From Daphnia pulex (taxonomy: Eukaryota > Arthropoda > Branchiopoda > Diplostraca > Daphniidae): 64,000 bases of DNA. Shown in pieces: positions 1 through 64,000 of this stretch. Below the pieces are notes generated by a model. That model did not search any database. It saw nothing but the letters and a program-made list of their open reading frames with translations, and was not told the origin of the DNA. How positions within the stretch are numbered: position 1 is the first letter of the stretch; each line of letters begins with the position of its first letter. Location: contig NC_060023.1 of the NCBI RefSeq assembly GCF_021134715.1, positions 1,302,001 through 1,366,000 on the forward strand, read 5' to 3'. The translations under genes and the position numbers were made by a program.

Positions 1-640
1 GGCTTTCAACGACTGCTAGAGTTAATTGGCGACCTCTCCAAGAATTCACGTTTCATTTTTAAATAGTAATTTCCTGGCTAGTAAGTTGAAATTAAAATTC
101 ATTACACGACATGCCATGTACGAAAAGATCGCAACCAAGTACGCTCCCTGTCACACGTTCTTTTATACGGTTACATTTGTGATTTTTCACCAGCCCTGTC
201 GAATTTTAGCTCTACGACGATAAGGAAAGTCTAAAAAATGAAGGCGACTTTAAATAATAACCTTATTATTTATGAAATGCAAATTGGCGTGATTTTGTAG
301 AGGACGTGATGATGGATGTAAAATTCGCAAGGTTTTGGATTTTTTTTCAAGTTTTAGTGCAATAGTGCCATAGCCTTAGCAAGTAGACCCAAACTCATAA
401 ATAGGATTTAAAAACTTCATAATGATTAACGAACTAAACGAAGCCGAAATAGAAATAGTCCACCACAAAGTTAGAATCAGAATTACAGTTAATCACATTC
501 GGCAAAATATTTATCAAACGTCAGAGCAGGGGTTAGAGAGGATGTATGGACGATATGGATGTATGGATCGATTCGGTTAGAGTTATTGATGATATACATC
601 TATAACTCTGATTCGATTCTCGATTCTTTTTTAAAAGCAG
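1..640. other. Intergenic, no gene seen
   Basis: AT-rich stretch with only short incidental open frames and no supported exon. The homology to the inverted arm at 24.5-25.4 kb begins just after it. Confidence 0.5.
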
Positions 641-1608
641 GCGCCCTGTTGAGCGCGAGCTAATTGGTCAAGTCCTTTTATTTATTTTCAATTCAAAAAG
701 ATAATTCCCAAAGGGGCGAAGAAGAGGGTTTACCATTTCCCGTATTACTTTGGCTTTTGTTTCAACGGTAGTCTGCTGCTGCTGAACGCTGTTGTTATTT
801 GTTAACTTATCATCGATTGCAATGAGGAGAACAGAAATCTTATCCTGCTGATCATTTATTGTTTTCGAATTCTAAAATCAAGTACTTGTTTTCTCGTAGC
901 ATTGTTATTTTGGTTGCGTTCATTGCTTTTTTAAACGATGTCGATCAAAGTTGATAAAAAGAAAGACGGTGTTACTTATTGTGTGACATGGAAAACGTTT
1001 AAAAGCCTCCTATTTTCGAACAGAGAAATCGATGAAATGTTCGAACTGAACACCCCATTAAGCAACTTTTCATTTAAAATCTCATTTACTCACAGTTTTC
1101 AGTTCAATTTTTTAAGTTTTAACACTGTTTGCATTGAACTGCGTTTGTCACTAATCAAATGCTCAAGCAACATTTCTAGTCTGTGTGGAGGAAAAGACGC
1201 CATCTTTAATTGTGACCATAATCTGCCTTGCTCTGTTTGGGTTACAATCAACGATGAAGAGGAAAGAAGAATAAATCTGGAAAAAGCTGTTGGATTAGAT
1301 GAGTGGACTTCAGGAAAATTTAGTATCAAAACTTTTGGCAACCCCACCTTCCACCTTTGGTTGCAGTTTGCAAAACAGCTGACGGATGCCCAGCAAACAC
1401 CATTAGCTGAAGATAAGGACAATGGGAAAGTTCCTAAGGTAAAAAATATTGTAATTCAAGTGTGAATAGTGTTTGCTTTAATCCCGTTTTAATGTTACAA
1501 TGTATTAATTTCTATCTATAGTCTAAGGAGTTCTGTCGTGGCAAGCTGATTGCACTCGAGCAACTGGAGAAAGTGTTTGTCTAGCAAACGAACTGCGATG
1601 TCGAATGT
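640..1608 (+). repeat. Left arm of distant inverted duplication (MATH-BTB 5' half)
   Basis: This segment matches the reverse complement of roughly 24470-25400. The match covers upstream DNA (the CTGCTGCTG run and the ATTCCCAAAGGGG stretch), the whole first exon, its intron and about 80 bases of the second exon. It stops abruptly inside the motif atgtcgaa near 1598-1610, where the BTB-coding sequence is replaced by an unrelated gene. The arms are about 22.9 kb apart. Confidence 0.8.
938..1584 (+). pseudogene. Truncated MATH-BTB (speckle-type POZ-like) gene, N-terminal half only
   Basis: Exon 1 (938-1438) and the start of exon 2 (1522-1584) join in phase 0 across an 83 bp GT-AG intron. They give a 187-residue frame with a MATH/TRAF-like fold region (FHLWLQFAKQLTD near its end). 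The frame ends at a TAG (1582-1584), where the second copy at 24.5 kb reads Glu and continues into a BTB domain. No BTB or BACK domain follows on this strand. Against the minus-strand copy, exon 1 here stays open throughout, through compensating small indels. It could still be transcribed, since about 300 bp of upstream sequence was copied too. Only 20 bases separate its stop from the ATG of the next gene. Confidence 0.7.
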
Positions 1609-3011
1609 CGAACAAGAAACAAATTTCCTACGTGGTGGCTGGTCTTGTTACCTCGATTGCATTGATTGCATTTTGCATCTGGGCAGGCGTCGGCGGATTT
1701 TTCGACAGGTTCAGTTATTCTCAAAAACAAAATGTAAGTTGAATCGAATTTTCTATTTCATCATTTGATACTTAATTTGTTGTTTGGCTTACTCAGGAGA
1801 CGTCGGAGCCAGTGATGTCGATTAAAGATAGAAGAGGATTCATTTTCAGTCGATCGTCTGATCATCCGGAAACTGTTCGAATTATTGCCAGTGTCGCTAC
1901 GTCAAAACCTGTGCCCATCACTCACCCCAATGTTTCCTCATCTTCCGGGGACCATTTGGCTAAAGTTCAGCGTTCTGAAACTATGGCGACATTAGCCAAC
2001 GAAGGATCTAGCCAGTGGGCTCAACGCCAGCATTTAACCCCGACGCCCAAATCCTTTTTCGACCTACCCGACTCCCGAGTTTGGGGCCCTGCCTTGGTGC
2101 AGCAGCAGAGCCGAACGGCGAATCGAAACAACGAACGCTCGGATCTTTTTTACCAGCCGGTCGATGAGTCTATCAGAAACTGGGATCACGATTCTTTCAA
2201 CATGAGCAAACTACTCAACACTGTCAGCCGCATCTTTGGCGTCGACTTGCAAGAAGAAGATCCTCACGTGAAAGCCAACGAGAATGCCATTAGCGCCGAT
2301 CGCTCTTCCTGGGTGACGCTGAGTTATTTGAGTCTCAGCATCTTTCTTCTTCGCCAAATGGATCGACTCTTGAAGTTGCAATCGGAGCCCGTCGATCCGC
2401 TCCTGATGGAAGAAAGAGGCCGAAGCATGAGCAGCGCACTACAACCCTGGACTTACAATAGTTTGAACTTGCTTTTCACCGAACCCAGTAACAACACGGA
2501 CGTGGAAAATGTAGTCAACAACGCTGCCGGTGAAGATTCGGCCGATGATTACCTCTGGGCTGCTCACAATATCCTGAAAGCTTCCAAGGATTCAAATGGC
2601 GAAGGTTTAGACTGTATTTGGTCTGCTTATTGCACGGAAATCAACAGCCGGGCAGCTCTGGAAGGTATATTTGTCAAGTGAAATTAATTTCTTCCATTGG
2701 TCGTAGCATTGAGAATGTGGGAATTTTATTGACAGGAGTGACAGGAGTAACAGGAACAATAGCAAAGATGAACGCTGTAGTGTTGAAAATGGCGACTGGC
2801 TGGCTGAGTCCATCTACCGCTATGATCAAATTGATTCGCGCCCCTTTTGACTGGAATGGAATCGACTGCAATAAAATATTCCCAAGGTATATAAATAAGC
2901 TTTTTCTCGTGACATAAATCTGATCTTTTCTTTTTTTGTGAAAGTTGTAAAGCGGATGATGCCGTAAATTACCTGGTCCGTCTAGCGACGACCACATCTG
3001 GTTCCAACTAA
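1605..3011 (+). CDS. Single-pass membrane/secreted protein of unrecognised family
   Basis: Four exons: 1605-1733, 1797-2664, 2736-2886, 2945-3011, with introns of 63, 71 and 58 bp, all GT-AG, giving 404 residues. The N-terminus MSNKKQ is followed by one hydrophobic segment (about residues 8-28), so a signal anchor is likely. The middle (about 45-200) is Ser/Thr/Gln-rich and looks disordered; about 205-300 is more ordered. The C-terminal part has a spaced cysteine pattern, CIWSAYC (316-322) and CNKIFPSC (377-384), typical of a small disulphide-bonded extracellular domain. I cannot name the family. The ATG used lies one codon inside the breakpoint of the inverted duplication; another ATG at 1598 is in a different frame that does not continue. 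A poly(A) signal, aataaa, lies near 3145. Confidence 0.75.
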
Positions 3012-5935
3012 AATACGGAGAGGGGATACTATAACGGTGGAGGTGTTTCGGTTGGCATAAACACACCGGTCGAGTTCTGTTACGTTGTAATGTTCGTTAA
3101 CTTGTCGCGTGTGTACGGGTTGGTTGGTGTATCATATCATTCTAATAAATCCTGATTATTGAGTACGTTTGGTTCCACGTTCAGCGTCTTGTAACCGAGC
3201 GGAATAAGGAAAGACGCGCGTTTTTACTACCGATACTCAAACAACCTCGTGTAAACCACAAAAGACAATGGGCAATTCGAAGGATATGTAGTGTGAAAAT
3301 GTTGAAATGCAGCAGGAGAAGAAAAAGGAAATTACCCACACTTTTCCGATTGAACAGTTTTATCGATGCGGATGCCGCAGTCATCTGGAGATCTCAACAA
3401 AAGGTAAATGTACTTGGAATACTTGGAATTACAAAAATTCCATTTCCAAGAAACAGACGAAAACATCCTTTCTGCAATTGGCCACTAGATGCTGTTGACA
3501 TCAGTTTGTTTTGAATTTTGCAAAGAACCGACTGCATCCAGCTTCCGCAAGAATTTATTCCCAAAGCAATTTTAAACTACGGGTTTTAAGGAAGGGAAAA
3601 AAGTGTGTTCTTTATTTATTTTGAGGGGAATTTTTACTTACTGACGACTAAATTTTAAACTTAAATGAAGTTGCCTGATTTTGTCATTATAAAATAACGA
3701 TTAACACTATTTTGCAATAATTATTCTTTATGGCCACCTAGTAGAGGAATTTTGAACTGCTCTATCGAATCACATGCATGATTGCTTGTTGTCGTCTGGT
3801 TTATTTCCACGTGGCGAATTGTTAGACCGAACACCGAAGAAAGGAAATTATATTTATATTTAAATATAACTGAGATTACTTTGATCTTCTCATAATTATT
3901 TTATAGAATTTTGTTTTTAAGACCACGTAATATGGAAAGAATCTAGGCAAACAGTAATTTTATTGTTTAAGACTAAATTCTGTTGATTTGGGACACAAAG
4001 CTGCATAAAGCATCAACACATTTTTTTAAAAAGTTTCTGCGTTAAGAAACTGATGGCCTGTTGCAACTATTACCCTTTTCAATCACCAAATTCTGCATGA
4101 TAGAAATCAATGTTTTCCTGTGCACATGCAATGCTTCATATAAAGTTGAGAAATGAGCTATATCATAATTATTGCAAAATTTTCTGTTTTTTTAACCCTC
4201 ACTAAATTTTTCACTTATTTTAACAGATTAGCAAGGGGCATTAAATATGAAATGGACACATGCATGGAAATATTTCAAAACAGGATGTTGAATTGGGCTA
4301 ACTATTGAAAGTCCTGAATGCTGCAATGCATACGTTTTATTCTAACTAAAGAGGTCACACTATTTTACTGCTTATCATAATTTTCATTACTTCACTGTGG
4401 AGCTTAAAGCTACCTTTCTTGTAGGTCTGAGTGCCATCTCTCAAGTGTACACTATCAACGATAGTTCAGTTTGCAAGAGGAAACTTTTGACTCAAATCTT
4501 CAAACCTTTTCTTCTTTCAAAAGAAATTAGTAAGCCTATTTATGCAATGCTTGAAATATTTGTTAGACCTAAATTCTTATTTACATTGTTTTAAAAGCTG
4601 CCACTCTTTCTACGACCAACATGAAGACCAGCACTAGCAGCACTTAGAGGTTAGAACTCTACGAAGTTAAAAACCAACTTCAGCCCAAGTACCAATAATC
4701 ACATTGGTATTAGGGTTAGTTAAAATTAGTAGTTTGAAGTTGAGGTAAACCAAGAAGAAGATGAAACAGCCGTCACATTCAAAATTTCTTTTTAAACTTG
4801 TTTTTATATTTTATTAATCATAGACCATATGGAGAATCAGTGCTTGTGCAATTATAGTCGAGAATAAAGGAATAAAAAAACAGATGATGCTTAATTTCCC
4901 CAGTTGACTGCCTATATTGAAGTCATCGTCAATCAGGAGCGACAACAAGGTGCAGTAACATCGGCCCGGTCTTTAGAAGTGATCTTCAATTCAACAGCAG
5001 CTGCCAAATGGTCCTTGGATTACGAAGTTTTTCTTAGTTATTCTTCGTTCAAGATTAAAAATTCCGCGAGGTTCATGTAAAAAAATAAGTAATCACATGG
5101 AACCGTGGACACATTTCAAAAACAAAACAAAATTGTCTTTCATACTTCTCTTTATTCAGATGCCAATATTGTCCACCCTTTCATTCGTGACGCCATTCGT
5201 GAAATTGTTGGAACATGACTGACTGTATTCTAGCTAGGTAATATTATTTGTGCAAATTTTTAAGCTAATAAAACTATCTTTTGTGATAATGAATAAGCCA
5301 GTTAAGTATTATCTACGTTATCTTCAAATAACCTAATTAGGTCAAGATGTTGGCATTAGATCCCCCCCCCCTCAGCATGCATGAAGCAAAATTTGAAATT
5401 AACACTTACACTTAGTTACATGAGTTGACTTGCAGAAATGTGAGATGATGTTGTCAAGCCAGCGTCATCACAAGGATTAAAGGGGAGGAGAGACAAAATA
5501 ACTGTTTCAAGGCTGTTCGCTACCAAACGATGTTGAGTTCAAATTGGGTCAATAAAGGTTACTCCTCCCTATTTTCATCTGACCTCGAATACTGAAAAAT
5601 ACCTCCAGGGTTTTTGCTGCGGGAAATCGGCGTGCCGATGGGCATTCCAGAGACCAAAAAATGCTCAGTAGTCCACGTATTCGCACGGTGTGCACTTGTC
5701 TCTAGTTTGCTGCTGTAGTTTTGCATCTTCACGCCTTTGCACTTGGATTAATTTCGTTTCATGCATTGCCTACACAGTTTTTCGTGGTTTCTCTGTAGTG
5801 TTTTGTGTCGTTGATGGTCGTAGATTTCGTTTTACTATCTCATCACTATATCAGCACAATTGCATCTGCACTGTAATAGTCTTGTAGTGTTCGTAGATTG
5901 ATTCACCTTCTTTGTTGTCCACACCAGTAGCTACT
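3012..5935. other. Intergenic stretch
   Basis: AT-rich sequence with no supported gene. A short frame around 3307-3400 (FYRCGCRSHLEISTKG before a GT) could be an isolated exon, but nothing joins to it. A run of ten C occurs near 5361. Confidence 0.4.
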
Positions 5936-6062
5936 TAATTAGAGTAAGCCAATCTAGATAAGGTTAAAGTTAAGTATAAGTTAAGGATATTGTAGGTTAA
6001 GCCGTTAAGCTAAGCTAAGGCTATTATAGGTTAAGCTAAGTTAAGGTTTAAGTTCACGATAG
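5936..6062. repeat. Imperfect short tandem repeat (GTTAAG/GCTAAG-like)
   Basis: Irregular repetition of aggttaag, agctaag and aagttaagg units over about 125 bp, directly upstream of the cassette array. It has no coding content. Confidence 0.6.
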
Positions 6063-6275
6063 AGTTAGTTGCCAATTTACTGTGATGGCTCTGTGGTGTA
6101 GAAAATTCGTCTTTAGCAATCCCCAACCCTAACGTGTCAACTAATAACCTTTTTTCTTTCAGGAAATTGCAATCTAAATTCAATGTTTTAGCTGTATATA
6201 TTCTATTTTTGCTTAATTGATTATGGTTTAAAAAAACTATAAAGTTTATCCATAATTTGTCGTTGATGTAATTAG

Positions 6276-8945
6276 GATCATGGACCGGAGAGGATCGCCG
6301 CCGCCACTACAAGATAGGACCCTGGCCCACGGGTCAAAGGTACATTTCATTTGATTTTAAATGCCTTCAACTTCTTTTATTAATGTTTTTGGATTTTCTT
6401 TAGACTGGAGAGGATCGCCGTCGCCCTCGTCGCAGCCCTCGCCGCCGCCGCCCTCGCCGCCGCCACCACCACCACCGGAGCCGCTTCAAGATCGCCGCAC
6501 GCTAGGACCTTCGCCAATGGATCTCAGGTATATTTTTTAATTCTAAGTGTCTAACCATACTTTTTTTTATGTACTCTAGATGGGACCCAAGACCAAGGAG
6601 GATCGCCGCCGCCACTACAAGATCGTCGCTTCAAGATAGGACCCTGGCCCACGGGTCGAAGGTACATTTCATTTGATTCTGAATGCCTTAGACTTCTTTT
6701 GTTAATGTTTTTTGGATTTTCTTTAGACTGAAGAGGATCACCGCCGCCGCCGCCGCCACCGCCGCCACCATCGGAGCCGCTTCAAGATCGCCGCACGCTA
6801 GGACCTTCGCCAATGGATCCCAGGTATATTTTTTAATTCTAAGTGTCTAACCATACTTTTTTTTATGTACTCTAGATGGGACCCAGGACCAAGGAGGATC
6901 GCCGCCGCCACTACAAGATCGTCGCTTCAAGATAGGACCCTGGCCCACGGGTCGAAGGTAAATCTAATTTGATTTTAAATGCCTTAAACTTCTTTTTTTA
7001 ATGTTTTTGGATTTTATTTAGACCGGAGAGGATCGCCGCCACCACCACCGGAGTCGCTTCAAGATCGTCGCACGCTAGGACCTTCGCCAATGGATCTCAG
7101 GTATATTTTTTAATTCTAAGTGTCTAACCATACTTTTTTTTATGTACTCTAGATGGGACCCAGGACCAAGGAGGATCGCCGCCGCCACTACAAGATCGTC
7201 GCTTCAAGATAGGACCCTGGCCCACGGGTCGAAGGTAAATTTCATTTAATTTTAAAATGCCTTAAACTCATTTTGTTAATGTTTTTTGGATTTTCTTTAG
7301 ACTGAAGAGGATCACCGCCGCCGCCACCGCCGCCACCATCGGAGCCGCTTCAAGATCGCCGCACGCTAGGACCTTCGCCAATGGATCTCAGGTATATTTT
7401 TTAATTCTAAGTGTCTAATCATCCCTTTTTTTTATGTACTCTAGATGGAACCCAGGACCAAGGAGGATCGCCGCCGCCACTACAAGATCGTCGCTTCAAG
7501 ATAGGACCCTGGCCCACGGGTCGAAGGTAAATTTAATTTGATTTTAAATGCCTTAAACTTCTTTTTTTAATGTTTTTGGATTTTATTTAGACCGGAGAGG
7601 ATCGCCGCCACCACCACCGGAGTCGCTTCAAGATCGTCGCACGCTAGGACCTTCGCCAATGGATCTCAGGTATATTTTTTAATTCTAAGTGTCTAACCAT
7701 ACTTTTTTTTATGTACTCTAGATGGGACCCAGGACCAAGGAGGATCGCCGCCGCCACTACAAGATCGTCGCTTCAAGATAGGACCCTGGCCCACGGGTCG
7801 AAGGTAAATCTAATTTGATTTTAAATGCCTTAAACTTCTTTTTTTAATGTTTTTGGATTTTATTTAGACCGGAGAGGATCGCCGCCACCACCACCGGAGT
7901 CGCTTCAAGATCGTCGCACGCTAGGACCTTCGCCAATGGATCTCAGGTATATTTTTTAATTCTAAGTGTCTAACCATACTTTTTTTTATGTACTCTAGAT
8001 GGGACCCAGGACCAAGGAGGATCGCCGCCGCCACTACAAGATCGTCGCTTCAAGATAGGACCCTGGCCCACGGGTCGAAGGTAAATTTAATTTGATTTTA
8101 AATGCCTTAAACTTCTTTTTTTAATGTTTTTGGATTTTATTTAGACCGGAGAGGATCGCCGCCACCACCACCGGAGTCGCTTCAAGATCGTCGCACGCTA
8201 GGACCTTCGCCAATGGATCTCAGGTATATTTTTTAATTCTAAGTGTCTAACCATACTTTTTTTTATGTACTCTAGATGGGACCCAGGACCAAGGAGGATC
8301 GCCGCCGCCACTACAAGATCGTCGCTTCAAGATAGGACCCTGGCCCACGGGTCGAAGGTAAATTTCATTTAATTTTAAAATGCCTTAAACTCATTTTGTT
8401 AATGTTTTTTGGATTTTCTTTAGACTGAAGAGGATCACCGCCGCCGCCACCGCCGCCACCATCGGAGCCGCTTCAAGATCGCCGCACGCTAGGACCTTCG
8501 CCAATGGATCTCAGGTATATTTTTTAATTCTAAGTGTCTAATCATCCCTTTTTTTTATGTACTCTAGATGGAACCCAGGACCAAGGAGGATCGCCGCCGC
8601 CACTACAAGATCGTCGCTTCAAGATAGGACCCTGGCCCACGGGTCGAAGGTACATTTTATTTGATTCTGAATGCCTTGGACTTCTTTTACTAATGTTTTT
8701 TTGGATTTTCTTTAGACTGAAGAGGATCACCACCGCCGCCGCCGCCGCCACCACCACCACCGGAGCCGCTTCAAGATCGCCGCACGCTAGGACCTTCGCC
8801 AATGGATCTCAGGTATATTTTTTAATTCTAAGTGTCTAATCATCCCTTTTTTTTATGTACTCTAGATGGAACCCAGGACCAAGGAGGATCGCCCCCGCCA
8901 CTACAAGATCGTCCCCGCCGCAGCAAAGGACTTCGAAGATCTTTA
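6276..8945 (+). repeat. Tandem array of exon-intron cassettes (19 mini-exons with splice signals)
   Basis: Two alternating exon-like blocks repeat. Type A (82 nt; starts 6580, 6876, 7153, 7445, 7722, 7999, 8276, 8568, with first 6276 and last 8866) begins ATGG(A/G)ACCC. Type B (79-124 nt; first 6404-6527, last 8716-8812) begins AC(C/T)G. Every block is preceded by a pyrimidine tract and TTTAG or CTCTAG and followed by GGTA(A/C/T)A, so each looks like an exon in a 60-75 bp intron setting. The cassette period is 277 bp, or 292-298 bp where extra GCC/ACC triplets sit in B. A and B share GAGGATCGCCGCC and CTTCAAGAT, so the half-units are themselves old duplicates. Every block I measured is 3n+1 long and A carries a TAG in one frame, so no long protein crosses the splices. 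A non-coding or regulatory transcript, or decayed amplification of an Arg/Ser-rich exon pair, are both possible. Confidence 0.85.
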
Positions 8946-9159
8946 AATGGTACGGTATAACTATTTCTTGTCTAAGGTTGTGTGAGTGTTTTATCGTGTT
9001 AAATGTGTGTGTGTAAGTATACATTTGTTGTTTATTCCCTATCCAATATAACCTTACCTTCACATTTACGGTATATCATTATGGTCTAGAAATAGTAGTC
9101 ACTCCAATACCATAATCCTATTTTCCATTCACATCACTCTTTTGGTTAGCCAAGGTAAA

Positions 9160-9372
9160 AATTTAGTTTTTCTGGTCTAGATTTAGTTTAGTTATAGTTT
9201 TAGTGTAATATAAGTTTAGTTTTAGTTTAGTTTTTTAGTGTTCTAGACGGTGGATAAGTGTTTTAGTTTAGTTTTAATTTAGCATTAGTTTAGTTTTAAT
9301 TTAGCATTAGTTTAGTTTTAGTTCAAGTTTAGTTTAGTTTAGTTTGTTGAGTACTTTAGTTTGGTTTAGTTT
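9160..9372. repeat. Low-complexity TTTAG-rich tract
   Basis: Degenerate repetition of agttt and ttagttt(t)agttt units over about 210 bp, just downstream of the cassette array. No coding potential. Confidence 0.65.
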
Positions 9373-9837
9373 TATTACAGATAATTGGATAATTGGTTAC
9401 CATCTAGGTAGTTGTTAATGTAGTTTGGTTTTACCTTATCATTATAAATATAAAAGCCGTTATTAAAAGTGGAAATTGCTATACATTCCACGTCTTTCTC
9501 TTGGTGTAAATTCTGGCAAGGCCATTCAAGATTCATCGGCGTTTATGTTCGTTGTTTGATAACTTTGATTAACCAGAGGGAACATTGAGGCAATATCGAC
9601 TACTGCGCTTACTTTTTTCGCTGAGCTGTGTTAGTCTTTTTTTTTTGTTTTTTTTTTTTCTGTTTTCCGAAATCTTGAATGACACATATCTCGAATCTGA
9701 ATTCTGATTATCATAATATTTCACATATCTGAAGTATTTTTGTTTCGCAACGTCATACAAATTGATCGCATCATTCGCATGTTCGGCTGTTCGCATCATT
9801 CGTCATTTCGTCTGCTGTGGCGTGGTTTGGTCTGATC

Positions 9838-10111
9838 TGAGGCCTTTTCCTGATACCAGCTTTCTTGGGGAATTTCCCAAGAAAAAGCCTAAGCTGTGCG
9901 GAGTGTTGTGGACGCTGGACTTTTGACTAAACTTGTCGACTGCTTCCAAGTTCAGTGTTGTGTATTTGCGGGCACACCAGGAAACGTATTCAAGTAAGTA
10001 CTGTCTATTTGATGTAATGTAAAACACACTCAAGCTTTTTTTACAAAAATTTAATCTTTCAGAATTTGGGAAACCAGAGCATGGTCAGTCGAGATCTGGT
10101 ATGTGATGGAC
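9838..10111 (+). repeat. Inverted copy of two aladin-gene exon edges
   Basis: The segment is nearly identical to the reverse complement of 11160-11436. It includes an exon ending ATTCAA before gtaagt (9993/9994), a 69 bp intron and the first 49 bases of the next exon (from 10063). The two arms are about 1.05 kb apart and point toward each other. It is a piece of the aladin fragment described next, copied in the opposite direction. Confidence 0.8.
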
Positions 10112-10465
10112 TTCACTATCACAGCAACCGCTTTTAATGTTAATTATATTTTTATGATATTACAGATGAAGCAATAAAAGGCCAATCAACTATCATGGTT
10201 ACTGTAGCTGGAATAGTGAGATATGAAAAAAAAGCCTGCACAGCCATTTCGTCAAGATTTCCTCATAACAGCACAAGAGAGTAAATGGAAAGTTGTTTGT
10301 GATTGCCTTCGCTTCCAGAAAGTTCTTTCCTAAATACTTACAATACAGTAATATTTTGACTAAACATTTATGTTTTGTTATTTATTTGAGATAGCATGTA
10401 CTAGTAAATTATCATGGATTCACGAAAGGTTTGCCGATAAAAATATGGGAAAATTATGGTTGAAT

Positions 10466-11443
10466 TTAGGTCTCAAGTTGTTGAGGAAGAAAATAGAAAG
10501 GCACATGTTGAATTCGACCGGAGGACCAACCCTGCAAATAGGAACGTAAAAAAAAAGTTAACTCGAGTGTTTTTTAAATTAAGAGTTGCAAAAACATAAT
10601 ATTACCACAGTTAGAAGGGATCCGTTTTCAAAATCAGGTTTAAATTGAATCGTAGTTGCCACTTCATCAAGTTCACCTTTCATCACGCCACTGAAATAAA
10701 AGTAAGTGTTGAAATACGAATAATATTTTTGTTAGTAATTATTAATACCATGGAAACAAACTCAAAGTTGGCGAATATAAGGTGCGGAATAGGGCCACAT
10801 AATCTGTAGTTCGAAAAATGACAACCAATCTTTCTCCTCGGGAATCCCACACAAGATCTTGTACCAGACCACCAAATCTGCATTGAAGCTATCGGTAGTG
10901 TGAATGCTAAGTTGTATTAGTATATAAAGCCATACCTCTCAGTTTCTTCTGTTAAAGACTGAGTTTCTGTGAAGTCAGCTACCACAGTCGAGGCTTTTGT
11001 TGAGGAGCTCTGAAAGAATAACATTTGGAATGACATATAATATTAACATAACAGTTCAGTAGTTCCTACCTTACCCACACAATCAAGTATGAGGTGGACG
11101 GAATCTGCAAAAATTGCTTTCGTTCCACACGGGCTCCATGCCGCTGCCTGAATATGACCGTCCATCACATACCAGATCTCGACTGACCATGCTCTGGTTT
11201 CCCAAATTCTGAAAGATTAAATTTTTGTAAAAAAAGCTTGAGTGTGTTTTACATTACATCAAATAGACAGTACTTACTTGAATACGTTTCCTGGTGTGCC
11301 CGCAAATACACAACACTGAACTTGGAAGCAGTCGACAAGTTTAGTCAAAAGTCCAGCGTCCACAACACTCCGCACAGCTTAGGCTTTTTCTTGGGAAATT
11401 CCCCAAGAAAGCTGGGTATCAGGAAAAGGCCTCTGGTCTGTTA
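10466..11443 (-). pseudogene. AAAS: Aladin (nuclear pore WD-repeat protein) C-terminal fragment
   Basis: Minus-strand exons 11208-11070, 11009-10936, 10877-10749, 10690-10606 and 10531-10466 splice in frame with 58-75 bp introns. They give the end of an aladin-like WD protein: IWETRAWSVE, AAAWSPCGTKAIFADS, VVADFTET, GGLVQDLVWDSRGERL, ALFRT, FPCGVMKGE and TVGWSSGRIQHVPFYF before TAA. Aladin is the WD-repeat nucleoporin bound by NDC1 at the nuclear pore, and the spacing matches the family's C-terminal half. The exon upstream (about 11443-11279) is frame-broken, the N-terminal half is absent, and a copy of its edge lies inverted at 9.84 kb. So this is a displaced 3' piece, although its five last exons are intact. 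Confidence 0.8.
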
Positions 11444-12440
11444 GTATGGTTTCTTACAACAACAACTGGGAAGAGTGAGTGATTCACGCTGAGTTGATAA
11501 TAGAAGGCAATTAATCATTTAAAAAATAAACATTTGTGTGTAGGTAATGCAGCAAGAAAGTAAAAAGTGATAAAATTGCAGTTTGAATCTGGTTCAGACA
11601 TGGACACATGAAGATCCTCAAGTTTAAATTTAACTAGGTAATATTTGCCATCCTTCACATTCAAATTTTCCTCAATGCTTATTAAAATTTCTTTAATGAT
11701 CACATGGGATGAAGAAAGAGCTTGTGGGATACAGGCTAAAGATGAAATACAAGATTGGTGTTGACCAAAGCAATCAGCAGTATATAATGTGATTCAAGAG
11801 AATTGATCGTAACATGGTGTATCCAAACCAAGTAATAAAATTATGATTTTAGTTAAATATTTTCCCCTGATTTCGTGGTATATTTCTGTTTGCAGCCAAA
11901 GTTGTAACTAGACAGCTTTAGACAAGTTCGTCTTCATTGAAAGTCAAATCAAGCTTCCACAAATTGCAGCTCATGGACATTGTGTTGACTCCACCCAAGT
12001 TGTAAAACCAGAAAAAGAATTTCTCATTCTCATGCAGTGGCAATAGTTGAAGAAAAGTTGTCCGAAGATCTAAATGACACAGAATTTTACACTTGCAATT
12101 TCAAGCAACTGTTGGGCTTCGGTAACCAAGTTTGAAAGGGATTTCAATAGATTTGAATAAAGAAAATTCAAAACGTTTGAGAAAGAGCTGAAACACGAAA
12201 AATCCAATCATTACTGGAGTAGAGATCTCATTGCTTGGTGCCTACCGTGACTTATTGGTCTAGCTCTACGACGGTAGAAGAAAAATGCTGCTGGTGTAGG
12301 ACGTTGATAGTGTTGCACTCATCCCCTGACGGCAGAAGAACAAGAGATCCAGGTCCTCTATTTATTGGCATCACGCATCACCCCATTGATTTCACGTGAC
12401 ACGAATCGACACAAATTGCTGGATTAGATTGACGACTCAT
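11444..12440. other. Stretch without a supported gene
   Basis: AT-rich. A minus-strand frame at 11703-11515 (62 residues) has no recognisable domain. No repeat structure was noted. Confidence 0.35.
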
Positions 12441-12450
12441 TTAAAAAAAA

Positions 12451-12900
12451 AATGGACGACAACGCAAACGGACCTCAGGCGAGAGACGATTTTGAAAATG
12501 GTTTATCCCGACTGCTAATTCAGACGAATCTTGATTTCGAATTTGATAACATTGCTGGACCGTCAAAAGCCTTCCATTAATCCCTGCTGAAAGATGAAAC
12601 TTTCTTCTGGACCTACGTTAGAAGAATCTTTGCAGATCGATTGCCCTTACCATGTTATAGGATACCAAAGCCATTCACTAGAACTCACCCGAAAAAAACT
12701 GGTCGACTTTGACGAGTCTTTCGCGAAAATCGATAGTTTGGCAGCCATCGTCGCTTCCGCCCGAATTACAAGAAGTCATCCTTTTCGATTTTCTTGGTAT
12801 GTCACAATCAAAATTACGTGATTGTTTTTCTTATCTGAATTTATATTTTTAGAACTACAGGAGAAAAACTGAAGTTTGTCCGATCGCGTATCATAAGCAA
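12451..12900 (+). pseudogene. Decayed gene fragment, family not recognised
   Basis: A frame starts MDDNANGPQARDDFENG at 12451 and stops at TAA near 12580. The adjacent frame then reads on as SLLKDETFFWTYVRRIF and RLPLPCYRIPKPFTRTHP, and after another shift as SSLPPELQEVILFDFLG. The hydrophilic and aromatic pattern looks like real protein broken by at least two frame changes, perhaps an F-box-like or similar expanded family. I cannot assign it. Confidence 0.45.
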
Positions 12901-13509
12901 AGTGCGAAATTATTCACACTCACATTTCCTAATCTGAAATTAAAAACAGAACAAAGCATTAATCAGGTTAGTACTGCAACTACCTTTTGTACTTACTTTT
13001 ACCATCGAATTTTAACGCCACTCTCATCTGAGCCAATGATATAACCCATAACAAGATGCGGAGTGAAGGGCTTTCTTTCCCGTTCGGAGCAGAATATTTT
13101 TTTGATATTTTCCCCTGTATAAGATATTAACTTGCCCCGGTGGCATGTGTTGGTTTTCAATGCCACTACTCAGTGATCTTACAAACGAATGCACATGTTT
13201 GACACATGCATACGCTTTGTCACTGCCATCAAGTCCCACCAAGTCTCACACGCAATGGCGTATATACAGGAATACGGAATCATTTCATTGCCGCTCAGCT
13301 TCACAGAGAATAATATAGTTATGCTGTGATAGGTTTATGAAGTACCTATATTTTAACAGTCTTGAGATATTTTATATCTAAAAGCGCTACTAACTTGTAC
13401 CGTAAGATTTAATATCCGTTTTTTTACTACCCTAGTTTATCTCTCTTCATTCCGATTCCCTCACTACGCTTCTACTCAACTGTCAACACCTTTCATTCGC
13501 ATAGTTGAC

Positions 13510-14005
13510 CATTTGAATCTTGATATAATAGTGGTCGCTTCCGTGCCGCTGTTACACACCTGCAGTCACTCACCACGGACTATGCCCAGGTACCCGACAA
13601 TTTACTTATTAGTGACTGACGTTAGGTTTTTTAAATAAAGAATGTATTCAAGAATTTATTAGAGTTCTATTGTCGGGTATTTTTAATAATATTTAAAAAA
13701 GCTAATGTAAAAAAAAAATTCTTTGTATGCGACAGTAGAACTCCAAAGACATAAGAACTCCTTTTATAAATATTATTAAAAATACCTGACAAAAGAATTC
13801 CAGCAATCCAGCACGACAGTAGAACTGCACTACGCGAAAATAGAACTCCAATAAAATCTTTAATTATTTTTATGATCAACAGTAGTACTACATTGAATTT
13901 TAATTATTTTAAATGTCCGACAATAGAACTCCAACAATTTTAAAACTATTTTCATGTCCGACAGTAGAACTCAATTGAATTTTATATTTCAAATGTCCGA
14001 CAATC
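13510..14005. repeat. Array of CGACAGTAGAACTCC-type motifs beside a piece of the fold-back arm
   Basis: 13525-13610 resembles the inner part of the fold-back arms (for example gttacacacctgcag and tatgcccaggtaccc, also at 18090-18140). After it come about eight imperfect copies, in both orientations, of cgaca(g/a)tagaactccaa between 13660 and 14005. Copies in the opposite sense (gagttctattgtcggg) recur inside the small element at 17622-17895, which ties the two loci to one repeat family. Confidence 0.7.
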
Positions 14006-14192
14006 CATCCATCCTTGATTCCTTTCCCGTACAGTCAAACGTGGTAATCGTGGAGGAATCTTTTGGCTCCGTCAGTAGGTGGCTAAAATCAAGTTGTCCC
14101 CCAGCCGCCAGATGACGCAAGTGTCTTTGAGAGGACGAAATTTGCTCCATTTTGTTCCGAAACGCCATACGCCAAGTGAAAAGGTATTCCAA
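13989..14192 (-). pseudogene. Unassigned protein fragment (LRHLAAGGQLDFSHLL)
   Basis: A minus-strand frame of 67 residues has a compositionally normal sequence (WRMAFRNKMEQISSSQRH, then LAAGGQLDFSHLLTEPKDS, TITTFDC). It looks like part of a conserved host protein rather than random translation, but I do not recognise the family. It continues upstream of its Met (a tyrosine-leucine stretch before MEYLF). No neighbouring exon was found, so it is probably one more displaced exon in this mosaic region. Confidence 0.4.
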
Positions 14193-14239
14193 ATACGTTA
14201 CGGAATTGCGGTGTCGATCTACATTTTCAGCATTGAAAT

Positions 14240-15298
14240 TTAATTGGTAAATTCTAGTTTGTATTTCTCAAATGTAATTAATCCTAGACGTTGCTGTGTG
14301 AATTTACAGGCAATCTGGCATATAATTTCCACTTGGCCGAATAATCGGTCACGTGGACTGAAACTGCTTTCCATTTTGCCGAAATGTCGTCCGTTGTTAG
14401 CTGTAACTGTTCGGATGTACGTCTCATCTCACGCAGAAACACTACAGAGGTAGTAGAGAAATTTTGTTGATCAATATCCCTGCAATGATGCTATAGATTT
14501 TATTAGTTGGTGTTCAGGTTGGAGATCCTGTTGCTTAGCTGTTGCAGAATGTGAGAACTCGAAAATTCTAAGCTCAATGGCTGGCATCATGGCCACACTC
14601 CACAGTGGTGTTGTTGCAGCCAGCTGGTGAAAGGCGAGATTGAGTCAAGTTGAGCTGCAGCTGCTGCATGCAGTTTATCGAGCTGGTGTTATCCTGAAGT
14701 GTCATTGCAGGAAGACTTTTTGAAATGGTAAGTTGATTGAATTGATTGGTTGTCACTTGAAAAGTCTTGCGTCTTTTTTAATTTAAAATTCAACTGACAA
14801 GTAAAGTAAGTAAAGTAAGATCTGATGTAGACAATAAGTGGTGTGATTTCTTGCTTCCAAATAATAGTTTTCGTAAAAGATATCAGATAGCGATCAGCTT
14901 CCTTTGAGTTAACAACTTTCTTCTGATAAACTAGAACAAAAATTTCTACTCTCTATTGCAAACTTTTTCTAACACTTAAGAATTAGATGTACAGAATTCT
15001 CTTTTCCTGATACTTAATCTTCATTTAAAATTTCATTTGCCAATGGAATCTTGGAAAAATGTCTGATGTCATTTGTTTTACACAATTTCTTTTGCATCTT
15101 AAGTTTGATCATGGAAAATGATATTCCTTTTTCCCCATAGGACTTGGTGTAACTTAAACTATTCCTGTTCTGTTCAATGTGCAGTGGTTTTGCAGCCTGT
15201 TTCCAGTTGAGAGAGGTGATTATGAAGCTGATACAGGATTGAAGAAAAAGAACTTAAGTAGCTGTGCTGGTGTTCTCCTGAAATTGCTGTGCCACAGG
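14240..15298. other. Stretch without a supported gene
   Basis: Only short frames; 14244-14453 on + (69 residues) has no recognisable motif. The sequence lies outside the homologous arms of the fold-back element. Confidence 0.35.
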
Positions 15299-15551
15299 AG
15301 TTGCAGATAGTGTTTGGTTCCTCATAGAAGTTTACTTAAAGAGTCTGGAGATCAGCCACTTCTGCCTATAACTTGTGTAAAACTTCAAAGTTGTAAAAAA
15401 TATACAAGTCGTGAACTAAACTTTTTTTATTATAAGTTATGAGACACAACAAACAAAAACATTAAAAGGAATTGCTTTATTGTCCCACCTCCACCCACAA
15501 TTCCACCACATTTTACAATCACATACATACATACATACACTTATAAGTTAA

Positions 15552-15860
15552 CCCGTTGGCTGCCACGCCATACAACCCGTAGGTTGCTCTCTACTACACT
15601 ACGCGCCACGTCTGAAGGATCCGTGACCAAAGTGGGACTTGCCATTGCTGACAAGTCCGGGCTGACACGGTGACAGAAGAATCCATCACCGCATCGACAA
15701 GGGGGAAGTCCCTATAGTGCATTGCCTTAACAGGCGCCTTGCGGCAAGTTTTGGGCTGGTGCGACTTTCCAACCCCGCGGCATGAAAACCACGAGACCGA
15801 ACAGCGCACGCAGCCCGTGCAAAGGAGCTAGGGGAGAACAAAGGCGTGGCAGACAACGGG
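15552..15860. mobile_element. piggyBac-type MITE, left-arm copy
   Basis: 309 bp bounded on both sides by TTAA (15548-15551 and 15861-15864). The terminal inverted repeat is CCCGTTG(G/T)CTGCCACG. TTAA duplication and ends starting CCC are the mark of piggyBac-family elements. It encodes no transposase, so it is non-autonomous. The same element sits at the mirror position of the other arm. Confidence 0.75.
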
Positions 15861-16220
15861 TTAACTTACACAAACACAAACATGTTACCAACAACAAATG
15901 ATGATCCACGCTGACATTTTAGAGATACCGGCGTTGTTTTGGTGTCCATCTTCTCGACGTCTCTTCTGCATTACCTGATTAAAGACAAAACAATTCTTAT
16001 TTAGTGACATGCCAATAAAAGTTACATAATACAGATAGAAACAATAATCAGGGTTTTTTAGCTCAAATATTTAAATATGCAATTTTTTAAAGTTTAAATC
16101 AAGCTTGCAATGTTGAGAACTGTAAACAGAACAAAGCTCACTTGCTAGTCTTAAAAAAAAATTCCGGAAGTATACCGGAAGTAACCACAGCGCCTCAACC
16201 ATTGAGCTGTCGTCAAATTA

Positions 16221-16413
16221 AACCACATATTCGTGATCCCCATGAAATTTGGGGTCGATTAGGTGTGATTTAAACGAAATCCAAAATTTGGCCAAAATCG
16301 AGAATTTTCCTGAACTATAGTTCAGGAAAATTTTCAAAACCGGAAGTACGAATACGTAAAAAAGATAACATGAACTTTACCCCAAATTTTACGAGGATCA
16401 CGAATATGTGGTT
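16221..16413. repeat. Palindromic small element, left-arm copy
   Basis: The ends are inverted (aaccacatattcgtgatcc and ggatcacgaatatgtggtt). The inner parts also pair imperfectly (gaaatttggggt and accccaaatttt). The centre, 16303-16332, is a perfect 30 bp palindrome around tgaactatagttca. Probably a hairpin-forming MITE. Short ccggaagta motifs lie around and inside it. Confidence 0.65.
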
Positions 16414-17621
16414 CTTTCGTACGTCAGATGAATATTTACTAAACTACAGACTGAAATGAGTAAACCGGAAGTAGAAATAAAAAATCAAATATCGAAAACC
16501 TAACAAGTGAGCTTTGTTGGGGGAATAGTTATCGTTAGTTATCACTAAATACTTCAACAAAATAACTGCCAATAAATGTTTTAAAAGATGTTCAAAGTAA
16601 TGAAACTGACTGTTTTGACAGCTGCAAATTTTCAAAAAGCCATCTAGCGTTAGAAAAAAGAAACGTCAAAGTAAAACTTTGTTTGCGCGTAAGAAGGGCC
16701 TGATTTTGGAAACTATTACACAGACAGAGTTTAACGCAACTAGACTATTGGTAGATAACCTACGACAGTAAGTCAATTGTTGGGTACCTGGGCGTAATCC
16801 CGTGGTGAGTAACTGCAGGTGTGTAACAGCAAAGGAGGTAGCGACCACTGAAGTGTTCCAATAACTCGTCGGTGAAGTAAGACAAGTTGTAGCAGCAAAA
16901 GCAGTGAAGCTAGATGAGCGTACGTCGGGAAGATAAGGATGGAGCAGAACGTTGCTGTGTGTCCCTCTTCCTTCATGGACAAAGGTCAGCATTGGCTTAA
17001 GGATCTATTACGTGCTCTGTAAAAAAAAATGTAATGCATTAATGAATTGAAAATATAATAGTTAATAAAGCATTTCAATCTTTACCTATACTAACAAGCA
17101 CACTGAAGTTTTCATGACAAAAAACCACAAAAAAGGAAATCACAGCAACCAACAGCCTTACTCCTTAGGTTGAGGTAAATTTCCTGATGCTAAAGAAAGT
17201 GTCATGAAGTATTGCAGTAGCGTGGTGATAGGTTATATTGATGCTTACCTTTATCATATGGGTGAATGTTGCTGAATTTAGTAAGGCATTTGACGTGATT
17301 GGTGTGGTAGCAGTAATGGAGAAATACCTTGTCTCCACACATATGTATTCCAAGATATGTGAGCTTCACGCATGAGTTTTAGGCTTTTGACAACATGATG
17401 GGTCTATTGGAGGGAAAGTGACTGAGCGCTAAGTCAACTTTTTGGAATGACTGACAGTATGGACCTAAAATTTGACGAAATAAGTTAGTACAGTATAACA
17501 ATTAGGAAATTAAGTCAAGATAAACCTACATGTGATACGAAGTTCAATTTGGTATATGAAATAACAGGAATATAAGTATTAAAAATCATCCAATTGTTTC
17601 GCCCTTTTGGCCTCGTTTCAC

Positions 17622-17895
17622 GACGTAACAACAACAAAGGCGACACTGGCGACATCTGGTAATGAGTTTTGAAATTGGTTGCACAGTCGCAGCTCAAATT
17701 ATCGGAGTCGCGTTTCGAGTTCTACTGTCAAGCACTGGAGTTCTATTGTCGGGTATTTTAAATAAAAAATTAAATATTGGGGTTCTATTGTCGGTGGAGT
17801 TCTATTGTCGGGTATTTTTAATAATATTGCAACCAACTTTGGATTCAAATCTCGTTACTAGATGTCGCCAGTGTCGCCTTTGTTGTTGTTACGTC
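17622..17895. mobile_element. Small terminal-inverted-repeat element at centre of fold-back
   Basis: 274 bp with roughly 45 bp near-perfect inverted ends starting gacgtaacaacaacaaagg. The interior carries three to four gttcta(c/t)tgtc motifs, the same unit as the array at 13.66-14.0 kb. It abuts the inner edge of the right arm. No coding capacity; the target duplication is not clear. Probably a MITE. Confidence 0.65.
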
Positions 17896-18501
17896 ATAAT
17901 ACATTTTTTTTTACATAGCACCGCCAATGCTGACCTTTGTCCATGAAGGAAGAGGGACATCCAGCAACGTTCTGCTCCATCCTTATCTTCCCGACGTACG
18001 CTTATCTAGCTTCACTGCTTTTGCGGCTACAACTTGTCCTACTTCACTGACGAGTTGGAACACTTCAGTGGTCGCTACCTCCTTTGCTGTTACACACCTG
18101 CAGTTACTCACCACGGGATTATGCCCAGGTACCCAACAATTGACTTACTTTCGTAGGTTATCTACCAATAGTCTAGTTGCGTTAAACTCTGTCTGTGTAA
18201 TAGTTTCCAAAATCAGGCCTTCTTACGCGCAAACAAAGTTTTACTTTGACGTTTCTTTTTTCTAACGCTAGATGGCTTTTTGAAAATTTGCAGCTGTCAA
18301 AACAGTCAGTTTCATTACTTTGAACATCTTTTAAAACATTTATTGGCAGTTATTTTGTTGAAGTATTTAGTGATAACTAACGATAACTATTCCCCCAACA
18401 AAGCTCACTTGTTAGGTTTTCGATATTTGATTTTTTATTTCTACTTCCGGTTTACTCATTTCAGTCTGTAGTTTAGTAAATATTCATCTGACGTACGAAA
18501 G

Positions 18502-18694
18502 AACCACATATTCGTGATCCTCGTAAAATTTGGGGTAAAGTTCATGTTATCTTTTTTACGTATTCGTACTTCCGGTTTTGAAAATTTTCCTGAACTATAG
18601 TTCAGGAAAATTCTCGATTTTGGCCAAATTTTGGATTTCGTTTAAATCACACCTAATCGACCCCAAATTTCATGGGGATCACGAATATGTGGTT
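18502..18694. repeat. Palindromic small element, right-arm copy
   Basis: Mirror copy of 16221-16413 in the right arm, with the same inverted ends and the same perfect central palindrome. Confidence 0.65.
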
Positions 18695-19054
18695 TAATTT
18701 GACGACAGCTCAATGGTTGAGGCGCTGTGGTTACTTCCGGTATACTTCCGGAATTTTTTTTTAAGACTAGCAAGTGAGCTTTGTTCTGTTTACAGTTCTC
18801 AACATTGCAAGCTTGATTTAAACTTTAAAAAATTGCATATTTAAATATTTGAGCTAAAAAACCCTGATTATTGTTTCTATCTGTATTATGTAACTTTTAT
18901 TGGCATGTCACTAAATAAGAATTGTTTTGTCTTTAATCAGGTAATGCAGAAGAGACGTCGAGAAGATGGACACCAAAACAACGCCGGTATCTCTAAAATG
19001 TCAGCGTGGATCATCATTTGTTGTTGGTAACATGTTTGTGTTTGTGTAAGTTAA

Positions 19055-19362
19055 CCCGTTGTCTGCCACGTATTTGTTCTCCCCTAGCTCCTTTGCACGG
19101 GCTGCGTGCGCTGTTCGGTCTCGTGGTTTTCATGCCGCGGGGTTGGAAAGTCGCACCAGCCCAAAACTTGCCGCAAGGCGCCTGTTAAGGCAATGCACTA
19201 TAGGGACTTCCCCCTTGTCGATGCGGTGATGGATTCTCCTGTCACGGTGTCAGCCCGGACTTGTCAGCAATGGCAAGTCCCACTTTGGTCACGGATCCTT
19301 CAGACGTGGCGCGTAGTGTAGTAGAGAGCAACCTACTGGTTGTATGGCGTGGCAGCCAACGG
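19055..19362. mobile_element. piggyBac-type MITE, right-arm copy
   Basis: 308 bp mirror copy of the element at 15552-15860, flanked by TTAA (19051-19054 and 19363-19366), with ends CCCGTTGTCTGCCACG and CGTGGCAGCCAACGGG. Its presence in both arms shows that it inserted before the arms were duplicated. Confidence 0.75.
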
Positions 19363-19606
19363 GTTAACTTATAAGTGTAAGTATGTATGTGATTGTAAAA
19401 TGTGGTGGAATTGTGGGTGGAGGTGGGACAATAAAGCAATTCCTTTTAATGTTTTTGTTTGTTGTGTCTCATAACTTATAATAAAAAAAGTTTAGTTCAC
19501 GACTTGTATATTTTACAACTTTGAAGTTTTACATTATAGGCAAGTGACTGATAAACTCCAAACTCCTCAAATAAACTTCTAAGAACCAAACATTATCTGC
19601 AACTTA

Positions 19607-19984
19607 ATTGTTACGCCAACTAAAGTTAAAAACAGAGCTGTTATCAAAATTTTTTAGTAAACACCACAGTATATCTCTTTCTTAAATTGCCCTCTAAATG
19701 AAGTTTGGCCATACACCAGAATACGTCCGAAGGCAGAGTGACTAGAGCAATAGTCATCTCCAACATGCGAAATAGTAAAGATCTAACAAAATTCAGAAAA
19801 CGTCGCAATGTCAAAAGGCTTTTAGGTGGCAAGAGAAGTCATTCAAAATGATTACCCAGGTTAATAAAATTTATTTTCTCATTAAAGATCAACAATTCCC
19901 AGTGACTAGTAACTATTAAGATATGACCGACAAATCTGAACATGATTAAAATTCGACTCTAGTATTTAGAAACGTCCCTGTAGT
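19607..19984. other. Stretch without a supported gene
   Basis: A minus-strand frame at 19832-19644 (62 residues) has no recognisable motif. Otherwise AT-rich sequence between the fold-back element and the Tyr/Thr-rich repeats. Confidence 0.35.
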
Positions 19985-22152
19985 TAGTTGGAGAAGCGTA
20001 GGGTGTGGTGTAATATTCAGGTGCCTTAGTGGTGTAGTAACTCGGGATAGAGTAATAGTTCGGAGCTTCGGTGTAGCTGGTCGGAGCAGCGTAAGTAGTG
20101 GTATAATACTCAGCTGCATTGGTAGCGTAGTACTAAGGGGCCTCGGAGTAGAAGCTAGGTGTAGCGTGGGTTGTGGTGTAGTAAACTGGAACCTCGGTGT
20201 AGTATTCCTGTTCAGCGTAGTACGAAGGAGCAGCCGGTGTGTAGTAAGTCGGGGCTGCGTAATACTTGGCCGCCTCAGTTGTAGTTGTGTAGCTTGGGGC
20301 AGAGTAATACTTCGGGGCTTCGGTGTAGTGGCTCGGGGAAGCATAAGTTGTGGTGTAATACTCTGGAGCCTTGGTGGTGTAGTACTTGGGCGGCTCGGTT
20401 CAGCCGCTTTGGTGGTGTAATTAGTTGGAGCCTCAGTGTAGTAGCTAGGAACTGAGTAATACTTGGGAGCCTCGGTGTATAAGCTGTGGCAACATACGTG
20501 TAGTACTCCGGTGACTTGGTGGTGTAGTGTTTGCCTGTTTGGAAACCTCGGTGTAGTACTCAGAATCTTTGGTGATGGTGTAATACTCTGGAGCCTTGGT
20601 GGTGTAGTAATTGTGGTCCTCAGTGTAGTAACCGGTTGGTGCGAATGTTGTTGTGTAGCAAGGCGGCGGCGTGGTGCTTTGGTATACGCCATACCCAGGA
20701 GACATGGTTACACCAGTGATCGACCCGACCTTCAACGATACGACAAACGGCAACAGCACGACATTACAATCAAATAGGCGGTAAATGATTTGAACATTGA
20801 TATTCAATATGGTACATTAACAGATAAAAACAAATAATTGATACAAACTCCATGAAACAGAATATTTACCCGATTACGTACTGATAATAGGACGAAGAAT
20901 GCACTTGGTGACAGTGTACTGCAATTGTTCATCCATGTTCCGTTGACAGTATTGTTCTCTCCAGCCAATCGCCCTGATACAACAGCATAGTGATGATTTT
21001 CCATACGACGACGACCCAATTCCGCAATTTGATATCACAAAAGAACGCAACATCTCCAGCCTAATAAAAAATAAAGTCCATACCTAATAGTTAGAATCTA
21101 ATTTAACAAGAACTTCATATACCATCTAACAACAACATCAGAGCAGTCAATGTTGGTTAAGTTTTAGTCAAAAGTATTACAATTTATATGAAATAAATGT
21201 TCAAGGATTCTTACCAACCAGACGTTCGATCGTGCTTCAAGCTCGGTATTGACTCGATAACCACCAAAATTGGAATCTATTTTCAAACCAGAAGCGACAG
21301 CCAAATCCGTTTTTGCGTCCCACTGGACAACAGCGACGACTGGTCAGTTTAAATCTGCTGAAATGAATTCCAGATTTTAATTAACATCGCTAAAACATGT
21401 ACTGAAATAACTGTTTACCTTTTGACCATCATTTAAGGTCAATGCAACCTTGTAGTCTAACAAAATGGCACCCTCAACATTAGCTTTGGGCAACACAAAC
21501 ACTTTCCGTTTTCACCTTCTCGGTTGTCCATTGGCTCAAATATTTAGGGAGGATTCGGCCTGTGTTACCGCCATCGATGTAGCGGAGCAGCGTTACGTGC
21601 TCGAGGGCATCTTTGAGGGCACCATTCAGGGATTGGAAAAGATTTTCGTTTACCACCTAGCACGAAAATAAAGGCCATTTTTAGAGTGATTCGTAACCAA
21701 AGAAATAAATTGCTAGCAGTTTAAATCAGATACTCTCAAGTCTCAAGCAGGAAGATTATCAAAGTTGTTCAACATTCCATAAAGGAGTAATCGTTGAGAC
21801 TTTTAAAGATGAACTTCGTTTGGCATAAAATGTTTACCTGTGGCAATAAGGCACTTGTCGTAGGTGATGGTACGGCCATCGTCAAGTTCGGCTCTCCGAC
21901 CGACAATGTCGGTGTCCACGTACGACTGCTACGCCACCTTTATCTTTGCCGTTCAATTCAACGGGATTGCAATAGAATTCGTCTTGTTCGAAAGAGAGCA
22001 TAGGAAGAAAAACATGTCATTAGTACATGTTCCACAAAATTGCAATAATAAAGAGCTCACCTTCGCTCTTTGCTGTTCCACTGTTTGAAACGAAGTTAAT
22101 ACGAAACTTCGGGGCTGCCGTGTTGGGTGTCGAAGATACTCACTCGACTGAT
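19985..22152 (-). pseudogene. Tyr/Thr-rich repeat protein gene, copy 1, split by an AIF fragment
   Basis: Minus strand. Part of exon 1 with an initiator (atcagtcgagtgag, about 22152-22139) is followed by a foreign AIFM1 piece (22103-20945), then the rest of exon 1 (gcattcttcgtcc, about 20905-20870) ending at a gtaaat donor. The repeat exon runs from about 20807 to 19985. It encodes a short hydrophobic leader (VVLLPFVVSL), then units such as YYTTKAPEYYT and YYTEAPKYYS. The frame changes several times after about 95 residues, so no complete protein is encoded. Intact relatives would be secreted, Tyr/Thr/Pro-rich low-complexity proteins, perhaps cuticle- or matrix-like; this role is inferred from composition only. 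Confidence 0.65.
20945..22103 (-). pseudogene. AIFM1: Apoptosis-inducing factor fragment
   Basis: Minus-strand pieces in family order: LRFKQWNSKER (about 22093-22060); FEQDEFY and VELNGKDKGG, then ELDDGRTITYDKCLIATG (about 21985-21843); LPKYLSQWTTEKVKTES (about 21550-21500) and VALTLNDGQK; DLAVASGLKIDSNFGGYRV then NTELEARSNVW (about 21315-21235); AGDVAFFCDIKLR and GRRRMENHHYAVVSGRLAGE (about 21050-20960). These match the FAD-binding core of mitochondrial AIF, a flavoprotein oxidoreductase. The segment between the KCLIATG and ILPKYL motifs, which in the family holds the NADH-binding site, is collapsed, and the frame changes at least three times. The fragment starts and ends inside a Tyr/Thr-rich gene's first exon. 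Confidence 0.8.
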
Positions 22153-22173
22153 TTCTATCGTACTTGGGCGCTT

Positions 22174-22645
22174 CTATGTAGTATTCGATCGCTTTGGTGG
22201 TGTACTAAGCTGGAGCCTCAAAGCAGTAGCTGGGAGCAGAATAGTACTTAAGTCTCGGTGAAATAGAATGGGGCAGCATACGTAGTTGCGTAGCACTCGG
22301 GAGCCTCGGTGGTGTAGTAATCGGGAGCCTCGGTGGTGTAGTACACATGCGCTTTGGTAGCGTAGCTCGGGGAAGAATAATACTTCAACGGGGCTTCGGT
22401 TTAGTAGCTCAGGACAGCATAAGTTGTTATGTGTAGTACAGCACGACGACATGGTTCACTAGACAATGTTCAATTATAACGAGCATTTTAGGCCTATCAC
22501 ATAGAAATAAAATAAAAATTGATACTAAACTTCATATAAAAATACAAAATATTTACCCGTGATTGAAAACTGGTAATACCACGAAGAATGCAATTGCTGT
22601 CGTGTCGGAGATGCTCAGTCGATTTATCGCCTTATCTCTCTCGTG
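22174..22645 (-). pseudogene. Tyr/Thr-rich repeat protein gene, copy 2
   Basis: First-exon sequence (initiator-like ctcagtcga region near 22620 reading downwards, donor gtaaat near 22556) is followed by an exon at about 22452-22174. Translated in changing frames, that exon gives YYTTEAPDYYTTEAPE and similar units. Several frame breaks; degraded. Confidence 0.6.
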
Positions 22646-22654
22646 GTAGACATC

Positions 22655-22905
22655 AACGATACAACACCCAACAGCAACACAACGCCATTATCAACTAAAC
22701 AATAAACGATTGGTAAATTAGTTTCTGAATAAAACTGGTAAAATACAACTAAAAACACAATAGAATTGATTCACGACTCGATATTAAACTGAATCCTTAC
22801 CAATGATGGCGAACTGATAATACGACGAAGAAAGCAGTTGTTCCCGTGTCGGAGATCCTCACTCGACTGATATCTTTTAGGCTTTTCTCTCTCCTTTTAT
22901 ACGTT
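22655..22905 (-). pseudogene. Tyr/Thr-rich repeat protein gene, copy 3: promoter, exon 1 and leader only
   Basis: A good core promoter is kept: TATAAAAG (22901-22894) and TCAGT initiator (22870-22866), 31 bp apart. Exon 1 ends at gtaagg near 22802. The next exon supplies only the hydrophobic leader (NGVVLLLGVVSLMS) before it breaks off into copy 2's upstream region. Tandem unequal duplication is the simplest origin. Confidence 0.6.
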
Positions 22906-23960
22906 TTTTTCTCACCCTCACCTCTTAAGCCTTGCGGCTATTGTACCTGCTTGATAATGGTGCAACACGTGTCGTTCTCACCCAACCTCTACACCACATA
23001 AAATATAGATAAAACATAAAAAAAGAAAAATTTTTAAAACAAAAGTTTTACGTTATGATCTCCGTGACCTTCGAGAATAAAGGAAACTGGCCTTTCCTTC
23101 TGCAGGTTGACGTCGCTGGGGATGGGTCTACAAAAACCAATATCAAAATGAATACATCAAAATGAATACATCAAAATGAATACCAAATGGTTACGGGGCT
23201 TAAAAATCACTTTACACATATTGAAATATGAGTCATTTGACTCGTTTCTTCGGTGAGTGAATAAATTTTCCATTTCGAACCGTTTGAAGGACAGTCAGCT
23301 ATTTTTTAAATATTTCTCTGCAACCTTAGCTAAATTTCAAACACATGATTAATCTATATTCTTTTCATGATGTGCACACAGTTGAGCCTTGTTAGAAACC
23401 TCTTTTCTAGGCCAATAAGTTCTCAAAAGTTGTAAAAATGTTAACACTGGACTAAATGGACAACTACGTCACTGGTTACCATCACATTTTCGTACAAAAG
23501 ATCCTGTTAATTTCTCAAGAATACAATGTGATTAACTTAAAGCGCGTCGTATTATCGATTGGCAATAAGAACCATCAAAAGAAAAGATTTCGTCAAAATC
23601 ACTATTCAGGGATGCCATACTAGCTGACCGTGCTGATAAAAAAACAAATCTGGGCGAAGTAGTCAACCGTGGAAGAATAAACGTTTAATCGGATTTCTAA
23701 TTACCTTAGAAATCTAATAATTCAGAGTCAGGCCAATACCTTGCTTAAGTGTCGACAGTATCATGCTGTAGCCTACGTGTTGTTATTGCGAGGATCGTGA
23801 ACACATGTAGATTTGGTGGTGACGCTGGAACCGCTGGAACGCACATAATTTAAGTAAAAAAGAAATCGTATTTATTATCGATGAAGCTTCAAACATTTAA
23901 CATTACACAAATAAACGACAAATGTCGGACCATTTTAATTTATACAAAACTCTTCACCTG
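22906..23960. other. Stretch without a supported gene
   Basis: Minus strand 23130-23040 can be read as an isolated exon-like frame (PSDVNLQKERPVSFILEG) after an AG, with no partner found. A threefold tandem repeat of atcaaaatgaatac lies at about 23145-23185. Confidence 0.35.
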
Positions 23961-23969
23961 GCGTATTTC

Positions 23970-25110
23970 TTAAACAGCAGCATAGCGTCGAGTCACCAGG
24001 AATCCAAGCTCCGGATAGTTCTTCATCAGGTTCTTCCATTCATTCGATTGACAAATGGTTTTGAAATTTCCAGCCAAAAAGTCAAGAGCTGCTTCTTGGA
24101 TTTTCTCCACCGAATGAAGATTTGCCCAGACCAACAAGTCAACGGCACTCTTCCGAACGCTTCTCAGCAGATAACGAACGCACTTCTCCTTCAGGTCCTC
24201 GATATCGTATTTGTCTGAAACTACGAACAGGGGTTGAGCGATGGCGTCCGTCAAAGGAGCCAAAGTCTGGCCGGAGTAAATGTAATGTAGCATCTCCTTG
24301 AAAATCTGTGGCCGGATGTCTTGGACGAAGACTTTGCCCGTCTCGGACTCTTGAAGTTTGTGGTAAAACATGGCAGAGAAAACGGGACTTCTGGCAGCCA
24401 AGATGGAAATATGACCACCGATTTTCTCCTCGTCTTCGAACAAGAATTCGACATCGCAGTTCGTTTGCTCGAAAAACACTTTCTCCAGTTGCTCGAGTGC
24501 AATCAGCTTGCCACGACAGAACTCCTTGGACTATAGATATAAATTATTAGTAAATACATTGCAACATTAAAACGGGATTGAAGCAAACACTATTCACACT
24601 TGAATTAAAATATTTTTTACCTTGGGAACTTTCACATTGTCCTTATCTTCGACTAATGGTGTTTGCTGGGTGTCCGTCAGTTGTTTTGCAAACTGCAACC
24701 AAAGGTGGAAGGTGGGGTTGCCAAAAGTTTCGATACTAAATTTTCCTGAAGTCCACTCTTCTAATCCAACAGCTTTTTCTAGATTTATTCTTCTTTCTTC
24801 ATCATCGTTGATTGTAACCCAAACAGAGAAAGGCAGATTATGGTCATAATTAAAGATGGCGTCTTTTCTTCCACTGACTAGAAATGTTGCTCGAGCATTC
24901 GATTAGCGACAAACGCAGTTCCATGCAAACAGTGTTAAAACTTAAAAAATAGAACTGAAAACCGTGAGTAAATGAGACTTTAAATGAAAAGTTGCTTCCT
25001 AGGGTTAGTTCGAGCATTTCATCGATTTCTCTGCTTGAAAATAGGAGGTTTTTTAATGTTTTCACGTCACACAAGTAACACCGTCTTTCTTTTTTTCAAC
25101 TTCGATCGAC
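23970..25110 (-). pseudogene. MATH-BTB-BACK (speckle-type POZ-like) gene with intact BTB half and broken MATH half
   Basis: Exon 2 (24530-23970) is open and encodes CRGKLIALEQLEKVFFEQ, then a BTB/POZ domain (TNCDVEFLFEDEEKIGGHIS, FVVSDKYDIEDLKEKCVRYL) and a BACK-like tail ending RRYAAV-stop. It would be a substrate adaptor for a Cullin-3 ubiquitin ligase, as known for the family. Exon 1 (about 25110-24621, donor gtaaaa) encodes the MATH part but is disrupted: a single-base loss turns TGG into TGA about 17 codons after the ATG, and a second shift near 24905 separates ELRLSL from SNARATFLVSGRKD. The partial copy at 938-1584 lacks the first lesion. I therefore call it a pseudogene, with the caveat that a downstream start could still express the BTB half. 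Confidence 0.7.
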
Positions 25111-25400
25111 ATCGTTTAAAAAATCAATGAACATAACCAAAATAACAATGCTACGAAAAATCAAGTACTTGATTTTAGAATTCGAGAACAAGAAATGATC
25201 AGCAAGATAAGATTTCTGTTCTCCTCGTGGCATGGTAAGTTAACAAATAACAACAGCGTGCACTCCGTGCAGCAGCAGACTACCGTTGAAAACAAAAGCC
25301 AAAGTAATACGGGTAATGATAAAACCTCTTCTTCACCCCTTTGGGAATTATTTTTTGAAAATAAATAAAAGGAGTAAAGGACTTGATACTTGATAGCAGC
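25111..25400 (-). promoter_or_regulatory. Upstream region shared with the inverted copy at 640-937
   Basis: The sequence 5' of the MATH-BTB copy matches the reverse complement of 640-937 (CAGCAGCAGACTACCGTTG, cccctttgggaatta). This region likely contains the original promoter; no TATA box stands out. Confidence 0.5.
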
Positions 25401-25637
25401 ACTAGAAAAGTAGAATTAGAACAAGGACTAAAATAGATTCCCTTCAAAAGTTGGAAATGAATCAAACATCTCTAAGATCTTATACAAGTTTATTAACTAT
25501 CGATTACAAAATCTATTTCCGTTTGGGGTTGGGCGGTTTGGGCACCAAAATTTGAATAGAAATCACACATTCCTTTTTAAAGCAGTTTTGTTTAAATATG
25601 TTTATTAGGTTAACTTACCCTTTTAATGTCTTATTAT

Positions 25638-25950
25638 TCAAATAGAGTCCACTATTAATACACATGGAAGGTTTGCGATTATATCCCGACCAGGAAAAAT
25701 GGCAACTACTTTGGCGATTACTTTATCGAGTGTTTTCCAAATCGTTTCTTCAAATGATGTTGATAAGTTAGAAGACTCTTCAGCCGAAGAGTAATAATGT
25801 TGGAGCCACTTGTGGTTTGAGGGATTTGATGCCAGTGCCTTACAGTACGTGTCCAACTTTTCTGCTTCACTTATGATGGCTGGCAACCAAATGGAAGGAT
25901 CACTCGTAACATTCGTGTTCTGCAGTGATCGCCTTGACAAAGACATTAGA
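25638..25950 (-). pseudogene. Unassigned protein-like frame
   Basis: Minus-strand frame with normal protein composition (NVTSDPSIWLPAIISEAEKL, YCKALASNPSNHKWLQHYY, IWKTLDKVIAKVVAIFPGRD) ending at a stop at 25638. It probably begins at a splice acceptor near 25950, after a CT-rich, purine-rich stretch. Family not recognised. It lies downstream of the SNF2 piece and could be its 3' continuation or an unrelated exon. Confidence 0.4.
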
Positions 25951-26138
25951 CTAAATAAAATAAATAAACATTTATAACACTGTTGTTCAGTACAAAAGAT
26001 ATGGGAAAAGAGAGAGAATGGGACGAATGGGGGAGAAGAGGAAACGTGGGTCCCCTTTTTTTTCGTACGCCCTCCTCCCTCCCATTCTCCCTCTTCTCCC
26101 CGTTCTTCCCTCAAAAAAACCAAAACAAAGTTTTACAT

Positions 26139-27292
26139 TTAAATTTTTAGCCCAAAACAATTTTTAAGTCCTAGTAAATTATACATCAAATTAACGACCG
26201 ATATCTTACCTAGAGCACTGTGTAATTCTTTTGAAGAAATATTCCGAATTAAAAACACTAGATTTTTTTTATTGAAGCCACTTAGATTTCTTATGGCCTT
26301 TGCCATGTAAACGGAAAAAACTACACATATCATGCGTTGCCAGATTTCTGGAAGTCGGATTTTCGCGATGTGAAAAAGCCCTATATGGTTCAATGCTTTA
26401 TAAGTTTCAGATAAATCATTCTTCAGTAAATGACCTTCGTCTGCAATTATGAAATGGGTGAAATGAAAATAAACACAATGCTGAAATGATAAATTGACGT
26501 ACCGCAAACGAGAAGATCTGGTCCGATACAAACAAGAGCTCGATGGAATAGCTCGTCTTGTTCTGAACGCTTTTTTTTATCTTTTGTGAGTAACTTGAAC
26601 ATGTCGTAGCCTACTATTAAAACTCCTCCATAGTTTAACCATGTGGTTATCTTTGCCTCCCTCGTGTCCTTGTTAATTAGCTCACATACATTCAAGGTTA
26701 CAAATGAGTTGCCAGGTAGCCAAATTTTGAACTCGTTGACCCAATTAAAAATAGTCCCAACTGGACATACAATCAACACACGTTCCACCTGCATTTCAAA
26801 TTGAGATAAATCACATTTTAGCTTTCACTCAAACAATTACCTCAAATACCTTGCACACAGGATTCATTGGCACAGTATGCGACAATGCCACAGCCTGCAG
26901 GCTTTTGCCCAGACCCATACAGTGTGCCAAGATGCAGCCAGCACTGGAATCGGTTTTAAAACAGGCATTCCACATAAACTTTATACCTTCGATTTGATGG
27001 TACTAAAGCTTTTCAAACATTTGTTGATTTACAAACACCTGATCTTCATTTTTAATTTGGCTGCCTCTCTTCAACAAAAACTGATCAATCTGCTGAATGT
27101 AATAGAATGAAAGGAAAATGCATACACGTTTAGCTTTTGATGAATATTACTTGATGGTGTGATTGATGGGATTCTTCACTTAATTTCACAACAGTTGATA
27201 TCTCTGCCTTCAACTTCACCACATTAGTTTTTTGACCTCATATCTATCAACAGCACTTAATGCGTTTTTCACAGGGTCAGTGTGTTCCTGGA
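26139..27292 (-). pseudogene. ATRX-like SNF2 chromatin-remodelling helicase fragment
   Basis: Minus-strand pieces: a linker (DPVKNALSAVDRYEV, about 27290-27140); HQIEGIKFMWNACFK then AGCILAHCMGLGKSLQAVA (about 27000-26850), the Walker A box of SNF2 helicases; VLIVCPVGTIFNWVNEFKIW (exon 26788-26503); and DEGHLLKND (exon from 26440), the DEGH box II typical of ATRX/RAD54-type ATPases. A TAG replaces a codon just before YHQIEG, the linker is frame-shifted, and homology is lost soon after box II. The helicase C-terminal half and the ADD domain of full ATRX are absent. A non-functional partial copy. Confidence 0.75.
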
Positions 27293-27370
27293 TCAGAAAA
27301 AAAACAATAAATCATTTATAACATAATTTACATTGTCATAAGAAACTTGATTTCTAAAATTACGAGCACA

Positions 27371-27865
27371 TACCTTTTTTTTTTTTTAATTTAAATTGGG
27401 CAGAGAAGTTTATTACGTCCAAATTTAACAGATACATATGTACAAGGGAGTAGGAAGAGACACAAATTAGCAAAATTACGATAAGATAGGGGAGCTCGGC
27501 CTGACGGCAGCTCTAGTGCGGGCATGTGGAGGGGTTTGCTCTGACAGGGGAATGGACGATGTGCAGTAAACAGAGCGACCAGAGGGACATTGGCCTAACG
27601 GACGAAAACTTTAGCATCGACTCTCATAGACTTCAGGTATTGGCAAAGATCCGACCGGCCTCTCCTCTTGCCCTCCCCGCCAGCGCGGAGCCGCATGTTG
27701 TGGTGCGGCCACCCGAAATGGCGAAGAAGACCTTTCGAGACATACCACCATTTATAGGTGCAGACTCAAAAGTAGAGAGGAGGCGGGGAGTGGCATCACA
27801 GAAACGGAACGAGCCTTCCCTCTTGCTGTCCCCACTGTCCTCACCTTATCTGCTACTCCCTGGCT
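27371..27865 (-). mobile_element. Retroposed sequence with poly(A) tail
   Basis: GC-richer block, unlike its surroundings. On the minus strand it ends with aataaa (about 27420) followed by an A-run at 27385-27371, the form of a transcript copied back into DNA. On the plus strand, 27526-27867 is open for 113 codons but shows no recognisable domain. It lies between the helicase fragment and the Pol III-like exon. SINE, truncated LINE tail or processed transcript are all possible; no target duplication was identified. Confidence 0.45.
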
Positions 27866-27981
27866 AAACACACCTCCATCTTCCTAAAATGAAATAAAGT
27901 TTAAAGATAACATGGGTTGGAATTAATAATTGTGCAATATACCTGGAGAAACAATAGATAACAATTTAAAGTGAAGCATAC

Positions 27982-28215
27982 CTGAACATATTTAGGACGA
28001 GGCTGAGACGCTTCTTGGGCTCCCAGCCTCCTTTCACTTTGTCCCCTGCCATGGTTGGGCCTTTGAGAAACTCCACGGTCTGGCTGAAATGGATTTTTTT
28101 CTTCCAGCAAAGGACGAGGAGACTTCTCAGCTGTTTTCACACGCCTGGGTGGAATGTTTGGTTTAAACATTTTCTTAGCTGGAGATGGCGAAGAATCGGA
28201 TTCAGATTCACTCAT
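27982..28215 (-). pseudogene. Probable first exon of RNA polymerase III subunit RPC4
   Basis: A 78-codon frame starts MSESESDSSPSPAKKMFKPN and ends at a gtatgc donor in phase 0. The KKMFKPNIPPRRVK stretch resembles the conserved N-terminal motif of RPC4/POLR3D, followed by a basic, Gly/Arg-containing disordered region (RPNHGRGQSERR). No second exon was found downstream, where the poly(A)-tailed insertion lies instead, so this is probably another displaced piece. Assignment rests on one short motif. Confidence 0.45.
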
Positions 28216-28410
28216 TTTAGATTAGATAGAAAAACCAGCATGGACGCCGACTGACGATTGCATGAAAGTCATGAAGCTCTACTGAGAAGTTCTTCAACAT
28301 TGCCAGATTGTTAGCTGCGCGCAGAGTTCTGAGGGGGAGAAAACTGTTAAAAAAAAATTTTTGAGACGTAAAACATTTGAAATTTTTAAATGTATATTTT
28401 TTTTAAGTAT

Positions 28411-28935
28411 TTAAAAATTTACATTCATCTCCGAATATATGTTAAAATGTGACAGCGTAGTTGGTAGTATGATATTCCGGCGCCTTGGAGGGGGGTAGTA
28501 CTTTGAAGCCTCGGTGTAGTATGCAGGCACGGGTACAGCGTAGGTTGTAGTATAACACTCGAGAGTCGTGGTGGTAATTTGATAAGAATAACTGCTATAC
28601 CCACGACACATCGGTACAGCTTTGGTTTGCCGTCCATTGCCATCCATTGACGACAGAACCGCCAGCAACAACACGATGCCTGAGTTATGGCTGCAAAAGT
28701 GCAAATACAGACATACATGATAGCCAAATACTTTCATTAACGACAGTTACTAGAAAAACGTTCATTTAAATTCAGAGTGAAGATTTAAATTATTTAACTT
28801 ACCCATAATTGCAATATTAAAAACCAGCGAGATTCAAGTGTGAATACACCTACTTTATTCATGCTGCTGCGTTGAAGCCGCTCACTCGACTGATTAGGGT
28901 CCCCTGCCATTGCCCTCACAATTTATACCTTTTCC
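28411..28935 (-). pseudogene. Tyr/Thr-rich repeat protein gene, copy 4
   Basis: TATAAAT (28927-28921) and TCAGT initiator (28893-28889) are followed by exon 1, a donor (gtaagt, near 28800) and a second exon from about 28693 with leader GIVLLLAVLSSM and units CYTTTYAVP, YYTEASKYY. Only a few repeats remain before a frame change. Promoter architecture is the same as copy 3, about 6 kb away. Confidence 0.6.
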
Positions 28936-28999
28936 GTCACCCTGATTTACCTCGTTGTCTACCCTTCCCCAATCGTTTTACTGAGTTTGCCCTTGAGTT

Positions 29000-29720
29000 A
29001 TCGCGCTACTCGATAATGATGCATAGGGCTTAGGGCACAAAAGAACCCCACCCATATCACTATTTCAATTTACGTACCACACCTTTGCACATTGCACGAC
29101 ACATGTGCTGCTGTGCTGTGCTGGGCTGTTTGGACTAGGTAGTGTCAATTTCGTACACGAGGTGGCGCGCACAACTGCTGACAAACAAGGGCGGGATCTT
29201 ATTTTTGAAAATTGTTGACCAATTTACCAACACCACGCAACAGCAAAAAGATAACGGCGAATTCTTGTTGAAATGTATGTGGATTGAAGACTGGAGCAAC
29301 ACGCCCGAGCTTTTATACGAAAATTTCATCATCATTCCGCCCAAATTGGGGCCTCCGAGCAAGGTCGGATCTCCATAATGATTGGCATCTTCCGCATCGA
29401 GCGCGGATGAAACATGGACGTCCTACAATTTAGTGTAGCTCTATACTTTTACTTTTGTGCGATCCATAATCTTAAATAGGAGTGGCAGTGGTCCAATTGC
29501 CTGTAGGAAGAGTTATGTAGAATGACATCAAGTTCCTGATGACCATAGTATACGTCAGTTGTTAACCTTCATTACTAGGTCGGAACCGTTCCATAGAGAC
29601 ACCATTCACCTTCTAGAATAGTCTTCCATGTTCCACTTTCGATTGAAAAAAATTAAACATTTAAATTATGTGCTGAAAATTAATTTCTTAATTTTTAAAT
29701 TATTTGATTTGTTGTTGATA
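29000..29720. other. Stretch without a supported gene
   Basis: A plus-strand frame at 29142-29378 (78 residues) overlaps a minus-strand one of similar size; neither has a recognisable motif. Otherwise AT-rich. Confidence 0.35.
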
Positions 29721-29723
29721 TAA

Positions 29724-29811
29724 AATTGTGTGGCCCATCGGATAAGGCGTCGGACTTCTACGATAAAATTAAAGTCATCTGAAAATTGCCGGTTTGAATC
29801 CCGCCGATTAT
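29724..29811 (+). tRNA. Degenerate tRNA-Arg (TCT) with intron
   Basis: D arm GCCCATCGGATAAGGC (29733-29748); anticodon arm TCGGA-CTTCTA, a short intervening sequence of about 16 nt, then A-TCTGA closing a five-pair stem; and a T arm with TTTGAAT loop (about 29788-29804). The anticodon would be TCT. The acceptor halves (aattgtg and cgattat) do not pair and the T stem has one mismatch, so this is most likely a tRNA pseudogene or tRNA-derived repeat. Confidence 0.45.
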
Positions 29812-30250
29812 GCTGTAATAGAAATGTCGAAATGATTAATCGTGTGAATTAAAATGACTACGATATCAAAACGTGAGTTTAAAATTTGTGTATAACGCTT
29901 ATTTATTGATTGAGAAAGCGGCGAATCCCTTCAGTATAGCCTAAATCTCTACCTTGAATGTTCAAACAGATTTCAAATGATTTATCGCCTTTATCGCTAT
30001 GGCATTATTTAACTACAATTTTCATGTATTCACACTGAGAACTTTTGATAACATAATTTTACGATTGACAACCGCGACGGAAAAAGTCACGTAGAGCCAG
30101 GAATTTCAGTTCAACAATTTCTATAGCCACAGAAATTTGAAAATGACAGAGTTTTCAATGGTTAAATTTCAATTAACTGTTATTTCTTTTTTAAAATATC
30201 AGGTGGGTCTCGAGGTATATACTACTATCCGGAAGCGATTATTTGTCATT
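29812..30250. other. Stretch without a supported gene
   Basis: AT-rich, nothing recognised; the 3' flank of the AYLP gene. Confidence 0.35.
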
Positions 30251-30254
30251 CCCA

Positions 30255-30758
30255 TCAACGTCTATAGCTGAACCTCGCCCCGGAAGTTTGCAGGGGAAGA
30301 CGCCAGGGTAGGCCTACTATTGCTGCGGATGAATATTGAGCGGGCAGGTAAGCGGCCACCACGTTGCTGGGCGTGTCGGGAAATCGCGACGGAAGGGCCC
30401 AGGGCTTGGATTCCGGCGAGGCGTACTGGTTGGGCAGGTAGGCCGAAACGACTTTCGGGGCGTTCTGGACACGTTGCAGAGCCCACGGCATCGACGGGTA
30501 CCTGGTGGCCGGCAGGTAAGCGACGATTCCGTTGGATGCCGTCAGGTAATTCCCAGCAATCGTTCCGACTCCGACCGGAGTGTCGGCAACCATTTCCACA
30601 GCCCAAATCGCCAAAGCATAAATAAAGGACACCTTATTTCAATTGATTCAAAATCAAATTTTGAATAAAATTTACATATTTTACAAATTAGATTAGCAAG
30701 GGAATTTTAATTAGATTATTTTGCAATGTTGGAATCAACTTACCGAGGCTTTCTTCAT
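30255..30758 (-). CDS. Small secreted protein with AYLP...PWAL repeats
   Basis: Exon 1 (30758-30744) encodes only MKKAS. A 111 bp intron leads to exon 2 (30632-30255), giving 130 residues. Residues 4-17 (ASVSFIYALAIWAV) form a signal peptide. The mature part has three imperfect repeats: VAYLPATRYPSMPWALQR, SAYLPNQYASPESKPWAL and AAYLPAQY...LPWRL, rich in Pro, Ala, Tyr and Trp with no cysteine. TATATAAG sits 50 bp upstream of the ATG. Function unknown; cuticle, venom-like or matrix roles are all conceivable. The five-codon first exon is a common layout of arthropod cuticular and secreted-protein genes. Confidence 0.75.
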
Positions 30759-30807
30759 GTCGAATTGCTGATGTGAATTGAAATTTTGGTGCGATATGGC
30801 AGTCGCT

Positions 30808-30815
30808 CTTATATA
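30808..30815 (-). promoter_or_regulatory. TATA box of the AYLP-repeat gene
   Basis: TATATAAG on the minus strand. An initiator-like tcagc lies about 35 bp downstream, in the short 5' leader. Confidence 0.6.
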
Positions 30816-30829
30816 GTACGGTGGCACTT

Positions 30830-32050
30830 CCGGCAAGGTTGCGCAACTTGATATGAAATTAAAGATCCATCCGTAATTTATAAAATTGCGATAAAAACCC
30901 CACCCTTATATCGATCGATGCACTTCCGCTGAAATTAGTATTCCACACGGCTTCTTCCTGTCCATATTTCTTATCTAATACACTTATCACGATCGCCTGC
31001 GTGAAAGTATTACCCAATAGATATTCGCTCCCATATTCCATCGTCGACCTTGGTTTTTCCATGGAAAAAAAAACCCAAAAAGGACAAGTTATAATCAAAT
31101 CTAACAAAGAAAACAACTTTTGCGGTTGCGGGCCTCAACTTTATTTGGTTTGAGTCAACTGCCATCCATCCATCAGCAGCAGCTAGCTCCATCGTCATTC
31201 TGTTTACCATAACCAGCGCCAGCAACCACGTCGTCAATCAGAAGCTCACACTGTTAATTTGTTGATTAGCCCGAAGAAATAAAAATAAATAAATACCAAT
31301 TTTCCAAACTTGTGGTTGTCCATTGAAAACCGCGCCAAATTCAAATTTAAAAAAAATTAACCAGTTTGGCCGCTTATGTATAGCCTAAATAGATAATCGT
31401 TAGGAATTGAATATAGCGCGTTAACTATGACATGGAATTGATTGCCGTCCATAGCAGATGATGAGAAAGAATTAGAAGCCGTCGTCGCTCCAACGGACGT
31501 GACTTGTCATAAACGCGTGACTCAAAGAAAAAATAAGGAAGAGAACATGCGGTGAAAGCTATATAGCTATTCGAAATGACTGTGTTATTTGTTTGCTGAT
31601 GTGTGGTCTAGGCCCATCTTTTTCTCCCCCTCGTGAGTGTATAAATAACAATGTCCCCCCTCTATGTCCGAAGGAAGGAAAAGCCGCGCCTACAAACGCG
31701 TACGTGATGTCCACTCCCTTAAAAGAAAAAATTGATACGTTCATATAGTTTGTTGGGCCTAAATGCTGTTCACTATTGAACGATTCCTCACGAAAATAAC
31801 ATCTGTGCGCTCCTTTCTCCAGCAGTTCGTGTGTGTTACAGGGTACAATGATCTTTCCTATATAGACGGACGGACTTTTTCGGCAACACACCGTTCAGAC
31901 TCCGCCCACATTTGGTTCTTTCTCTCCCCCCCCCCTATAGACACACGAAAGTTTCACGGCACATAGAAGCGGTCACGCAGTGCCAGAGAAATAAGTTTCA
32001 GTGTTCTGCCGACCGAGCTAGCGTCAAGTTCTACATCACACAAGGATTAT
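30830..32050. other. Intergenic stretch
   Basis: Overlapping open frames on both strands (30859-31237, 31559-31891) have no recognisable motif. ATTTCAGTGTTC near 31998 is a possible initiator for the following growth-factor gene. Confidence 0.35.
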
Positions 32051-32062
32051 TTTATAAAAAAG

Positions 32063-32655
32063 ATGGTCTCCTCACGACGGATCACGTCCGTTTGGCTGTT
32101 GAATTTGTTTTGGGCTTTCGTGATGATTTTAGCGGCCGTCGAGGCTTCGAAAAACGGCGGCAAACGTGTCGGTTTCAAAAAGAACGTCAACACCGCCAAC
32201 CAGTGGTCCTGCAAACATCCTCAGCCGCGTTTAGTTTACATCAGTATAATTATCCCAAAAGTGAACTTTCTCCATTACAAGTTTTAATCAATGCAAATTT
32301 GGAATTATCAACAGGTCAAATGGAGGATTATGCGGCGCCCAATGTCGTCTACTTGCCATCGGCTTTGCTGGTCCACCGCTGCGACGATTCGGCCGGCTGT
32401 TGCCTGACGCCCGGCCAGACGTGCTCGTCGGTGGAGCACCTGGAGGAGTTGGTCAACTTTGTCGTTCACGAACATCACCACGCCGGCCACTCGGCCGGCC
32501 ACCATCACGGCAGCAGCGCCAATAAGAAACTCAACCGGAAGGCGACGGTGACGGTGCCGGTCAAGAATCACACGCAATGCGAGTGCGTCGGACGCAACAA
32601 CCTGAGGGCCAGGAGGTCGTCCTTGGTTCACCGAATCGACATGACAGTGCAATAA
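32063..32655 (+). CDS. PDGF/VEGF-like cystine-knot growth factor A
   Basis: Exons 32063-32243 and 32315-32655 (phase 1 junction, 71 bp intron), 173 residues. Signal peptide at residues 1-28 (VWLLNLFWAFVMILAAVEA). Knot landmarks in order: SCKHPQPRLVYI, VVYLPSALLVHRC, DSAGCC, GQTC, a His-rich insert (HHHAGHSAGHHH), then KNHTQCECVGR. The order and the CxC ending fit PDGF/VEGF-family ligands, which signal through receptor tyrosine kinases. The position of the second conserved cysteine (six before HRC) is Ala. Longest loop of the five cluster members. Confidence 0.8.
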
Positions 32656-33189
32656 TTATATATCTTATTGAAATGAGTTGTTTTTCGTTGGAATCAAAAG
32701 AATTCTACGTACCGCTGTGCCTCAAAAATGGATTTTCTACAGCTGGATCAAATTCCGGCGGATGGATTTTTTTTAATTCTTCAAATAACCTAACGAGACC
32801 CGAAATTTGAATTTCAGTTAGGGCCAAATTTTTGTGAATTTGATTTTTTTTAATACGTGTATACGCTATAGTTTGGTGATTTTCTGACCCGCTTGATTAT
32901 TAAAATCTATCTATACTAATAATGAATTTTAAATAACCCCGCCCGCCATATGACTCTCGCATGATGTTATACCTCTGTACACAAGTGAACAATTTCAATG
33001 AGAGTTTTATAACTATGGAAAACGAACGATAATATCTTTTTAAATATACAACGCATAAAGTGAAACAAAAATTTGAATACCGTTTTCTTATATATTTTCT
33101 CCTTTTATTTACACACCCGGGAGCGACAAATCGGCGCTTGGCAACAGCTCCGCCGTCTTATTTCGCCGTGATGACCCAAATATTGCTCG

Positions 33190-33197
33190 TATAAATA
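33190..33197 (+). promoter_or_regulatory. TATA box ahead of two micro-ORFs
   Basis: TATAAATA followed by a purine-rich stretch. No annotated-size gene follows within 1.3 kb; the only candidates are a 21-codon frame from 33262 and the 38-residue frame at 33391. Confidence 0.45.
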
Positions 33198-33390
33198 GAG
33201 AGAGAGAAAAAAACAGAAGAGATAATAGTCGCTTGATTACGTGACAGTGTGTCGTACAGAAATGATCGTAAACCAAAAAACGGGTGGGCGGACGTGCTTG
33301 CCAATGATTCCCGGAACCATATCTTAAACTACATATATCCTATCAGTAGCCTATAATAAAAAATAACATCAAACACTTTTATATTTGAAA

Positions 33391-33507
33391 ATGCGACACT
33401 TTTCTCAAGGGCAGCAGCAGCAGCAGCCAGCTTCTATCAAACTCACATGGATTACATTAGCGTCTGTTTTTCTTGTAACTGCCGTTGTTATGATATCAGC
33501 CGCATAA
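33391..33507 (+). CDS. Candidate 38-residue tail-anchored micropeptide
   Basis: ATG at 33391 and TAA at 33507. The peptide starts MRHFSQGQQQQQPASIK and ends in one hydrophobic segment of about 19 residues (TWITLASVFLVTAVVMISA). A short polar head plus single C-terminal membrane span is the layout of regulatory membrane micropeptides. A 5' TATA box at 33190 makes transcription plausible. Could equally be chance; no homology is claimed. Confidence 0.35.
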   Translation: MRHFSQGQQQQQPASIKLTWITLASVFLVTAVVMISAA

Positions 33508-34592
33508 GGGGGCGGTGTCTGTTGATTGGTTGGGATATGATGAATCGCCATCGCTACTGGCCATTTTGCATTTCTCGTGAAAATGTTTATAACAAAAGTC
33601 CCGCGGAGATGCCGACTATATCATCGGTACAGACGCATTCATCTTCTACAAACTGTCGAAAAAGATTTGTCTCTATACAACCCCCCTAAAAACATTTCGC
33701 TAATAATATTATAGTAGCCAATACATCCTGCATTGGAAATAACACTCTGGGGCTTTTCACGTTTCATTTCAGACGCCAACAAAAAAAACCCACGCATTTG
33801 CATCGGGAATTCCCAAAACTAAAAAAAGAAAATGATAAACCTGAAGGGAAAATAATCAATTTCTGCACTCAACATTTCAAAGAGTCTGGTTCTGCGGATG
33901 ATGGATGACTATAGCACGAATAGCTATACTTTTATCATTCGATGGCAAAAAAAAATTAAAAATTTCGATCGTATAAGATATATCTAGCGAAGAAGAAGAA
34001 GACGACCGGTTTTGATTCTTCTTGCACGAGCACGACAGTATGGCGACATCGAGATTTTGCACACGTCATTTCACGCAGCAGCACGCAGATTTATGGGACT
34101 TAAATGTCCACTTAACAGCCAGAGTATGTCCAACCACCCGCTGGACAGCCTTTAGAAACATTTTGCGGATGTCGAGGAATCTGTCACGTAAAACTAAACT
34201 TGTTTTAAAAAACATACACAGATTCATTGGCGGATTAAACCCGTGGGTGGAATATAAGGCCCAGGTTGTATATCAATCACAATTTTAAATGTGACTTTAT
34301 AGCCGAAATTCCCCATCAAGAAGATAAGCTTGTGGGCGAATCGGGCGGATGAGAATTATTGTTATAGTTGAGAGAAAGTATAAATTTCGCGCGCGTCCTT
34401 AAAAGACTCGGGGTATTACAATTATTCCGGCGATCCGGCTGCTGCTGCTATTCACGCGTGTACGTCATCAACCTAAAATATGTTAGAGGTCGTTTGGTTG
34501 GTTGAGGTTGCGAAAGACGCCGGTGGTTTTTCTTTTTCTTTCTGTTTCCATATGGCCAGCAAAATGACGACTAGATGATTTTTTGGCTTAAA

Positions 34593-34626
34593 TATAAAGC
34601 CCGACGTTCACCTGGAGACCATCAGT
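34593..34626 (+). promoter_or_regulatory. TATA-initiator core promoter of growth factor B
   Basis: tataaa at 34593-34598 and tcagt at 34622-34626, a canonical spacing of about 30 bp. It predicts a 5' leader of about 89 nt before the ATG at 34713. Confidence 0.7.
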
Positions 34627-34712
34627 CGCTTACCACCTCGCCACCTGTTAACACATCTGCAAACAGCAGCATTTAATTTCGTTTCGCCAAAAAATTTGAT
34701 TATATAGAAAGG

Positions 34713-35269
34713 ATGATGGTTAGCTCTTCCGCCTTTCTGATGGTCGTCCTCTGTCTGGCTGCTGGCGGCGGATTCAACACGCTCGAAGCCAAGTCGTTGG
34801 TGACGTTCAAAAGAAACATTGACCAGGTGTTGAAGGAGTGGAATTGCAACAAACCGCAAGAGAGACTCGTCTATTTGGGTATTTATTCAATTTGACATTT
34901 TTTTTTCGTCATTCAAATTCAAATTTAAATTTTATTTTATTTATTTATTAATTATTCATTTATCCATTTTAATATTAATTATTATTAATTAATTATTGAA
35001 TTTCAATTTGAATTATTTTTTTTTAAACAGAGGATGAATATGTGGAATACAATCCGGCCGCCATTTACCTGCCTCACGCGGCCGTCGTTCAGCGCTGTGA
35101 AAAGTCCATCGGCTGCTGTAAAACCGGTCACGTGTGCACGTCGGCCGAGGAAGAGGAGATGACCTTTATCGTCGAAGAGTTTCTACGAGGAAAGAAAATG
35201 AAGAAAGAAGTCGTCCTCTCCAATCACCTGCGCTGCGAGTGTCAGAGCGTCACCCGGGAGCGCAAATAA
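34713..35269 (+). CDS. PDGF/VEGF-like cystine-knot growth factor B
   Basis: Exons 34713-34878 and 35031-35269 (phase 1 junction), 134 residues, the shortest of the group. Signal peptide at about residues 1-26 (FLMVVLCLAAGG). Knot landmarks: NCNKPQERLVYL, AAIYLPHAAVVQRC, SIGCC, GHVC, LRCECQ. Ala replaces the second PDGF cysteine. Same exon boundary as factor A, so the two are tandem duplicates on one strand. TATA and initiator are well placed. Confidence 0.8.
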
Positions 35270-35284
35270 AAATATAGAATTCCG

Positions 35285-37000
35285 GCCGGAATGATTCGAA
35301 TTATTTTTTTTTAAGATATAGGAGTCTAAAACATTATAACATGCGCAGTTCCTATATACTATACAGCCGTCTACGATGCTATGTATATCACGTTTTTAGC
35401 TAGTCTCTCTATATTTTTCTATAATTATACCAATACAGTATTTTCTGCAATTCAATTCAATTACAATTAATTTCTGCGTTATTCAATTTTAAACATTCGC
35501 TTGCGGTTGGCAACTGGCCATTTGAAATTGAAACAGGTCGGACGATTTCCTTGTACGGACGCGATATAATGGATAGGATAAAAAGAAATTGAACTTTTGC
35601 GCTTGACAGCAGACGCCGATGAAATTTATGCAAACTAGTCCCGCGTGCAGACGCTCTCACCGACAACTTGTATAGCAGCGGGCCATTCCGCGATTGACAC
35701 AGCAGCACGGCATTTTTCTTCTTCTTTTTTCCACAAAATCATTAAATCCATTTCGTTCGGAATATCCTAAATCGTTCAAATATAGGAGCATCTGACGTTG
35801 TTTTTCTCGGAATAGCGTCGAGGTTAACCGCAGCAGATAAAGTGCTGTGTGCCCGCCAGCACTATAGCATCGGGATAGAAAACTTGGCAACAGATGATGG
35901 CCGCCAGCAGTAGCGGATGAATACGCAATGAGAATTGGCCATTCAAGAGTCCACATCATTTACACACAACCGTCTTGCGGTCATGCCGCGTTTAATCTTT
36001 TTCGCCTTTTGCGAATTCGTTTAAAAAAAACCGCAGACCCAAAATTGAACTTTTTTTCGGGGAGGAAACGCGGGAGTCAAATAGTTTACGATATTATTAT
36101 GGACGTGATTTTCTCTTCTGACCTTCTCGGCATCTATTTGATTTTATTCATTTCGTACATTTAGAGAGAGAAGCCCATCATCATTTGAAGACTAAACTTT
36201 CCAGTTGGCAAATGAAATTCTTGTATTATATCTGTGGCTAATTTTTGTAACACGAACGCCAAAACCGAATTGTCTTTGATTATATAGGATTGCGGTTTGA
36301 TTTTATATCGAGCCCAAAATGGCTCAGCTATTTTCTTTCACTTTTTTTTTTTTGGGGGGGGGGGAATAGAAGAAGGGGCGGTGCCGATTACATATGCAAA
36401 TGAATTTGAATGCCAAGTCAATAAATTGAAGTAGCCAAGGAAGCCGATAGCCTTTGATATCGTCTAGGGGAACCTCTAGAATTTCAATTCAATCTTGTCC
36501 AGACACACACGTCAACCGGCCAGTCACACAAGGCCATAGAGTGCACGGAGACACATCACAGATGAGAGATAAAAGAGAAGCTGACAAACTGTGTGTGCCG
36601 ATTGACCTCCTTCTATTTCTCTATATAACCCGATCCAAATGAGTATGTAAATCCAGTGATGCTGGTGAAACGACAGATGGAATAATGAAAGTTTTTAAAA
36701 AAGATATGCGCTGTCCATCACCAGGACTAATCTATATATTGATTGGTTATTTTTGAGCATATGTGAGTATATAATAGAGCAAAATCAGCACCTATGGCAA
36801 CATCCTATAAAAGAGAAAACAGGCTCATCAGGACGGAGAGGTTACATAATATAAACGTGAATAAATATTTGGTCGGTGTTATATAATTAATTCTACGAGA
36901 CAATGATTTTTGTTTCTTGGAATATCACAAATTATGTCAGAAATAAATTATCCCACATGGCTGCTCCACACTCACGATAGTCGGGATCAAATTCGGGATT
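35285..37000. other. Intergenic stretch
   Basis: No supported gene. A TATA-like cctataaaag near 36804 and an initiator-like tcagga about 25 bp on precede only a 26-codon frame at 36903. A homopolymer run (T then G) lies at 36340-36363. Confidence 0.35.
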
Positions 37001-37012
37001 CCTTTTTGATGA

Positions 37013-37585
37013 TTAGATTCTTAGATCGATTTTCCCGACGCATTCGCAACGAGTGTGATTGGTCAAACTAATCATCAGTTTCTTTTCTTTCTTCTGTTTG
37101 CTGTTAATGTTGCGCTTATTATTATTGTTGGCTGCTGCTGGATTATTGACGCTTCCGGAAGTGCTGACGGCCTTGACGGCGAACTGGATTTTCTCTTCCG
37201 CCGACTCGACAGACCTGCACACCTGTCCGGGTACCTTGCAGCATCCGGTCGATTGGTCGCACTGGTGGATGACCAACGCCGGAGGAAAGTAAATCGCATT
37301 AGGAGCTGCATACTCATCTAGATTTTCTAAATTATAATCAATTTAAAAAATAAGGTTTAAAAAACCACAAGGAAAAACAATTAAATTTGAATTTGAATTT
37401 ATTATACCGATATGAATGACCCGCGGTTGCGGTTGACTGCACGTCCATTCGTCGAAAGTTTTCACGTTCTTTTTAAACGGAATCGTTTTCACCACTGCCG
37501 AACTAACCAGAGGCGCCAACAGCATCGCCACCCACAGGCAACAACTCAGCATCTTTTGTCCAATTTTAGCCATCTTATAACACAC
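37013..37585 (-). CDS. PDGF/VEGF-like cystine-knot growth factor C
   Basis: Exons 37585-37408 and 37317-37013 (phase 1), 160 residues; a start four codons later is equally possible. Signal peptide LSCCLWVAMLLAPLVSSA. Landmarks: TCSQPQPRVIHI, AIYFPPALVIHQC, STGCC, GQVC, an Asn/Lys-rich insert (NNPAAANNNNKRN), then NHTRCECVGK. Second PDGF cysteine replaced by Ala. TATA (TATAAAAA, 37734-37727) lies about 145 bp upstream. Opposite strand to factors A and B. Confidence 0.8.
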
Positions 37586-37739
37586 TTAAAAAATTCAGCG
37601 CGAAAATTTAAACAACAAAACTTTTATCCAAATAAGGCGAAAAACAAAATTCCAGCGCGGCTGAACGTGTGTGCGAAATGATGGGCGCTAGAAAAGTGAC
37701 TACCGTTTTCTTTCATTTGTCATTCCTTTTTATATTGTG

Positions 37740-39060
37740 GTGTCTAGTGATGACGTTGTTTTTAAAAAACAAAGTGATGTACCAATAACTGAGGGACGAC
37801 ATTACCCCACATCCAAACGTGAAAGAAGAGAAAGAAGAAAGAAGAAGAAAGATTTTTTGATTTCCCTTTCACCGTTAGTGGTCCGTGACGTCAAAGGATA
37901 ACCGGAATTGTGAATGGGACCGGAACCCCAAGTCTATAATATCCTTTTTCGTGAGCGCAAATACACCAAGGTCGACCAACCCAGCCGACAGCAGCGATAC
38001 GAAATTTTCCTTTTTGAAAGATAAAATTCAGCTTCCGTTGCGCATAAAATTCATTTAATAGACGACCAGAAAGCAGGTTATTCCATTCACGATAACTGTG
38101 AGATGTGGTTAGATGACATTTTGAAATGGCTATATTATAGGATTTGATTCGAGATAAAATAATCTAACTTCCGTTTTGAATATCAATCAAGTGACGAAAG
38201 TGTGAAAACTAAGTCTTGTTGGCCTTCAACCAGGATTTTTGATAAATATTTTTGGCGCGTGTGTATTGTTGCGTGTTATGAGTGATCTAGCCGGAAGTGG
38301 AATAATAATCAGTTGATGTCTAATTTATTCTGCAAACCGGTTGGGTTAGTTTTCTATTATATTTTTATCAAATTGCACGCAAATCTATCTCGTGGGTGTG
38401 TCTAAAGTCTAAACATTGTGGCGCGCTAATGTTCTCGTTTTCAATTTCAAGTTTAATTGGATCGGAGAGTTGCGCTATTCCGGAATTCAACCATGTTTGA
38501 ATTTTAATTTTTAAAAAACATATTTGCCATAACAGGTGCGCGGTGAGTTTTTTGCACCTGAGGACACACACACGCCACTTGTAATAAAACAGATTGCACC
38601 ACAACCAGACATATCCAGACAGACGAACTAGCGCTTAAATACCCTCGGGCGATTTTGGCGAAAAATGCTGAGACATTGTCTAAATTATTTCACAACTCGG
38701 CTCATTTGCATATCACTCATGTAAATTGGCCACGAATAACTCGACGGAAAATTGCTCCCGTTTTTAATCTGAACGAGTAGATCTTGCATGTTCAGTATCT
38801 ATTTAATTTGTTATAAATTTAGTGATGACTCAACAGGAATGTTGGCCAGGGAATATCCCAGAGCACAAAGAACATGTTTTGCTATTTTTAACATAACAAA
38901 CAAACCACCAATAACAATATAACACGACGCCGAGTGTATTTCTCCCTTTTAATTCGCATTAATTTATAGTGTAGTTTATAAAAGAATAATGTTAGTTGTA
39001 TCTACATTTCCAAGGATACTCTCAAGTTTGTTTCGCGGTTTCCCATAGGTGCGCATTTAT
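37740..39060. other. Intergenic stretch
   Basis: A minus-strand frame from 38613 (MSGCGAICFITSG) follows a TATTTAAG near 38640, but is short and unrecognised. Nothing else supported. Confidence 0.35.
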
Positions 39061-39070
39061 GTTGCCACGT

Positions 39071-39357
39071 TCATTTTGAATAAACGGACGACGTGAAGGA
39101 CCTGCCAAGATTTATTGCCAGCAAAAAGAAAAGAAATATTTACACTGTTTATTCTTATACACGCGGAAATGAGGATGACTTGCGTCAGTAGAATTTGTTT
39201 AAAATTGCACAACAGAATAAGATGCAACTACTTACCGGAATGGACAACATTTGGCAGGCTCCGACGTGACTGGCGGTTTTGGCGTTCCAGCTTTCCAAAT
39301 GATGAAGATGGCCGTGGCTTCGATCGATATCAATTCATCTTCTACCGAATTATTCAT
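39071..39357 (-). CDS. Small FTG-tail protein 1 (RSFTSSVYSK tail)
   Basis: Exon 1 39357-39236 (MNNSVEDELISIEATAIFII then WKAG, ending CCPFR) joins exon 2 39101-39071 in phase 2, giving 50 residues ending RSFTSSVYSK-stop. TATAAAAG at 39481-39474 with a TCAGT initiator about 35 bp on. It shares with its neighbours the hydrophobic motif before WK and the tiny phase-2 second exon starting RSFT. The tail is diverged after FT. No signal peptide, no recognised domain. Confidence 0.6.
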
Positions 39358-40197
39358 CTTGATTAAACGTAGCTATAGAAAATATGAAATGAAATATCCG
39401 AGCGAATAATACGACTGATCAGTTTCGACCGTTCAACGAGACTGACCTGGTTTAGACACAATCTCCCAGATGTCTTTTATATTCTAATATTTTTTTTGTG
39501 CTCTCAAAACTTAGATTCGATTTTGTTCTGGGAACTCGGAAATGTAGCCAAGGACTAGCCGACTAGAAATTATTACGTACGGTATATACCAGCACAAGGA
39601 AAAATAATGGCGAAAGTGAAATCTATGTAAAAGAATTGAGGTTAAGCGACCCATATCACATAGGAAAACTCGTGCTGGCTAGTATAGTAGAACGTGCACG
39701 TAGGACACGTCAAATACCGAGAAATATTTGTTGTTGAGAAAATAACTGATATGTTATGTAGGATATACCCGTCGGTGTTGAGAGCTGGTGTTGATTAAAT
39801 AACGAGAATTTCGTCATAAGAAGTTTGACGGTTTTTTTGGCGAAGGTCTTGTGCTTTGTCGGAATCAGAATAGACATATTTCTGCTTACGAGAATAACCC
39901 AGCACAGAAAATGGCAGGTGATAGTATGGCAAGATTCCAATATTTTTGGCACAAATATAATTGGACAACGAATTAAGAACCTACGCAACAAACACTTGCA
40001 ATAACCACCGTCGTTTCAAATTAGATCTCGCCCTATTAAATTTGCAATCCGGTTCTCAATCCCAATTGTTTTTTATTTATTTATTTTTTTCGGTGTGTCT
40101 ATTATTCATCAAACAAAAGTAAAATAACAAAATGTCGAGTATATTTTCATTTTTATAGCCAACAGGAATATATCGAATAAAAACCTGTTGACAATTT

Positions 40198-40482
40198 TTA
40201 TAAAATTCCAGTGAAAGGCCTCCTATAGATCAATGGCGAATAAAAAACAATCAATGTTAAATTTTACAATGAGGAAACTATGTCAAGCAAAATATAAAAC
40301 GTATACCGAGAGAGAGAATGGGACAGACACATTGACGGTCGGCCCTGTTTGCTGGTGTGTCTGTCCGGCTTAGTCGTCCATCCAGTGAAGAAATTCTTGA
40401 AATTGTTGTTGGACGAGTTGTTGTGGTTGTTCTTCTTGACGTCGTCATCTCGGCTTCTGTTTCGACAACAATTCAACATCAT
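40198..40482 (-). CDS. Small FTG-tail protein 2 (RPFTGIL tail)
   Basis: Exon 1 40482-40307 (MMLNCCRNRSRDDDVKKNN start, LSHSLSR end) joins 25-nt exon 2 40222-40198 in phase 2; 66 residues ending RRPFTGIL-stop. ATAAAAGG box at 40580-40573. Asn/Lys/Ser-rich and basic. Contains NFFTGW in place of the VWK motif of the relatives. Exon 1 ends like protein 4 (CLSHSLS). Confidence 0.65.
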
Positions 40483-41538
40483 CTTGTGTTGTTGTTGTTG
40501 TTGTTGTTGGTTGGACCCTGTCGGGTTCAGAGGACTAGAGAGAATGGCTTGTTGTCAGAAATCTGAGCTGCCCTTTTATTGATTTCATTAATGAACATAT
40601 CCGAAACTATTACGTAGTTGTATTGACCTGTCTGTGTGTAATCCTAGACGACAAATTCAAGGTCCAGTCGAAACCAGAACGTCTCGGAAGTTCAACGGAA
40701 GTATACCGGAGATAACCAATTAATATCAATTAGACTTGTACAACAATGGCTGGATCGATTAATATAAACTGCCTCAAACCGGTCGCTTCATGTGACGCAA
40801 TTTGGAATCTACCCTCCAAGAAAAAAATAAAAAAAAGTCTTCAATACAATTTGTTTTAATTCCTAATGACAAAGATTTTAGTTTTAATTTAAAAGGAAAA
40901 TAAAAACAACGTCTGAGATATAACAAACAAAAGATGCAGTCGGATGCTTTCAGCGATGCGTAAAGCTGATGGATAGGCAGACGGAAGTGTCCGCCCGTCG
41001 GATAGATTTTCTAATTTGGCGCTTGTCTGCTATTATTAGACCGCCCTACATTCTCCAAGAAAGAACCGTTGGAATTTTAGGATTATAAAATCAAAAGAAA
41101 ATTAAATTCATGCATCGATCTCTACATCAAACCATGTAAACGTTTTGCTATTATATAGCAACCTGATTTGATGACCGACATCCTGTATTTCGAAACTAAG
41201 GATAGTGGCGGGGATTTTTGATGTTGAAATATAAAACAATTAGCCTTTATACGCGGGGCAAATGAACTGCTGTCGTATAAAATAACCAAATTTCCGTTGA
41301 CGCAACACGCCAATGTGAAAAAGCGACCAGCGGGTTCAACGCTATTTGCATTCGTTAGATTGTAATGGTGAATGGCGAAACCAGAAATTTAGAAAGTTTC
41401 CACATTATTTATTAGTTATAGCAAAAATAATATTTTCTTACACAGTACACAATTGAAATTACAATTTTTAAAAAAGGCTGAAAATCATTTCCGGGCCGGT
41501 TCGAGTCTGAAGATAATTTTAAAATAATCCGGAAGTGT

Positions 41539-41837
41539 TCAATTCCACAATGACAAAGACGCAATCCAAATTCTGTAAATTAATAGCAAAGAATTTAAAT
41601 GAATTACAAGACAAATTCAATTTATTTAAATGATTTCACTTACTGATAAAACATGACTGGAGATGACGCAACAATTAAGCCAATCGGTATTTTAAGCTTT
41701 TCCACTTTCCAGACTATAAAAACTGCAGTGGCAACGATCCGGTGACTTTTGACGCTGCCGGCGGATGTCGAACTGATTTTCTTCTTAGACTCATCCGCCG
41801 CCGCCGCCTCCCGTCTTGCGCTACTGGGTGAATCCAT
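41539..41837 (-). CDS. Small FTG-tail family protein 3, tail exon uncertain
   Basis: Exon 1 41837-41644 encodes an Ala/Ser/Lys-rich N-terminus, then HRIVATAVFIVWKVEK and a hydrophobic IPIGLIVASSPVMFY, and ends in phase 2 at a good gtaagt. TATATAAATA lies near 41936-41947. The nearest acceptor (41572) gives the tail IWIASLSLWN-stop (75 residues), which lacks the FTG motif. No better tail exon was found nearby, so either this copy lost it or the true exon is elsewhere. Confidence 0.5.
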
Positions 41838-42475
41838 TTTGGCGGAATGATATAATATTCAGACAGCACGTCAGCACGACTAATCGAGTGAGCCAGCAAC
41901 GAGAGTAGTTTGGTTACTAAACCCGGATCCTCTCTGATATTTATATACGGTCCAATTTGCATATAACGTCGTCATTTGCATATGTGTATCAGCGCGTACC
42001 AGGAGGAGGAGAAAGAATTTTGCTCAAGGTTCTCCCGCTCTCTAACCGGAGCAAATACTAAGTATAATACTACGTGAATAAATACTGTTGACTAAAATAT
42101 TTGTTTAAAAAAAGGGTGTGTCTCCCTCTGGGTCTAGGAAATTGTTTGACGTCAACCAAAATTGGAGGTCACCCAAATTTAAAACTAGATCAAACTAGTT
42201 TTTTTATTTAAATAAGAAAATTGGAATCAGCTGCAGGGTCGATTATATACAGCGTGATTTTTTGTTAAAAGACCTTAGGGCGTTCTTGGAATCGACCAAA
42301 AATAAATAAAAAAACTGCACGCAAATCCTATCGTCCAGTTTCGGGGAAATGGTGAACAAGTTTTAGCGAATAAGTAAAGTTGCACTACATGCTAGAGGTT
42401 ATCGATTCAAGGACCAGCAGTAGCTAGAGACATTTATGTGAGGTATGTGAGGTTGGATTGAATGTCAAATGGCGT

Positions 42476-43166
42476 TCAGAATAGACCGGTGAATGGTTTC
42501 CTAAAAATCAAATAAAAACAGTTAATGTTTTATTGGATCGGTCATTGCACGCAGCGCTCGGGGGCTGTCCATTTAGCATTCAGGGGGGGGGGGTTAGAAA
42601 ATAATGAAAGAGGGGGGGTGACTATAAATTGAAAATAAAAGAAATTTTATTCAAAAATGAGAGGAAGGGTCGGAAAAAAAGTAACTTTGTTAAAAAGAGG
42701 AGGGGGGACCTTTCGTGACAATGGCCGACGTGATTCTTAACAATGGGTTGGGATAGAAAAATAAGAAACATAAGAAAGGGGGTTAGGTAAGAAAACGAAA
42801 AAAAGGGGGGGTTAACGAAAAAAAAGTTCGTTCAAAGGGGGAGGGTGGGGATACTTTTCGTGACTAGGAGGAGAGGTGACCAAAAATGTGATGCTTGTTT
42901 GGACAGCACCGGGCAAGAATTCGGTCGTGATTTTGACCTTGTAAACGAATAAATAATCTCAAAACTTACTGAGAAAGTGAGTGAGAGAGGCACCAGGGGG
43001 TCGACTGCTGCTGCTGCTGATGATGTTTATTATTATTTTTCTCTCTGTCAGATTCGAACTTTTTCCAAATCTTGAAAGTGGCGTAAATCGTGAGCAACTG
43101 ACGAGTTTTGTCATCCTGCGAATCCTTTGTCTTGGTATTTCCTTTGTTGTTGCGAGAATAATCCAT
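42476..43166 (-). CDS. Small FTG-tail protein 4 (KPFTGLF tail)
   Basis: Exon 1 43166-42970 (MDYSRNNKGN; IYATFKIWKKF; polyGln; CLSHSLS end) and 25-nt exon 2 42500-42476 in phase 2, separated by a 469 bp intron that contains the G-rich tract. 73 residues ending QKPFTGLF-stop. TATATAAAAG at 43280-43271. The intron is long for this gene set. Confidence 0.65.
42575..42875. repeat. G-rich degenerate tandem tract inside intron of small gene 4
   Basis: Runs of 6-10 G recur about every 35-60 bp together with a cttttcgtgac-like segment (about 42710 and 42857). On the transcribed (minus) strand these are C-runs; the coding-opposite strand could form G-quadruplexes. Confidence 0.5.
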
Positions 43167-43886
43167 TTATTTTCACAGTTATATAACGATGGGAAAATGG
43201 ATGGAAACAAACGAACTGGCCGGTTGCAAAGACTCGAAGCGAATGGCTTGATTTTAGAAATTCGAGCCAACTTTTATATATTTATGTACACGTACGAATT
43301 TGGCAATGACGAGTTCAGTTCCTGCATGGATAGACGTGTGATTATATAGCGCGGCTGGGAATAGGAAGGAGACCAAGGTCCACCATTATTATATTGAGTC
43401 AGAACTTTTTCCCACCACCCAGCATAATGTATATCAATTAATCAATCTTGGAAATTTGCCGGAAAGTGAACGGGATTCCCCATTATTATTATTTGTTCAC
43501 CAAGGAAACACGTGCCATTTGGTGGGTTTCCCCAGGTTTCCCCCTTTCATGTGACAATAAATAGACACGACCTCGACCTAATAGAAAATTGGCACGATTC
43601 GTTTTATCTTCTTTTAGCGAAAGGATTAATCGCCTCCAGCTCTAAGACATTTTTATTGCGATTTGCTACCGAATTCCGCATAATTAAAAGAATTTAAAAG
43701 ATTTGATATTTTTAGTTTGTATTCGCATTTTAAAAATTTGTTTGAACAAAAGATATTGATGCAATCGCTTGACAATTCGGGTGATGTAATAAAATTTATT
43801 CGTGTGTTTCATATTAATTAATTGAGTTGAATCAGAGTATTTGCTATAGTGCTGTGGTAACGACGTCCATTATTATTGACCATCTT

Positions 43887-44155
43887 TCAGAATAGGCCAG
43901 TGAAGGACCTGCTGTTTAAAACAAAAATTAAAATTCACATTCTTTAATATTTAAATTTAGCCGTGAAACTTACTGAGAAAGTGAACTGGAGAAAATGTTT
44001 TTGGACTGGGCGGATGAGCTGCTGCTGGTCCTGTCTGATGATTTCGACTTATTGTCGGGTGATTTCCAGACGATGTAAACGGACGAAGTTTTAACCTGAT
44101 TGCTATTACTGGACGAATTCTTCTTGGCGTCATCACGTTTTGAATTATTCTCCAT
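43887..44155 (-). CDS. Small FTG-tail protein 5 (RSFTGLF tail)
   Basis: Exon 1 44155-43974 (MENNSKRDDAKKNSSSNSN; KTSSVYIVWK; Ser-rich; IFSSSLS end) and 25-nt exon 2 43911-43887 in phase 2, 62 bp intron; 68 residues ending HRSFTGLF-stop. TATAAATAAG at 44235-44226. Its tail is identical in the last seven residues to gene 8 on the other strand 4.7 kb away. Confidence 0.65.
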
Positions 44156-44682
44156 TTTCTTGACAGACCGTTTACTATGCAGCACTCGTCAAAATGCTGT
44201 AATAAATCAAATGCGGACCCTTCCCCTTATTTATATCTCGTCCAATATTCCCGTTGCTTCCGAGAGAGTGAGGGGAACCAAAAAATAAACTTTCAAGGTT
44301 TTCGGCCACAGGTAGTACATTATATACCAATAGGCTACACACTTAATACGTCTCGAAAGTTCTTTTATATTAGATGATGGCGCATGACGGAAATTGATTG
44401 GAGGTCAGCATCATACGTACGCAACACACCAAGAATACCGGTTAATACCGGTAAGCCCAATTTGACTACGTTTATACTTTGTTATATAGTAATGACCTTG
44501 AAAATAGTTTTTAGTGAATATTTGTGATCAGTTTTTATCAAGTTGTGAAGCGATAAAGAAGCTGTACAAATTTTTACGTAAGTGAATAGAAAAGTGCACG
44601 TCATCAATCATCAAATCTGTGCGAAATAAAAGAGCCATTATTCAGCACCGGATGAATGTAATGGATTTATTTATCTCTATAT

Positions 44683-44937
44683 CTAACCTTTTGGATGAAA
44701 AATATTATTGAGCGACAGATTTAGCAAATGGTATACATGGAAATCCTTTGATATAAATTCGCCTTCAGCAGCCACTCGATCGTATATATTTTGCATATCA
44801 TTTGAATATTTCCCGAAAATAGTCAAGTACATCACAACCTCAATTTTTTGACGGGCAGACAGGGAGACTGGCGGCCGTCTGCTGTGCTGTGTACTTGTGT
44901 TTGACGGGCTGCAGAAATGGCGGTTGAAATCTGACAC
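44683..44937 (-). CDS. Possible small gene behind a TATA box
   Basis: TATATAAG at 45103-45096 is followed by a CAA/CCA-rich leader and overlapping frames. The 84-residue frame starting MSDFNRHFCS contains VVMYLTIFGKY, loosely like the VFIVWK motif of the small-gene family, and ends LSLNNIFHPKG-stop. No FTG tail exon was found. Which frame is used is uncertain. Confidence 0.3.
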   Translation of the reverse strand: MSDFNRHFCSPSNTSTQHSRRPPVSLSARQKIEVVMYLTIFGKYSNDMQNIYDRVAAEGEFISKDFHVYHLLNLSLNNIFHPKG

Positions 44938-45235
44938 TTTTTTGGCATCGCCGTAAAATGAGAAACTGTGATTTCGTTATCCCCTTGACACAAACGAATA
45001 ATACAAGAAACACGATCCACCACCACCACCACCAACAACAACAACACCTACCGTCCTTATTAGACACATTCGAAAGCTTGCAACAGTTATTTCCACTTAT
45101 ATATAGACATGTTGTCCATCCAAAAAAGAACCGGCTCTTTCAATTTAATAAAACCGTGAGTGGGAAAAACACTTTCCAAAAAGTTGAGATTATATTCGCT
45201 GGACCGAACGCGTGCGTAGTTTCAATTGCCGCGGC

Positions 45236-45475
45236 CTATTTCCTATCTGATGACACCTGATGCGGGAAATAAGTATATAAAATCCAAGAATTATTTTTTA
45301 GATTGAAAATGCCATTAAGAGAGTGACTCGGCGAGTTCTTTTGAAGCGATGCCGAAATTCGATAGGAATCGAGTGAGGTACATCTACGAGTAGAACTATG
45401 CTCGACGACCAACACTTCATTTGCATACGGAACTTTTTTAGCGTCGCTTGACACTTGGCAGTCGTCAATCAACAC
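45236..45475 (-). CDS. Possible small gene, unassigned
   Basis: 79-residue minus-strand frame (MLIDDCQVSSDAKKVPYANE start) with PSHSLNGIFNLKNN, which faintly echoes the SHSLS...FTGIL ends of neighbouring small genes. No clear TATA box or second exon. Weak candidate. Confidence 0.25.
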   Translation of the reverse strand: MLIDDCQVSSDAKKVPYANEVLVVEHSSTRRCTSLDSYRISASLQKNSPSHSLNGIFNLKNNSWILYTYFPHQVSSDRK

Positions 45476-45823
45476 ATCAGAATTAACGAACGAAATTTTC
45501 GGGATATCTTAAAAAAAAAATTAAAATCCAATTGTCACGAATTTGAATATTCAATTCAATTGCGACGTCCAATCAAAACCGGTCGGACGTGATATTTTTT
45601 TTTCTCTCACCAAACACTCCAGACAATTGAAAAATGAAATTAATAAAAATGTTCCAGGTCTATATTTTTTTTTCTCCCAACTTGATTTGCATATTATAAA
45701 TATGAATATTTAATTTTTGATGATATATTCAAATTAATGGCCATTAAATGTTTTTATTTTTTTTTCGAGTCTCAGGTACGTGATTTTTTTCAGAGTTTCA
45801 CTGCAGTTGCATGGGATGACACG

Positions 45824-46622
45824 TCACTCGTCTGGAATGTCGTTCAAAGAGGAGGACGGCAATCCCGTTGAAGGGCCGGCCGTTCGGGACCTGATGCTGA
45901 CGCACCGACATCTGGTGTGATTTCTCAACGTGACCGACGTCAACCGCGGCTTGGACGGCGTGAAGAGGTTCTTGACGTGGAAAGTGACAACTTGTTCTTC
46001 ACTCTCGACCGAGGCGCACTCGTGAGCGGGAGCGTGACAGTAGCCGACTGAACGATCGCAGCGATGAATCAGCAGAGCCGCAGGCAGGAATATGGCATTG
46101 GGAATGCGGTACTCCTCCAGGTCATCTTATTGAATTTAAAAAATAATTAATCATTATTTCTAATCATTAATGATAATTAAATTATTCAACAATCAACAAT
46201 TTGTAATAAATTATTTAATTATTTAAAATCTTGGGTGATTTTAGATCTTGAATTAATTTTAATGTTTAAATTAAATTTTTTTCATCTTGAATAAAAGAAA
46301 AAAACCTTTGGAAAATAATTAACAGCAAATTTAATTTATAAAACAATTAATAATCTCGGATGAGTTTATAGCTAAATTTTAATTCGAATAATTGTGTTTT
46401 ACCGATGTGAATGAATCTGGGCTGTGGATGTCTACAGGCGCACTTGACGGAAGCTTTTAAATTGGTCAAAAACGGAACGTGTTTGATCCTTTGGTCTGTC
46501 ACATTGACAGACTCAGAATAAGTCAACAAATGATGAAGTAACAAAATGGCCAGTATTGACCAACAGTTTCTCCGAGACTCTCCCGTCATAGCGACTGGTC
46601 TTTTAAGTGTCTGATGCGTCAA
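45824..46622 (-). CDS. PDGF/VEGF-like cystine-knot growth factor D, lacking both interchain cysteines
   Basis: Exons 46622-46403 and 46125-45824 (phase 1), 173 residues; a start at the second Met (46589) would place the signal peptide CWSILAILLLHHLLTYSES better. Landmarks: KCACRHPQPRFIHI, AIFLPAALLIHRC, SVGYC where the others have GCC, HEC, NHTRCRCVS. Besides Ala at cysteine II, cysteine IV is Tyr, so both residues that form the interchain bridges in PDGF are gone while the intrachain knot cysteines remain. Ser/Pro-rich C-terminal extension. TATAAAAA at 46763-46756. Confidence 0.75.
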
Positions 46623-46639
46623 TAATCAAATATTGAATA

Positions 46640-48465
46640 AGCATCAATACAAATATCAGTTTGCTTATATTTTCAACTCTCCAGCGTATATGAAAACGAC
46701 CGAGTCTCAGAATTTCATCAAAACGACACGTTCGTGAGTTGTTGGTTTCTCTCGATTTTTATACGAAACCCCAGCAGAGCTCGAATTACCCCGGATATAC
46801 AGAAATCTACTTCCTTCCGGAAACTCTCTTCGATCCGTATATGAGGAAATGAAATGTTTTGTCGTCACATTTTTGTTCATCGTGACGTGCTGTAATCAAT
46901 TTCCGGTTTCTTTTTTCTTTTTCTTTCACGCCAAACGCTTTCCCGGGCAACATTCGTTACTAGGAAATAGAAATAAGAAAGTAGAAACCGTATATGTCTC
47001 TAGTCGTTTATTTTCGCGTGATGTCGTGTTAGAATCGGACAGGTGTATATACAGGAGAAAGACAGAACAATTCCCGCGGGATTGTCGTTGATCACGCTGA
47101 CAGGCCAAAGGAGAAAACCAACCAACCAAACACTATCAAAAAGAGACAAGATCAATTTCCATTCGATCCGCCGACAGATTTTTTCTTTCGGAGAAATTCA
47201 CGCGGAATAATATCGTGAATCACCAAACATTTGTACAAGCTCCACGCATAATCATATCCCGACGGCCATATTTGGTGGAAATATCCCCCCGATGACGGAA
47301 AACAAAAACCCACAAATCTCAAATTGATGAATTGAATCGAGAAAAAGGGAAGAAATAATTCCCCGATGAATAACTTGTTTTTTTTTTTAATTTCGCGCGC
47401 TATAGTACCATGTTAAAAAGTAGGTCAAGCCACAGGGGGGAACCTTGTGTCGTGAAAACAAAAGAGACACGCCTATTTGTGTCGACGTCACGTGTGCACA
47501 GCTGACGTAACAACGACCTCTACAAAATCTCACGGGCATCAACCGACAAAAATAGTGACGTTGTTGAACGATCATCTATAAAGTCCCTGAAACACTTTTT
47601 ATAATATGCAAATCTGTAAAAGAAAAAAGGAAGGTTCGTACATCTATAAAATAGCCGGCGGGAATATTCAAAACAAGCAGTAATTATTCTATGGGTGTGT
47701 GTGGGTAGGTAGTAGAGAGATTCGTGATTGCCTAGGGCTGCGTGTATAACAACACATTTCCCGATTTATACACACGGTGCTGGATTCGTTTTATTAGCGA
47801 AGCCAGAAGAGGATATACCACCACCAAACCGTATAGATGTAATAATAATAATAACTTTTATACCAGCTGCATTTGAAACGAAGAAGAATATCGCCGATCC
47901 TTTTATGGTTGTACGGCAGCTAAGGAGCGTTCACAGCACTCCTTATACATAAAAATCTTCTTTTTGTTTTCTCTATTCTTTTTACATTTAACTTGAAAAA
48001 TTATTCAGAACTTCGCAGGTGGGTTTCCCCATTAAAAGAAAGATTTCGTGTTATTGAAGTGGTTTGGACCGTAAGAGAAAATAACGAGCCAGGTGTGTGT
48101 TGGGGTATCACGTTCCACCATTTATGAAAAATATCGAAATTTTATATTTTTGATTTTCTATTATTTAGCTGAGTCCATTCATATCGATGCTGCACAATAA
48201 GGCGCCTCCCTTTATTTCCTTATTTAGTCGAACTAAAAGGGAAAGAGAAAACGTGATGGTTTCACGCCCCAGGGTCTAAACGACCCGGTGGGTTTTCTCT
48301 CTTCTGTGACTCACGGCCAGCAAACAATTAAAAAGAAAAAAACCCGTTTCTTTATTCTATTCTTTTTATTTTTATATTTTTAAACCTCGGTGGGAATTTC
48401 CATTTTGGCGAAGGAAAAAATTCCCCGACCCCCGAAAGTGAACGACATTTTTTCGCACGTGAGTT
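46640..48465. other. Intergenic stretch
   Basis: No supported gene. A TATA-like ctataaaatag near 47643 leads to no recognisable frame. Confidence 0.35.
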
Positions 48466-48623
48466 CGTGAATATATAAAAAGGGCTGTTCGTTCACGGTG
48501 TACCAATCATTCCCTCGCCGTCTATCCACTGGAACAGTTACAGCAATCACACCGATGTGCAAAATTTGTTATACATTCGTTCAATCAAAAGGGAATTAAT
48601 TTATTCAAATTTAACAAAACAAA

Positions 48624-48922
48624 ATGGATTCCGTTAGCAATGCCAGCAGCCAAGAGCATTTCTCAAAGACCGGCTGTCTGAAACTATTCAACATTTTCAT
48701 CTATTTCAAATTGAGAAAATCGACCAAAACCATCAGCGCTAAAAAACCCAAATGTTTTTCCTACAATTTATTGCAGTAAGTTAATAGTATTGTCGTGATT
48801 GAATTAATATTGTTCGATTTTGGGTTTTTTTCGAACACGTGTACCTACCCCGAGGCCATGACATTAATTCTTTGTTGATTTGCATATTTATAAACAGGAG
48901 GTCGTTCACTGGTCTTTTCTGA
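48624..48922 (+). CDS. Small FTG-tail protein 8 (RSFTGLF tail)
   Basis: Exon 1 48624-48775 (MDSVSNASSQEHFSKTGCLK, LFNIFIYFKLRK, KPKCFSYNLL) and 25-nt exon 2 48898-48922 in phase 2 across a 122 bp intron; 58 residues ending QRSFTGLF-stop. TATATAAAAA at 48472-48481. The only copy of the family on the plus strand, between growth factors D and E. Confidence 0.65.
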
Positions 48923-48924
48923 AA

Positions 48925-49485
48925 GTGGACCAAAACTTTTTCTGCAGCAACAAAACTACGTCGTACCTTGAAGATTTTATTATTTGAATTTCCACGTCCG
49001 TGACGTGAATATTTCTGTAATTATTGATCTTGTCAAATCCCGCTCATTTGCATACACAATTAATTGACTAATAAAATGATTTATTCCAAAACACGTGATT
49101 ATTTCAACGAATGCGCTCATCAGTTGACACTCTGCGGGATTACAATTAAAATACAATAATAATCATGCAAAATAAAAAGCTGAATTATAAAAAAAAATAA
49201 AAATTAATTTACATGACATTTAATTTTTATTTAATTATTATTTTTTTTTTAAACATCCAGTCGGCAGAAATAAAAAAAAAGGACGGACATTGACTTTATT
49301 TTGTGGGTCCTGTCACACACACAAACTTCAACCGTCGTATCAAACGCGATAAAAGTCCAACACAATTTGAAATAAACACACATGTCCGGAGGGGGGTCAA
49401 TAGGGCGTGGTTAAAGTAAAGATTGAATTTCGTTTGGCGAAAAAAAAAATTACATATACAAGAAAAATGCCAGAGGCAATACAAA
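48925..49485. other. Intergenic stretch
   Basis: AT-rich, no gene seen. Confidence 0.35.
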
Positions 49486-49488
49486 TTT

Positions 49489-50066
49489 TCAACGTCTCGG
49501 GACGTCGTTGATATCGGAACAAGTGCACTGGGTGTGATTGACGAATTCCAGCGATTTGAAAAGCGCGCGGTTGGCGGTGGATGTTCCATCTGCGACTGCG
49601 ACCGGCTGCCTGGGGCGATTGGGGTGAACGAAGAAGACGACAGTGACGACAGACTCGACTAGCGGACCGCATTGTTTACGCCGGTCCAGGCAACATCCGC
49701 CGGAAGGATCGCACCGGTGCAGAACCGTCGCTGACGGATGGTACGTCAAAGTGGCATCCACTTCCGGATGATCTTCTGTCAATTTTTATTTTTAAAACTT
49801 TTAAAATTGAAATTCTAATAGAACCGAAAAATGAATTGAAACCAAATTGAGAATTTACCGACGTAGAAAACGCGCGGACGCGGAATTCCGCACATTCCGA
49901 ATGTCTGGAGGCGTTGGAAATTGTCGCGGAAGAGTCGGCCGTTGCCGACGCCGGTCGATTCCGGCGTCGCCACGACGACCGATGCTGGGATTGGCGACAA
50001 AACGGCCAAACCGGTCGCTATCCACAGAAAAACGTCGAAGAAAAATAAACGCCGGTGGTGAAACAT
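49489..50066 (-). CDS. PDGF/VEGF-like cystine-knot growth factor E
   Basis: Exons 50066-49859 and 49775-49489 (phase 1), 164 residues. Signal peptide LFFFDVFLWIATGLAVLSP. Landmarks: MCGIPRPRVFYV, PSATVLHRC, SGGCC, KQC, VNHTQCTCSD. Cysteine II is Ala, cysteine IV present, final motif CTC. An upstream in-frame Met (50189) exists, but the signal peptide favours 50066. No TATA box found; a cagtcagtc lies about 60 bp upstream. Confidence 0.8.
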
Positions 50067-50199
50067 TTCATGTGGAATTTTCAAAAAGAATAAACGGGAG
50101 CGGCGGATTATTGTGTGTAGGACTGACTGGAAAACACTTGGCGGCCGGCGCGTGGCTCCCTGACAACTGCTGGACCCGAAGCTGAGCACTGCTGGGCTG

Positions 50200-51639
50200 C
50201 ATCAGCCATTCAGCCTTCGTCTAGACGATAACTAGTGCTGCTGCCGAACGAAATAACTTCCAGCCACTTGACGGTACAATTTTTTAGTTTTATTTTCGTT
50301 TCGACTCGATGCGGAATTTCTCAACTCGGTGATTTATGTCCGATGGCAGCGCGTCTAGGAATTCCGACCTATAAATTAATTCATTTTTTGATAGACTATG
50401 TCCTGCGGCCAGCGGCTCTTATTTGTTGTTTCCATGCAGAGTTCGTCTGCCCTTGTTTAATAGCCAATTGATATACTATAGGCCTGGCGAGTTCTATCTA
50501 GTGCCACTGTGCATTAGTTATGTGATAACGAGTTCACTGTTAACAACTATATCTCGAAATGCGTATCGAATAACGCCGACTGTCCGTTTGGTTACAGTTT
50601 GGTTACAGAAATCGTGTAAAATTAGTGGCTCGACAAAATGATGAAATGTTGAAATTTCCCAGTTTGGACCCGGTCACTGTATAAGATGCGGTAGAAGCGA
50701 GGGCCATGTGCTGGGGTATCGAGTTTCTCAGAATTCGACCTTGGCCATGAATGAATTCTTTGAGAAATTCAATGACAAAGCTGCTCCTTTGTGGCTTGTA
50801 CATTTCTTTCTTCGTGTAAACTAAAACGGGAAAAAGCTTTTTGGGGGAAACTATAATATGTTCGTTCCCTCTTGGCTTCCAAGACCGTCCTGGAGGGTTT
50901 TATTATTGTGGCGGTTTTTCGGTCTCTTAATGTAATTATTTGTGGATTTCGTGCAAATTGATACTTTATAACGGTTTGAATTTAGCGGGGGAATCGATTT
51001 TATTGGTATCGATATTTAAGCTTGGCTAATTGGAATATTAGTGTCGTCTGCTATCGCCTTTGTTTCACAGTTTTGATAAAGAGAGAAAGAGTCAAAGACA
51101 AAGTCTAAGAATTGAGATTTAAGAAAACGGAAAGTTCTCTTTTTTCTGCAAACGTACCTAAACGTGGCTCTACAAAAAATAGCACAACAATTAAAATTAG
51201 AAAAATGTGGGCTCGTCGTCGTGTGAATTCTGTTGTCGCTGCTCAACCATGCTGATGCTCTCCACTCCGTCGATTCCATGGTGTTTTTGGCGGGTAAAAA
51301 TAACTAAGAACTCAAATGCAATGGTTATGAGAGCTTAAGAGTTAAACCTGTTCCAAATGTGTGAAATGTTGGTTTTTGAATAGCATGTTTAATTGTTTAT
51401 AGCCCTCTGTCGATGCATAGCAGTTATTTGTTTATGTTTGCACTGTAACATTCTTCTTTGTGCAAATTTGAGGTTTGAGCCAGCCATCGTAACAACAAGA
51501 TATACAAGTTTTTCTTGTGCAGCTATATTGACAAGACAAGAGGGTGAAAGAGTGACGAAAGACAAGATCTCTTTGTCACCAACAATCTCAGTACTGTCAT
51601 CACTTGGGTAATGATTTGTGTAATTGGGTTACTTTTATT
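50200..51639. other. Intergenic stretch
   Basis: Only short frames without recognisable motifs. Confidence 0.35.
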
Positions 51640-52250
51640 CCTAGCTACGACCTGCTAGATATTTTTATGATGCATTGCATGTAAATGCATTGTGTTACAT
51701 GGAAACCTAAAATTCCCCTGTTCATTAAAAATTAAGTTTTACCCGCTGTCTTATTTCCAACTTGTTTTTGCAAATATTTTTCATAATCCATTTATTTTTT
51801 ATTTAGATAAACAGCATCCCGTTTGGATTGGAGAAACTATCGATGCCGGTCGTCGAGTTACGAGCTCTTCTTCACCTTTCTTTTGATATCCTCGTGTACA
51901 CCCATGTGCGTGTGGGGGTATTCACGAGGACACCTTTTACACAATCCTGCCTGGTGGATTCAACTTATCTAATGGATGGAGCACTTGTGGATGCCTGGCA
52001 ATATTTCCGAGGCTTCAAGGTAGGACATAATTTATTTCTATTCTCTCTTTTTTGACTATTCTGTATCATTGATTTCGTGACATTCTAAGGAATACTTTCA
52101 ATAATTCCTGAGCTAGGCTTGTTGACTGGAACTGTTTTCTCTTAACGCACATGTAGAATGACTGTAGATCAGGCCCGTTTTTGTACCTTACAACTTTGTC
52201 TGTGAGTAAACAATCAAATTCGAAAACATTTCAACTCTAAACTTATTCAA
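51640..52250 (+). repeat. Direct repeat copy 1 flanking the ionotropic receptor gene
   Basis: Resembles 55180-55745 in the same orientation: an intron-like end (ttttatttag), then ataaacagcatcccgtttgg, accgatgccgg-like and cctggtggattcaa blocks, a gtaggac donor-like end, and the following atcaggcccgtttttgtacc. It may include an exon (an imperfect frame starts HPVWIGETIDAG), but both copies carry stops or shifts. Family unknown. Confidence 0.6.
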
Positions 52251-52456
52251 GTAAACAAGTACGAGTAGAGGCTGAACTTCTTTGGGGCAACTAATAGCAC
52301 TAGCGAATTGTTTATTACATTACTACTCAAACAACTGAAACTATATCTTATTACAACCAAAAGCTAAACTACTTGAAGAGAGTAGAATGGGTTCTAAATC
52401 ACAAACACTATCGGCGATGCTGAGAAAGCTAGTTCATTTGAAATGTCAGAGAATAT

Positions 52457-54422
52457 CTAGCGGTTATTAACGTTGCGTTCAGCTATCGAAGCGATTTGCT
52501 CGACGAGGAAGGCCAAGAAAGAGATGCTTAATCCGACCAAAAGAACGACAAAGGCGCCAGTCAAATTTTTAAGGGAAATAGCGGAAATATCCGTTTGTTT
52601 AGTTTCCCGTTTCTTATCTCCTTTTTTCACGTTGGCCATACACTGGCGTGGCATTGGGCGGAACCACGATTCCCAGTGGTCAATCAGTCCAGTTTGCTGA
52701 AGGTCCAAAAGCCTTGAATTGAATAGCATCAGCATTAAAACAACGAGTCAAATGACATCATTTTATTCTTCTTCTGTATTACCCTTTGTTAATCGTGTCG
52801 GTGTAGGGGCTGTGTTTTTGAAGCGCAAAAGTCACGGGTAAACTCAGGAAACAATCGCCTGCCAATTGTAATCCACACTTGCCCGTTTTATCGAAATTAT
52901 CTTTGATGATGCCCAGTTGATAGGATCTCGCCTGCAGTTTAACATTACAAAAGAAAACAGGTGGACAAATATTTTTTGGAAATAAGAAAAGTTGTTTTTT
53001 CCTACTTCGGCAAAGGTGTTTCTCGAGCCGGGCGTGATTAAACTGAGACACTGCGATATCAAATAACATCGTGAATTGGGGAACGAGTCGACGTTTTTCC
53101 GTAGTTTCGTAAATACTCCCGTCGCATTGGGATCCTTTTTTCGTTTAATCAGTATGTCAAATCGTAATCAATTCAATTTGGGGAGGCAAATTTGAAACAA
53201 TATTATCTTCTTACCATAACAAAAGCATTCAGAGCTGCACCATATCGGAAAAGTAGATTGATATCGGTACTCTCAGCGACGCCGTGCATGGAATTAATAA
53301 GCGGATGATTGACAGGTGCCATGACGTAGGTGAACAAGGTGGAATTGTAAGCCTGGACGAAGATGAAGGCGGCCAGGGTCCAAACGCCAGCCACCAGTCG
53401 AAATGACAAACGTTTCGACGTGCAGGAACCCCCTGAATTTGATTAGACAAGAGTGATGGTGACAGTGTCTTCGATAACGACCTATAAATTAATTCAAACC
53501 TTGTGAGAGTAACATGCCAAAGACGTAGAGGAACTGATTTCCGGTTTGCTTTTTTACACTAGAAGGATGACGCTCTGATTGGCTCCCCGTCATGTTTTTA
53601 CGTTTGGGTTTTCTTGCAGAATCGATTTTGGGCAGCAATCGATATTGCAACATATTCAAGATGATGATGACGCCCATCATTGAAATCAACACTCCCAACC
53701 AGACCTAAACAAAAGTAATTTTTTTTAAAATTAATACTTAGTTAGTGAGATGTATATTTCGTTCACCCACCGGCCATTGAAATGGTTTGACGACGGCGTC
53801 GATGTTGACCGTGTCGTCCTGGACGACAAAGAGAAGGTCGTAACAATCGAACAACCAAGGCGCAGTCAAATCTGCACGTTTCACTCGCTCGAATGTCGGT
53901 GCCACACCTGCCATTAAAAAGTCGCATTTCTGCGTAACCATTGAATTGATTAGTTGAATACTGGACACAATTAATAATCTAATGACCACAGCACTCAACA
54001 TCTTCCAGCAAATAACTAAACAGTCCTTGTTGCTTTCCCTGCGGCTCTAATATGTCCTCGGTGACTCTGACCATCTCGTAACTGAAATTGTAGATGCAAT
54101 CATAATTTTTTTTCCAAATTTCATTAATTAATTAATTAATTTACGTGAAATGCAATCTGTCTTTCAAATAATCGAGGATGACGCCACTCTTGACCGGCCC
54201 CGTCAATCCTTTGGGGTTTCCAGACCAGCGAGGCTACATGGGAAATAGTAAAGCGAAATCATTTAAAAATCAAAAGTTAATTCTCTTGACGTCCTTAATT
54301 ACCCAGATGACGCGGAGGTGTTGGCCATTAAGCGGATTATACTTATTCAAAGACAGCACGGAGAATCGGCTCCAAATCGAATAGAAAATGACGAAAATGC
54401 GGAACGTGAAAGTGTTTGACAT
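52457..54422 (-). CDS. Ionotropic glutamate-receptor-like channel (IR type)
   Basis: Nine exons: 54422-54303, 54233-54145, 54081-54000, 53929-53771, 53704-53500, 53432-53215, 53134-53006, 52931-52783, 52712-52457, all GT-AG with frame kept, giving 468 residues. Order of parts: short N-terminus (no large amino-terminal domain), ligand-binding S1 (HLRVIW; KCDFLMAGVAPTFERV, DLTAPWLFDCYDLLFV), M1 (VWLGVLISMMGVIIIL), pore region (NQFLYVFGMLLSQG), M3 (GVWTLAAFIFVQAYNSTLFT), S2, M4 (FVVLLVGLSISFLAFLVEQI). Length and lack of an amino-terminal domain fit arthropod IRs, cation channels of chemosensory cells. The M3 tail reads YNSTLFTYV, not the SYTANLAAF of classic iGluRs. A TATATAATC at 54482-54474 lies 52 bp before the ATG. 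Confidence 0.85.
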
Positions 54423-54489
54423 TTTGACGTTTTGGGATTCGTCTGATTGGGTTTTCAGCAAAGATGGAACAGGATTATATACTCGACGA

Positions 54490-55170
54490 CCTCTTATTAC
54501 ATGTAGGTATTGCGCATACCAGTTGATGCTGGTGCAAGAGTAGAGCCCCACATTACCCCCTGTATGTGTGGCGCAGATATTCAAACAGCTGAAAGAAGTT
54601 TTCACGTTTGCATATAAATCCGTTCATTAAAGCAGGCTACGTCTCTGATATAGAATTTCGCTTTTCACGGCTTTTCACTCCTTTGTTGATTTCCTGGTGA
54701 ATTATGAATAAAGAATTGATAAGGTTTAGCTCGTTGGTTGATGCTGGTCAGGGAAATGGTAATATTCGGGAATAACATGCATGTTCAGAGATATGTAATT
54801 CCACAGTTATTTTGTAGGGAAACGCACAGTCATGTCGCTTTTGTATGTTGGACCTGCGACTCAACAGCACAGCGCTGCTCTCTATAGTTCTCGTCTTCAA
54901 AGGATATAGTCTCGTTTTCTTCCGGTCAATGGACACTTTTTTCTTTAACAGCAAAGCATTCTAACTCAACATCAGACATTTCACTATGGACTGTACATTG
55001 TATATTGATTGTACAACTACGTTGTATATGGTTGATGTAGGATAGAAACGGAATAACTTAACATCAACTCAACACAGACCCTGAATTAATTATTGACTGA
55101 TGCGCATTAGGAATTGATGTTACGTCGACGCTCGGTATAGTGGTAAACTTCGTCATTTGCTCACACAGGA
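54490..55170. other. Intergenic stretch
   Basis: Upstream flank of the ionotropic receptor gene; no gene seen. Confidence 0.35.
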
Positions 55171-55179
55171 AAATGAGAT

Positions 55180-55745
55180 TGAAACTTGAAATTCTCCTGT
55201 TAATTCACAATTAAGAGGTTTGCTGTCTTATTATTTCCAACTTTTACTGTTACTCGTTTCAGAAAATTTCTGCAAATTTTTCGTAATCCTCTTTTTTAAT
55301 TTTGATTTAGATAAACAACATTCCATTTGGATTAGAGAAACTACCGATGCCGGCCGGGTTACGTAACTCTTCTTCCCCTGTTATTTACATGTCCTAGTGT
55401 ACCCACCCATATGTGTGTGTGTGGGTGTATTCACCGAGGACACCCTTTTTCCTATTCCGCCTGGTGGATTCAATTTATGGATGGAGCACTTGGCCCGGCC
55501 TTATTTCCCTGCCTTAAAGGTAGGACCCAATTTGTTTGACTATTTATTTGGCCTTATTTATTATATTATTCCTGAGTTAGGCTGTTGACTGAACTATTTC
55601 CCTTTGCCGTTTGTGTTAACTCAGTTAGGGTTCGTTAAATAACTCGTTTGTAAACATACTACAGATCAGGCTTGTTTTTGTACCTCACTACTTTGTCTGT
55701 GGGTGTAAACAATCAAATTTCAAAATATTTCAACTTTAAACACTT
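55180..55745 (+). repeat. Direct repeat copy 2 flanking the ionotropic receptor gene
   Basis: Second, diverged copy of 51640-52250 (tttgatttagataaacaaca, cctggtggattcaat, gaggtgt-like blocks, atcaggcttgtttttgtacc). The pair brackets the receptor gene at about 3.5 kb spacing. Confidence 0.6.
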
Positions 55746-57490
55746 GAAACAAATTGCAACTATAAATTTTTATGACCTGCCGCCACAGCGGCACCTCCTC
55801 GTTATATTGCGTAAAATAGCCAACACACTTATGGCGGACGGGATGACATTTGATTTTTCCCTTTGTCGAATTTCTCACTTGGCAACAGCCGAAAAGGTGA
55901 ATTTGCGAGTTTCTTCTCTCACCTTGACTTTAAGGGTTATAAACGCGATAATTTTGACACAAAGTCCAAAAACGTCAAAAAGTCAAAAAGTGTCGAGTTT
56001 TTATTTTATTTTTAAAACAAATTTTTGTACAAAGTTCGTGAGCATCGCTGGCGGCTACAGCGTCCCTCTTCTTACGTGTGCAGACAGGGGAGGGTCATCA
56101 ATCAGCCGGGACCATATAATACAGCCGACAGTCGCCAACCCAAAAGGAATAGTAATTTGTAAAAAAAAAAAGGGTTTGAAACGCATCAGGACTTTCTATG
56201 ATTCCGGGGTGAAGTCTGTGTACCGGACCTTTTATATGTACACTTTCGCTTTGTTGTTGGATAGGCCTCGGCTAGATTCTATAGGCCGTTTGATCGATGG
56301 ACAAACGCACAGCCTCGTCTATTTTACACATAGATGGTATTTTCCTATTTTTTCTAAACTTGAAATATTTTTGAATGGGAAAAGGAACCCCAGACTGTAG
56401 TCATCAGCTTTATTATATTTGTTATTGTGCTGGCTGGTTGGTATGTTTTTTTGTGAGTGGAATAATAGTCGCCCTTTTAAGGTGGAGGATCTAACTGAGA
56501 TGATTACAGTCAGTGGTGATGTATCATCACGATGTGATTGTTGAAAGATTGTCCACCTTTGACGCTGGCTGTAATACGTCAGTTGGATGGAATGATATGC
56601 ATAACTCTTAGTATGACCCCGGGAATTTTGAATTTTATTTTTTATTTAGTTTGAATTGATTTGTTCACGGCCCATCAATTTATGCCTCCCAAACTTATGA
56701 AAACCCAGTATTGGTGATTATGCAATTTGATTAGACTCTATAGATATGCAAGAGGCTATACTCGTTTGTTTATTAAAGCCCGGGGCTCATTAGATTCACC
56801 CATTCTTTCATTAAAAATATGTTAAGAAAAATGGAAATGAACTCGGTGAACTCCCCCATCAAATATATTCCAAAGGGCAATCAGCAAGTCTAAACATGCC
56901 AAACCTTTATTAACGGCTATATTTATTCCGCTTGAATAAATTTCAATCGCCGTATATTCACCTCGAGGCTTATATTGTCAACAGTTCCCCCCCCCCCCCC
57001 TCAACTATTATCCATCAAAACGGGAAATGTCTTATTCGCCGATCGAATCAAAAGATTTAATCAAGCGAGAGATTGATCGACCTTGGTTAGCTATCAAATT
57101 TCAAGGTTAATTCCTAAGGTAGTAGTAGTAGCTGGTTAACTGGATTACGCTTCACTGAATCTTTCCAAGTGATGGCGGGACATAAAATTTTAACCTAAAC
57201 ATAACAGCACAATGAATCCCTATTGAAATGTTGTTTTTTGTTCGGATAAATAATGGGGATCTTAAATTGTATTTAGCCCCGGGGTCATTGTGTGTTAGGC
57301 ACCGCTACTCCCGTGTTTAATTAAACAAGCCGTTAAAGACGAGAGTTTCAATCAATCAAAATCACTTTTTCCAAAAACCGACTAACTTTGTAGAAAGGAT
57401 TTAAACATAAGTTTTGATTTGGATTAATTATTATGCGCTACCCGTGTTAGTACAAATTGGATAAAAAGGAAATTTTTAAGTTTTTATTAT
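55746..57490. other. Intergenic stretch
   Basis: The long plus-strand frame 55672-56400 has no protein-like motif and starts inside the direct repeat. A run of about 13 C lies near 56988. Confidence 0.4.
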
Positions 57491-57498
57491 TTCTTAAG

Positions 57499-58457
57499 TT
57501 AGTAGACTCGATGTATTTGGTGATGGCTCCGGTCGGCGGATGACACTCCGGCGGAAGCGGCGGAATTTGCGCTATTGGAATGACCTCCTCCGGCAGCATT
57601 CGCGACGCTTCCGGCGCCGGAAGCGATGGCGTGATGATGAGATGAATAAGATTGAATCAGCTGATGGTACATGGCCGGATGATAATGCTGGAAAGCCTGG
57701 CCGAAAAAATCCGCACTCATCGCCTGATGTTGTTGTTGTTGTTGTTGTTGTTGTTGAAGTTGTTGAGGCCATTTCATCTCGGGAGGTGATCCGCTCGATT
57801 CCGGCGGGGCTAATACCGACGACGACTGATGACGCAACTGGTCGTCGCTTAATAACATTTCTCCTCTGATCTGCTGCGGTGGCTGATCTTCACTTCCGGC
57901 CGGATGACCTTCTTTCCGCTGTTTAGTCCGCCGATTTTGGTACCAGACTTTGATCTGATTAATCATTTAAGACAATTAAATTTTGAAAATGAAGTGACTG
58001 CCATGGGGGGAATTTACTTGGGTTTCAGAGAGGCCTAGACGTCTGGCCAGCAAAGTCCTTTGTTCGCCCACCAGGTACGGATGAGAGCAGAAAGTCGTTT
58101 CTAGGGCATCCAGCTGCCATTTGGCGAAGGCCGTCCGGCTGCGTTTGGGACGATCCAAATCCAGCGCTTTGGGCAACAACAGAATTTTCTCCAATCCTTT
58201 CGAGTCTAATCACCCACAAGTTCAACGACATTGAATTTTCAAAAATGAACAAAGTTCGACATTGAAATGAATCTCATCCGTCAAACAATCTGACAGTCTA
58301 ACAAGCGCAGCTCGTTAACCACCAGCCATTTACTCTAACCTTTAACGACGACTGTCTGAACGTAATCTGGCAATTTGGCGTCTTGACGTCGCTGATGCTG
58401 ATGTCGATGATGATGGCGGCTCTCCATCACGTTCTTAGCGCATCCGTAAGTATCCAT
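57499..58457 (-). CDS. ANTP-class homeobox transcription factor (VAX/EMX-like)
   Basis: Exons 58457-58340, 58205-58018 and 57954-57499 (introns 134 and 63 bp), 253 residues. His/Gln/Arg-rich N-terminus (SRHHHRHQHQRRQD), then a homeodomain at about residues 58-117: RPKRSRTAFAKWQLDALE, HPYLVGEQRTLLARRLGL, SETQ then IKVWYQNRRTKQRKE. The C-terminal part has polyGln (LQQQQQQQQQHQ) and a His/Ser/Ala-rich tail. The intron after SETQ falls in helix 3, as in many ANTP-class genes. RRTKQ(R/K)K and the YLVG...R-LA...LSETQ pattern point to VAX/EMX/NOT relatives, but divergence prevents a firm name. Homeodomain position 49, nearly always Phe, is Tyr here. Confidence 0.85.
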
Positions 58458-58459
58458 CA

Positions 58460-60555
58460 AATAATAATTCCGGAATTGAGAGAGAGAGAAAATCACGGAT
58501 GGAATATTTTTCACTAGAGTATCGATCGGTAGCCGATGGCAGACTGAATCAAATCAAAACGAAATCAACGGGAGATAGACGCGTATACAGATTGTGTAGT
58601 GGGGGGGGATAGAATAATAACAAATAATGACAAAAGGGAATATTACCCAACACAATTTTTATTTGTTAAAAAGAAGAAGAAGAATGCTAATAATAAACTA
58701 ACAAATGGATCGGATGGCTGCAGCTAGCCCCGGAATATAATAGGGGGGGAAAGAATCCATCATCTTTTTACGTCATACAACAATAATAATAATAATAAGT
58801 CTGCATGTTTTTGTGTGTATTGGATAATAATGGTAATCGCATTTGACACATTCTGAATGGAGAATGTCTATAGGGGGAATATATAGAGATTGCGCACAAG
58901 TATTGAATTCGCATCTATATAAGGAACAGGAATAAAAAGGGGGAGGAATAATCAATCGTAAAAGTTGCGGTTGTTCTGGCTGGGCCAAGCAATTGGACAC
59001 CAAAGTTTGCCGGTCTCGGCCCCACAGTTCGGATATCCGAGACGGACCGTGTGCCGTTTTTTTTTTTTTTTCTATCCACCGCGATTTTTTTTGGAAACAA
59101 TTTTTCTTTTATTATAAAAGAATCTGCTGTGGTTGATTTCCCCTTCCTATTATTACAAGGGGGAAAACGGTTTTTAGACAGGGCCAATTTTGGGAGCTGA
59201 AACTGCCACTTAGTCTGAATGTCATGAAAGCAACCGAGTGGATCAAAGCTTTTTGTGCTGGCCACAGTTGTATACAACTACAAAGCTTGTGTCGTAGTCT
59301 ATTCAAATAGATACACACAATTCAGTTAAATAGGCTTATTATTAAACCTTCTTTTTAATAAACGACTCTAACAGACAATTTCAAAACCTAATTGATGCTA
59401 TTAAAAATAGTCAATTTGTCGAAACTTGAAGGCTATTTTAGTTTGATATAACGAGGTCTCATTGTACTGCTGCCCAAACATAATGTGTCGTCATTTTCTC
59501 AATCATGTCCGAGTGCGTTTTGAATTTCCCGCGTTTTATTTTTTCAATTATTTCCGGAATGATGTTTTCTGAGCGCGTGCTTCCACTTGAACCACACCCA
59601 CAGATATACCAATCTTTTCTTCCTCCACTTTGAACTGATTTGTTTTTCCAAGAATAGACAAGAAGGGGGGGGGGATGAAATGGCAAGATAAATCGTCCGT
59701 TGTCTGTACAAGTCTTGACTGTTTCTTCTTTTTTTTCGACATGTGGGAGAGATTGAAATGGGTGGGCGATCGAGTGTTATAAGAGGATTGAAAGCAGCCG
59801 GAGAGTTATTAAAAGGGGGTTACAGTACACAGTATACGTCAAAGTCTTTATGATCCTCTTCTTATGTCCGTCAAAGTTGATGGCAGATTTTGTGTCAGAT
59901 TCCCTCCCGCGGGGCAAAATGTCCAGCGCATCTAAAACCCCAGACGACATTTATGCGGAATTTTTTTTGCCGGAAGCTGGATGCATCCGCCTGATTTTTT
60001 AAATGAAATTCGCAATAACCCGCCAAATTCAAAACCAAATTCGAATCAACGCCTGCGGTTGTTTTACACTACCCTCGCAGACATTAACACGTGTTGTTAC
60101 TACTCACACGACGACCGTCCATTCATTATTGAACCAACAGCGACATTGCGTGAGTTGCGTTCAAACCTGCCAGCGCCATCTGTTGACTCACCCGCACTTG
60201 TGGGTCTTTTATTATGGCGACGTGGGGGCCGGGCAGCTCGCTTTGTTTACTTATGCAACAACTTGTGCCCAGTCTATTTGTCCCCGTGTCGTTCAACACA
60301 CAAATTTTCCCGTCCGTCTACACTACATGTATAACGACGCCACTTAAACAAACGTTATTACAAACAGCTGGCGGCCGGTTGAATCATTTATTTTTTGAAA
60401 TTGCGCAGTCGGATCGGTGCGCATCCCATCCGGACTTATATCCAACCGGACGGGAGCCCAGTTGAGGTTCAGTACCGCGTTTGCCGCGACGCCATGGAGA
60501 ACTTGCCCAGTCGAGTGCTTCCGATTTTATTCCGCATTCAAATCATTTGAAGAAA
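58460..60555. other. Intergenic stretch
   Basis: Between two divergent genes. G-runs at about 58601 and 59667 and several incidental frames; no gene supported. Confidence 0.4.
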
Positions 60556-60564
60556 TCATGAGAA

Positions 60565-61978
60565 ATGGATAGCATCGCCAACTGTTCCAATTATTCTGCC
60601 CAGTTCGATCCTACTGTGACTCCAGTGACGCTCAGCCGGGTGGAGACGATCGTTCATTTGATTTGCCTCTCCCAGGGCATTCCTATTAACCTGTTGATTG
60701 GCGTCGTGATCGCCCGCAACCGCCGCCTCCACAATCCGCGCAACACTTTCTGGCTGGGCATCATCGTCCTCAATTTGTTGACCATTTTCATGGCCGTTCT
60801 CAAACTTTTGGTCGTTCACGTCGACGATCCGGCCCATTTCACCTGTCTGCTCTTCTCCTTCATGACGGGCAAACCCTACACTATTCTACTCTTCATCATG
60901 CTCCTGGCCATCTTAGATCGTTACGTTGGTAAGTGATTTCGTTTTTAAATTTAATTGGAATTTGTAATAAAAATTTTATGTAACAATTCCGGAAGCTATT
61001 ACGTACCCGCTGTATCACCGGGAGCACGTCACCGTCCGGCTGGTCGTTTTCGTTCAAATTGGAATTTTCCTGGCCGTCTTCTTTCTCCTGTAATTATCCA
61101 ATCAATTTATTCGATTTAATTCAATTAATTAGAGAATTTTTTAAAAATTTCCAGATCGATGCCGTTCATCTTCAACTGGATTCCACTGCGGTGCGGATTC
61201 AATTTGATGATGGGCAAGTGGACCATGTTTGTGCGGTCGATCCTGGTGACGCTGTGCATCACCGCCCAGGTGAAAGTCTACCTGGTCACTCGACGATACC
61301 TGAGACAGGCGGAAGTCCGTCCGCTGCCCATTCCACTCCAGCAGATGGTCATCACGCCCGCAAACAATGGAGAAGAGTCGCTGCGTCCGGCTTCCGCCAC
61401 GGCGGAAGAATCTTCCAGCTCCTTGTCGGCGGTGGCCAACACCAACAAGAACGCCCCGTTCTTCGTCCACCGCCGGAATAAAACCGTCAGCAAACTGGAA
61501 CTGGAGGCCAGTTTGACTCTTCTCGTCGGAGTCTCTACATTGTGCATCATCACCGGTATCATTTTCATTTCATTAATTTAAAATGCGGATGCCAGAATTT
61601 ATCATTTAAATCCAGCGTTGATTGCAGCGCCCATGTTTATCGTCTGCTTCGCTCTTTCCATCTGTCAACAAGTGGGCGGAGAATGCGCCGGATTGGCCTA
61701 CATGGTATGTACGTCATAACTCCGTTCGGCCGGAATAGAGAAACGGCGGAATTTTAAATATTCATCCGGATGGAAGTTCGATCCGAGCTATTCATTATTC
61801 ATTTATTTCTTTTATCCCCATCTGTCGTCTAAAGGCTCCGTACGTCAGACAATCGGCCCTGATCCACGCAGTTTACGGGCCGCTCATCTACATGATCCGC
61901 AGCCGGGAATTCGCTTCCGCCGTCCGTAAAATGCTGCGGCCCAACTCGGCCAGGCTGGACGACGTCAACTACTTTTGA
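60565..61978 (+). CDS. Rhodopsin-class G-protein-coupled receptor, orphan
   Basis: Exons 60565-60928, 60996-61089, 61155-61555, 61616-61704 and 61835-61978 (introns 60-130 bp), 363 residues. The N-terminus has two sequons (NCS, NYS). Seven hydrophobic segments include TM1 (IPINLLIGVVIA), TM2 (FWLGIIVLNLLTIFMAV), TM3 ending ILDRYVAITYPLY (DRY motif), TM4 (LVVFVQIGIFLAVFFLL), TM5 (MFVRSILVTLCITAQ), a Ser/Ala-rich third loop (ATAEESSSSLSAVANTNK), TM6 (ASLTLLVGVSTLCIIT) and TM7 ending in HAVYGPLIYM, where NPxxY is replaced by GPLIY. Ligand unknown. aataaa near 62085 is a likely poly(A) signal. Confidence 0.85.
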
Positions 61979-61979
61979 T

Positions 61980-64000
61980 AAATTACATTGCGCAGCTAAA
62001 TTATTTGTTGTAAATAATATCCAGATACTTTTGACATGAAACTGATTCAATCTCAAATACATTTTGCTACAACTTGTACATGACAAATAAAGTTCACTTG
62101 GATTTTTCATCTTGTTAAAAGTTGTACGGTGACTGCACACAACTCTGAACGAACTTTTCTATACTCTTGGATTTTAAGATAAACTTCCGACACTGCCAAC
62201 TTTTTCAATACGATTTGAGGCTGGAATTGTTGTAAACTTTTAACATTTTTTCTGTTTTTTTTTTGTTGTTTGTTCACCTGAACACGCGCCCGGCCACCAT
62301 ATTTTCGGACTTGTGTGTGACGCAGTTACTCCAGAAAAACAACTCAGCTGTGGGTTATACTATGTACACGCCCTGTTGATTCAGATCCAAAGGCCCGTAG
62401 AAAATCGACCGCAATTCAACTAGAATAATCGGCCTAGCGTCAATAATCTTGCCGTTGGCTTGGCTGCACGTATATTACATCGACGCTGGAAGCGTATTAG
62501 ATCACAATTTCCCAATGCTGCCACAACAACGCATATTGCACAATATTTTTTCTTGAAACGTTAATCATCTTTATCGACGTCGAGGATATTAGAATAGCGC
62601 CAAGGACTTTCGCCAAGGTGGATTTTATTGCAACACTGCGGCGGGAAATTCAAAAAAGTGATGAGCTTAAAAGGCTACATAACGTTCGTGTGGGTGGATG
62701 TATAGACGCCAGTTACTTGTGACATTCACGATAAGTGCAGCGCTACTAATCAATGCGGATTTGCCTTCACACACGCAGTATACAACAGCCGCTGGCTCTA
62801 ATAAAAGTCACGGCAAACGGATCAACTGCATCCTAACTATTTGATGGATGCCGGAAGACATAAAGGAAGAAAAAAAAAACGGATTTGACACGCGACGATC
62901 GTAATAATAAAAATAATAAAAACAAGTTCCGTTGAACTGATGGGCACGTGTCGTGGATTCCCAAACACTTTCTTTTTTCGTTATGAAAAGTTGAGAATAT
63001 TTACGCATCGGTAGACTTATTTTGCTGGTATAGTATACCCAGATTTAAATAAATCACGTCGACTTTGTTTGGCATGTAGAATGTGTACGGAGCTATATGC
63101 GTTCTTATCGATCGGAGGATATTATATAGACGGCAGCAGACATATTCGGATGGAGAAAAGTATTCGGGGAAATCACGTCGTCATGTTCGTCGTCTGGCCA
63201 CTTTTGGCAATCTGCCGAGATCGGAGTGAAAGGCCCCCGGGACAATGGAAGAATAGACTCGTGTCGGATATATGGAAGGAAATGAATTCATATCTTTTTC
63301 TATCACATTCACAGCGAACCAGATAGCAAATTAATTACTTATTTCATCAAAAATATTTCGACAGTTTATTTAACGGTATCGATTTTGTCGCCATTTTTTG
63401 TTTTCCTATTTTAAATCGTGAAAATATTTATAAGCGGAACAATTTATTGCAGTTCATGTTGCGATTTAGACGGACGAGCTGGCGACTTGGCGTGTTCCAT
63501 TGAGCGCGTCCGGATTGTATGTTACGATCCAGCGGATGGAAACGTCGGCGGGAGTGCTGTTATGTCATCCAGGAAACTTTCGGAAACTTTATCATGGACG
63601 GTTTTTTTTTTTCAATTCTTTTTATTGGCGAGAGAAAGCGTTTCCAGTTGCTTTTGCACCATCAATTTGAAAGGGGAAAATCCTTTTTCATCGGGTTGAT
63701 GGGCTCTACATCTTCTGTATTTGAGTTCAATCTTTCCGAGAAATGTATGCAAATGTTTGTATTCAAGCAGGAGAATGTTTTCGGTTTTGCATTTTATAGC
63801 GACATCGGATAGCAGAGACTAGACGATGTGGTTTGTGGACTTGTGGTGACCCAGGTGACGCAGGCTACAAGCACTCATCTTAAAAGGAGTTTTATACTAG
63901 GAAATATTGTTCTGTTGGGTTATTCAGTTTATCAAAGTGATTTTTAGTTATCATACTCTGACTGATATAAAACGAGTGGAAAGATAAAGATTTAAGAGTT
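61980..64000. other. Downstream stretch to window end
   Basis: Frames at 63069-63326 and 63418-63812 lack recognisable motifs. No gene supported. Confidence 0.4.

Follow-up and report, generated by a model that had tools for sequence, protein, structure and literature searches.

A cluster of putative tiny two-exon genes with a largely common C-terminal peptide in Daphnia pulex

What are the tiny two-exon genes that lie in a 64,000-nt stretch of Daphnia pulex DNA (here referred to as the window), most of which end in the same short peptide, and what might their products do? Lineage-restricted small-protein genes are common, yet they usually come without a handle on function. In this case the C-terminal peptide stays constant while the bodies diverge, which makes it a ready bait for a partner, and the cluster is a test of how a short motif is retained amid drifting surroundings. 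An earlier note had described five such genes; the overall observation (tiny two-exon genes, mostly with a common tail) was confirmed, while its interpretation was partly supported overall.

Gene models and extent of the family

All five two-exon models (Table 1) close in frame at the junctions given by the earlier note. Their introns are GT-AG (62–469 nt) and interrupt the frame in phase 2, and each second exon, 25–31 nt long, runs to an in-frame stop. On their sequence the tiny genes of the cluster look real. Each gene had been credited with a TATA box; four of the five have TATAWAAR or TATAAATA within 160 nt of the ATG, while g40 has only CAATAAAA. A further copy, gU, lies 0.4 kb upstream of the window and shows no clear promoter. 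Moreover, g41 is the sixth first exon of the window, at 41.8 kb, and a search for its tail exon found none. Its relatives P0006 and P0007 differ from it beyond WKVEK and terminate at WKVEKA, which leaves the 3' part of g41 unconserved; g41 is either a copy without a tail or a gene in decay. Net charge is +6 to +8 in five of the six spliced models and 0 in g39. By-eye inspection of these six models and g41 revealed no signal peptide.

Table 1. Features of the cluster, with positions in the 64,000-nt window.
Feature	Position	Strand	Remarks
PDGF/VEGF-like gene 1	32063..32655	+	PF00341 above cut-off; start by eye
PDGF/VEGF-like gene 2	34713..35269	+	PF00341 above cut-off at 35051-35242; ends by eye
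PDGF/VEGF-like gene 3	37013..37573	-	PF00341 below 27-bit cut-off (26.8 and 21.3 bits)
g39	exon 1 39236-39357, exon 2 39071-39101	-	Spliced model; 50 aa, ATAIFIIWK patch
g40	exon 1 40307-40482, exon 2 40198-40222	-	Spliced model; 66 aa, C-terminal end SHSLSRRPFTGIL
g41	41640..41837	-	First exon only, VFIVWK
g42	exon 1 42970-43166, exon 2 42476-42500	-	Spliced model; 73 aa, C-terminal end CLSHSLSQKPFTGLF
g42 upstream sites	43395..43514		AP-1-like TGAGTCA 43395, GAAAGTGAAC 43462, kappaB-like GGGATTCCCC 43472, CACGTG 43509
g44	exon 1 43974-44155, exon 2 43887-43911	-	Spliced model; 68 aa, C-terminal end SSSLSHRSFTGLF
PDGF/VEGF-like gene 4	45824..46589	-	PF00341 above cut-off
g48 upstream sites	48307..48461		AP-1-like TGACTCA 48307, kappaB-like GGGAATTTCC 48392, GAAAGTGAAC 48434, CACGTG 48456
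g48	exon 1 48624-48775, exon 2 48898-48922	+	Spliced model; 58 aa, C-terminal end CFSYNLLQRSFTGLF
PDGF/VEGF-like gene 5	49489..50066	-	PF00341 above cut-off

The first exons had been said to share only a hydrophobic patch, which proved wrong. Many first-exon bodies are related, and so are some core promoters, that of g40 being homologous to that of g42. Of 28 first-exon pairs, D. magna included, 19 were more similar than after shuffling of residues (p <= 0.01, uncorrected); the other 9, e.g. g42-g44 and g40-g41, were not significant at this level. Exon 1 of g39 is homologous to those of g41, g42, g44 and gU and to the D. magna protein (z 4.9–6.0).

The proposed search for Daphnia relatives yielded this D. 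magna homologue with the tail kept, the hypothetical protein OUZ56_015611 (P0005). It has 53–55% identity to g44, its closest copy (55% over 91%), ends in FSHSLSHRSFTGLF and retains QVKTSS...VW in its body. It shares its final 13 residues, SHSLSHRSFTGLF, with gU, and is annotated with 46 additional residues at the N-terminus, perhaps a gene-model artefact. In a single-sequence structure model of P0005 nearly all of the family part is predicted without structure, with pLDDT of about 45–55 from residue 51 on, and the one helix (residues 20–51) lies mostly within the annotated extension. The family proteins are probably disordered, for which the mean pLDDT of 59 in this model is weak evidence. 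Among other relatives, the g42 first exon shows 97% identity to P0001 and 86% to P0002, and P0003 and P0004 are related to g48.

The family had been called unrecognised, and this held: none of five family proteins matched Pfam above the cut-off and none of six matched NCBIfam, a library built for bacteria and archaea, so that membership in either was rejected. Below the Pfam cut-offs, g40 scored 19.5 bits against Bac_globin (E 0.0012, cut-off 21) and P0005 scored 13.6 bits against DUF6272. Sequence search for a relative of solved structure gave no match, 13 pattern stretches in viral contigs contained no relative of the g42 first exon, and a literature search for an FTGLF or SFTGLF peptide found nothing. 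Whole-genome protein searches with g44, g42, g48 and P0005 added no convincing copy; off the cluster the best E was 0.227 for g44, 4.87 for g42 and 1.33 for P0005, and g48 had no match there.

The C-terminal peptide and its exon

As the earlier note had stated, second-exon translations begin with (R/K)(S/P)FT in all five models. They read RSFTSSVYSK in g39, RPFTGIL in g40, KPFTGLF in g42, and RSFTGLF in both g44 and g48; the g39 tail is thus divergent, with RSFT kept and GLF lost. The tail was correctly described as constant, but it is actually longer than was thought, SHSLSx[RK][SP]FTGLF, and spans the intron. FTG[LI][FL]-stop is present in g40, g42, g44, g48, gU and D. magna P0005, and the preceding SHSLS is exact in gU, g40, g42 and P0005, with SSSLS in g44 and SYNLL in g48. 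The full SHSLSx[RK][SP]FTG[LI][FL]-stop is absent from g39 (RSFT only) and g41 (none found). The split by an intron is seen in the D. pulex gene models, P0005 being known as a protein alone. Moreover, g40, g44, g48 and gU have a NAGNAG acceptor, where splicing may either include or skip R, the residue with which the tail begins.

We searched the genome (133 Mb) with a tail-exon pattern, allowing at most one mismatch, and obtained 9 matches, compared with 6 for the reversed-pattern control. Five of the 9 encode FTG[LI][FL]-stop, namely those of four window genes and gU, and all five lie within C7:1301586-1350922, one cluster of about 50 kb. The remaining four are near-identical places on C5 and do not encode it. 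On this search the tail was rejected as a dispersed repeat or a product of chance. Two near-matches to the SHSLS-donor part, on C8 and C10, have no tail exon within about 1.5 kb downstream.

Among the copies, the tail codons vary mainly at silent positions. Pooled over five copies (g39 excluded), pS is 0.58 and pN 0.15, the latter biased downward since the copies were identified through their peptide. In two hand-picked pairs, silent against replacement changes gave p = 3e-4 (Fisher). The silent excess supports a constrained tail, as the proposed selection on the C-terminal peptide implied, with the same bias on pN.

Promoters and possible roles

We consider it somewhat probable that these genes form a tandem-duplicated microprotein family, probably non-secreted, whose C-terminus docks a conserved partner; pairs involving g40, with tail pN of 0.22–0.25, count against this, as do the loss of GLF in g39, the missing tail of g41, the 9 first-exon pairs short of significance and the bias in the silent-change test. 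Birth-and-death in tandem would have produced small (43–73 aa), mostly basic, probably non-secreted, disordered Daphnia proteins. The C-terminal peptide may be a short linear motif that docks a single conserved partner inside the cell. The hydrophobic-WK patch may provide an additional contact, and divergence of the bodies might adjust specificity or turnover. The proteins would then serve as small adaptors or competitive inhibitors, expressed on demand from TATA promoters. A more specific version is doubtful: Daphnia-specific, inducible intracellular microproteins would present one free C-terminal docking peptide from a dedicated 25-nt exon, with optional NAGNAG trimming of its first residue, and compete for a single conserved signalling partner of NF-kappaB/IRF or nuclear-receptor type.

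The promoters offer post hoc clues for two other readings. We scanned 124 kb for four types of motif (kappaB, IRF-like, CACGTG, AP-1). Only the regions upstream of g42 and g48 contain 350-b stretches with at least three of these types, and there all four come together. Among 26 further loci (79.7 kb), a non-random sample produced by earlier searches, 3 of 7075 stretches have three types and none has four. Furthermore, two of the three occurrences of GAAAGTGAAC in 124 kb fall in these two promoters. Such sites would suit immune-inducible effectors or feedback regulators: NF-kappaB, IRF-like and AP-1 factors would induce g42, g48 and perhaps others, and the products would act intracellularly on the same signalling. 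We regard this as possible but rather unlikely. The motifs were selected from 19 scanned after these promoters had been viewed, and the set is missing from the other four promoters of tiny genes, where a single IRF-like site was seen, at g39. A blind shared-word test gave g42-g48 no special place (p ~0.1 with 8- and 9-letter words, outside the best eight pairs with 7-letter words), its top pair being g40-g44 (p 0.016 with 7-letter words, uncorrected for 55 pairs). Modulation of nuclear receptors is a still less likely role, in which F-T-G-L-F would act as an F-x-x-L-F motif, a class that binds receptor AF-2 grooves, and ACCTTGA elements, which we take to be FTZ-F1/ERR-like, would close a hormone feedback loop. 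FxxLF is found in P0005 as well as in four of six spliced models, and YCAAGGTY in four of six tiny-gene promoters (0.085 expected per promoter), each with a same-orientation copy 145–214 nt before the ATG. However, this element was noticed post hoc, may reflect shared ancestry and also occurs in one of five VEGF promoters, while the stricter YCAAGGYCR is present in only one of the six. The glycine and immediate C-terminus are poorly suited to a helix, g40 reads FTGIL, and g39 is without FxxLF.

The tiny size and short constant C-terminal peptide, here TGL plus an aromatic residue, also recall the mille-pattes/tarsal-less/Pri peptides, which carry an LDPTGxY heptapeptide, are encoded as several peptides by tandem smORFs on one RNA, and act through Ubr3 binding and Shavenbaby processing. 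In the genome, LDPTGxY-stop occurs only on C10 (4 matches, 2 loci), where Pri-type frames read LDPTGLY-stop and share TGL, Y/F and stop with FTGLF-stop. We nevertheless hold action in the manner of Pri to be highly improbable: the resemblance is short and post hoc, the defining LDP is missing from the family tails, and two-exon genes of 43–73 aa with an intron-split tail differ from the Pri arrangement, for which we know of no such split. Secreted peptides, cationic antimicrobial or otherwise, or processing into a short peptide would agree with the high charge of most models, but are improbable as well: inspection by eye revealed no signal peptide, g39 has no net charge, and what stays constant is a short tail and not a cysteine framework. 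That these are chance open frames or copies in decay is equally as remote as a Pri-like action; the missing tail of g41, the divergence of its relatives and the unclear promoter of gU fit it, while five in-frame tail exons in a single cluster, conservation across species and the silent-site excess speak against it. The insect Bearded and E(spl) proteins are likewise small, intracellular and clustered, with short fixed motifs and a WRPW tail in the bHLH members; their motifs, including WRPW, were not seen by eye in the Daphnia family.

Neighbouring growth-factor genes

The tiny genes adjoin a tandem cluster of PDGF/VEGF growth factors, to which they are unrelated in sequence (PF00341 in none of five family proteins scanned). 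Passages of two papers on Pasteuria resistance name VEGF-receptor-like genes in D. magna (PMC8557431, PMC9894429), the former VEGF-like genes too. The two kinds of gene had been described as interleaved, which is right insofar as one of the five PDGF/VEGF genes parts g48 from the block g39-g44, and otherwise loose: five of the six first exons of the window form a single block flanked by two PDGF/VEGF genes.

Gene models and distribution of the tail exon

The splice junctions that the earlier note had proposed for five tiny two-exon genes were rebuilt from raw sequence, and the frames close at exactly those positions. Exon 1 (122–197 nt) ends in phase 2 in all five models, as had been claimed, while exon 2 is 25 nt in g40, g42, g44 and g48 and 31 nt in g39. 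A further copy, gU, lies upstream of the window; its start is putative and it shows no clear promoter. Net charge of the spliced models is +6 to +8 in g40, g42, g44, g48 and gU, and 0 in g39. NAGNAG tandem acceptors, through which the leading R of the tail would be included or skipped, are seen at g40, g44, g48 and gU and are not present in g42 and g39.

The shared C-terminus is borne out, but its extent had been drawn too short: the fuller form is SHSLSx[RK][SP]FTG[LI][FL], whose SHSLS part comes from exon 1 (identical in gU, g40 and g42; SSSLS in g44; SYNLL in g48). We searched the 133 Mb, 13-contig genome, in which the window spans C7:1302001-1366000, allowing at most one mismatch, for AG, one base, an R/K-type codon, an S/P codon, FTG, two hydrophobic codons and T-purine-purine, AGY serine codons being covered only as a mismatch. 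Nine matches were obtained, five of which encode FTG[LI][FL]-stop, all inside one 49 kb stretch; the other four are near-identical sites on contig C5 that end in TGG, have no stop and do not encode the peptide. A reversed control pattern gave six matches in the same 133 Mb. The splice and stop context matters, because the bare FTGLF-type codon string is not rare (149 matches versus 105 in the control).

Positions of the tiny genes, their relatives, the neighbouring genes and other features (window coordinates unless stated)
Feature	Position	Strand	Observation	Source
g39	39.2 kb	-	RSFT kept, then SSVYSK	
g40	40.3 kb	-	tail exon at 40.2 kb	pattern search
g41, first exon	41640..41837	-	VFIVWK kept	
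g42	42.9 kb	-	tail exon at 42.5 kb	pattern search
g42 intron (469 nt)	42580-42840		low-complexity G-rich stretch	
g44	44.0 kb	-	tail exon at 43.9 kb	pattern search
g48	48.7 kb	+	tail exon at 48.9 kb	pattern search
gU	-626 to -388	+	MQVLAKFAVWK...CRSHSLSHRSFTGLF; tail exon 0.4 kb before window	pattern search
P0001/P0002			match g42 first exon (97% and 86% identical)	protein search
P0003/P0004			match g48 first exon	protein search
P0006/P0007			match g41 first exon	protein search
P0005			annotated D. magna protein OUZ56_015611, ends FSHSLSHRSFTGLF	protein search
PDGF/VEGF domains	32.3, 35.05, 37.0, 45.9, 49.5 kb		five	
PDGF/VEGF-like genes	32063-50066	both	five two-exon genes, tandem cluster	
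Paired frames	9803-10084; 11187-11444	-; +	same long peptide, about 1.1 kb apart	
Homeodomain-like frame	57499-57966	-	contains IKVWYQNRRTKQRK	
Repetitive frames	19946-20816; 22174-22455; 28411-28746	-	many units like TEAPKYYTTKAPEYY	
MATH/BTB-like pieces	935-1465; 23970-24902	+; -	similar segment in both	

Relatedness and conservation of the family

The first exons had been thought to share only the hydrophobic patch before WK, which proved too narrow. With the tail exon removed, 19 of the 28 pairs formed by seven first exons and the D. magna protein align at p <= 0.01 against residue shuffles, and 18 still do so at p <= 0.05 once the SHSLS part is also removed (p values uncorrected for pair number); the DD.KKN stretch common to the g40 and g44 bodies is an example. 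Homology is clear for the core promoters of g40 and g42, whose alignment score of 58 was reached by 0 of 300 shuffles. Promoter likeness is weaker (p 0.007-0.02) for g41-g44, g41-g42, g39-g41 and g42-g48, and p exceeds 0.03 for the 10 remaining pairs among the 15 compared. On the simplest reading, the family would have arisen by tandem duplication.

Searches of 5.8 billion proteins returned seven relatives in total. Six (P0001-P0004, P0006 and P0007) were read as open frames on contigs and thus show no tail. In P0005, known as a protein only, H precedes RSFTGLF, as expected if splicing used the upstream acceptor of a NAGNAG pair. Since the search retrieves only proteins with a five-residue word in common with the query, and genes this small often go unannotated, a Daphnia-only family is not proven. 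No tail exon was found at the g41 locus (41.8 kb); in P0006/P0007 the g41 frame stops directly after WKVEKA, and therefore the 3' part of g41 is not conserved. Together with the divergent tail of g39, this looks like a birth and death pattern.

Over the eight final codons, five copies gave a pooled pS of 0.58 and pN of 0.15 (10 dependent pairs); two non-overlapping, hand-picked pairs (gU-g44 and g42-g48) gave Fisher p = 3e-4 on rounded counts, and pairs involving g40 had pN of 0.22-0.25. Because the copies were recognised through their peptide and g39 was excluded, both of which lower pN, the comparison supports constraint on the tail without measuring it.

PDGF/VEGF-like neighbours and upstream elements

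In the genome search, four of the five PDGF/VEGF domains in the window score above the Pfam cut-off of 27 bits, and that at 37.0 kb reaches 21.3 bits there and 26.8 as a protein. Outside the window, three pass (C7 at 11.85 Mb, C11 and C3) and two are weaker (C5 and C1). The first exons of g39-g44 sit together in a single block, flanked by the third and fourth PDGF/VEGF genes; g48 sits between the fourth and fifth, and some 32 kb separate gU from the first.

A TATA box had been ascribed to each of the five tiny genes; TATA-like boxes do stand close to the starts of g39, g42, g44 and g48, and also of g41, but g40 has only CAATAAAA. KappaB-like, GAAAGTGAAC, CACGTG and AP-1-like sites occur upstream of g42 (within 120 b) and g48 (within 155 b). 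For these motifs, picked from 19 scanned after the promoters were read, 350-b stretches with at least three types are found in 124 kb at the two upstream regions alone; among 7075 stretches at 26 other loci, three hold three types and none four. A blind shared-word test of the promoters did not single out the g42-g48 pair. No site of the four types comes within 500 b of any VEGF start (five starts, of which V2 was placed 1-2 nt off), which leaves the idea of common control by these motifs unsupported. ACCTTGA/G (YCAAGGTY), an element spotted post hoc, lies upstream of g40, g41, g42 and g44, each with a same-orientation copy, and also precedes one VEGF gene. The four-motif set and this element are candidate regulatory leads, not results.

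A candidate docking peptide

The last dozen residues are the most constant part of the protein, and the polar body may be disordered, as a low-confidence structure prediction of one sequence suggests. Most simply, the free C-terminal end would present a docking peptide, and we infer that one conserved partner docks the tail. Among the candidate motif classes considered, F-x-x-L-F fits four of six models. We lean slightly towards intracellular adaptor or inhibitor microproteins. As to pathway, we are uncommitted: an immune one seems unlikely, and a hormone one is rated lower still. No mention of the tail motif was found in the part of the literature that was searched.

A C-terminal -TGLF is not known to belong to any of the usual PDZ classes, and the tiny-gene tails do not match the LDPTGxY of Pri peptides. 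Two places on C10, at 4.40 Mb and 8.92 Mb and in opposite orientations, carry the same mille-pattes/Pri-type locus, each with two LDPTGLY peptides; this is either a duplication or an assembly effect.

Elsewhere in the window, the paired frames sharing a long peptide are apparently an inverted repeat, perhaps a mobile element. Judged by eye, the homeodomain-like frame carries a homeodomain recognition helix, and the MATH/BTB-like frames resemble pieces of those two domains.
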